From an uncultured Ruminococcus sp. (GTDB lineage: Bacteria > Bacillota > Clostridia > Oscillospirales > Ruminococcaceae), in the NCBI GenBank assembly GCA_900315755.1, contig ONAI01000035.1:1-33091 (forward strand): a DNA stretch of 33,091 nucleotides. The letters run 5' to 3'. The notes below the pieces were generated by a model. It was given only the letters and a program-made list of their open reading frames with translations, had not been told where the DNA came from and did no database searches. Made by a program: the position numbers and the translations under genes. This document shows positions 1-33,091 of this stretch, one piece after another. Within the stretch, counting starts at the first letter, position 1. Each line of letters begins with the position of its first letter.

Positions 1-107
1 ATCTGCATGATGTCAAGGAGAACGACGAGATCTTCCGACAGCAGTACAGAAGCTACGCCGATGAATACTTCTCACGACTTGGTGTTTCAGGAGTTCAGGC
101 AAAATAA
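1..107 (+). CDS. C-terminal end of an unidentified protein (partial)
   Basis: An open frame enters from the left edge (codons begin at position 3) and stops at TAA 105-107, giving the last 34 residues of a protein ending GVSGVQAK. The tail is charged and rich in aromatic residues (EIFRQQYRSYADEYFSRLG), which looks helical. I do not recognise the family from this fragment. A strong hairpin terminator follows a few bases later, which supports this being a real gene end. Confidence 0.6.
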   Translation, partial: LHDVKENDEIFRQQYRSYADEYFSRLGVSGVQAK

Positions 108-111
108 TTAC

Positions 112-146
112 AAAAAAGCAGTTAGCTTATTGCTAACTGCTTTTTA
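112..146. terminator. Bidirectional rho-independent terminator
   Basis: A 9-bp perfect stem (GCAGTTAGC at 118-126, GCTAACTGC at 132-140) has an A-run on the left and a T-run on the right. It can end both the plus-strand gene at the window edge and the minus-strand lipoprotein gene that stops at 149. Confidence 0.9.
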
Positions 147-148
147 AT

Positions 149-1294
149 TTACTTCAGTGCTTTTGTACACTCATAATATACCTCATCATAGGAATATGAA
201 CGATCAAGTTCATCGGTCTTACCGCCGCCGACATATATCTGATCTGCCGGATATGTACCGAAATTGTAATAATCACTGTCCTTTTTCTGGCAAACAGCAT
301 AAACGCACTCGCCTTGTTCAACAACAACGAACCAGTTCATGTCATCAATAAAGTCCGCATATTTGCTGATGAGTTTCAAGACCTCTTCCCTTTTCATTCC
401 CTCAGGAAGATTCTTGTCTTTTTTATCCTCAGAAGAGATTATATATTTGCCTTCAATATTAACGCCTTTTACATCCAGATCACAAAGAGCTGTATTTGCA
501 GCCTTATAAAGCGATGAAGCCGAAGTATTCATTGATCTTTTCTTTGACGACTTCACATGATTATATGAGCTGAACAGGAATGTATCAAACTTCCAGCCCT
601 CACCTTCAAGATAATATGTCAGGAATTCATTGGTTTCTTCTTCACCCTTAGCGTTCTTGATAGTAACTTCTAAAGTCCATACATCGGTTATATCAAGATA
701 CTCTTTAAGATCGAGGTCGCCAATATCAAATACCCTGTCTGATTCTTGCTTTGATTCCTCATAGTTCTTACAGATCTCATCAACAGCCTCATCAAGCATA
801 TCTTCATCTTCGTGAACTCCGACTACTTTGACAAGCTCAAGAGGTATCTCATCCTTTGAATTCTCCTCGTATTCTTTCAGCATATCCTCTTTTTTAATAT
901 TCAAAGCCGTTAAAAGAGGATCAATAAGCTTCTCAGGAAGCTGATAGTTCAAATAATCCTCAACATCGCAATTATTTACAGAATCTATCATATCATTAAG
1001 AGCATCCTCTACTTCTTCATCGACTTCATCGAGCTCAACATCCGGATCCTCCGGCTCAGTTGAAGCACTCTGCTTCTTTCCGGTCGTTTTTGCAGCGGTA
1101 GTAGTCTCCTTTCCGGAGCTGCTGCTGTTTTCGGAAGCATCAGACTTAGAGGAGTCCTCGTTTTCAGCCGAAGAGGTCGTCGAAGCCTTTGTGCTGTCAG
1201 AAGCAGAATCACTGCCGCTGTCGCTGCTTCCACAGGCTGTGAATGTGCAGGCAACTGTTACTAAAGCTGTTAATGCTGCTATAAATCTTTTCAT
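149..1294 (-). CDS. Secreted lipoprotein with acidic Ser/Thr-rich stalk, unknown function
   Basis: A 381-residue protein starting with a lipoprotein signal peptide (MKRFIAALTALVTV) and lipobox FTAC, so it should be anchored to the outer face of the membrane. The next ~75 residues are a low-complexity Ser/Thr/Lys/Asp/Glu stalk, followed by a mixed globular region of ~270 residues that I cannot assign. The start is taken as ATG at 1294, not the in-frame TTG at 1300: AAGGAG at 1301-1309 lies only about 2 nt from the TTG but 8 nt from the ATG. It has its own promoter and the terminator at 112-146, so it is probably monocistronic. Lipoprotein call is firm; function is unknown. Confidence 0.85.
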   Translation of the reverse strand: MKRFIAALTALVTVACTFTACGSSDSGSDSASDSTKASTTSSAENEDSSKSDASENSSSSGKETTTAAKTTGKKQSASTEPEDPDVELDEVDEEVEDALNDMIDSVNNCDVEDYLNYQLPEKLIDPLLTALNIKKEDMLKEYEENSKDEIPLELVKVVGVHEDEDMLDEAVDEICKNYEESKQESDRVFDIGDLDLKEYLDITDVWTLEVTIKNAKGEEETNEFLTYYLEGEGWKFDTFLFSSYNHVKSSKKRSMNTSASSLYKAANTALCDLDVKGVNIEGKYIISSEDKKDKNLPEGMKREEVLKLISKYADFIDDMNWFVVVEQGECVYAVCQKKDSDYYNFGTYPADQIYVGGGKTDELDRSYSYDEVYYECTKALK

Positions 1295-1329
1295 AATCAA
1301 TTCTCCTTATATCATGTAATTATACAAGT

Positions 1330-1358
1330 ATTGTATCATGATAATCATAAAAAGTCAA
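1330..1358 (-). promoter_or_regulatory. Sigma-A promoter of the lipoprotein gene ending at 149
   Basis: On the minus strand: TTGACT (1358-1353), 17-bp spacer, TACAAT (1335-1330) preceded by TGA (extended -10). The start codon lies 36 nt downstream. Confidence 0.7.
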
Positions 1359-1370
1359 TATTGCTTTATA

Positions 1371-1410
1371 TAAAATAAAGGATGCTCCGCGCAGATACGC
1401 AGAGCATCCT
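1371..1410 (-). terminator. Rho-independent terminator
   Basis: Stem AGGATGCTC (1379-1387) with GAGCATCCT (1402-1410) and an inner GCG/CGC pair; on the minus strand it is followed by a T-rich tract (1371-1378). It ends the 137-aa lipoprotein gene. Confidence 0.85.
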
Positions 1411-1422
1411 ATCAATACAGAA

Positions 1423-1836
1423 TTAGTTGCTTGCCTTTGTGGTGAATTCGCTGACCTTCTTGATAACCATTTCCATAGCTTCGTCGCCTTCACCCTGCTT
1501 ACCAGTGAGAGTATCGCCGTCAGCTTCAAACTTTACCTTATCGCCATCGATCTCGATAGTAACAGTGTCACCGTCAGCTTCCCACTTACCTGTTCCATTG
1601 TCACCAGTAAGGCTGTTCTCTACGGCTGTACCATCGCTCTTGAGCTCAACCTGCATCATAAGAGCAATAGGTGTTCCTGCGACCTCTCCCTCGTATGACT
1701 CATCGCCCATAGACATCTTCTGTAACTCATACTTACCAGCATAGTCCTTATCCTTGCTGCTGCTCTTGCTTCCGCATCCTACAAATGCACTTGTAAGCAT
1801 AACTGCTGCCAGTGAAAGTGCTGCAAACTCTTTCAT
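1423..1836 (-). CDS. Small lipoprotein with lipocalin-like beta-rich domain, unknown function
   Basis: A 137-residue protein with signal peptide and lipobox FVGC at residues 18-21, then a short Ser/Lys/Asp linker. The rest alternates short strands with Asp-Gly turns (LKSDGTAVENSL, GKWEADGDTVTIEIDGDKV, FEADGDTLTGK). This strand-turn pattern is common in secreted 'lipocalin-like' Firmicutes lipoproteins whose ligand is unknown; that resemblance is an inference from pattern only. GGAGA ribosome site about 8 nt before the ATG at 1836. It lies between its own terminator and an upstream region with a -10-like TATAAT at about 1888-1893. Confidence 0.85.
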   Translation of the reverse strand: MKEFAALSLAAVMLTSAFVGCGSKSSSKDKDYAGKYELQKMSMGDESYEGEVAGTPIALMMQVELKSDGTAVENSLTGDNGTGKWEADGDTVTIEIDGDKVKFEADGDTLTGKQGEGDEAMEMVIKKVSEFTTKASN

Positions 1837-1894
1837 AAATATCTTCTCCTTAGTTATGATTAAGGATTCTTCATCCCTTCATAACATTATACAT

Positions 1895-1912
1895 GGATTT
1901 CACGCAGTTTTC
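1895..1912 (-). promoter_or_regulatory. 18-bp motif shared with the region upstream of the 720-aa LRR gene
   Basis: Plus-strand GGATTTCACGCAGTTTTC here and GGATTTCACACAGTTTTC at 18071-18088 match at 17 of 18 positions. Both lie just upstream of minus-strand genes for secreted proteins, at or next to the -35 region. A shared regulator-binding site is an inference. Confidence 0.4.
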
Positions 1913-2058
1913 ACTATTTGTACCAAATTGTAATAATTTTTTGTATATTCATCAAAAAACCACTTGCAAGTCAAAGTTTCAACTGTTAAATGTGTCCATA
2001 CATCGTCAAAGTTGGTGTATTATAGATCTATTTCCGAATCCGCGCAAGCATATCGGTG

Positions 2059-2087
2059 TTGCAAATCAGATCATAATGTGATATAAT
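2059..2087 (+). promoter_or_regulatory. Sigma-A promoter of the 179-aa lipoprotein gene
   Basis: TTGCAA (2059-2064), 17-bp spacer, TATAAT (2082-2087) with extended -10 TGA directly before it. The ATG is 33 nt downstream behind AAAGGAGG. Confidence 0.75.
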
Positions 2088-2119
2088 GTTATATCATAAC
2101 AACTTAAAGGAGGACTTCT

Positions 2120-2659
2120 ATGAGAATTTTAAAATTTGCAGCAGCGGCTATGGCTCTTACTCTTTGTATACCGGCTTTCACTTCCTGCGGAAGTAAAGAA
2201 AGTACCAGCAGCAGTTCAAAAGAAAGTTCCGGAATCAACGAAAAAGCTTTCAAAGACATGGCAGGCGAATATACCTGCACCTCTTCTATCGTAAATATCC
2301 GCGCTGAGGGCTATGAAAGCAAGGATATAAAAGACAGATTCGTATCCACTATCATAAAGATCTCAGATGACGGCACTTTGACTATGGAAGGTACGGAGCA
2401 TAAAATGACCGCCTATAAGTCTGAAAATGCTTATAATACCTATCTCGTTTCTATTGACGACAGCGGTAACGGCTACGACGGAAATAGTTTCAACAAGATA
2501 TATGGAACTAAAGAATACGATGGCCCTTCCTATTTTTTGTTCACCGCTAAAGGTACCGATCAAGATGGCTACAAAGTCGAAAAAGACACTATCGAATTGT
2601 ACTTCTCTCCAAAAGGCACCGAAGATTGGTACTTCGCTCTTGATTACAGCAAGCCATAA
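2120..2659 (+). CDS. Lipoprotein, unknown function
   Basis: A 179-residue protein with a classic lipoprotein signal (MRILKFAAAAMALTLCIPAF) and lipobox FTSC at residues 20-23, followed by a Ser/Lys linker to about residue 38. The remaining ~140 residues contain a GEYTCTSSIV start and a repeated strand-turn pattern suggesting a single beta-barrel or lipocalin-like fold, as in the neighbouring lipoprotein at 1423-1836, though sequence similarity between the two is weak. Strong ribosome site AAAGGAGG 6 nt before ATG. Own promoter and terminator, so monocistronic. Before the element inserted it would have faced rplM-rpsI convergently. Confidence 0.85.
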   Translation: MRILKFAAAAMALTLCIPAFTSCGSKESTSSSSKESSGINEKAFKDMAGEYTCTSSIVNIRAEGYESKDIKDRFVSTIIKISDDGTLTMEGTEHKMTAYKSENAYNTYLVSIDDSGNGYDGNSFNKIYGTKEYDGPSYFLFTAKGTDQDGYKVEKDTIELYFSPKGTEDWYFALDYSKP

Positions 2660-2680
2660 CAACTTCTTATATAAACATAA

Positions 2681-2712
2681 CGCCTCGCAGGATAACCCTG
2701 CGAGGCGATTTT
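2681..2712. terminator. Terminator of the 179-aa lipoprotein gene; probably once shared with rpsI
   Basis: An 11-bp perfect stem (CGCCTCGCAGG at 2681-2691, CCTGCGAGGCG at 2697-2707) followed by ATTTTT on the plus strand. It lies 22 nt outside the left att repeat. Reading the att repeat as the rpsI 3' end, this hairpin would fall about 38 nt after the rpsI stop codon in the uninterrupted chromosome. Confidence 0.85.
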
Positions 2713-2728
2713 TCGTATAGTCCCAGTT

Positions 2729-2749
2729 GGGATAAAATTATCTCTTTGA
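2729..2749. repeat. attL: 21-bp direct repeat, left end of the element
   Basis: Identical to 11518-11538 (starts GGGATAAAATTATC, ends CTTTGA). Similarity continues outward: TCCCA at 2721-2725 matches TCCCA at 11510-11514, with a 3-nt difference between (GTT against ACA). The centre GATAA-AA-TTATC is an inverted repeat, as expected for a tyrosine recombinase core. Confidence 0.85.
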
Positions 2750-2774
2750 TAAGATTTCTTATCGCTTTGATAAG
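2731..2774. promoter_or_regulatory. Array of five alternating GATAA/TTATC half-sites at the left end
   Basis: GATAA at 2731, TTATC at 2738, GATAA at 2748, TTATC at 2759 and GATAA at 2769, about one helical turn apart. The outer part includes a direct repeat CTTTGATAAG (2744-2753 and 2765-2774). Placement on the att core suggests recombinase or excisionase binding sites; that is inference. Confidence 0.5.
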
Positions 2775-2897
2775 TGAGAAGCCCCTAAAAATGGCGTTTT
2801 TTCGATGTTATCTATAATAGATGAGTGCTATAAGAGTGGTGTGCAACACGTCTTAGCAGGTTTATACACGTCGCTTGGGACGCTGTAACTATAATTA

Positions 2898-3137
2898 TTA
2901 TACTCCCTTTTTGATCTCGGCAGTTGCAGCGTTAAGGTATGCAGATATTGTTGCCTTGCAGCTTTCGGCGCGCTCCAACATCTGAGCTTCCGCACCGTCG
3001 CAGAGCCGTTGCTCCCCGATGTGGTCGATGAAGTCATCGAGCAGAACGCGCAGGAAGAAAGCGTCATTGTATGTCAGCTCCACGGAGCTGAGGTAGTCGC
3101 CGTCGGGCTGTCGTGTAAAGTTAGCGGATTGGCTCAT
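2898..3137 (-). CDS. Small unknown protein, third gene of the recombinase operon
   Basis: A 79-residue protein with no recognised family. It begins MSQSANFTRQPDGDY and is largely helical by composition (a LLDDFIDHIGEQRL stretch, then EAQMLERAESCKA). The start is ATG 3137 because AAGGAG sits 9 nt upstream and the longer frame's ATG lies inside that ribosome site. It overlaps the previous gene's stop by 17 nt, so translation is probably coupled. Position at the left end of the element and coupling to the recombinase suggest an accessory role in recombination or its control; the sequence itself does not show it. Confidence 0.6.
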   Translation of the reverse strand: MSQSANFTRQPDGDYLSSVELTYNDAFFLRVLLDDFIDHIGEQRLCDGAEAQMLERAESCKATISAYLNAATAEIKKGV

Positions 3138-3492
3138 AAATAATCTCTCCTTCATTGGCGATAAGGTTGTTGAAATCGTCGATATAAAGCTCTATACTCT
3201 GTCGTTTTGATAACGGTGTTTCTTTTCCAAAATAAATGGCAAGAGTTCCGCTGTTGTCCTCTTTGTCGAGGTCGTCGGTAGGGGTAAAGATGATAGTCGT
3301 ACCCTCATACTCAATGTAGCAATCCTTGATAAGCACAGCGTAGTCTTTTGTCGCGCCGTTGCCGTTATTGAGGTCAGCTTTGAGTAGATCGAGTGCCGCA
3401 GGGATGTCAACACAGTTGACGCAAAATGCATCGTCCTCGCCTGTGAAATGTTTTACATAAGCGGCATAGCTTACAGGAAATATCTCACTCAT
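3121..3492 (-). CDS. Unknown 123-aa protein, second gene of the recombinase operon
   Basis: Protein begins MSEIFPVSYAAYVKHFTGE and ends EGEIIYEPIR. It is acidic, with alternating beta-like segments (CYIEYEGTTIIFTP, TLAIYFGKE, SIELYIDDFNNLI); no motif I recognise. ATG 3492 is chosen over upstream candidates because AAGGAG lies about 9 nt before it. Its start overlaps the recombinase stop by 8 nt (ATGAGTGA), a typical coupled arrangement. Function unknown; a partner of the recombinase is a guess from layout only. Confidence 0.65.
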   Translation of the reverse strand: MSEIFPVSYAAYVKHFTGEDDAFCVNCVDIPAALDLLKADLNNGNGATKDYAVLIKDCYIEYEGTTIIFTPTDDLDKEDNSGTLAIYFGKETPLSKRQSIELYIDDFNNLIANEGEIIYEPIR

Positions 3493-4186
3493 TATCTTCA
3501 TTCTCCTTTTCAATCTCATTTAGATACTTATAGAATGTTTTTCGACTTATTTTTGCAGCAGCGGCACATTGAGTATCGTTGAGAGTGCCGCCGAATCTTA
3601 CGGAATTTTTACGGATAACAGTAATTGCAGGGGCTTTCTTCTTGACATTGAGGACACTACCCTGCGGAGTTCCTATACGCTTTCCCTTACGTCGAGCTGT
3701 TTCAATTCCTTCAGCCGTCCTCTGATGCAGGTCATCGACCTCTTTCTGAGCCTGACCGAACGCGAGCTCTATCTGCTTTGTGGCAAGTAGCCGCAGTACC
3801 TTGTTTGTCGCTTCAATGTAGATATCCGCGATCTCATTTCCGACGAGCTCAACGCTGTTGCTCAGAGCTTGCTTATAAGTTGCCGTGTTTATGTGCGGCT
3901 CTTTGAGGAACACAAGCTCTATCCCCTTGTCATAGAGCTGCATATACATCTCGATACCTTCGATAGCATTACGGCTCATACGGCTCACGCTATCAAAGAC
4001 TATTGTGTCGCCGCTCCTAACCTCTCTGAGTATCTTATCCAATCCTCGACGATTGAGCTTTGTGCCTGTGTAGGTCTCTTTCGTTATCCGCGCTGTCGGG
4101 AATGCTGCAAGGATATTACGCTCCTGCCGTTCGATATTCTGCTTCTTGGTGCTGATACGGCAATAGCCGTATATCACGTTCATCAT
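3485..4186 (-). CDS. Serine recombinase (resolvase/invertase family)
   Basis: About 233 residues. The N-terminal catalytic domain has YGYCRISTKKQ with the nucleophilic Ser in the R-I-S position, followed by the family's IERQ and the DTIVFDSVSRMSRN block (counterpart of the usual D-x-x-x-x-x-DRLSR motif). A long helix (LATKQIELAFGQAQKEVDDLHQRTAEGIETARRKG) leads to the family's RKGKRIGTPQG segment and a C-terminal helix-turn-helix (DTQCAAAAKISRKTFYKYLN). The size fits small resolvases, not the large serine integrases. Start at ATG 4186 or 4183, with AAAGGAG just upstream. It is first of three overlapping genes and has a strong promoter. It could resolve plasmid or transposon co-integrates; that it moved this element is not supported by the repeat type. 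Confidence 0.9.
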   Translation of the reverse strand: MMNVIYGYCRISTKKQNIERQERNILAAFPTARITKETYTGTKLNRRGLDKILREVRSGDTIVFDSVSRMSRNAIEGIEMYMQLYDKGIELVFLKEPHINTATYKQALSNSVELVGNEIADIYIEATNKVLRLLATKQIELAFGQAQKEVDDLHQRTAEGIETARRKGKRIGTPQGSVLNVKKKAPAITVIRKNSVRFGGTLNDTQCAAAAKISRKTFYKYLNEIEKENEDNE

Positions 4187-4215
4187 TTTCACTCCTTTCA
4201 TTAACTGTATAAATA

Positions 4216-4227
4216 TAACGGCCGTTA
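4216..4227. promoter_or_regulatory. Perfect palindrome in the recombinase leader
   Basis: TAACGGCCGTTA, 12 bp, fully self-complementary, lying just after the predicted transcription start (about 4236) of the recombinase operon and before its ribosome site. Location suits a repressor operator or a recombinase crossover site. Confidence 0.45.
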
Positions 4228-4242
4228 CTATTTTACATTTCT

Positions 4243-4271
4243 ATTATAGCATAAGAAGAGGCATTTGTCAA
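4243..4271 (-). promoter_or_regulatory. Consensus sigma-A promoter of the recombinase operon
   Basis: On the minus strand: TTGACA (4271-4266), 17-bp spacer, TATAAT (4248-4243) with TGC in front. Both hexamers are perfect consensus. Confidence 0.8.
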
Positions 4272-4320
4272 TCACTTTTACACAATTTGGAATGGTGGTA
4301 TTTTTACACAGCGTATTATA

Positions 4321-4349
4321 AGAAAATAGAGACTGCATTTGCAATCTCT
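4321..4349 (-). terminator. Terminator of the restriction-modification gene
   Basis: Stem AGAGA-C-TGCA (4328-4337) with TGCA-A-TCTCT (4340-4349), one wobble pair on the minus-strand RNA, followed on that strand by ATTTTCTT. It lies 11 nt after the stop at 4361. Confidence 0.65.
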
Positions 4350-4360
4350 GTTTAAATAGT

Positions 4361-7300
4361 TTAGTTAAGGTATTGATTCAGAATATCGGTAATTTTACCT
4401 GACAGTGTTTCAAGCTTCTGTTGCGCTTCTGCGATCTTTTTTTCAAGTTCTTCTATCTTTGAGATAGCCTTATCTTGCACATCTCTGTTTGGCACAGAAA
4501 AAGTAATACCTTGAATCCTGTCAATGGACGCACGATACGAACGAGAAAATCCCATTTTTCTGCCTTCAACTTCAAGAATATGAACCATGTATCGTGGATT
4601 CACCTCAGGTGTCTTACAACGCAATACTCCACAATGATCTGTAGGGTAGAATTCTGTATTTTTAGGCATATACCTTGTCATCCAGTCTCCATCTATTCCC
4701 CACAGGACAGACGGTAACGAAAAATCTGTAATCAGGAGCTTGTCAATAAATCCGAAAGGCTCATAAACATTGGCGCTGTAAACGGGAATTGTTCCATCAT
4801 ATACAAGCTCTTTGTTAAGAACTCGATTTCCTATAGAAACATTAAACTTGCTAACATCAGCAAGACTCAGTTTGTACCCCCCCACGTTAGCGACATCTAA
4901 CTCTGCGAATAATTCTTCAATCTTCTGCCTATAAGTCTCAATCGACATACGAGTTGTATTGAATTCTTCATCTATTTTTGAACATTCTGAAATGATCTGT
5001 TTCTGTGTTTCTATCGGAGGCAACGGAATCGAAAGTTCTTCGTAAAACTCCGCCGGAACCCTTCTATGTCCACTTGCGCCAGTCATTGCATCCTCAGCCG
5101 CTTTGCGCACCATATTTTGATTAAGAAGAAGGAATAGATATTTTGTTAATAACACATCTGTATGACATCTAAAAGTATGGAATTCACTGCTTCCAAAGCC
5201 TATTCCATTTGTAAGTCCTTCAGCAATAGCACACTTACCATTTTCCATGCAAGGGGTTATTTTCGCAATAATTATATCTCCCTCAGCAAAGTATGTATAT
5301 CCGCCATTGCGCACTTCGCCATAAGGACGATCAACTTTTGTTTCAATATAGCCTTCGTTGCTTACTGATGCCATCTCAATAAACGAAACAAGCATATCGT
5401 CAGGTTTATTATGAATTTCAGTTTTTGATACATTTATATCGCAAACCAAGGTTAGCTTTATTAATGGGTATTTACTTGAAAAACTGAAAACCTTTTTAGC
5501 CCTTAGCCTTAGTGATTTATTGAAAGTTACTCTCGAAAAATCGAGCATATCTTTTGAGTGTACGACTGAACCATAATCTTGCTGCTCGTCATTGAGTGTC
5601 GGAATAGTTCCATCAAAAGATTGTTTAATCGCATTAGCAAGTGTCCCTAATGCTTCACGATTTGCGTCATTATACATTTTGCCGCCGGGCATTATGATCT
5701 GGATACCTTCATTTCCTTTGCGGTTAGACCAATCATAGCCCAGAAACTCCTTTTGCTCCTTGTTGTCTGCTGGCGCGGAAATAATAACTGTAGTCTGACG
5801 ATATACCAACGAGAAATATAATAGCTTTTCTTCTTCAATTGAGCTTGCATAGGCATAAAACTTTTCAAGGTATGCTGCTGCTTGCTCTTCGGTACTCTTA
5901 TTCTTGAATGCTTTTGTCTTTTGAAGATTTTTCGCTTCAGTCGAATCCGCGAACGCTTCTACATACATTTTAAAGTATTCATCATCATTCAATTCATCAA
6001 TGGAGTAATCCTTTCTCAGGAATGCTCTATAAACATCCTCATCGACTTCAATCTGAGCCATGTATGCTTCAAGGATTTCCTTGTCCTTCCATTCCGTGAG
6101 CTCAGCACCGCTGAAAATTGCTTCAACAGAATCAGCAGACAAATCAATCTGCTTCGGAGGCTCATTGAATTTTTCGAGGAACATCACGACCGTATTGGTT
6201 CCGGTCGCACCAAATGTTTTTGAACCGAATGCAACAATTCCGCGGATATAAAAGTTCTTTAGCAGCTGCTCGCGTGCTCCTGTATAGCTTGCACTGTCAT
6301 TCGAGAGAATGGAACTTGGCAAGATAACCGCTGCAATTCCCTGTGGCTTCAGAAGCTGCGCAATTCGTTCCACAAACAAGGTCTCAATCTCGCTACCATT
6401 CAATCCGATGCGTTCAAGCAGGGTAAAGTTGTTGTTCTTTAACTGTAGATGCTGCTTGAAATCCTTTACAGCATAAGGCGGATTCGCTACAAGAATATCG
6501 AAAGAGCCATTTGCTATACCCTTATCAGGAGCATTTTCAAGTCCGTCACCGAAGATGATATTGCCCTCTCCGGCTCCGTTCATAAACAGGGAGATTTTGG
6601 CAACACGGGCGAGACGATAGTCTTTTTCAATACCGAAAATATGATCTCGCGCCCACGAATTATCTCCATCTGATTCAACAAAATTATTAATCGCCTCAAT
6701 TGCTTCGGTTAGGAAGTGTCCTGCACCGCAGGCATAGTCAATCACCTTGGGATATATGGTTCCTCTGTCAGATTTCACCATACGGTCAATGGGGAGACTA
6801 TCCCAGATAAAGCGGGTGATCGGCATTGGTGTGAAGAACTGTCCTTCGTTTTGCTTAAAGCCCTTATTCAAGAGCTGCTCAAATAAGTCGCCAAGGAACT
6901 GATGTTTGGACGGATAGACAATCCGATACTTTTCAAAGAGCTGCACCATTTCAACGAGTATTTTTCCATTTTGATAGAAAAGCTCCTCGTTGTGAACATC
7001 TTTGAACGCAAAATCGTTATTGGAATAGAATTTCAGGATACGAATAGTGTTCTGCAAATCCTCAATAGCTTTTTTCCTCTTTGAGCCTGTATAGGTAGAG
7101 AACAGCCATTCAGGATAATCGGCAGCAACATAGTATATTTCTTCGCGCATAAATTTTTCCATGCCATCACGATGCAAACGCTGAAGACGGTCTTGCAGCG
7201 TTTCATATGTATCTGTTCCCTGTTTGTATTGAAACTCTACTTCGTCATCTTCACCTTTTGTGATTTCATCAACAAGTTTGCATATAAACAAAGCAATTAA

Positions 7301-8104
7301 GCGATTAAAGGCATTCTCTTTATCACTGACATTGTTGTGACGTAATATTTCTTCAAATCTATTAACAATCTTGTCGTCAGGAGTAAAGTCTTGCAAGTTT
7401 TTCTTTAGCAGCGGCTTAACGCCGATTTTATATGCGACAGAGTCATCAGAGAAAACCAGATCATCATGTATCTGGCTGCCATAGGTTTCCTTCCACGCTT
7501 CATATTTCTCTGGCGCTGTATGTGCATCTCGATAAAGCCTTATCGACTTATCTTTTTTGGAGAGAAGAACAATATTAGCATCATCTGAACAATCAATGGT
7601 TGGAGCCTTATACTCAATAATGTCCTCTTTCAGATCAGAAGCATACAAAACGAGCCATTTGCATGACTGTTCCTGCTGCCAGTACGAAAAGAGCTGTGCG
7701 CCGTCATTTTTGGTATCGCTGAACGCCTTATCAAATTCTCTGCCCCAAGTCTTACATTCAATGATAAATAGCATTGAACCGTTAGAATCAGTCACACAAA
7801 TATCAGCTCGTCCACTTTTGGCATCATGTCCAAGATGCCATTCTTTTTCAAGTTCAATATGTTCAGGACGATAACCTTTGTCCAACAGACGGCTAACGCA
7901 CTCAAAAACCACAAAATTTTCAGGAGCATCAAAGCCATTATTTCGCTCTTTACCTTTGATATTATCAGGATAATATAGCTTCTTTTTCGTAAAATCGACA
8001 CGTAATGATGCACCAAAGCTTGGAAATCTTTTCTCGTATGAATCCCCATTCTCATGGAAGCCAAGTAATCGCAATACTTTTTTGAAATTGGATTCAGTAA
8101 TCAT
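4361..8104 (-). CDS. Single-chain restriction-modification-specificity protein (type IIG/IIB, AloI-like)
   Basis: A 1247-residue fusion. N-terminus: a PD-(D/E)xK nuclease with D101, E116-C-K118 and a QLFSY (QxxxY-type) motif at 137-141. Middle: an N6-adenine methyltransferase of HsdM type with GQFFTP (421-426), SAM motif DYACGAGHF (456-464) and catalytic NPPY (541-544). C-terminus: two target-recognition domains (about 880-1030 and 1076-1206), each followed by a long helix (1033-1070, 1208-1245), as in HsdS. Such R-M-S chains with two TRDs, about 1250 residues long, are known in the AloI/PpiI/TstI group, which recognise split sites and cut on both sides. One protein would both methylate and cut. 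All catalytic motifs are present. Own promoter and terminator. Confidence 0.9.
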   Translation of the reverse strand: MITESNFKKVLRLLGFHENGDSYEKRFPSFGASLRVDFTKKKLYYPDNIKGKERNNGFDAPENFVVFECVSRLLDKGYRPEHIELEKEWHLGHDAKSGRADICVTDSNGSMLFIIECKTWGREFDKAFSDTKNDGAQLFSYWQQEQSCKWLVLYASDLKEDIIEYKAPTIDCSDDANIVLLSKKDKSIRLYRDAHTAPEKYEAWKETYGSQIHDDLVFSDDSVAYKIGVKPLLKKNLQDFTPDDKIVNRFEEILRHNNVSDKENAFNRLIALFICKLVDEITKGEDDEVEFQYKQGTDTYETLQDRLQRLHRDGMEKFMREEIYYVAADYPEWLFSTYTGSKRKKAIEDLQNTIRILKFYSNNDFAFKDVHNEELFYQNGKILVEMVQLFEKYRIVYPSKHQFLGDLFEQLLNKGFKQNEGQFFTPMPITRFIWDSLPIDRMVKSDRGTIYPKVIDYACGAGHFLTEAIEAINNFVESDGDNSWARDHIFGIEKDYRLARVAKISLFMNGAGEGNIIFGDGLENAPDKGIANGSFDILVANPPYAVKDFKQHLQLKNNNFTLLERIGLNGSEIETLFVERIAQLLKPQGIAAVILPSSILSNDSASYTGAREQLLKNFYIRGIVAFGSKTFGATGTNTVVMFLEKFNEPPKQIDLSADSVEAIFSGAELTEWKDKEILEAYMAQIEVDEDVYRAFLRKDYSIDELNDDEYFKMYVEAFADSTEAKNLQKTKAFKNKSTEEQAAAYLEKFYAYASSIEEEKLLYFSLVYRQTTVIISAPADNKEQKEFLGYDWSNRKGNEGIQIIMPGGKMYNDANREALGTLANAIKQSFDGTIPTLNDEQQDYGSVVHSKDMLDFSRVTFNKSLRLRAKKVFSFSSKYPLIKLTLVCDINVSKTEIHNKPDDMLVSFIEMASVSNEGYIETKVDRPYGEVRNGGYTYFAEGDIIIAKITPCMENGKCAIAEGLTNGIGFGSSEFHTFRCHTDVLLTKYLFLLLNQNMVRKAAEDAMTGASGHRRVPAEFYEELSIPLPPIETQKQIISECSKIDEEFNTTRMSIETYRQKIEELFAELDVANVGGYKLSLADVSKFNVSIGNRVLNKELVYDGTIPVYSANVYEPFGFIDKLLITDFSLPSVLWGIDGDWMTRYMPKNTEFYPTDHCGVLRCKTPEVNPRYMVHILEVEGRKMGFSRSYRASIDRIQGITFSVPNRDVQDKAISKIEELEKKIAEAQQKLETLSGKITDILNQYLN

Positions 8105-8185
8105 AGTTATTTCCTTTCAAGGTGAATTGAACAAGTTACTATTGCTAATCACGCTGAGTGCCTTTTGCATAAAACTATTATTTAT

Positions 8186-8214
8186 ATTATAGCAAAATAA
8201 AGTTTTTTAGTCAA
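8186..8214 (-). promoter_or_regulatory. Sigma-A promoter of the restriction-modification gene
   Basis: On the minus strand: TTGACT (8214-8209), 17-bp spacer, TATAAT (8191-8186) preceded by TGC. The ATG is 82 nt downstream, with GAAAGGA as ribosome site. Confidence 0.8.
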
Positions 8215-8264
8215 GGTATAGAAAAGGAGAAAACAGGCATTAAGAAAGCTGATCTTAATATTTT

Positions 8265-8300
8265 CAAGAAAAACGGAGCGACTTTTTTATCGCTCCATTT
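8265..8300 (-). terminator. Terminator after the mob region
   Basis: Stem GGAGCGA (8275-8281) with TCGCTCC (8290-8296); on the minus strand it is followed by a G then TTTTT. It ends transcripts of the small gene at 8330 and of the relaxase remnant. Confidence 0.8.
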
Positions 8301-8329
8301 ATTATGAGTTTACAATGATTTTGTCCTTC

Positions 8330-8650
8330 TTAATACCGTGGAACACCTACTTCTATGGTGTACTCGTCGTTAAGATTGTTATTTGTGCTCAGTTTAATTG
8401 TTGTTGCTCCCTCAGAGCCGTCGGGGGAAAGCGCTGTGTAGTCATATACAATCGAAATATCCCATATTTCCGCACCAACATAATGCTCGAAAGCTGAAAT
8501 ATAGTTGTTTATATCTCTAAGAGGGGCATCGGCAGGAATATCACTATAAAAAACATATACATTTTGCGATATTCGGTTATTCCCTTTCGTTGCGTTCCGG
8601 CTTTGAGGAAAAATCACGATTCGGCTCTGCTTCAAGAGGTGTATAGTCAT
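8330..8650 (-). CDS. Unknown 106-aa protein overlapping the relaxase 3' end
   Basis: Starts MTIHLLKQSRIVIF and ends YTIEVGVPRY. ATG 8650 is chosen because AAAGGAG lies 8 nt upstream; longer frames run antisense-free but lack such a site. It overlaps the last 74 nt of the relaxase frame in another register, a tight packing often seen in mobilisation modules. Middle and C-terminal parts look like a small mixed alpha/beta domain (YVFYSDIPADAPL, IWDISIVYDYTAL, TTIKLSTNN). I do not recognise it. With the relaxase promoter apparently lost, its expression is uncertain. Confidence 0.6.
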   Translation of the reverse strand: MTIHLLKQSRIVIFPQSRNATKGNNRISQNVYVFYSDIPADAPLRDINNYISAFEHYVGAEIWDISIVYDYTALSPDGSEGATTIKLSTNNNLNDEYTIEVGVPRY

Positions 8651-9770
8651 GTTGACTGCTCCTTTCATTTTGATATAATTGATCGAAAATACGATTGTAT
8701 TTTTGTTGGTATGATTTATTAACGGTTGCTCTTGTCTGAATAGCAAGTGTACGCCGTTCAAGAAGCTCAATTGCGCGTCTGTCGGCGCTTAAACCTTCAT
8801 TGATGCCTTTGCTAATTTCATCTTTTATTCGCTGTTCCTGACGTTCGAGCTCTGCTTTACACTCAGCATTTTTACTCGCTATACTTTTGGCAATTGAGAG
8901 TTTTTCATCCGCTTCTTTGCTTAGCCTTTCTGCCTCTATGATCGGAAGATATTTATTATCCCACTCGGCCTGTTCGTTAGGTACCGCCTTGTTGTGCTTC
9001 TCCACTTTTCTAAGCTCTGCTTTGTATTCTTTCATTTCTTGGGCGTATTCCTTTTTTCGCTTTTTTTGATCTTCATATGAAAAAATGTATCCGAGTTCGG
9101 GCTCTTTTGGCGGGTTTAAAAAGTCGGGACGAGGTGGGAGCTCTGCGACGATCTTTTTATTCTGCTTGTCGATTTTTGCTGAATTATCCATGATCTTAAC
9201 CTCCTGTTCAGAAATAGTCGAAATATTTGCTTTTATTTGGCGCTCTTGTTCAGCAATTTGGCGCTCATTGTCTTGTACTACGGGATAATATGTCTCCATA
9301 ATTTTTGTCGGAATTGTAAAGCCTCTGCCTTTTTTCGGAGGCTCAATTTCAAATCCATGCGCTTCACAAATCTTCTGAAAAATACCACGCTCCGACTCTG
9401 TAAAGTTTTTTATAGCGTCCTTGCCATTACCGTATCCCATGGCTTCCAGTGCTTTGGATAATCCCTGCTGCCTTGTCATCCCTTTTTTGAATCCGTCAGC
9501 GAAAGGAATTATATCATAATGCAAGTGAGGTGTCTTTTCGTCCATGTGAATTACAGCATTAAAAACATAGAAATTTGGATTCCTTGCAGCGAAACTTTGG
9601 ACGCCGATTTTCTCGTTTCCGAGCATATATTCTGCGAGGCATTGTGCAGCGATTTCGGCATCTTTAGGATTAGCAGCAATTTTTGTTCCATCCTTTAAAA
9701 CTGAATCAACAAGAGCAGTATCAATCATTGACCCTACGCCTACGACATACTCATAAAACGATTGCTGCTT
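8577..9770 (-). pseudogene. MobV-type relaxase (plasmid mobilisation protein), 5'-truncated
   Basis: The frame encodes the relaxase motif HMDEKTPHLH (the HxDExTPHxH metal-binding site; residues 61-70 counted from the first internal ATG at 9728) followed by a long charged coiled-coil tail (QDNERQIAEQERQIKANIS and beyond). The family-like sequence continues upstream of that ATG (FYEYVVGVGS, to about 9770) without a start codon, then runs into integrase sequence read on the other strand. The family's N-terminal motifs (the HxxR-like motif I and the NYDL-like motif II) are missing, roughly 40-50 residues. The ATG at 9728 has no good ribosome site. Relaxase activity is therefore probably lost. Confidence 0.8.
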
Positions 9771-9775
9771 ATTAT

Positions 9776-10219
9776 CATTTTTTATACAGCGGAGTGCGTG
9801 TGTCCGAGCTGCTTGACCTGAAACGTGAGAATGTCAACATAGAGGAGCATTGCTTCAAGGTGGTGGAGAGCAAGACCGAGAGCGGTATCCGTGTTGTGCC
9901 GATACACGACAGGACTTATCCGTTCTTCAAGAAGTGGTACGAGGACGGCAAAGAGTATCTTCTCCATACTCCCGACGGCAAGCAGTTTATCTACCGCAAC
10001 TACTACGATTCCTACTGGACACCTGTTATGGAGCTGATCGGCTGCTCACATAAGCCACACGATACCCGTCACACCTGCATCTCTATGATGACCGAAAAAG
10101 AGGTATCGCCTACGCTGATAAAGAAGATCGTCGGTCATTCAGGCGCTATGTCATTGACCGAGAAGGTTTATACGCACGTTAATGTGCAGGAGCTGTTGGA
10201 GGCTATTAATAAGATATAG
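9776..10219 (+). pseudogene. Tyrosine integrase, catalytic domain only (5'-truncated)
   Basis: Integrase homology begins at about 9776 (HFLYSGVRVSELL) and runs to TAG at 10219. The catalytic residues are all present: Arg in SGVR, Lys in KTESG, HxxR in HDTRH, His in VGHSG and the Tyr nucleophile in VYTHV. The N-terminal core- and arm-binding domains, normally about 200 residues, are absent. The open frame reaches back to 9683, but that part is antisense to the relaxase and is not integrase-like. With no promoter, start or DNA-binding domains it should be inactive. This is the likely remains of the enzyme that inserted the element into rpsI. Confidence 0.88.
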
Positions 10220-10227
10220 GTATAAAA

Positions 10228-10262
10228 TAACCGCTGAGGGAAACAATCTCTCAGCGGTTTGA
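10228..10262. terminator. Terminator between the integrase remnant and the cyclase-like gene
   Basis: Stem CCGCTGAG (10231-10238) with CTCAGCGG (10250-10257), TTTGATTT on the right and an A/T-rich left side. It suits both convergent genes. Confidence 0.8.
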
Positions 10263-10263
10263 T

Positions 10264-11346
10264 TTATGGATTTAATATTTTTCCTTCTTTGTCGATTATT
10301 TGTATAACAAGTTTCATGTATCGACGTTCGCAATTGCCTTGCGAAACAATGCGATGTTCCGGTTTATTATACTTAGCACACATATAATTATGATAAACCA
10401 TTGACCACACATACTTACGCAGTACACGTTCTTGAGCATCAAACAGCTTTATTTCTTTTGTTGCAATAGAAGAATAGTTGCTGTGTTTAATCAGTTTCTG
10501 CTCGACAATTTGTTTATGCAAATTCAGTATTAAATCAATATTCGGAAATGATTTTGGCAACTTCTCATAATCAACAGGAGATATTTGCTTCATCATATCC
10601 AAAGCCTGTCCTAACATTTGTTCAGGAATAAATGAACGTATATCAAAACAATATAAGTATGACAAACAAATAACATCATCATCACACTTATAAAGAAGAT
10701 TGATTGCTATATTCCGTTCAAGTATAGTTTGATTATACATCTGGAGAATTCTTGAATAGAAAATTTTTTCGTCCTCAGCGATGACATCTCCGTTTTTCAT
10801 TTTATTTTCAATGGAGATTGCACTATTTAACTCATCCTGACTATACAGAACATTTTGGTCTAATATGTCAATAATCTCGTCTGATACTGCTATCCTGGGG
10901 TGAACAGTTTTCTCTTCAAGTTCTACTGCTTTGATTAGTCCTTCACCGAAAATATAGTCATCATTAATGGACATTTTGCCTTTGGTGAAACCGCCACGGA
11001 GAAACAAACCACATTCCGTAATAAAACCTCTCTGAATGGAATTAATAATACTCATAAAAGTAATAATGCGAGATTTTTCCTTAGTAGCATCATCGCCAAC
11101 TTCTATACACAGAAGTACATTATCAGAAAAAATCTTAGATTGAATATGCATATTTGCAAACTGCGATGCGAGTTGAGAGTCGTTAGCTGAATTAATAGTG
11201 GCTAATGTGTTAGAAATAGCAGAATTTACAATGTTTAGAAATTCGGGAGCTTTCTCAGGAGTTTCTTCAAAAAAAGCCTTATAGCCTAAAATATCAAAAT
11301 AGGCGATGTAGTATTCCTTTATAGGATTAGCGGTATTGTTTTCCAT
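10264..11346 (-). CDS. Class III nucleotidyl cyclase-like protein, element cargo
   Basis: A 360-residue protein without signal peptide. Residues 14-160 follow the class III cyclase layout: metal Asp in AYFDILGYKAFF (D18), second Asp in KIFSDNVLL (D75), a glycine block LRGGFTKGK (116-123), then FGEGLIKAVELEE (133-145) and HPRIAVSDEI (149-158). These match, in order, the strand and helix signatures of adenylate/guanylate cyclase domains, including relatives used in Pycsar defence. Residues about 165-360 are mostly helical and unassigned. ATG 11346 is chosen for the AGAAGG site upstream. It lies on the rpsI strand, 180 nt after that gene, with no clear promoter. Product nucleotide and any effector are unknown. 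Confidence 0.65.
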   Translation of the reverse strand: MENNTANPIKEYYIAYFDILGYKAFFEETPEKAPEFLNIVNSAISNTLATINSANDSQLASQFANMHIQSKIFSDNVLLCIEVGDDATKEKSRIITFMSIINSIQRGFITECGLFLRGGFTKGKMSINDDYIFGEGLIKAVELEEKTVHPRIAVSDEIIDILDQNVLYSQDELNSAISIENKMKNGDVIAEDEKIFYSRILQMYNQTILERNIAINLLYKCDDDVICLSYLYCFDIRSFIPEQMLGQALDMMKQISPVDYEKLPKSFPNIDLILNLHKQIVEQKLIKHSNYSSIATKEIKLFDAQERVLRKYVWSMVYHNYMCAKYNKPEHRIVSQGNCERRYMKLVIQIIDKEGKILNP

Positions 11347-11373
11347 ATTCAACCTTCTTTCTATTACAAATAA

Positions 11374-11408
11374 GGCATTCACCAAACGATGAATGCCTTG
11401 ATTTTTTG
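11374..11408. terminator. Hairpin just upstream of the cyclase-like gene
   Basis: Stem AAGGCATTCA with TGAATGCCTT (10 bp, about 11372-11397), then GATTTTTT on the plus strand and ATTTGT on the minus strand. It is a good plus-strand terminator; on the minus strand it is weaker but would sit between rpsI and the cyclase-like gene and could reduce read-through. Confidence 0.55.
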
Positions 11409-11440
11409 TTAGTTACCCGTTAGTTACGTGTTAGTTACCG
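11408..11440. repeat. Three 11-bp direct repeats (GTTAGTTAC) near the right end
   Basis: GTTAGTTACCC (11408-11418), GTTAGTTACGT (11419-11429), GTTAGTTACCG (11430-11440): the first nine bases are identical and units are directly adjacent, one helical turn each. They sit 77 bp inside attR, the usual place for integrase arm-type sites. Replication iterons are an alternative. Confidence 0.65.
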
Positions 11441-11517
11441 TCCGAAATTCACCATATTTCAGATAAACCCAAACCGGACAAAACAGCGTAAATACGTGAT
11501 TTTGAATACTCCCAACA

Positions 11518-11538
11518 GGGATAAAATTATCTCTTTGA
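11518..11538. repeat. attR: 21-bp direct repeat overlapping the rpsI stop
   Basis: Identical to 2729-2749. On the minus strand it encodes the final Ser-Lys-Arg-stop of rpsI (stop at 11527-11529) plus 9 nt after the stop, so insertion leaves the ribosomal protein unchanged. Confidence 0.85.
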
Positions 11539-11928
11539 GAACTGAGGAGCGCGACGAGCAGCCTTGAGACCGTACTTCTTTCTTTCCTTCATACGTGGGT
11601 CACGAGTGAGGAATCCAGCCTTCTTAAGGGTTGGACGAAGTTCAGGGCTGAACTCGAGGAGAGCACGTGAAAGACCGTGTCTGATAGCACCAGCCTGACC
11701 TGTAACTCCGCCGCCGACAACAGTACAAACGATGTCGAACTTATCGAGATTATCAGTAAGAGCGAGAGGCTGACGAACGATGAGCTTGAGTGTCTCAAGA
11801 CCGAAATAGTCATCAATACCTCTGCCGTTGATTGTTACATTACCAGAACCGGGATAGATTCTAACTCTTGCAACAGAGTGCTTTCTTCTGCCAGTTCCAT
11901 AGTAGTATTTAACTTTTGATTCGTACAT
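11527..11928 (-). CDS. rpsI: 30S ribosomal protein S9
   Basis: A 133-residue S9 of normal length. It shows [15 protein letters not shown] near the N-terminus, the [14 protein letters not shown] block in the middle, and the basic C-terminal tail ending in SKR that reaches the ribosomal P site. GGAGG lies 9 nt before the ATG. It is the second gene after rplM, 18 nt downstream, as in most bacteria. Its last codons form half of the element's attachment core, and its likely original terminator is now 8.8 kb away at 2681-2707. What terminates it today is unclear; read-through into the cyclase-like gene is possible. Confidence 0.98.
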
Positions 11929-11946
11929 TTAAAAGCACCTCCTGAA

Positions 11947-12375
11947 TTAAAGCTCGTAAGCAACAGGCTTCTGAGCAGCCTGGTTGTGGTTAGCATCCTT
12001 ATAAGTTCTGAGTCTCTTGAGCTGAGCGCGTCCGAGGCTGTTGTTAGGAAGCATACCGTTAACAGCGATCATCATAGCTCTGTCAGCCTGATTAGCCATC
12101 ATATCCTTGTATGCGATGGACTTGATACCGCCGATCCAGCCAGTGTGCCAGTAGAACTTCTTCTGCTCAAGCTTCTTACCAGTAAGGATAGCCTGAGCGC
12201 AGTTGATAACGATAACGTGGTCACCACAGTCAACGTTAGGTGTGAAAGTAGGCTTATGCTTGCCTCTGAGAATATGAGCTGCCTTAGCTGCAACGCGACC
12301 GAGCGGCTGTCCAGCAGCATCGAGGACGTACCAAGTGCGAGTTACTTCAGCAGGTTTTGCCAGTGTAGTAGACAT
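11947..12375 (-). CDS. rplM: 50S ribosomal protein L13
   Basis: A 142-residue L13 of normal size. Family features: RTWYVLDAAGQPLGRVA, then GDHVIVINC, the FYWHTGWIGGIKS signature, and AVNGMLPNNSLGR. ATG 12375 with GGAGG about 10 nt upstream; the longer open frame to 12450 runs through the leader hairpin and is not used. Transcribed with rpsI from a near-perfect promoter, with a hairpin leader that may mediate autoregulation. Confidence 0.98.
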   Translation of the reverse strand: MSTTLAKPAEVTRTWYVLDAAGQPLGRVAAKAAHILRGKHKPTFTPNVDCGDHVIVINCAQAILTGKKLEQKKFYWHTGWIGGIKSIAYKDMMANQADRAMMIAVNGMLPNNSLGRAQLKRLRTYKDANHNQAAQKPVAYEL

Positions 12376-12402
12376 AATATATTCCTCCGTTAATTTATTT
12401 TC

Positions 12403-12429
12403 GTCGGGGGAAAATTCCGAGTTCCCGAC
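12403..12429 (-). ncRNA. Leader hairpin of the rplM-rpsI mRNA (possible L13 leader)
   Basis: GTCGGG pairs with CCCGAC in the untranslated leader, between the promoter (start near 12435) and the ribosome site. A ribosomal protein L13 leader is a known cis-regulator in Firmicutes; whether this is that family needs a covariance-model match. Confidence 0.5.
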
Positions 12430-12441
12430 AGTGCAAGACAT

Positions 12442-12470
12442 ATTATACACTAACTTCCGGGACTTGTCAA
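12442..12470 (-). promoter_or_regulatory. Consensus promoter of rplM-rpsI
   Basis: On the minus strand: TTGACA (12470-12465), 17-bp spacer, TATAAT (12447-12442). Both hexamers are perfect. Confidence 0.9.
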
Positions 12471-12707
12471 GGCTTTTTTTGGATTTTTTTTAATATATAC
12501 CCCACTTTCTCTTTATTTCTCTTTTGTTTTCTTGATTTCTCTCACTATCTCGTTTTTGATTTCAGAAAATCAACGTAGAAAAACGGCGCAGATTTCCGCA
12601 AAAATATGTGTATAAAGACAATAAAAAGAACGGCATCAGGTCACTTTCCCTAATGCTGCCTTCGATCAGACACAAGCTATAAAAAAACGAACATCTTTCA
12701 TCAAAAA
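12471..12707. other. Gene-free stretch upstream of rplM
   Basis: No convincing coding frame. The part nearest rplM (12471-12560) is a pyrimidine-rich run on the plus strand, so purine-rich on the rplM strand. The rest holds one terminator-like hairpin (12617-12660) and otherwise nothing I can assign. Confidence 0.5.
12617..12660 (-). terminator. Terminator-like hairpin
   Basis: GCATCAGG (12633-12640) pairs with CCTAATGC (12649-12656), the one mismatch becoming a G-U pair on the minus-strand RNA, with TTCTTTTTATT following on that strand. A possible second stop for the cohesin/dockerin transcript. Confidence 0.5.
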
Positions 12708-12748
12708 GCGCTGCTATAATGTCATTTCAGACCAAGCAGCGCGTTTTT
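12702..12748. terminator. Bidirectional terminator
   Basis: Stem GCGCTGCT (12708-12715) with AGCAGCGC (12735-12742), flanked by AAAAA on the left and GTTTTT on the right, so it works in both directions. Serves the cohesin/dockerin gene on the minus strand. Confidence 0.75.
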
Positions 12749-12762
12749 ACTCATAAACAGGC

Positions 12763-12786
12763 AGCTTCCTCCGGTGGGAGGAAGCT
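12763..12786 (-). terminator. Strong hairpin after the cohesin/dockerin gene
   Basis: Ten perfect base pairs (AGCTTCCTCC at 12763-12772, GGAGGAAGCT at 12777-12786) with a 4-nt loop, 39 nt after the stop. No T-run follows on the minus strand, so it may protect the mRNA 3' end instead of terminating. Confidence 0.5.
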
Positions 12787-12824
12787 CCTTGAGTAGTATG
12801 AAAGAGAGATTTAAGATTTCAGAT

Positions 12825-14015
12825 TCAAGCAGCTAAGAGGTTGTTATGGATCTGACGAGCATCTTCAAGATCGAGACCATTCATGCGGTCTACGTTGCCC
12901 TTCTTAACGCCCTCAGCTGTGATACGGTTCTCGTCTGTACCGTTGATGCCGTACTTAGCTTCATTATTAGTTGCCTGCATTACGAGAATTTCATCAGCTA
13001 TGTTAACTTCGTTATCGTTGTTAGCATCGCCGTTATCCGGATTTGGATTAGGAATGTTGATCGTGAAATCCATCATGCAGTTACCAACTACTGCATATAT
13101 AGTAGCCTTACCGTAAGCGTCGCCGTTTACGTGGATGATACCGTTATCAACAGTTGCTAATTTAGTGTTGTCGCTGAACCAGTATATATTTGCGTTCTTA
13201 GGAAGATTTACCGGCATGAACATGAAGGAATAACCTGCGCCAACTTCTTTGATCTCGTCAATGTGCTTTGTTTCGCGGTCAACCTGAATGCCTGCGTTAG
13301 CAGCCATGTTTTCTTCTATCTTAGCCTTGATCTCATTTGTTTCCTCTTCTGTTAAGTTATTCTCATCTATTACTGAGATTATATCTTCAGCAGTTTCAAA
13401 AGTTTTGTTAGGGTTATCAACTATTCTGATGCAGCCATTCTGCATACCCTTTGTGTAGAGCCAGTCCTGCATTGCATGACCAGACGCATTATCTTCAACG
13501 TTTGTAAAAGCATCGTTTGTGTTGCTGTCGTAAGCAAACTCAAAACCTATCGGATAGAGGTCGCCGATCTCTGCGTCCTTAGGAACACAGAATGTAACTG
13601 TAAAGATAACCTCATTGATCATCGGACGGAATACCTGAGCACCTGCAAGAGCCTCACCCTTTACGAACGGAGCATTGGTTGAAGGATGAAGACGAGTATC
13701 ATAATGGATCGTAATATCGAAGCAAGCATAAGCATTGTCAGCGCCGGTTACTACGAACTCTACCGGAACTTCCATACCGCGGATGTCTTCTGTGAAGAGG
13801 ATATTCTTGCTGACTACTGATAAGGTTGGAGTAGTCTGAATATCTGTTGAGATCTCTTCGCCTTCGCCAGTCTTGTATTCGATATAGTTAGTAGGATCAT
13901 ACTCTACCATTTCGTTATCGCCCTTGTATGAAGCGTTAGCTGCCATACCGAATGTCATTGTTAAGAAACTACCGATCATCATCATTGTAGTTATAGCTGT
14001 TAAAGTTTTTTTCAT
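12825..14015 (-). CDS. Secreted cohesin-dockerin protein (adaptor scaffoldin-like)
   Basis: A 396-residue exported protein with signal peptide at 1-28. Residues about 62-199 match a cohesin: TPTLSVVSKNILFTED, then VPVEFVVTGADNAYACFDITIHYD, an NEVIFTVTF strand and IGFEFAYD. After a helical spacer (205-258) comes an Ig-like beta domain (260-321, with IYWFSDNTKLATVDNGIIHV). Residues 327-394 are a dockerin: first calcium loop D330-x-N-x-D334 with D341, second loop N374-x-D376 with D385, the latter degenerate. One cohesin plus one dockerin is the plan of adaptor scaffoldins such as ScaC of R. flavefaciens; the Ig-like domain between them is extra. It would bind a dockerin enzyme and plug into a larger scaffold. 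ATG 14015 with AGAGAGG upstream. The cohesin call is from pattern, so moderate. Confidence 0.7.
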   Translation of the reverse strand: MKKTLTAITTMMMIGSFLTMTFGMAANASYKGDNEMVEYDPTNYIEYKTGEGEEISTDIQTTPTLSVVSKNILFTEDIRGMEVPVEFVVTGADNAYACFDITIHYDTRLHPSTNAPFVKGEALAGAQVFRPMINEVIFTVTFCVPKDAEIGDLYPIGFEFAYDSNTNDAFTNVEDNASGHAMQDWLYTKGMQNGCIRIVDNPNKTFETAEDIISVIDENNLTEEETNEIKAKIEENMAANAGIQVDRETKHIDEIKEVGAGYSFMFMPVNLPKNANIYWFSDNTKLATVDNGIIHVNGDAYGKATIYAVVGNCMMDFTINIPNPNPDNGDANNDNEVNIADEILVMQATNNEAKYGINGTDENRITAEGVKKGNVDRMNGLDLEDARQIHNNLLAA

Positions 14016-14076
14016 ACTACTCACCTCTCTACGCTTTTGTTTATATTGTACGAATGTTTCTCTCTTTGTTGATTTT

Positions 14077-14105
14077 ATTATAGCACACATTCTGGCAAAT
14101 TGCAA
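14077..14105 (-). promoter_or_regulatory. Promoter of the cohesin/dockerin gene
   Basis: On the minus strand: TTGCAA (14105-14100), 17-bp spacer, TATAAT (14082-14077) preceded by TGC. The ATG is 62 nt further on. Confidence 0.75.
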
Positions 14106-14198
14106 GTAAACTTATTGTTATAATGTTTTCTGTTTAATCAAAATCAAGAATTCGTATAAACGGCGCAGATCAGCAAGTACAATCCGGCATACCATCAA

Positions 14199-14256
14199 GG
14201 CGTTTTCGCCTGATTACAGGCAAAAATTAAGAGCAGGCGTTTCCGCCTGCTCTGTG
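14199..14256 (-). terminator. Terminator of the LRR operon
   Basis: Main stem GAGCAGGCG (14231-14239) with CGCCTGCTC (14244-14252), followed on the minus strand by TTAATTTTTG. A second hairpin (AGGCG-TTTT-CGCCT, about 14199-14212) lies just beyond and can pair in alternative ways. Confidence 0.8.
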
Positions 14257-14331
14257 AATAAATTATGAACACTGTTATTTTGGAGTTTTCAGAATTTTCT
14301 TAATTTCTATACAATATGTATTAAAAACGTC

Positions 14332-15819
14332 CTATTTTTCAGAATTGTTAATATCTTTCGAGTCATCAATTATTGTTTTGTAAGCTGCTTCCTCAGCCTT
14401 CTCTTTTTCAATTTTTTTAACCTTTTTCTGTGCGAGCGTTGCGGTTTTTCTGTTTCTTGACATAAGAACCAGACCAAATACAACAGCCGCTGCAAGAAGT
14501 GCTATACAGAGTACAATAAATGCCATTTTTAAAAGATTACGATCCTTGACAGTGTATGAAATATCATTGTCCTTTGCATATTTTTTAGCTTCCGAGCCCG
14601 AAGAAACACTCATCTTGAATCCGCTCTTCTTAACAATATCAACTGCCTTAGTACCGTCCTCATTAGTCTCGCCTGTATAATCAACAGTGTAGCCAAAAGC
14701 CTCTTCGCCTATGCTTCTGACACTCTTCGGCACAGAAACGCTGTTGAGCTTATCACAGGCAAGAAATGCCTTGTCGCCTATACTCTCAACGCCGTCCGGT
14801 ATTATGACCTTACCAAGTGCATAACAGCCCTTAAAAGCACTGTTTCCGATACTTGTAAGTGTTGCCGGAAGGTCAAGGCTCTCGATAGAAGTATAGGCAA
14901 ATGCGTTGTCTCCGATAGTTTGCAGTCCGTTTGAAAACTTCACCTTTTTCAGAAGCGAACAGTAACCGAGCTCGCCGGTAAACTGACAGCTGAATGCGCC
15001 GTTTTCGATAGTCGAAAGTGATTTCGGGAGAAATACCTCTTCAACAGCAGCTGCTGCTGAAAACGCACCCGACTTTATCACAGTCGTGCCTTCCGGAATG
15101 GTAAGCGAACCACTGAGAGTCGAGACAGCGCAGTATATCTCCTTCTTATCCTTGCTTGTGAGAATACCTTCGTCCACTGCGAAATTCTCGCTTTTTCCGA
15201 CCGTTATTTCATTAAGTGAGAGCAGCTCTCCGAACGCAAGCTCACCTATCTCGCTGAGCGATGCCGGAAGCTCAAGCTTCTCAAGACTTGTACACTCATA
15301 GAACGCGTAATCGCCTACCTTAGAGATATTATCGCCGAATTTGACCTCTTTAACGTGATCGCACTTTCTGAAAGCATTATCTCCTACCTCAGTAAGAGAA
15401 TCCGGCAGAGTAATGCTCTCAACCCCTGTACATCCTACAAAAGCGCCGTCTCCGATAGATTTTATATTTCTCGGAAGCGTGATAGTCTTTGCAGAGGTGC
15501 ATCCATAAAAAGCCTTAGCGCCTATTGTCTTTACAGAATCCGGTATTGTAAGATCTGTTATGCCATTGAAGCCGGCAAAAGCATTCTCGCCTATCTCAAC
15601 TATCGGAACACCGTTTCTTAAAGCCGGTATCTCAGTAATAATAGTAGCAGTACATTTTGTGATCTTATAGCCGCCCTCAACGTTTACGTACTCAAAAGCA
15701 CCGTCAGTAAGAATATCATTAACACTCTGCGGCTGATCCGCAAAAGCAGTATTTACCGGTATCGCTGATATTGCAAGCAGAGCTGCTCCGGCAGCGGAGA
15801 TCAGTCTTTTAAGCTTCAT
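14332..15819 (-). CDS. Membrane-anchored leucine-rich-repeat surface protein (BspA/LRR_5 type)
   Basis: A 495-residue protein: signal peptide 1-27, then BspA-type leucine-rich repeats from about residue 70 to 405 with the recurring pattern LTIPDSVKTIGAKAFYGCTS. The repeat series ends with the family's usual cap (FGY...SGFKMSVSSGSEAKKYAKDNDI). A transmembrane helix (about 430-453) and a highly charged Lys/Glu tail (to 495) put the repeats outside and the tail inside the cell. The start overlaps the preceding gene's stop by 11 nt, with AAAGGAA upstream, so the two LRR genes are co-translated. Such proteins bind matrix, polysaccharide or partner cells; the ligand here is unknown. No dockerin. 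Confidence 0.9.
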   Translation of the reverse strand: MKLKRLISAAGAALLAISAIPVNTAFADQPQSVNDILTDGAFEYVNVEGGYKITKCTATIITEIPALRNGVPIVEIGENAFAGFNGITDLTIPDSVKTIGAKAFYGCTSAKTITLPRNIKSIGDGAFVGCTGVESITLPDSLTEVGDNAFRKCDHVKEVKFGDNISKVGDYAFYECTSLEKLELPASLSEIGELAFGELLSLNEITVGKSENFAVDEGILTSKDKKEIYCAVSTLSGSLTIPEGTTVIKSGAFSAAAAVEEVFLPKSLSTIENGAFSCQFTGELGYCSLLKKVKFSNGLQTIGDNAFAYTSIESLDLPATLTSIGNSAFKGCYALGKVIIPDGVESIGDKAFLACDKLNSVSVPKSVRSIGEEAFGYTVDYTGETNEDGTKAVDIVKKSGFKMSVSSGSEAKKYAKDNDISYTVKDRNLLKMAFIVLCIALLAAAVVFGLVLMSRNRKTATLAQKKVKKIEKEKAEEAAYKTIIDDSKDINNSEK

Positions 15820-17971
15820 TTTTCTTGTCCGTTCCTTTCTTTTTCTTGCCGGAAGACTGTTTCTTCTTTGAAGATGCCTTAATAATTGAGAACAGTATTC
15901 CTAATAATACGATCCCTGCTCCTGAACAGATCAGAACAAGTATCGGGATACTTACATTCATATCTCCGATCCTGACCGTACCCGTTACAACTTCAAGATC
16001 ATTTTTCTTTGCAAAGTCATAGGCTTCCGAATTCTTGCTTGTATAGAGTTTGAAACCGTCAACACGGAGATGAGGCTCTACATTTTCCTTGCTGCTGTTC
16101 GTGCCTGTCTGACTGACCTCATAATCCGGATTCTCCTTGAATCCGAAAGCGCACTCGCCTATCTCTGAAACGTGCTTGTAAACGCGCAGCTTTTTGAGCT
16201 CATCGCAGTTATAGAACGCGAATTGTCCAATACTTTCAAGTGATTTCGGAAGAACTACATCTTTTATAGTCTTACATTCAGCAAACGAATAAGCGCCTAT
16301 TTCCTTAACGCCATCAGGGATATGAACTGTCGAATCGCCGTGATTAAGCGGATACTCTATAAGTATCTTGCCGTCATGGTCATAGAGTATGCCGTCCTTT
16401 GAACTGAAAGCGCCATCGCCCGAGGAGACCTCTATATCCTCAAGGAGAGTACAGGTCGTAAACGGAAGATGCTCACCGAGAGACGTACAGTTGCCTGAAA
16501 TCTTAACATGACGAAGAGCGCTGCACCCTGTGAACGCGTCAGTGCCGATTATCTTTGCGCCGCCGAGGTCAGCATCTTCAAGAGCAGCACAGTTCGAGAA
16601 GCAGTTTGCACCTATCACTTCAAGACTCTGAGGGAGAACAAGTTCTTTCAGATACTCACAGTTGAAGAAAGCAGTCTCACGGACAGTCTTAACGCCCTCC
16701 GGAAGAACGATCTTCTCAGCATTGCAGTTTGAGAAAGCGGCAGGATACACCAAAGTAAGAGTATAGCCGGCTATTTTCTCAGGAACTTTTATTTCCTTGT
16801 CGCCGCTCATGCAGAAAACAAGATAGGCTTCATCGCCGTTCACAGCGATTTCATAGTCGCCCTCTGTCTTATGCTCATAGGATTCGATCTCCTTTTGCAG
16901 CTCATACTGCTGGAGCGTTTTGAAGTCAAACTCGTTCTTGTATCCGTATTCCGGATCGGAATCGGTAGCATATGTCTGAGCAGCGGAATTCGGCTCACCG
17001 ATGATTGAAAAATCGCTCAAAGGTATTTCTTCTCCCGAAGGAGAAGTTTCGTATCCAAAAGCACAGTATGCGATAGTCTGGACAGACTTTGGTATAACGA
17101 CCTCTTTCAGGGCTGTATCAATGAAAGCACTCTGACCTATCGTAAGCAGACCTTCCGGAAGCTCTATCTCGCTGAGTGAAGTACATCCCCAGAAAGCACC
17201 GCCCTGAATGGATTCAAGCTGCTTCGGGAATTTTATATCCTTCAGTGAAGTACACTCAGCAAAAGCCATAGCGTCTATATCAGTAACTGCCGTTTCGCTA
17301 AGGTCGATAGCAGAAAGGGCTGAAATGGAGTTGAAAGCTGAAGCACCTATCTCTTTAAGTGAAGCCGGAACGGTTATCTCACTGAAAGAGGTATTGTACA
17401 GAGCACCCGTATAAAGCTTCTCAACGCCATCAGGTATTGTAAAAGAACTATTTACCTTAGCCTGAGGATAGCATAACAATGTCTTTTTATCAGCCGAGTA
17501 AAGTATACCGTCATCGGAAACATAGTCCTTATTAGCTGGATCTACCTTTATTTCCTTTAGTTTATCGCAGAATATGAAGGGTGCATCAGATGAGATATAC
17601 TCAACTCCGGCAGGAATAGTTATCGTTTCGAAAGGAAGACCTTCCGTACTTCCGAAGGCACGTTTTCCGAGCTCCGTAACTTTCAGACCGTCTATCTCAT
17701 CCGGTATCACAAGATCAGCATCTGTGAGCGAACAATCCTGTATGCAGGCTGTGCCATCGCTTGTTACCGAGTATTTAAAGCCATCAGCTTCTTTAAGTTC
17801 AACGCCTGTGAGCTTTGGAGTTTCCTGAACAGGGGCAATATCCCCGCCGGAATCCTCCGCTGTTAACTCTGTTTCATTTTCAGCGTATACCGCAGGACAG
17901 GAAGCCGTCACCGCAGAAACTCCCATAAGAAGCGCAGCCAGAAATGCTGTTATTTTTTTATGATCAAACAT
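15809..17971 (-). CDS. Large membrane-anchored leucine-rich-repeat surface protein (BspA/LRR_5 type)
   Basis: A 720-residue protein: signal peptide about 1-31 (ALLMGVSAVTASCPAVYA), then two blocks of BspA-type repeats separated by a spacer near residues 345-380. Repeat units look like LKDIKFPKQLESIQGGAFWGCTS. Each block contains a DDGILYS/KDGILYD segment, common in this family. C-terminus: GDMNVSIPILVLICSG transmembrane helix (about 674-697) and a Lys-rich cytoplasmic tail. The architecture equals that of the downstream gene, suggesting an old duplication and a joint role at the surface. GAGAGGG ribosome site. First gene of the two-gene operon. Confidence 0.9.
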   Translation of the reverse strand: MFDHKKITAFLAALLMGVSAVTASCPAVYAENETELTAEDSGGDIAPVQETPKLTGVELKEADGFKYSVTSDGTACIQDCSLTDADLVIPDEIDGLKVTELGKRAFGSTEGLPFETITIPAGVEYISSDAPFIFCDKLKEIKVDPANKDYVSDDGILYSADKKTLLCYPQAKVNSSFTIPDGVEKLYTGALYNTSFSEITVPASLKEIGASAFNSISALSAIDLSETAVTDIDAMAFAECTSLKDIKFPKQLESIQGGAFWGCTSLSEIELPEGLLTIGQSAFIDTALKEVVIPKSVQTIAYCAFGYETSPSGEEIPLSDFSIIGEPNSAAQTYATDSDPEYGYKNEFDFKTLQQYELQKEIESYEHKTEGDYEIAVNGDEAYLVFCMSGDKEIKVPEKIAGYTLTLVYPAAFSNCNAEKIVLPEGVKTVRETAFFNCEYLKELVLPQSLEVIGANCFSNCAALEDADLGGAKIIGTDAFTGCSALRHVKISGNCTSLGEHLPFTTCTLLEDIEVSSGDGAFSSKDGILYDHDGKILIEYPLNHGDSTVHIPDGVKEIGAYSFAECKTIKDVVLPKSLESIGQFAFYNCDELKKLRVYKHVSEIGECAFGFKENPDYEVSQTGTNSSKENVEPHLRVDGFKLYTSKNSEAYDFAKKNDLEVVTGTVRIGDMNVSIPILVLICSGAGIVLLGILFSIIKASSKKKQSSGKKKKGTDKKNEA

Positions 17972-18040
17972 TTACTATTCCCTCTCTTTGAACTTTCGAT
18001 TATTAGTTCTTATGCTGCTGCGCAGAACAGCAACAAAATC

Positions 18041-18069
18041 ATTATATCACAACTCTGTTATATTTGCAA
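18041..18069 (-). promoter_or_regulatory. Promoter of the LRR operon
   Basis: On the minus strand: TTGCAA (18069-18064), 17-bp spacer, TATAAT (18046-18041) with TGA in front. The 18-bp shared motif (18071-18088) lies directly upstream of the -35 box. Confidence 0.75.
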
Positions 18070-18070
18070 C

Positions 18071-18088
18071 GGATTTCACACAGTTTTC
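18071..18088 (-). promoter_or_regulatory. 18-bp motif shared with the region upstream of the 137-aa lipoprotein gene
   Basis: GGATTTCACACAGTTTTC on the plus strand; 17 of 18 bases equal 1895-1912. Here it abuts the -35 box of the LRR promoter. Confidence 0.4.
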
Positions 18089-18129
18089 GTCATTTTAACG
18101 TCTTTCTGTCCTGTTCCGAAACCAAACAG

Positions 18130-18158
18130 TTGCAATCCGTCACCCTTTGTGATAATAT
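18130..18158 (+). promoter_or_regulatory. Promoter of the AEC transporter gene
   Basis: TTGCAA (18130-18135), 17-bp spacer, TAATAT (18153-18158) preceded by TGA. Divergent from the LRR promoter. Confidence 0.6.
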
Positions 18159-18191
18159 TATTAATGCAAATAATGTTCCCAGGAGTTATTT

Positions 18192-19145
18192 ATGTTCGCA
18201 GATAATCTTATTTTCAGCCTGAACGCAACTGTTCCGGTATTTCTCATGATGGTATTTGGCTGGTGTGTCAGAAGGGCAGGGCTGCTCGATGACCATTCGA
18301 CCGCACAGATAAACAAGTTCGTATTCAGAACGCTTCTTCCGGCACTCCTCTTCGCCGATCTCTCAACAGCTGATTTCCGCTCTGTCTGGGATGGGAAGTT
18401 CGTGTTGTTCTGTATGGGAGCAACACTTCTCAGCCTGAGCATCGCCGTGGCATATTCCGCTATAAGCAAAGACAAGTCCGAGCGCGGCGAGATAATACAG
18501 GCATCCTACCGCAGCAGCGCAGCTGTACTCGGTATCGCATTCGTGAACAATATCTACGGTAAATCAACTATGGCTGCGCTCATGATAGTAGGTACCGTAC
18601 CTTTATATAATGTGATAGCTGTCGTGACACTTGCACTGACGTCTCCGGATAAGAAGTCCGCATCAGGAGCATCACTCGCAAAAGGAACTCTCAAAAGCAT
18701 ACTCACCAACCCGATAATACTTGGCATCGCCGTTGGAATGCTATGGTCAGCGACCGGAATCCATCAACCCGTAATACTCAGGCGTTCAGTTGCATATCTC
18801 GCTAATATGGCAACTCCACTCTCACTCATCGCGCTCGGTGCTTCATTCCGAATCGGAGAAGTCAAGGATAAGATCGCAGTCACCATAGGAATAGCCGTTC
18901 TGAAATTGCTGGTATTCTGCTCGATTTTCCTTCCGATAGCAGTAAAATTCGGATTCCGCGGCGAAAAGCTCATAGCAATACTCGTTATGCTCGGCAGTGC
19001 AACTACCGGAAGCTGCTTCGTCATGGCAAAGAATTTCGGTCACAAAGGCACTATAACTGCATTCGCAGTGGCATTGACGACGCTTTGCAGTGCATTTACG
19101 CTTACAATGTGGCTGTTTATATTGAAAACGCTCAGTTACATATGA
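18192..19145 (+). CDS. AEC (auxin efflux carrier) family permease
   Basis: A 317-residue, strongly hydrophobic protein with about ten transmembrane helices. Family signs: an N-terminal VPVFLMMVFGWCVRRAGLLDD segment, then NKFVFRTLLPALLFADLS, a central charged loop (TSPDKKSASGAS), and the conserved LANMATPLSLIALGASF in the second half. Members export or exchange small organic acids or amino acids in bacteria; the substrate cannot be read from sequence. AGGAG 9 nt before the ATG. Divergent from the LRR operon; no clear terminator after it, and 233 nt separate it from the GH9 gene. Confidence 0.9.
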   Translation: MFADNLIFSLNATVPVFLMMVFGWCVRRAGLLDDHSTAQINKFVFRTLLPALLFADLSTADFRSVWDGKFVLFCMGATLLSLSIAVAYSAISKDKSERGEIIQASYRSSAAVLGIAFVNNIYGKSTMAALMIVGTVPLYNVIAVVTLALTSPDKKSASGASLAKGTLKSILTNPIILGIAVGMLWSATGIHQPVILRRSVAYLANMATPLSLIALGASFRIGEVKDKIAVTIGIAVLKLLVFCSIFLPIAVKFGFRGEKLIAILVMLGSATTGSCFVMAKNFGHKGTITAFAVALTTLCSAFTLTMWLFILKTLSYI

Positions 19146-19154
19146 TGTTTCACC

Positions 19155-19202
19155 TGTACAAATACACCCCGGGAATAATTTGCCTCTCTGTTTTGTACAA
19201 AT
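19155..19202. promoter_or_regulatory. Two TGTACAAAT sites upstream of the GH9 gene
   Basis: TGTACAAAT at 19155-19163 and again at 19194-19202, start to start 39 bp. The second is embedded in the perfect palindrome TTTGTACAAA (19192-19201). The GH10 promoter also holds a TGTACA-centred palindrome. Confidence 0.4.
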
Positions 19203-19324
19203 GCGATAGAGTTTTTTAGTATGTTATGACCAAAATATTAAGATTTCTTGAATTTTAATCGTATTGTAATAGTTTTGTAACCAATGTGTAATTTATTACC
19301 CTTCAAAAAATTGTATAATAGAAA

Positions 19325-19360
19325 TTGTAGGCATATTATAGGCAAACTACAAGTTTTTTT
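19325..19360 (+). promoter_or_regulatory. Possible leader hairpin with T-run before the GH9 gene
   Basis: TTGTAG (19325-19330) can pair with CTACAA (19347-19352), followed by GTTTTTTT (19353-19360), 19 nt before the ATG. A TATAAT lies at 19314-19319 but without a recognisable -35 at 16-18 bp. The stem is only 6 bp, so an attenuator is tentative. Confidence 0.25.
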
Positions 19361-19378
19361 AGAAAGTAGTGTGGTAAA

Positions 19379-21127
19379 ATGGTTAATTTTAAATTCAAAA
19401 GACTGAAATCAACACTGCTGAGCGGTCTCGTGGCTGTTTCCGCTTGTGCAGCTCCAGTTGCAGCAACCACCGTTGTTTCTCCCTCGACAACAGCTGTTGC
19501 AGCAGACAACTATGATAACTATGCAAAACTCCTTCAGTACTCTCTCTATTTCTACGATGCAAACATGTGCGGCGACGTTACAGGCTGCGGCCTCTCATGG
19601 AGAAGCAACTGCCATATGAGCGATCAGATCAGAGGCGGTTTCCACGATGCCGGCGACCACGTTATGTTCGGTCAGCCTCAGGGCTACGCCGCATCTACTC
19701 TTGGATGGGCTTACTATGAGTTCGGGGACGCTTTCGACGAGACAGGTCAGACAGATCACCTCAAAATGATAACAGACCATTTCTGTAAGTTCTTCCGCGA
19801 TGCTACAAAGCTCAATGGCAACACAGTTACAGAAGTCCTCGTTGAAAAAGGCGAAGGTGATACAGACCACGCATACTGGGGACCTCCGGAGAAGCAGGGT
19901 GCAAGAGGCAGAGATGTCTGGTCCACAGGCGGCGCTGCTAACATTACAGCTGAATACGCTGCTGCTCTCGCAGTTAACTACATAAACTTCAAGAACCCAG
20001 ATGACCTCAAGTACGCTGAGGCTCTCTATGATTTCTCAGTAAAGGACAGAAACATTTACGTATCATACGGCAGAGACGGTGCTTTCTATGAAGCTAAGTG
20101 GACAGGCGCAGATGATGAGATCGCATGGGCAGCTGCTTGGCTCTATAAGGCAACAAACAAGGACAAGTACCTCAACGAGTTAAAGAAAGCTCCTACTGCT
20201 TACTCCGCTCACTCATGGGAAAGCGTTCAGCTCGGTGCTTCAATGCTCAAGGGCGAGTTCACCGGCGACTGGGGCGGTACAGACTACCTCAACAACTTCT
20301 CAGGCAATGATTATTGCTTTGCTGCTGATAGCTGGAAGTGGGGCAGCGCAAGATATAACTGCTCTGCTCAGTTCACAACTCTCGTAGCTGCTAAGAATAA
20401 CAAGGGTACTGCTGACTGGGCAAAGGGACAGATGGAATACATCTTAGGTAAGAAGGGCGTTGGCTCTGCTCCTGCAAGATGCTTCGTTGTCGGCTATGAC
20501 AGCACATCTCCTGTAAACGTTCACCACAGAGCAGCTTCAGGCTATCAGAGCTATGACGAAATGGGCGACAGCACTGTTGCAAAGGCAGGAAGCCCTGTTC
20601 TCGTAGGCGCACTCGCAGGCGGTCCTGAAGATAAAAACGGTACTTACAGCGATTCTATCAAGGACTACGTTGCAAACGAAGTAGCTCTCGACTATAACGC
20701 TGGTCTCGTTGGTGCAGCTGCCGGTCTCTACCACTTCTACAAGTCAGGTAAGATAGACAGCACTATCCCAGGCGTTACAAAGATCTACACCGGATCTTCA
20801 CAGCCTTACACTGATCCTGTAACCGATCCAGTAACAGACCCTGTTACTGATCCGGTAACTGACCCTGTTACAGATCCTGTTACAAACCCGAAGCGCACAA
20901 AAGCTGGTGATGCTAACTGCGACGGCAATGTTGATATGTCCGATGTTGTTATGGTATTACAGTGCTCACTCAACCCGGGTAAGTATGGTCTTGGAAAAGA
21001 AAAGGGTATCAAAGAAACAGGCTACGCTAATGCTGATGTAAACGGCGATTCAACTGTTGATGCTAAGGACGCTCTCCTTATCCAGAAGTTCGCTCTTGAT
21101 ATCATTTCTTCTTTCCCTGTGGGCTGA
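19379..21127 (+). CDS. Cellulosomal GH9 endoglucanase with dockerin
   Basis: A 582-residue secreted enzyme. Signal peptide at about 1-42 (ends STTAVAA). The GH9 catalytic domain spans roughly 45-455: the FHDAGDH motif (D90 and D93; catalytic base), HHRAASG at 382-388, and NEVALDYNAG with the acid E434. The domain starts directly after the signal, with no N-terminal Ig or CBM. A linker of six TDPV units plus TNP (478-504) leads to a type I-like dockerin (509-577) with two calcium loops: D511-x-N513-x-D515...D522 and D553-x-N555-x-D557...D564. It should cut internal beta-1,4-glucan bonds while docked on a scaffoldin. The ribosome site is weak (GAAAG), and the ATG is the only candidate before the signal. 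Confidence 0.95.
   Translation: MVNFKFKRLKSTLLSGLVAVSACAAPVAATTVVSPSTTAVAADNYDNYAKLLQYSLYFYDANMCGDVTGCGLSWRSNCHMSDQIRGGFHDAGDHVMFGQPQGYAASTLGWAYYEFGDAFDETGQTDHLKMITDHFCKFFRDATKLNGNTVTEVLVEKGEGDTDHAYWGPPEKQGARGRDVWSTGGAANITAEYAAALAVNYINFKNPDDLKYAEALYDFSVKDRNIYVSYGRDGAFYEAKWTGADDEIAWAAAWLYKATNKDKYLNELKKAPTAYSAHSWESVQLGASMLKGEFTGDWGGTDYLNNFSGNDYCFAADSWKWGSARYNCSAQFTTLVAAKNNKGTADWAKGQMEYILGKKGVGSAPARCFVVGYDSTSPVNVHHRAASGYQSYDEMGDSTVAKAGSPVLVGALAGGPEDKNGTYSDSIKDYVANEVALDYNAGLVGAAAGLYHFYKSGKIDSTIPGVTKIYTGSSQPYTDPVTDPVTDPVTDPVTDPVTDPVTNPKRTKAGDANCDGNVDMSDVVMVLQCSLNPGKYGLGKEKGIKETGYANADVNGDSTVDAKDALLIQKFALDIISSFPVG
20810..20890 (+). repeat. 12-nt tandem repeat encoding the TDPV linker of GH9
   Basis: Six units of Thr-Asp-Pro-Val plus a Thr-Asn-Pro. 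Codons vary between units (ACT/ACC/ACA; GTA/GTT), so the repeat is old or conserved at the protein level rather than freshly expanded. Confidence 0.9.
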
Positions 21128-21143
21128 TAATTAAATAGTCTCA

Positions 21144-21175
21144 AAGCAGCTTCTCTTCGGAGAGGCTGCTTTTTT
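21144..21175 (+). terminator. Terminator of the GH9 gene
   Basis: Twelve-pair stem with a TTCG tetraloop (AAGCAGC...GCTGCTT) followed by TTTTT. Textbook rho-independent. Confidence 0.92.
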
Positions 21176-21270
21176 GTGCTGCTCCCTCCTGTAACAAAGC
21201 ACATTAAGTAAGCTGTTCACTGCAATTCGTGTAATTCTGACCAGATATTGCGAACATATAGCTGCTTTCA

Positions 21271-21299
21271 TTGACATATATGTACATATATGATAAAAT
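21271..21299 (+). promoter_or_regulatory. Promoter of the GH10 gene with an overlapping palindrome
   Basis: TTGACA (21271-21276), 17-bp spacer, TAAAAT (21294-21299) preceded by TGA. The spacer is filled by the perfect 18-bp palindrome CATATATGTACATATATG (21275-21292), positioned to block RNA polymerase if a repressor binds. Confidence 0.65.
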
Positions 21300-21331
21300 T
21301 ATTATGCAATACTTTTTGGAGGGAAAATCAC

Positions 21332-23311
21332 ATGAAAGGAAATTTATTAAAGAAGCTTTCAGCCTGCGTACTCTGTGCTGCAATGACCTGTTCAGCTTCA
21401 CCATGTACTGCTTTTGCAGTTCCGAATTTAAACACCACTGTCGCTAAACTCGCCGCATCTGACAATGTCGTTTTCTCGACCGACTTCGAGGACGGCGATG
21501 CTTCAAAATTCTCAAAGCGCGGCGACACTGATACCTCGATACTCAAAGTCATCGAGGATGATAAGGCACCAAGCGGAAGCAAGGTATTGTCTATAACAGG
21601 ACGCGATCAGAGCTGGAATGGCCCATCGTTAGCAGTTGAAGGCATTCTTGAACCGAATGTCAAGTATGATATATCGGTCAAAGTGAAGGCTGCATGGTAT
21701 AACACAGTCTGCGTCTCACTCCAGCATACACCGGGCGGAGCAAGTGAGCCTCAGTATACAAACCTCGTAAAGGGCGTTTCTCAGGGCGACTATGTTGAAC
21801 TGACTGCAAGCTTTGCATACGGCGCTGAGGAAAAAGATGTTTCTCTTTACGTTGAAACATGGGGCGAAGCTAATGATCTCTGTATAGACGATTTCACTAT
21901 CACACTTTCACCTAATAACATGGATCCGAAAGCACCTTCACTTAAGGACGTTTACGGCGGAATGTTCAAGTTCGGTACCGCAACTACCGTTTCTGAGATA
22001 GCTCCTAAGTCCACTCAGGATCTCATTTGCAAGCACTTCAACAGTCTTACAGCCGGCAACGAACTCAAACCGGAAAATGTTCTCGACAGAGCCGCTTGTC
22101 TTGCACTCGCAGAGGACGGCGACGATACAAACCCGCAGGTAACTCTCGAAACTGCTAAGCCTATCCTCGAATTTGCAAGGAAAAATCATATCTCTATGAG
22201 AGGTCACGTACTTGTATGGCACCAGCAGACACCTATGTGGTTCTTCAAGGAAAACTATGATCCCGATGGCGAATGGGTATCCAAAGAAAAGATGCTCAAG
22301 CGTATGGAAAACTACATCAAGAACGTTTTCGCAGCTATCAAGAAGGATTATTCCGATATCGACTTCTACGCATGGGACGTTGTAAACGAGTGCTTCACTG
22401 ACTATGGCAAACCGAGAGCAGCAGGCTTCCCGGCAGAAGAAAACAACTATGAATCTTCTCCGTGGGTAAAGATCTTCGGCGATAATTCCTTCATCAAACC
22501 GGCATTCGAGTTCGCTAAGGAATACGCTCCTGAGGGATGCAAGCTTTATTACAACGACTTCAACGAGTATATGGATAAGAGCACTGCTATCGTAGACCTT
22601 ACCAAAGAGATCAATTCCGATGGTCACTACATCGACGGTATCGGAATGCAGTCGCACTTAAACGTTACAAATAACGGCGAGCCTACTCCTTTCCCATCAG
22701 TGGGTATGTACAGAAATGCACTCGAAAAATTCAGCAAAACAGGTCTCGACATACAGATAACCGAGCTCGATGCTACTGTAAACAATAAGAAATTCGACCT
22801 TCAGGCTGATTATTACAGCGACATCATGGACGCTATCGTTGACTATAAGGATTATGTTTCCGCTGTTGTTGTATGGGGTACTACCGACGATCAGAGCTGG
22901 AGAGCAGACCGCGATCCGCTCCTCTTCAATAAAGATTACTCCGTTAAGCCTTGCTTCGAGTCTATCGTTGACGGCATAGAATATGTTCCGTCCACAGACC
23001 CTGTAACTGATCCCGTAACCGACCCTGTAACTGATCCCGCAACAGAACCAGTAACAGATCCTATAACGATCTGGGGCGATGCTAACTGCGACACCAACGT
23101 TGATATGGCTGACGTTGTTATGGTAATGCAGGCAAGTCTTAACCCAGCTAAATACGGCATAAACGGTACAAGCGAAGACCACATCACAAAAACCGGCGAA
23201 GCTGCTGCTGATGTTGACGATAATGCAGGTCTTACAGTAAACGATGCGCTTGTTATACAGAAGTACACTCTTAAACTTTTGCCAAAACCATTTATCCCGA
23301 CAAATGAATGA
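21332..23311 (+). CDS. Cellulosomal CBM22-GH10 xylanase with dockerin
   Basis: A 659-residue secreted enzyme. Signal peptide 1-29 (cleaved near TAFAVPN). Residues about 45-194 form a CBM22-like xylan-binding module (FSTDFEDGDASKF ... NDLCIDDFTITL). The GH10 barrel follows (about 203-550): LTAGNELKPENV, RGHVLVWHQQTP, acid/base E353 in WDVVNE, QSHLNV, nucleophile E478 in QITELD, and VVWGTTDDQSW. A linker of six TDPV-type units (555-578) joins a dockerin (581-650; first loop D583-x-N585-x-D587...D594). It hydrolyses xylan backbones. ATG 21332 is chosen for GGAGG 11 nt upstream; the earlier ATG at 21290 precedes that site. Neighbour to the GH9 gene but with its own promoter and terminator. Confidence 0.96.
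   Translation: MKGNLLKKLSACVLCAAMTCSASPCTAFAVPNLNTTVAKLAASDNVVFSTDFEDGDASKFSKRGDTDTSILKVIEDDKAPSGSKVLSITGRDQSWNGPSLAVEGILEPNVKYDISVKVKAAWYNTVCVSLQHTPGGASEPQYTNLVKGVSQGDYVELTASFAYGAEEKDVSLYVETWGEANDLCIDDFTITLSPNNMDPKAPSLKDVYGGMFKFGTATTVSEIAPKSTQDLICKHFNSLTAGNELKPENVLDRAACLALAEDGDDTNPQVTLETAKPILEFARKNHISMRGHVLVWHQQTPMWFFKENYDPDGEWVSKEKMLKRMENYIKNVFAAIKKDYSDIDFYAWDVVNECFTDYGKPRAAGFPAEENNYESSPWVKIFGDNSFIKPAFEFAKEYAPEGCKLYYNDFNEYMDKSTAIVDLTKEINSDGHYIDGIGMQSHLNVTNNGEPTPFPSVGMYRNALEKFSKTGLDIQITELDATVNNKKFDLQADYYSDIMDAIVDYKDYVSAVVVWGTTDDQSWRADRDPLLFNKDYSVKPCFESIVDGIEYVPSTDPVTDPVTDPVTDPATEPVTDPITIWGDANCDTNVDMADVVMVMQASLNPAKYGINGTSEDHITKTGEAAADVDDNAGLTVNDALVIQKYTLKLLPKPFIPTNE
22994..23065 (+). repeat. 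12-nt tandem repeat encoding the TDPV linker of GH10
   Basis: Six four-residue units: TDPV three times, then TDPA, TEPV, TDPI. It matches the GH9 linker in style and length but has drifted at the 3' end. Confidence 0.85.
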
Positions 23312-23324
23312 TAAATGCTGATTA

Positions 23325-23366
23325 ATATCCGGCAGAGTTCTTCAATGAGCTCTGCCGGATATTATA
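23325..23366 (+). terminator. Terminator of the GH10 gene
   Basis: Thirteen-pair perfect stem ATATCCGGCAGAG (23325-23337) with CTCTGCCGGATAT (23350-23362), then TATATTAT. Confidence 0.85.
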
Positions 23367-23393
23367 TTATAACACCAAAAGCTCGGGTTTATA

Positions 23394-23424
23394 AGAAAAC
23401 GCCCTCTATTGCAGGACGTTTTCT
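23394..23424. terminator. Second hairpin after the GH10 gene
   Basis: AGAAAACG-C-CCT pairs with AGG-A-CGTTTTCT with one mismatch, A-rich left arm and T-rich right arm. Could act as a terminator in either direction. Confidence 0.5.
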
Positions 23425-23450
23425 CTTCCAAAACATACTTTATTAACAAA

Positions 23451-23483
23451 CCAAAAGCCCTGTATTCATTACAGGGCTTTTAC
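23451..23483 (-). terminator. Terminator of the 274-aa lipoprotein gene
   Basis: Twelve-pair stem AAAAGCCCTGTA (23453-23464) with TACAGGGCTTTT (23470-23481). On the minus strand the stem itself ends in TTTT. Confidence 0.85.
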
Positions 23484-23485
23484 TA

Positions 23486-24310
23486 TCAATATGGCAATTT
23501 AAATTTTCCGGCACGCCATACACCGTCTTCACCGAGAACCATTGAGAACTCATCATTCTCAGAATAAGCTACAGTTTTATCAGAATCATTACCGGTATAA
23601 AAATTCGTGACCTGAAGCACGACCTCATTGCCATTTCTCGACAAAACACCGGTTATTTTTGAAATTGAATAGAATATATCAGCGCCTCTTTTCGGTGCAA
23701 GCGCATAAACAGCGCCGTCCTTTTCGATATACTCTGTGCTGAGGTCAACAGGATATGCACTGCTGAATACTTTGCAGTAGTCATTTATAACATCCTGCAT
23801 TGAATGTATCGAAGGATCTGTGATAAGCTTGTACTGCCAGCCGAAATCGTTCTCAATATATGTAGATTCGTCCATTTCATAAGGGCATCCAAACTTGAAC
23901 TCCCACTCAGTACGACAAGCTGAATTGAACAGCGACTGTGCGGCTGTCATAAGAACGCGGTCATCCTGAGTTTCAACGTTTTCAATGTTGATACCGCCGT
24001 CCTTGTTAGGCTTAACAGTTCCGCCGCCGAGAGGATCGACCTGTCCGCCCTGATTATTGCTGTTATCATCAAACTTGCTGGGCTTGAGTTTATTTTCATC
24101 AGTTGAAGCTGTTGTCTGCTCTTTATCAAGACCTTTAAGTGTCACTTCAGAAGTAGTAGTCACATCAAGCGGATCAGGCTGAAGTGTCTGATTTGTGGTA
24201 TCGGTTTTAAGTGTGTTATCAGTGCTGCTGTCGGAATTATGCTTTTCACAGGCGGTAAACATGGAAAATGCTGCTGCCAGCGAAACAACAAATGCAATAG
24301 TCTTTTTCAT
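23486..24310 (-). CDS. Lipoprotein, unknown function, downstream of rnr
   Basis: A 274-residue protein with lipoprotein signal MKKTIAFVVSLAAAFSMF and lipobox FTAC (Cys 21). Residues 22-120 are a low-complexity Thr/Asp/Pro/Asn stalk. The C-terminal ~150 residues form a compact domain (AAQSLFNSACRTEWEFKFGCPYEMD ... GVWRAGKFKLPY) that I do not recognise. ATG 24310 with GGAGG 8 nt upstream. Only 13 nt follow the rnr stop, so it probably belongs to the secG-rnr transcript. Confidence 0.85.
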   Translation of the reverse strand: MKKTIAFVVSLAAAFSMFTACEKHNSDSSTDNTLKTDTTNQTLQPDPLDVTTTSEVTLKGLDKEQTTASTDENKLKPSKFDDNSNNQGGQVDPLGGGTVKPNKDGGINIENVETQDDRVLMTAAQSLFNSACRTEWEFKFGCPYEMDESTYIENDFGWQYKLITDPSIHSMQDVINDYCKVFSSAYPVDLSTEYIEKDGAVYALAPKRGADIFYSISKITGVLSRNGNEVVLQVTNFYTGNDSDKTVAYSENDEFSMVLGEDGVWRAGKFKLPY

Positions 24311-24323
24311 AACAAATCCTCCA

Positions 24324-26486
24324 TTAATCGTCATCATTATCCAGCACAAAGTCGATTATACCGTCGCTGACATTCACTGCCGCGCATATGACCTGTACTG
24401 TTTTTCCGAGTGTATAAGAAACTCCGCTGAATTTTTCAGTAAGCGAAACCGGCTCTGAATAATCATATTCCCCCTCAGGCAGAGTTCTTATATGAACGAG
24501 TCCCTCTATCGTGTTTGGAAGTTCGGCATAGAAACCAAACTCTGTAACGCTCGATATACGAGCGGTAAATGATTCCCCTATGTGCTGCTTCATTAATTCA
24601 GCCTTGTAGCAATCTTCGCACTCACGCTCAATTGAAACAGCTCTCAATTCGGCTGCTGAAGAGCGTTCCGCAGAATTCGCCGCAAAGCCTGTATAGCGTT
24701 TTCTGAGCCACTCATTGTCATAGCCTGCAAGAACATCGGTTATTATCCTGTGTATCGCAAGATCAGGATAGCGGCGTATCGGCGAGGTAAAATGAGCGTA
24801 GTCATCAAGGACAAGTCCGAAGTGACCAAGCGGCTCTGACGAATACTTAGCTTTCGCCATTGAGCGCAGTATCAGCAGATTTACCGCCTCGAACTTATCC
24901 GTACCTTTAGCTTTTTCGAGTATCTCACAAGCATGAACAGGCTTGAATTCCGTGAAATGCGGACAATCAAATCCGAATTTCGGAAGTATCTCATGCAGTG
25001 CTTCTACTTTTGCTTCCGGCGGCGCTTCATGAACGCGGTATACAAACGGAACCTGCTTTTCCCTTGCCAGCTTAGCCGCAGCCTCGTTTGCGGTAAGCAT
25101 GAATTCTTCTATAATACGTTCAGATTTTCCTCTTTCACGAGGTACTGCCCCTATGCAAACGCCTTCATCATTCAGTATGAGTTTGCTTTCAACAGTATCG
25201 AGCTCCGGAGCATGACGCTTCTTGCGCTTTACAATAAGCTTGTCCGCAAGTTCGTTCATAACAGGCAGACTTTTTGCCACTTCGCTGTATTTTTCACGTA
25301 TCTCCTGCGATGCACTGCCTTCAAGAAGCTGATTTATCTCCGTGTAAACGCCCTTGACGCGCGAACGTATCACACTTTTGCAGAAGCGGTAAGAGATCAT
25401 CTCGCCATAATTATCAAGCTGAATGAATGCCGAAAGTGTAAGTCTGTTTTCGTCCGGATTAAGCGAACATATGCCGTTTGAGATTTCCTTTGGAAGCATG
25501 GGTATTACTTTATCCGCGTAATAAATACTTGTTCCGCGGATCATAGCCTCCTTGTCAATAGCACTGTTGCCCTTGATATAGTGTGAAACATCAGCTATAT
25601 GAACGCCAAGCAGATAGCCGTCTTCCATTCTCTCAACAGACACAGCATCGTCAAGATCCTTTGATTCAGCGCTGTCAATGGTGAATATCGGCAGATGCCG
25701 CAGATCTTCACGGTTATTGAAGCAGTATTCCTGAACACCGCCCTCAGCTATCTTACGAGCCTCTTTCAGAGCCTCCTCAGGAAATTCGACCGGTGCGCCG
25801 TGGATAGCAATTATCGAAGCCGCACATGAAGCAGCCTGCTGCGAACTGCCGAAAACGGTAATGATCTTTACTTTATGCTCGGCGTGTCTTCTTCCGCGGT
25901 AGACTATCTCAGCCATTACCTTGTCGCCGTTGCTGAAACGGATGCTCTCCGCCTCACTGATTATCATATGGTTCTTCGCAGCGGTATCCGGTACAAGATA
26001 CGGTTTGCCGTCAACATACTCTATACTTCCTGTGAGCGTCTGGCTTCCGAATTCTATAATGTCAACTACTTCTCCCTCAGGCTCTCCGGTACGCGATGCT
26101 ATCGGCGAAATAAGCACCCTGTCATTCGGCATAGCACCGAGCATACACTTTCCCGGAACAAAATATTCTACCCCGTCATCAGTCTCGGCAAATCCGAACG
26201 TCCTGCTGAGACGTGTGACCGTTCCCGGAAATACATTAAGCTTTGAACACAGTCCGACCTTCATGCCCTTTTTGACGGTGATAAGTCCTTCCTGACGCAG
26301 TTCCGCAAAAGCATTCACAAAATTTTCTCTGCCGTTTTTCTTGGTCCTGCATTTGGATTCAAGCTGATCTATCGGTATTGTCTTTTTGGAAAACGTATTC
26401 AGAAATGTGACTATCTTCTTTTTGTATGATTCAACGCTGACAGCGTCTTTTCTGCCTGAAGATTTCTTTTTCGATTTTTCTGACAT
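24324..26486 (-). CDS. rnr: Ribonuclease R (3'-5' exoribonuclease)
   Basis: A 720-residue RNase II/R family enzyme. In order: an N-terminal basic winged-helix region (about 1-75), two cold-shock domains (GTVTRLSRTFGFAETDDGVEYFVP), the RNB catalytic domain with the Mg-binding FTIDSAESKDLDDAV motif, GVHIADVSHYI and HFTSPIRRYPDL, and a C-terminal S1 domain (FTARISSVTEFGFYAEL). It degrades structured RNA and takes part in rRNA and tmRNA-linked quality control. ATG 26486 with GGAGG 7 nt upstream; the longer frame to 26549 runs through the terminator hairpin. It ends with acidic DNDDD, not the Lys-rich tail seen in some homologues. Lies after secG, a common Firmicutes order. Confidence 0.96.
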   Translation of the reverse strand: MSEKSKKKSSGRKDAVSVESYKKKIVTFLNTFSKKTIPIDQLESKCRTKKNGRENFVNAFAELRQEGLITVKKGMKVGLCSKLNVFPGTVTRLSRTFGFAETDDGVEYFVPGKCMLGAMPNDRVLISPIASRTGEPEGEVVDIIEFGSQTLTGSIEYVDGKPYLVPDTAAKNHMIISEAESIRFSNGDKVMAEIVYRGRRHAEHKVKIITVFGSSQQAASCAASIIAIHGAPVEFPEEALKEARKIAEGGVQEYCFNNREDLRHLPIFTIDSAESKDLDDAVSVERMEDGYLLGVHIADVSHYIKGNSAIDKEAMIRGTSIYYADKVIPMLPKEISNGICSLNPDENRLTLSAFIQLDNYGEMISYRFCKSVIRSRVKGVYTEINQLLEGSASQEIREKYSEVAKSLPVMNELADKLIVKRKKRHAPELDTVESKLILNDEGVCIGAVPRERGKSERIIEEFMLTANEAAAKLAREKQVPFVYRVHEAPPEAKVEALHEILPKFGFDCPHFTEFKPVHACEILEKAKGTDKFEAVNLLILRSMAKAKYSSEPLGHFGLVLDDYAHFTSPIRRYPDLAIHRIITDVLAGYDNEWLRKRYTGFAANSAERSSAAELRAVSIERECEDCYKAELMKQHIGESFTARISSVTEFGFYAELPNTIEGLVHIRTLPEGEYDYSEPVSLTEKFSGVSYTLGKTVQVICAAVNVSDGIIDFVLDNDDD

Positions 26487-26519
26487 TTGCACCTCCAATG
26501 GTGAAAGATGTGTGTCTCC

Positions 26520-26556
26520 TGAAAAAACAAGCCCCATGACCGATGTCATAGGGCAA
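26520..26556 (-). terminator. Intra-operon terminator or attenuator between secG and rnr
   Basis: GCCCCATGAC (26531-26540) pairs with GTCATAGGGC (26545-26554), one mismatch that becomes G-U on the minus strand; then TTGTTTTTTC on that strand. It would let only part of the secG transcripts continue into rnr. Confidence 0.8.
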
Positions 26557-26561
26557 ATTGA

Positions 26562-26819
26562 TTACTTGGAAAAGATCGGTATAAGGTTTATTGCAAGAAC
26601 CAATACAAACATTATAATACCGAGAGTTCTTGTTATCTTGTTGAGGATAGCTTCTTTAGTTCTGCCCTCGTTCTTACCGTAGAACGAATCTGAACTTGCT
26701 CCTGTAAGAGCTGCTGACATACTGTCCTGAGACTTCTGATCCTGTGAAAGACAAAGAATAATAACGAGTGCGCAAATTATCATGAGCGCAACACCGCCAA
26801 CGATTTCAAGTGCCGACAT
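26562..26819 (-). CDS. secG: Preprotein translocase subunit SecG
   Basis: An 85-residue protein with two transmembrane helices (about 5-24 and 61-82) and the family's short loop with Gln/Ser and a Gly-Lys-Asn segment (SSDSFYGKNEGRTKEAILNKIT). SecG is the small accessory subunit of the SecYEG channel. The loop motif GKN-x-GRTKE is characteristic. GGAGG lies 6 nt before the ATG. Own promoter, with rnr downstream. Confidence 0.95.
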   Translation of the reverse strand: MSALEIVGGVALMIICALVIILCLSQDQKSQDSMSAALTGASSDSFYGKNEGRTKEAILNKITRTLGIIMFVLVLAINLIPIFSK

Positions 26820-26875
26820 AATTTACCTCCGTATGATTAATGACATAAAGTCTTAACATTTCTATTAACTTAATT

Positions 26876-26904
26876 ATTATACCACAATCTGTGCAATATT
26901 GCAA
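26876..26904 (-). promoter_or_regulatory. Promoter of secG-rnr
   Basis: On the minus strand: TTGCAA (26904-26899), 17-bp spacer, TATAAT (26881-26876) preceded by TGG (extended -10). Confidence 0.75.
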
Positions 26905-26961
26905 TAGTCTTATACTAAGAAACCGCAAAGATTTTGCACCTCAAAATTGTAGGTTTTATAC

Positions 26962-26993
26962 AAGAAACCGCGTACTCTCTGAGTACGCGGTCA
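26962..26993 (-). terminator. Terminator of the Wzz-like gene
   Basis: Eleven-pair perfect stem ACCGCGTACTC (26967-26977) with GAGTACGCGGT (26981-26991), a 3-nt loop, and TTTCTTG after it on the minus strand. Confidence 0.85.
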
Positions 26994-27002
26994 ATAGTTC
27001 AA

Positions 27003-28610
27003 TTACTTCTTATTATTTTTCTTTGATTTTGAAGTTCCGTCTGCTTCAGCACCGATAGCCTCTGCGACTTCGTCGATAAGCTCGTCCATATCGTCATCGT
27101 CGTCATCGTCGTCATCGTCATCTCCGCCTGAAGAAGCATTGCCTGCGAAAGCAACAGCAGCTGCCGGCTTTTTCTTGTTTTCGTCTTTGATAGCGGTTAC
27201 GAAAGCAATACCAAAGTAAATGAAGAAAATGAGTGCTTCAACAAGAATTATCTGTTTGAGAGAATTCTTGATGATGACCTTGATGCCTTCTGCTGCGGAA
27301 TTTGAAGGCGGTACAAGCACCTTATAAGCGTTTGCAAATTCAACGTCCTCATAGTACTCTTCGGCAGCAGCCTTTGTCTTATCAACAATAGTGCTTACCT
27401 TCTCGCTGATTTTTGCAAGCATCTCCTCCATTTCCTCTACCTGCTCATCTGTACTGTTTGAAGCAGAGTTAAGAGCCTCTTTTCTTGATTCATAGAAATT
27501 GATCTGCTGTCTTGTCTCAGCGATCTCAGCTGCAAGGTTAACTTCCTTCTGAACAAGCTTATCATACTCTTCTGAGTTCTTTGAGATCTCAGCGTTAGCA
27601 CCATCGGAATTCTGCATTACAAGGAGAGTATCCTTCTGATATTTCTCCTTAGCAGCTACAACAGCGTTATAGCTTTCCTCGTCAGCGTCCTTCTGACGTG
27701 TGAGGCTGTCGATCCTGAACTGATAGTAGTCGATTGACTGCTGCTTGTTCTTGGTGATATTGTTTACAGTAATAAGTGACTCAGCCTTATCGAGGTCAAG
27801 TGTGCGTACAGTCTTGATAGACTCATAAAGGTCATCGAAAGTATCTCCGCTTGCTGAACGGAAATGAGTTGTATCACTTGCAGAGAGTTCATTGATGTAT
27901 TTTGCAAGAGTTGAAAGTGTCTGTCTGAAGAGATCAACTGCTTCCGGATAGTCATAACTCTTGTAGTCGATATTGGTAACAGCAGCACCAAGAGTCTCGT
28001 TATATCCATACTCCTTGTAGAAGTATATGCGATACTGATCGAGGATCTCCTTGAAGACATCTACTGCCTTATCGCCGCTGAGCCCTGTACCGTTGTAATC
28101 AAATGTGATCTTATACTGTGTAGGATAATAGGAAACATCAAGAACCGCATCAGCAGCTGCAAGATTTCCGTTCTGAGCCTTGTCCATAATGCTCTTATAA
28201 GTTGTGATCCTGTCAATAGCATCCGAAGGAACAATACCGGAAACACGGATATTCTGTCTGATAGGTTCAAGATTTTTAATATCCATATCAAGCTCATTGA
28301 GAGCGTTTGTGATGACCTCAGGTGATCTGATGGTATTTACATCCAGTGTTCTTCCCTTAGGATCAAGACCTTTCTCGATACCCTTATAAGAGAAGCTTAC
28401 AAGCGCTGTGAGCGCAGGTTTGTTACGTAAGGTCTGAACTGTATTGATACCAAGGAGTAATGCTGCAAGCATAGCTGCGATGATTATCCACGGAAGAAAA
28501 TATTTCTTCATTTTTCGCATAATGCTCGAAAGAGATATTACAACTTCGTCCTTATCATCTTCAGCATTTTTTATCGTAACGTTAAGGTTACGGTCTGTAT
28601 TCTTAGCCAT
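27003..28610 (-). CDS. Wzz/chain-length-determinant-like membrane protein with poly-Asp tail
   Basis: A 535-residue protein with the two-helix plan of polysaccharide co-polymerases: cytoplasmic N-terminus with a basic SIMRKMKKYF just before TM1 (about 37-56), a ~390-residue extracellular part with long coiled coils (TRQKDADEESYNAVVAAKEK ... EVNLAAEIAETRQQINFYESRKEAL), and TM2 (about 454-474) followed by a cytoplasmic tail. The tail holds 11 consecutive Asp (497-507) and an acidic helix, ending in Lys/Asn. No Walker kinase motif, so not the tyrosine-kinase half. Likely helps set length or export of a surface polysaccharide; no sugar-polymer genes sit next to it, so this rests on architecture. 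ATG 28610 with GGAGG 6 nt upstream; an upstream TTG lies inside the ribosome site. Confidence 0.75.
   Translation of the reverse strand: MAKNTDRNLNVTIKNAEDDKDEVVISLSSIMRKMKKYFLPWIIIAAMLAALLLGINTVQTLRNKPALTALVSFSYKGIEKGLDPKGRTLDVNTIRSPEVITNALNELDMDIKNLEPIRQNIRVSGIVPSDAIDRITTYKSIMDKAQNGNLAAADAVLDVSYYPTQYKITFDYNGTGLSGDKAVDVFKEILDQYRIYFYKEYGYNETLGAAVTNIDYKSYDYPEAVDLFRQTLSTLAKYINELSASDTTHFRSASGDTFDDLYESIKTVRTLDLDKAESLITVNNITKNKQQSIDYYQFRIDSLTRQKDADEESYNAVVAAKEKYQKDTLLVMQNSDGANAEISKNSEEYDKLVQKEVNLAAEIAETRQQINFYESRKEALNSASNSTDEQVEEMEEMLAKISEKVSTIVDKTKAAAEEYYEDVEFANAYKVLVPPSNSAAEGIKVIIKNSLKQIILVEALIFFIYFGIAFVTAIKDENKKKPAAAVAFAGNASSGGDDDDDDDDDDDMDELIDEVAEAIGAEADGTSKSKKNNKK
27090..27122 (-). repeat. 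Asp-codon microsatellite (11 x GAY)
   Basis: Eleven Asp codons in a row mixing GAT and GAC in the C-terminal tail. Prone to slippage in steps of 3 nt, so length may differ among strains. Confidence 0.85.
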
Positions 28611-28667
28611 TTTTACCTCCAATTTGATTTACATTTTGTTATTTGGCGCAAAATCCGCCACTTAATC

Positions 28668-28696
28668 ATTATATCACTAAAAACGGCCAGCGTCAA
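28668..28696 (-). promoter_or_regulatory. Promoter of the Wzz-like gene
   Basis: On the minus strand: TTGACG (28696-28691), 17-bp spacer, TATAAT (28673-28668) preceded by TGA. Confidence 0.75.
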
Positions 28697-28783
28697 CGTT
28701 TTTTTGACATTTCTGATATTTTCCAATATTTGTCCAAATAATTCAATTTTTACGCTTTACGATTGACAGATTTGTAATCAATT

Positions 28784-30250
28784 TCAGAAGAATCTGAGCA
28801 TTTTGAGTTCCGAAAGGCCTTCTCCGCAGAATCTGAGATATATAGGGTAAACGCCATGAGGAATGTTTAATTCAGCAGTGACTTCCTGCCATGAATCATT
28901 CTCCGGAACAGCAATCTCGCCGATAACATTGCCGCCGGCTTCGGTGCTTACAACATACTTTCCCGCACATCCGCGGACAGTAAGCGACATTCCCTGACCG
29001 CCGCTGAATCTGAAATACTTATAGCCTATGAGAGTGTTATTACCTATTTCAGCAATATATCTTTCATCACCTGAATGAGTAACATTCGGGAAGCTTTCTG
29101 TGTATATCTTATTAGAACCGTGCGGCATATTCCCATTAGTAATATTGCAGGCAATAACAGCAGGATAGCTTCCGTTGCCGGCAAGAGGTCCGCCATTCAG
29201 ACCGCAGGATGTCATTTCGACCTGCTTTATCGAGCCATCCGGAGCGACCTCTATACGCTCGGCGCAAGCCTGACGGCTGTAATCCGACTTATGAGTAAGG
29301 CGGTGATAGAACACATACCACTGTCCGTTTATTTCAATAATACTGCCATGAGTAGTACCTGTCATATTCATTCTTGTATCGTCGGTAACACCGTTTACTC
29401 CGACATCACCATTCGACACGAGAGTTCCACCGAAAGTAAAATCCCTGTCAGGTTTATCGCTGACAGCATAGCAAAGTTCGTGATTCTTCTGAGATGAATA
29501 GACAAAATAATACTTGTCCCCTACCTTACGCATGGAGCTTGCCTCAAAGAATTCATGTCCGCCGAAATCCACTCCATACGGAATTATATGGTGCGGCTCG
29601 CCTTTTACAGTCAGCATATCGTCTTCGAGTTCAACGACAGCCGGTCCGTTGACATTATCTTCTGTTGCGAGTATCTCATCACGCGATTTATTATAGCGCT
29701 TCATTACTTCCTGCATTTTTTCTTCATCAGCAGCAAGTATCTCATTTGCCTCGTCCTGATACTGAGTACCATAATATATGAGGATAGTACCGTTATCATT
29801 AAATGCACACGGATCAAAACAGACATATTTCTTCATAGGAGTACCATCCGGATAACGGATAAATCCAAGATACTCATACTTTCCCGCAGGCTCATCACAT
29901 ACGGCTACACTTATAGGTCCGAAATAACCGCCTATACCGAAATCGCCCGACATACAATAATATAGATAGTATTTTCCGTCGTTGCCCTTAACAACATCGG
30001 GAGCGTACATATAAGGTCTTTCGTTGTAGTCAGGATCCTGCTGAGCACGGTATATGACACCCTCGCAGCGCCAGTCAGCAAGATCGTCAACCGGAGCTGA
30101 ATAGACTGTGTAATCGCCCATACAGAAAGTCCTGCCGCCTTCAAAATCATGTGAACCGTAAAGATAAACGCGGTCTCCGAAAATATGGGGTTCTCCGTCC
30201 GGAATACAGACATCGGGAGGGAGGAAAGGGTTATACGCCTGTTTTTTCAT
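28784..30250 (-). CDS. Intracellular glycoside hydrolase family 43 (beta-xylosidase / arabinofuranosidase type)
   Basis: A 488-residue protein without signal peptide, so cytoplasmic. N-terminal five-bladed propeller: PPDVCIPDGEPHIFGDRVYLYGSHD carries the likely base D18, YVCFDPCAF the pKa-tuning D146, and HEFFEASSMRK the likely acid E236; RPYMYAPDVVKGNDGKYYLYY and GQWYVFYHR are further family strands. The C-terminal ~130 residues form a beta-rich CBM6-like domain (YKYFRFSGGQGMSLTVRGCAGKYVVS). It would trim imported xylo- or arabino-oligosaccharides from the work of the secreted GH10. ATG 30250 with GAGGTGA about 7 nt upstream. 150 nt after glmM on the same strand, with a long foldable hairpin between. 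Exact substrate unknown. I see no clear terminator after it. Confidence 0.9.
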   Translation of the reverse strand: MKKQAYNPFLPPDVCIPDGEPHIFGDRVYLYGSHDFEGGRTFCMGDYTVYSAPVDDLADWRCEGVIYRAQQDPDYNERPYMYAPDVVKGNDGKYYLYYCMSGDFGIGGYFGPISVAVCDEPAGKYEYLGFIRYPDGTPMKKYVCFDPCAFNDNGTILIYYGTQYQDEANEILAADEEKMQEVMKRYNKSRDEILATEDNVNGPAVVELEDDMLTVKGEPHHIIPYGVDFGGHEFFEASSMRKVGDKYYFVYSSQKNHELCYAVSDKPDRDFTFGGTLVSNGDVGVNGVTDDTRMNMTGTTHGSIIEINGQWYVFYHRLTHKSDYSRQACAERIEVAPDGSIKQVEMTSCGLNGGPLAGNGSYPAVIACNITNGNMPHGSNKIYTESFPNVTHSGDERYIAEIGNNTLIGYKYFRFSGGQGMSLTVRGCAGKYVVSTEAGGNVIGEIAVPENDSWQEVTAELNIPHGVYPIYLRFCGEGLSELKMLRFF

Positions 30251-30273
30251 AAATTTCACCTCATATATCACAA

Positions 30274-30385
30274 GGACGTGTACTTAGCCTAAAACTCACG
30301 CCGGAACTGATACTTTTATCACGGAAAATACCGCTATCTGCAAAAAGTATAACGTTCAGCGGAAATGACAGGCTACGCACCGTCC
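30274..30385 (-). ncRNA. Long interrupted hairpin in the glmM-GH43 gap (candidate structured leader)
   Basis: Four nested helices on one axis. Plus-strand coordinates: 30274-30278 with 30381-30385, and 30285-30290 with 30370-30375; 30299-30301 and 30304-30307 with 30359-30361 and 30354-30357; 30310-30317 with 30343-30350 (8 perfect pairs); 30322-30324 with 30331-30333. The base lies 24 nt from the GH43 start. I do not recognise a known riboswitch. Alternatives: a processing signal or a small inverted-repeat mobile element (MITE). Confidence 0.45.
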
Positions 30386-30400
30386 TCTTAACTTTTCAGA

Positions 30401-31786
30401 TCAGACTGTATGACCATTAGCCTTTATAACAGCTACCACCTGATCGACATATTTACGGCAGATGTCCTCATTTTCTGCCTCAACCATAACTCGCACAAGC
30501 GGTTCTGTACCGCTTTCGCGCACAAGTATTCTGCCTGTTTCGCCAAGAGCATCAGAAACAGACTTTACAACAGCCTGAACATCCGGATCGTTCTGAGCAG
30601 CTGTCTTGTCCTTTACACGAACGTTTTCAAGCACCTGAGGGTATACTGTAAACGGTGCAGCAAGTTCGCTCAACGGCTTCTGCTTGGACATAATTACCTG
30701 CATCATCTTCAGGCTTGTGAGTATACCGTCACCGGTTGAGGCATACTTCGAGAAGATAATGTGTCCGGACTGCTCTCCGCCAAGACAGCAGCCATGTTCC
30801 TTCATATATTCGTATACATATTTGTCGCCGACCTTAGTCTTTGCATAATCAATGCCGATCTCATCGAAAGCCTTGAAGAGACCAAAATTTGACATTACAG
30901 TAGCAACAACAGTATTGTTTACAAGCTTACCGCGTTCCTTCATATATCTTCCATAGATGTAAAGGATATGATCGCCGGATATAACATTGCCCTTTTCGTC
31001 TACACAGAGGCAGCGGTCAGCATCGCCGTCATAAGCAAAGCCGGCATCCAGACCATTCTCAACAACAAATTTCTGGAGTACCTCGATATGTGTTGAACCG
31101 GCATTGTTATTGATATTTATTCCGTTCGGAGCGGCGTTTATAACGTGAGTTTCAGCTCCAAGAGCGTCAAAAACAGCCTTTGCAATGTTCCATGATGAAC
31201 CGTTAGCACAGTCGAGACCTATCTTCATACCGCGGAAAGAATACATTCCCAGTGAGATGAGATAGCCGATATAGCGGTTTCTGCCTGAAACATAGTCAAC
31301 GCTCTGACCTATTTTATCATCCTTAGCGTATGGAAGCTCATTCCACTCCTTGCCAAATGCTTTGAGTTTGCCGTCGAGATAATCCTCGATAAGCTCGATG
31401 ACAGACTCTTCCATTTTTTCACCCTGACTGTTGATAAGCTTGATTCCGTTATCATGATAAGGGTTATGGCTTGCTGAGATCATGATACCGCAGTCGAAAG
31501 CGTCAACACGCGAAATATACGCAACTGAAGGTGTTGTTGTAACATGAAGAAGATAAGCATCTGCACCGGATGCTGTAAGACCTCCGACAAGCGAATACTC
31601 AAACATATAGCTTGAACGGCGTGTATCTTTACCGATAATTATACGCGGTGCTGAATCGTCACCGTTCTGTCTTTTTAATTCACCAAAATACCAGCCGAGA
31701 AAGCGTCCTACTCTGAAAGCATGATCTGCTGTTAAGTTTTCATTAGCTGTTCCCCTGAATCCATCAGTTCCAAAATATCTGCCCAC
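30401..31786 (-). CDS. glmM: Phosphoglucosamine mutase
   Basis: A 461-residue protein converting glucosamine-6-phosphate to glucosamine-1-phosphate on the way to UDP-GlcNAc and peptidoglycan. It starts MGRYFGTDGFRGTAN, has the phospho-serine loop ISASHNP (S106), the Mg site DGDADR, the sugar-binding GGEQSGH and the phosphate-binding RESGTEPLVRV near the end. The length is about 10-15 residues above the usual ~448. The start is GTG at 31786: AAGGAG sits 9 nt upstream and the family sequence begins exactly there; the longer frame to 31828 runs through that ribosome site. Confidence 0.96.
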   Translation of the reverse strand: MGRYFGTDGFRGTANENLTADHAFRVGRFLGWYFGELKRQNGDDSAPRIIIGKDTRRSSYMFEYSLVGGLTASGADAYLLHVTTTPSVAYISRVDAFDCGIMISASHNPYHDNGIKLINSQGEKMEESVIELIEDYLDGKLKAFGKEWNELPYAKDDKIGQSVDYVSGRNRYIGYLISLGMYSFRGMKIGLDCANGSSWNIAKAVFDALGAETHVINAAPNGININNNAGSTHIEVLQKFVVENGLDAGFAYDGDADRCLCVDEKGNVISGDHILYIYGRYMKERGKLVNNTVVATVMSNFGLFKAFDEIGIDYAKTKVGDKYVYEYMKEHGCCLGGEQSGHIIFSKYASTGDGILTSLKMMQVIMSKQKPLSELAAPFTVYPQVLENVRVKDKTAAQNDPDVQAVVKSVSDALGETGRILVRESGTEPLVRVMVEAENEDICRKYVDQVVAVIKANGHTV

Positions 31787-31864
31787 TTGAAATAATCTCC
31801 TTATAATAATTTCAGTATACCTACGCAAAACTACGTGCCATCCAAAATGTCGTATACGTGTAAT

Positions 31865-31893
31865 ATTATAGCACTAAACCATGCAAAAGTCAA
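31865..31893 (-). promoter_or_regulatory. Promoter of glmM
   Basis: On the minus strand: TTGACT (31893-31888), 17-bp spacer, TATAAT (31870-31865) preceded by TGC. Confidence 0.75.
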
Positions 31894-31987
31894 CGAAAAT
31901 ATTTGCGGGGACTGTTTATTTTTTGCTGATTTTATTACTTATAATAGCAGGTGTCTCACTCTAAATAGCAAAATTTCTTCCGTGAGG

Positions 31988-32016
31988 TTGACATATCGGC
32001 TGCGCTGAATTATAAT
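31988..32016 (+). promoter_or_regulatory. Consensus promoter of the RNase HI gene
   Basis: TTGACA (31988-31993), 17-bp spacer, TATAAT (32011-32016), both perfect. Predicted transcript start about 32023, leaving a ~30-nt leader. Confidence 0.85.
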
Positions 32017-32052
32017 AATGTAAAGCAATGATTTCAGAACGGGGGGAGTTTT

Positions 32053-32496
32053 ATAAAAACTGTTGAAATATTCACGGACGGCGCTTGCAGCGGCAATCCC
32101 GGTCCGGGCGGATACGGAGTTGTACTCAGATTCGCCGGAATCGAAAAGGAACTCTCAGGCGGCGAAAAAAGCACGACTAATAATCGTATGGAGCTGCTCG
32201 GCGTTATAACCGGTCTTTCAGCTCTCAAAGAACCCTGCAAAGTCATTCTCACGACCGACAGCAAATATGTAGTCGACAGCATTACAAAGGGCTGGGTTTA
32301 CGGCTGGAAGAAAAAAGGCTGGATAAAATCTGATAAGAAACCAGCTCTAAACGTAGATCTTTGGGAAAAGTTGCTGCCTCTTCTCGAAAAGCATGATGTT
32401 ACTTTTAATTGGGTAAAAGGTCACGCGGGACACCCGGAAAATGAGCGCTGTGACAGGCTCGCAGTTGAACAGCGCGATATTGCAGCCCGCAGCTAA
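32053..32496 (+). CDS. rnhA: Ribonuclease HI, apparently with an ATA start codon
   Basis: The 147-residue frame gives [21 protein letters not shown] at its N-terminus, matching RNase HI from the very first residues, and contains the DEDD active site: D9 (FTDG), E47 (NRMEL), D69 (TTDSKYV) and the late ERCDRLA Asp, plus [12 protein letters not shown]. It removes RNA from RNA-DNA hybrids. No ATG, GTG or TTG exists in frame between the stop at 32029 and residue 46; the position where homologues begin is ATA 32053, 4 nt after GGGGGGAG. Starting at the internal ATG 32188 would delete D9 and is rejected. Alternatives: a one-base error in the G6 run, which would join an upstream ATG at 32028. Confidence 0.88.
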
Positions 32497-32517
32497 CTTC
32501 AGAAAGGATTGTTTATT

Positions 32518-32919
32518 ATGGGATTGTTCGGAAAACTTTTCGGCGACAGATCAGACAGAGATATGCTCACAGATGATGAAAAAGAACTGCGCGAATATGA
32601 GGAAAACGTCTACCGTGCAGAATCAGGGGTAACAGATACCTGTCATGCGGAATTCATTATCTCCGGTGTTGCTCCAACTACAAACAACATAACTATCGTT
32701 AACGGCTCGGTTACAGAAGGAACGTTCAAGTCAAACGATAATATTAAGATAATCCTGCGAAACGGTCAGGAGATCACTGCAAAGCTGATTTCAATCTCTG
32801 TACATCTGCGCTTGTCAGAGACTGCTACCGAAGGTCAATCAGCAGAATTCCTCATCGACACTCCCGATACTAAGCAGATCAAGCGCAACGACATCATCAA
32901 AAAAATCATACCTGAATAA
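32518..32919 (+). CDS. EF-Tu domain 2-like beta-barrel protein
   Basis: A 133-residue protein: an amphipathic, charged N-terminus (MGLFGKLFGDRSDRDMLTDD) to about residue 40, then a ~85-residue barrel that follows the second domain of translation GTPases: AEFIISGV, TIVNGSVTEGTFKSNDNIKIIL, ITAKLISISV, EGQSAEFLIDT and KRNDIIKK. There is no GTP-binding domain. Such stand-alone barrels are found in clostridia without a proven role. ATG 32518 with AAAGGA about 9 nt upstream. It follows rnhA by 21 nt and ends with a terminator, so the two form an operon. Confidence 0.75.
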   Translation: MGLFGKLFGDRSDRDMLTDDEKELREYEENVYRAESGVTDTCHAEFIISGVAPTTNNITIVNGSVTEGTFKSNDNIKIILRNGQEITAKLISISVHLRLSETATEGQSAEFLIDTPDTKQIKRNDIIKKIIPE

Positions 32920-32921
32920 AT

Positions 32922-32950
32922 ATAAGCCCTGACTTCTGTTCAGGGCTTTA
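32922..32950 (+). terminator. Terminator of rnhA and the EF-Tu domain 2-like gene
   Basis: Nine-pair stem AAGCCCTGA (32924-32932) with TCAGGGCTT (32940-32948), then TAATAAT. Only a short T-run. Confidence 0.75.
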
Positions 32951-32953
32951 ATA

Positions 32954-32990
32954 ATAACAAAACCCCCTTCAGGAAAAACCTGAAGGGGGT
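32954..32990 (-). terminator. Terminator of the ribosomal RNA operon
   Basis: Eleven-pair perfect stem CCCCCTTCAGG (32963-32973) with CCTGAAGGGGG (32979-32989), A5 loop; on the minus strand it is followed by TTTTGTTATT. Placed directly after the 5S rRNA. Confidence 0.9.
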
Positions 32991-32994
32991 AGAA

Positions 32995-33091
<97 letters not shown>

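Follow-up and report, generated by a model that had tools for sequence, protein, structure and literature searches.

An apparently composite, decayed element at the rpsI 3′ end of an uncultured Ruminococcus

Results

What occupies the 3′ end of rpsI in contig ONAI01000035.1 of an uncultured Ruminococcus sp., a host of the R. flavefaciens group, and is it a working mobile element? The stretch of DNA analysed (33,091 nucleotides; the window) carries a perfect 21-bp repeat, GGGATAAAATTATCTCTTTGA, the right copy of which holds the final three codons of rpsI (S-K-R) and the TAA stop (Table 1). With up to three mismatches allowed, this motif matched twice in the window, versus zero times in each of 100 window shuffles, and twice genome-wide (2.45 Mb), where the reversed control pattern had no match. 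The cores are alike further leftward, through TCCCA up to three mismatched bases (GTT versus ACA). A sequence-only reading of the locus had described both the repeat over the rpsI stop and its extension, and both were found exactly so. The locus thereby has the direct-repeat att-like sites at a specific target by which an IME is recognized.

Table 1. Features of the rpsI-associated element and its borders
Feature	Coordinates	Strand	Basis or remark
Hairpin (terminator-like), left flank	2681..2707	.	Some relatives have the same kind downstream of rpsI
Left core (attL-like), 21 bp	2729..2749	+	Exact repeat, unique pair in genome
Two core-like repeats TTATC[T/G]CTTTGATAAG, 21 bp apart, element left end	2738..2774	+	End type common to G105 element
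orf85, no assigned function	2898..3155	-	87% identical in G105 element
orf132, no assigned function	3121..3519	-	64% identical in G105 element
Small serine recombinase, Resolvase domain	3485..4201	-	PF00239 E 1.4e-22; 98% identical in G105 element
Type IIG restriction-modification protein, 1247 aa, full-length	4361..8104	-	PADLOC PDLC03624; N6_Mtase, Methylase_S, HSDR_N_2
orf146, no assigned function	8330..8770	-	88% identical in G105 element; overlaps relaxase 3′ end
MobV/Mob_Pre-type relaxase remnant	8577..9782	-	Mob_Pre profile matched at 108-181 of 196 only
Junction of two parental sequences (apparent)	9782..9783	.	No base shared at join with parents compared
Tyrosine integrase remnant, C-terminal catalytic part	9783..10219	+	PF00589 E 8.5e-19
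p373, without known domain	10264..11385	-	Adjoins same-clade integrases in G133, G002, G062
Element right end, common to G133/ND2009/G001-type elements	11359..11517	+	Sequence comparison
Right core (attR-like), 21 bp, over rpsI last codons and stop	11518..11538	+	Exact repeat
Target gene rpsI (ribosomal protein S9), with uninterrupted reading frame	11527..11928	-	PF00380 Ribosomal_S9 E 3e-50

Among 125 genomes of the genus, the left flank of the window was covered, besides its own genome, by the sister genome G061 only. There, a sequence 91% identical to window positions 1-2743 is joined to rpsI without the 8.8-kb insert. The left core of G061 lacks 2 bp, and ∼80 bp of core-flanked unit precede the rpsI-side core; G061 is thus an imperfect empty site, in which a short core-flanked unit intervenes. 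The join expected from an insertion was therefore recovered, but not as a clean site with one repeat copy, and none of the 125 genomes offered such a site next to the left flank of the window itself. Five genomes (G061, G019, G064, G072, and G106) carry two cores or core-like copies 95 to 165 bp apart at rpsI and lack the element, which comes close to the observation that the sequence-only reading had named as fatal to itself. Because paired cores occur at rpsI without the element, a core pair alone is no proof of one insertion.

The integrase encoded beside rpsI belongs to a clade that is tied to this gene: rpsI lies downstream and convergent at 55 of the 74 public loci. It was not seen at the other 19, of which 13 offered at least 3.7 kb of downstream sequence, nor at 21 of 22 integrase loci in viral_contigs (11 of these with at least 1.9 kb downstream). 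The att-like cores, the flank-rpsI join in G061, and this association uphold the initial view of an element integrated at the rpsI 3′ end. The accompanying remark that rpsI is an uncommon target did not hold. The gene is frequent as a target of this clade and is an established ICE/IME integration site in streptococci (PMC5090054, PMC4701971); an ICE at rpsI is also reported for R. hominis A2-183 (PMC12904643).

Between the cores lie genes for a resolvase-type serine recombinase, a type IIG restriction-modification protein, a Mob_Pre relaxase, and a phage-type tyrosine integrase, together with small or unknown genes. The recombinase, relaxase, integrase, and cargo genes that the repeats had been said to bracket are therefore present, but the relaxase and integrase genes are truncated, each having lost its 5′ end at the shared junction 9782|9783, which speaks against a working element. 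Compared with its 486-aa counterpart in G105, the relaxase remnant is short of ∼85 residues at the N-terminus, an HxxR-like motif among them, and scores 36.7 bits with Pfam Mob_Pre (cutoff, 25.5) and 25.1 bits with NCBIfam MobV (cutoff, 100). Of the integrase, residues 204 to 349 remain, 146 of a full 349. The locus therefore has neither the complete integrase nor the complete relaxase that an IME carries as its own. A profile search of the host assembly (92% complete) retrieved no other Mob_Pre match, and the same assembly holds no second full integrase, a weak 33% match being the only one besides the remnant. Family searches found no conjugation genes in the element. The type IIG protein matched PDLC03624 with 1059.7 bits across residues 1 to 1246 and unites nuclease, methyltransferase, and specificity parts in a single full-length chain, as expected of its class; we infer a defence activity for this cargo.

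Genome comparison revealed that the similarity of window 8577-11520 breaks at a single place. The G105 genome covers this interval up to position 9782 with 93% identity. Among the matches listed, seven begin at 9783 (G133, G131, G063, G001, G109, G090, and G098) and four at 9785 (G062, G002, G117, and G003). Two weaker matches, G100 and G104, reach 17 and 11 bases to the left of the break; they were rejected as carriers of the same fusion, since their break-crossing parts are gapped, low-identity extensions. The backbone left of the junction matches the rpsI element of G105, and that on the right matches another type, found in G133, R. flavefaciens ND2009, and G001.

The element ends follow the same division. 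G001, G133, and ND2009, the three genomes in which both ends were seen, combine the right end of the window with the left end GATAAAGTGCA (exact motif). The window has the G105-type left end instead, and G105 is the sole other genome in which that type was seen (exact motif). Judged from these sequences, the att pair looks hybrid, with ends from two element types; the pair once called intact is so as regards the repeats themselves, but finds no support as the pair of one element.

Discussion

The cores, the truncations, the split of similarity at one junction, the two end types, and the association of the integrase clade with rpsI are best accommodated by a composite decayed element, in which two rpsI elements were fused by deletion into what is now a non-autonomous CIME with a full-length type IIG gene. 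We give this reading a probability of roughly 70%. Two tyrosine-integrase elements would both have resided at the rpsI end, a G105-type element with its relaxase on the left and a G133/ND2009-type element with integrase and p373 beside rpsI. An illegitimate deletion, in an order of events that we infer, would have joined both at 9782|9783 and eliminated all DNA between them, together with the 5′ portions of the relaxase gene on the left and the integrase gene on the right. The identical cores, the type IIG gene, p373, and an undamaged rpsI frame, its S-K-R-stop supplied by the core, would be what remained. With function presumably lost, autonomous excision or transfer would not be expected. 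In principle, a related rpsI integrase might recombine the cores and so excise the element, as befits a CIME, and mobilization might occur in trans.

Several observations temper this reading, among them the two break-crossing matches, the imperfect empty site in G061, and the clade loci at which rpsI was not seen. G105 is the sole other genome seen to have the left-type end, so its own integrase, 44% identical, could be a replaced one. Moreover, the left end GATAAAGTGCA also occurs in G024, where the right end is another one and the integrase is 41% identical; ends are thus not exclusive to one element, which lowers our confidence in a fusion. These last two points bear on an unlikely alternative, a single element with a G105-type left half and a G133-type integrase and right end that lost its middle by one internal deletion, G105 being the recombinant. 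One deletion would suffice for the truncations, otherwise different elements do share ends, as in G024, and a clade integrase (84 to 90% identity) occurs with a Mob homologue (41 to 48%) in one stretch at three loci (L127, L131, and L137). However, in these loci the Mob homologue lies on the integrase strand, whereas the pair in the window is divergent; furthermore, the G105 left end was seen in G105 and the window only (exact motif), and in 3/3 genomes showing both ends the right end of the window is paired with another left end.

An assembly chimera, misjoining two real elements of different strains or loci at 9782, is considerably less probable. The assembly is indeed fragmented (123 contigs), and no other match, among those listed, bridges the break as the window does. 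Nonetheless, the join shows no sequence shared between the parents compared, positions 1-12000 contain no ambiguous bases, the same core abuts both outer ends, and G061 has matching sequence for both rpsI and the left flank. Cores this long, placed where a gene ends, are characteristic of tyrosine integrases. The serine recombinase, although the only recombinase gene here without evident truncation and 98% conserved in G105, can thus be rejected almost with certainty as the enzyme that put the element at rpsI, given its resolvase-type domains only, the association of rpsI with the tyrosine integrase, and the lack of any match to it at 53 of the 55 rpsI loci within the sequence covered.

Returning to the proposed deletion-fused composite, its putative parental types are among its closest known relatives. 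The R. flavefaciens ND2009 rpsI element (NZ_JHXI01000015.1, L122) has the same right end and an integrase that matches the remnant with 98% identity, but this integrase is full-length (349 aa), the left end differs, and other genes lie between integrase and rpsI. The G105 element shares the left end, orf85, the serine recombinase (98%), orf146, and the relaxase (92%), but encodes a 486-aa relaxase and its own, 44% identical integrase, and carries, where the window has the type IIG gene, two genes that form a type II restriction-modification pair.

Among described systems, PMC5090054 reports IMESag-rpsI of Streptococcus agalactiae as a 9.1- to 9.5-kb element at rpsI with a phage-type recombinase and a MobV relaxase, capable of excision and equipped with a functional mobilization module. 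By that description, the site, recombinase type, and size are alike, and the relaxase is probably of the same kind; here, however, the relaxase is a fragment, both genes are truncated, the element looks composite, and the other genes differ. The streptococcal rpsI ICEs (PMC4701971) and ICE_RhoA2-183_rpsI (PMC12904643) share the target gene, a gut Clostridia host included, but are conjugative, whereas family searches found no conjugation gene here. A CIME, as defined in PMC5704250, keeps attL and attR and has lost integration and transfer genes; one way described for its formation is accretion in tandem at a single att site. The two identical cores would represent the retained sites, and both genes are truncated; unlike in a simple decayed CIME, the ends appear to come from two different elements, suggesting a fused CIME. 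Literature searches returned, among the matches listed, no account of rpsI elements in the genus Ruminococcus, and only PMC12904643 brought Ruminococcus, rpsI, and integrase together.

The locus offers a base-exact example of an apparent fusion of two site-sharing elements into one att-flanked relic, and connects a clade of rpsI-associated integrases with an exchange of restriction-modification cargo. General knowledge of such elements is unchanged by this ordinary, though instructive, relic. A wider, tentative proposal, which we consider possible rather than probable, is that the Ruminococcus rpsI 3′ end is an open, recurrent accretion site. Different elements carrying defence genes would stack there, trade their ends, and merge into hybrid cassettes that are flanked by att sites and movable by a resident or incoming rpsI integrase, gene-less core-flanked units of ∼150 bp would multiply in tandem, and the window would be a snapshot of such a fusion.

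Concerning p373, its best Pfam match was no better than E 0.21, NCBIfam and PADLOC gave none at E 0.01, solved structures gave none up to E 5, and no relative was confirmed in viral_contigs. The predicted model is poor (mean pLDDT, 42.8). Matches occur in 3 of 247 family genomes, its own included, and a 91% identical homologue lies beside rpsI in another genus (G182). We take its strand and motif pattern to be reminiscent of class III nucleotide cyclases. Finally, hairpins like that in the left flank stand left of the rpsI core at four loci (L032, L043, L085, and L088), and different hairpins occur at others.

Repeats at the rpsI end and the insertion they border

The sequence-only reading had reported a perfect 21-bp repeat at both borders of the element, and this was borne out. 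The two copies are exact and are the sole matches at ≤3 mismatches in the whole genome (2.45 Mb in 123 contigs, 92% complete, the window being contig 29); the reversed control yielded 0 matches, as did 100 shuffles of the window. The right copy supplies the last three codons and the stop of rpsI, which is thus left intact. Across 60 genomes, the element's own among them, the core occurs at ≤3 mismatches in 25, and the reversed-core control matched in 3 (G006, G048, and G057). The serine codon of the C-terminal S-K-R of rpsI varies (core CTTTGA versus CTTGCT; loci L216, L220, L223, and L229), perhaps as a result of integrating elements contributing the final codons.

The interpretation of the interval as an integrated element with an intact att pair was partly supported overall. 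A search of window positions 1-2760 against 125 genus genomes returned one 91% match to positions 1-2743, stopping in the core, in the relative G061; matches in the remaining genomes were short. In G061, rpsI (protein 100% identical) lies ∼105 bp past the start of the left core, indicating that left flank and rpsI adjoin there without the 8.8 kb. The predicted empty site was therefore recovered as to the junction of flank and rpsI, but not as to a single repeat copy: the left core of G061 lacks 2 bp and is followed by ∼80 bp with a terminator-like hairpin and then a diverged core at rpsI. Comparable core-flanked, gene-less units occur in G019, G024, G064, G072, G106, G101, G063, and G073. Start-to-start spacing of the two cores or core-like copies is 95 bp in G061, 150 bp in G106 and G072, 152 bp in G064, and 165 bp in G019, so that two cores may stand at rpsI without the window's element. 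G006 and G007 have a common element left end and different flanks, with the switch at the core.

The gene-less units, of ∼150 bp, are situated either at the 3′ end of rpsI or at the left ends of elements, with a core-like copy ending each and terminator-like hairpins inside; G073 carries ∼2.5 tandem copies. They could represent minimal relics flanked by att sites or have arisen by tandem duplication.

Coordinates of repeats, gene-less units, element ends, and p373
Feature	Locus	Positions
21-bp repeat, left	window	2729-2749
21-bp repeat, right	window	11518-11538
Gene-less units	L216 (G073:C21)	5600-5990
Gene-less units	L217	4555-4800
Gene-less units	L104	4600-4845
Gene-less units	L040	6908-7093
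Gene-less units	L031	9885-10058
Tandem left-type ends	L083 (G105:C45)	5724; 10305
rpsI element of G024	L031/L032 (G024:C53)	9885-34179
p373	window	10264-11385
p373	L229	8648-9769
Inverted repeat copies	window	12918-13031; 23075-23188
Tandem 12-base repeats	window	20792-23079

Association of the integrase clade with rpsI

The five best matches of the window's integrase in named genome records are all from Ruminococcus (95 to 99% identity), R. flavefaciens ND2009 included, and the host was accordingly presumed to belong to that group of the genus. Among 74 integrase loci in genome_contigs, rpsI is present in 55, always downstream and convergent, at a median distance of 492 bp (range, 158 to 6227); the other 19 have <1.3 kb (6 loci) or at least 3.7 kb (13 loci) of downstream DNA. 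In viral_contigs, rpsI accompanies 1 of 22 loci, the remainder having <0.7 kb (10 loci) or at least 1.9 kb (11 loci) downstream. By length, 57 of the 74 integrases begin by residue 60, 5 are cut at a contig edge, and 12 begin later through truncation or divergence; the window's truncated integrase may thus not be unique.

Elements known to target rpsI include IMESag-rpsI, which has a MobV relaxase (PMC5090054), ICEs of streptococci (PMC4701971), and ICE_RhoA2-183_rpsI in R. hominis A2-183 (PMC12904643). A limited literature search gave no account of Ruminococcus rpsI elements among the matches listed.

A similarity break and a probable two-parent origin

Window positions 8577-11520, searched against 125 genus genomes, found any match in 50. 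G105 covers the first 1206 bases at 93%; among the genomes listed, matches start at base 1207 in seven and at 1209 in four, and several shorter ones start farther right. The break was placed at 9782|9783. To its left, the relaxase lacks ∼85 first residues of the 486-aa G105 relaxase, including an HNNR that would fit the HxxR motif I of MobV relaxases (PMC5090054). To its right, 203 residues are missing from the start of the integrase, and what remains corresponds to C-terminal residues 204-349 of a 349-aa G001 protein (138/146 identical). No base at the join is common to both parents compared. Matches in G100 (79%) and G104 (67%), starting at 1190 and 1196, were rejected as crossing the junction: their leftward extension is gapped, lies within the frame region of the integrase itself, and has no relaxase match.

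We favor a two-parent origin, with a probability of about 70%. The counterpart in G105, likewise bounded by a left core and rpsI, shares with the window the left end as well as orf85, orf132, the serine recombinase (98%), orf146, and the relaxase. The integrase of the G105 element, in contrast, shows just 44% identity, and a terminator-like hairpin is present in that element's right end. By exact motif, the G105 left end was seen in G105 and the window only, and the window's right end is paired with left end GATAAAGTGCA in all three genomes showing both (G001, G133, and ND2009). Derivation from one element, set against these pairings, gains from G024, which has the GATAAAGTGCA left end yet a different right end and a 41% integrase. 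Element ends are thus common to different elements, for which reason we lowered the two-parent reading from about 75% and slightly raised the single-element one, which we still consider unlikely.

Alongside the observed cores, truncations, split similarity, and site association, the two-parent origin would have two elements accrete at rpsI and a deletion then join them, in line with CIME and accretion concepts (PMC5704250). Autonomous excision and transfer would have been lost, and a related integrase might still excise the product. No helper of like kind was seen in the host assembly (0 other Mob_Pre matches; integrase, only a weak 33% match). Two left-type ends 4.6 kb apart in G105, with identical terminator-core flanks, suggest tandem accretion. 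The apparently fused att pair is the element's one notable feature.

The rpsI element of G024 spans 24 kb and has a perfect core at two places and a GATAAAGTGCA-type left end; its serine recombinase and relaxase are 47% and 40% identical.

Cargo genes and other repeats

The 1247-aa protein matched the PADLOC type IIG model nearly full length (1059.7 bits); the same slot in G105 holds a type II methyltransferase and a restriction enzyme. Between integrase and rpsI, G001 has a TIR-like ThsB and a candidate defence gene, and ND2009 two large genes. Such model matches predict a putative defence function for the cargo. In that interval, the right-type element of G133 carries p373, a protein without a known domain, as do G002 and G062 (84% integrases). 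A p373 with 91% identity also adjoins rpsI in G182, which belongs to another genus of the family; similarity to the window begins there at 10217, the integrase stop codon, and the 15 kb read gave no match to the integrase. This conservation across genera suggests recent transfer or selection for retention.

Outside the element, the window contains a repeat in inverted copies, which we take to be dockerin-like, and tandem 12-base repeats.
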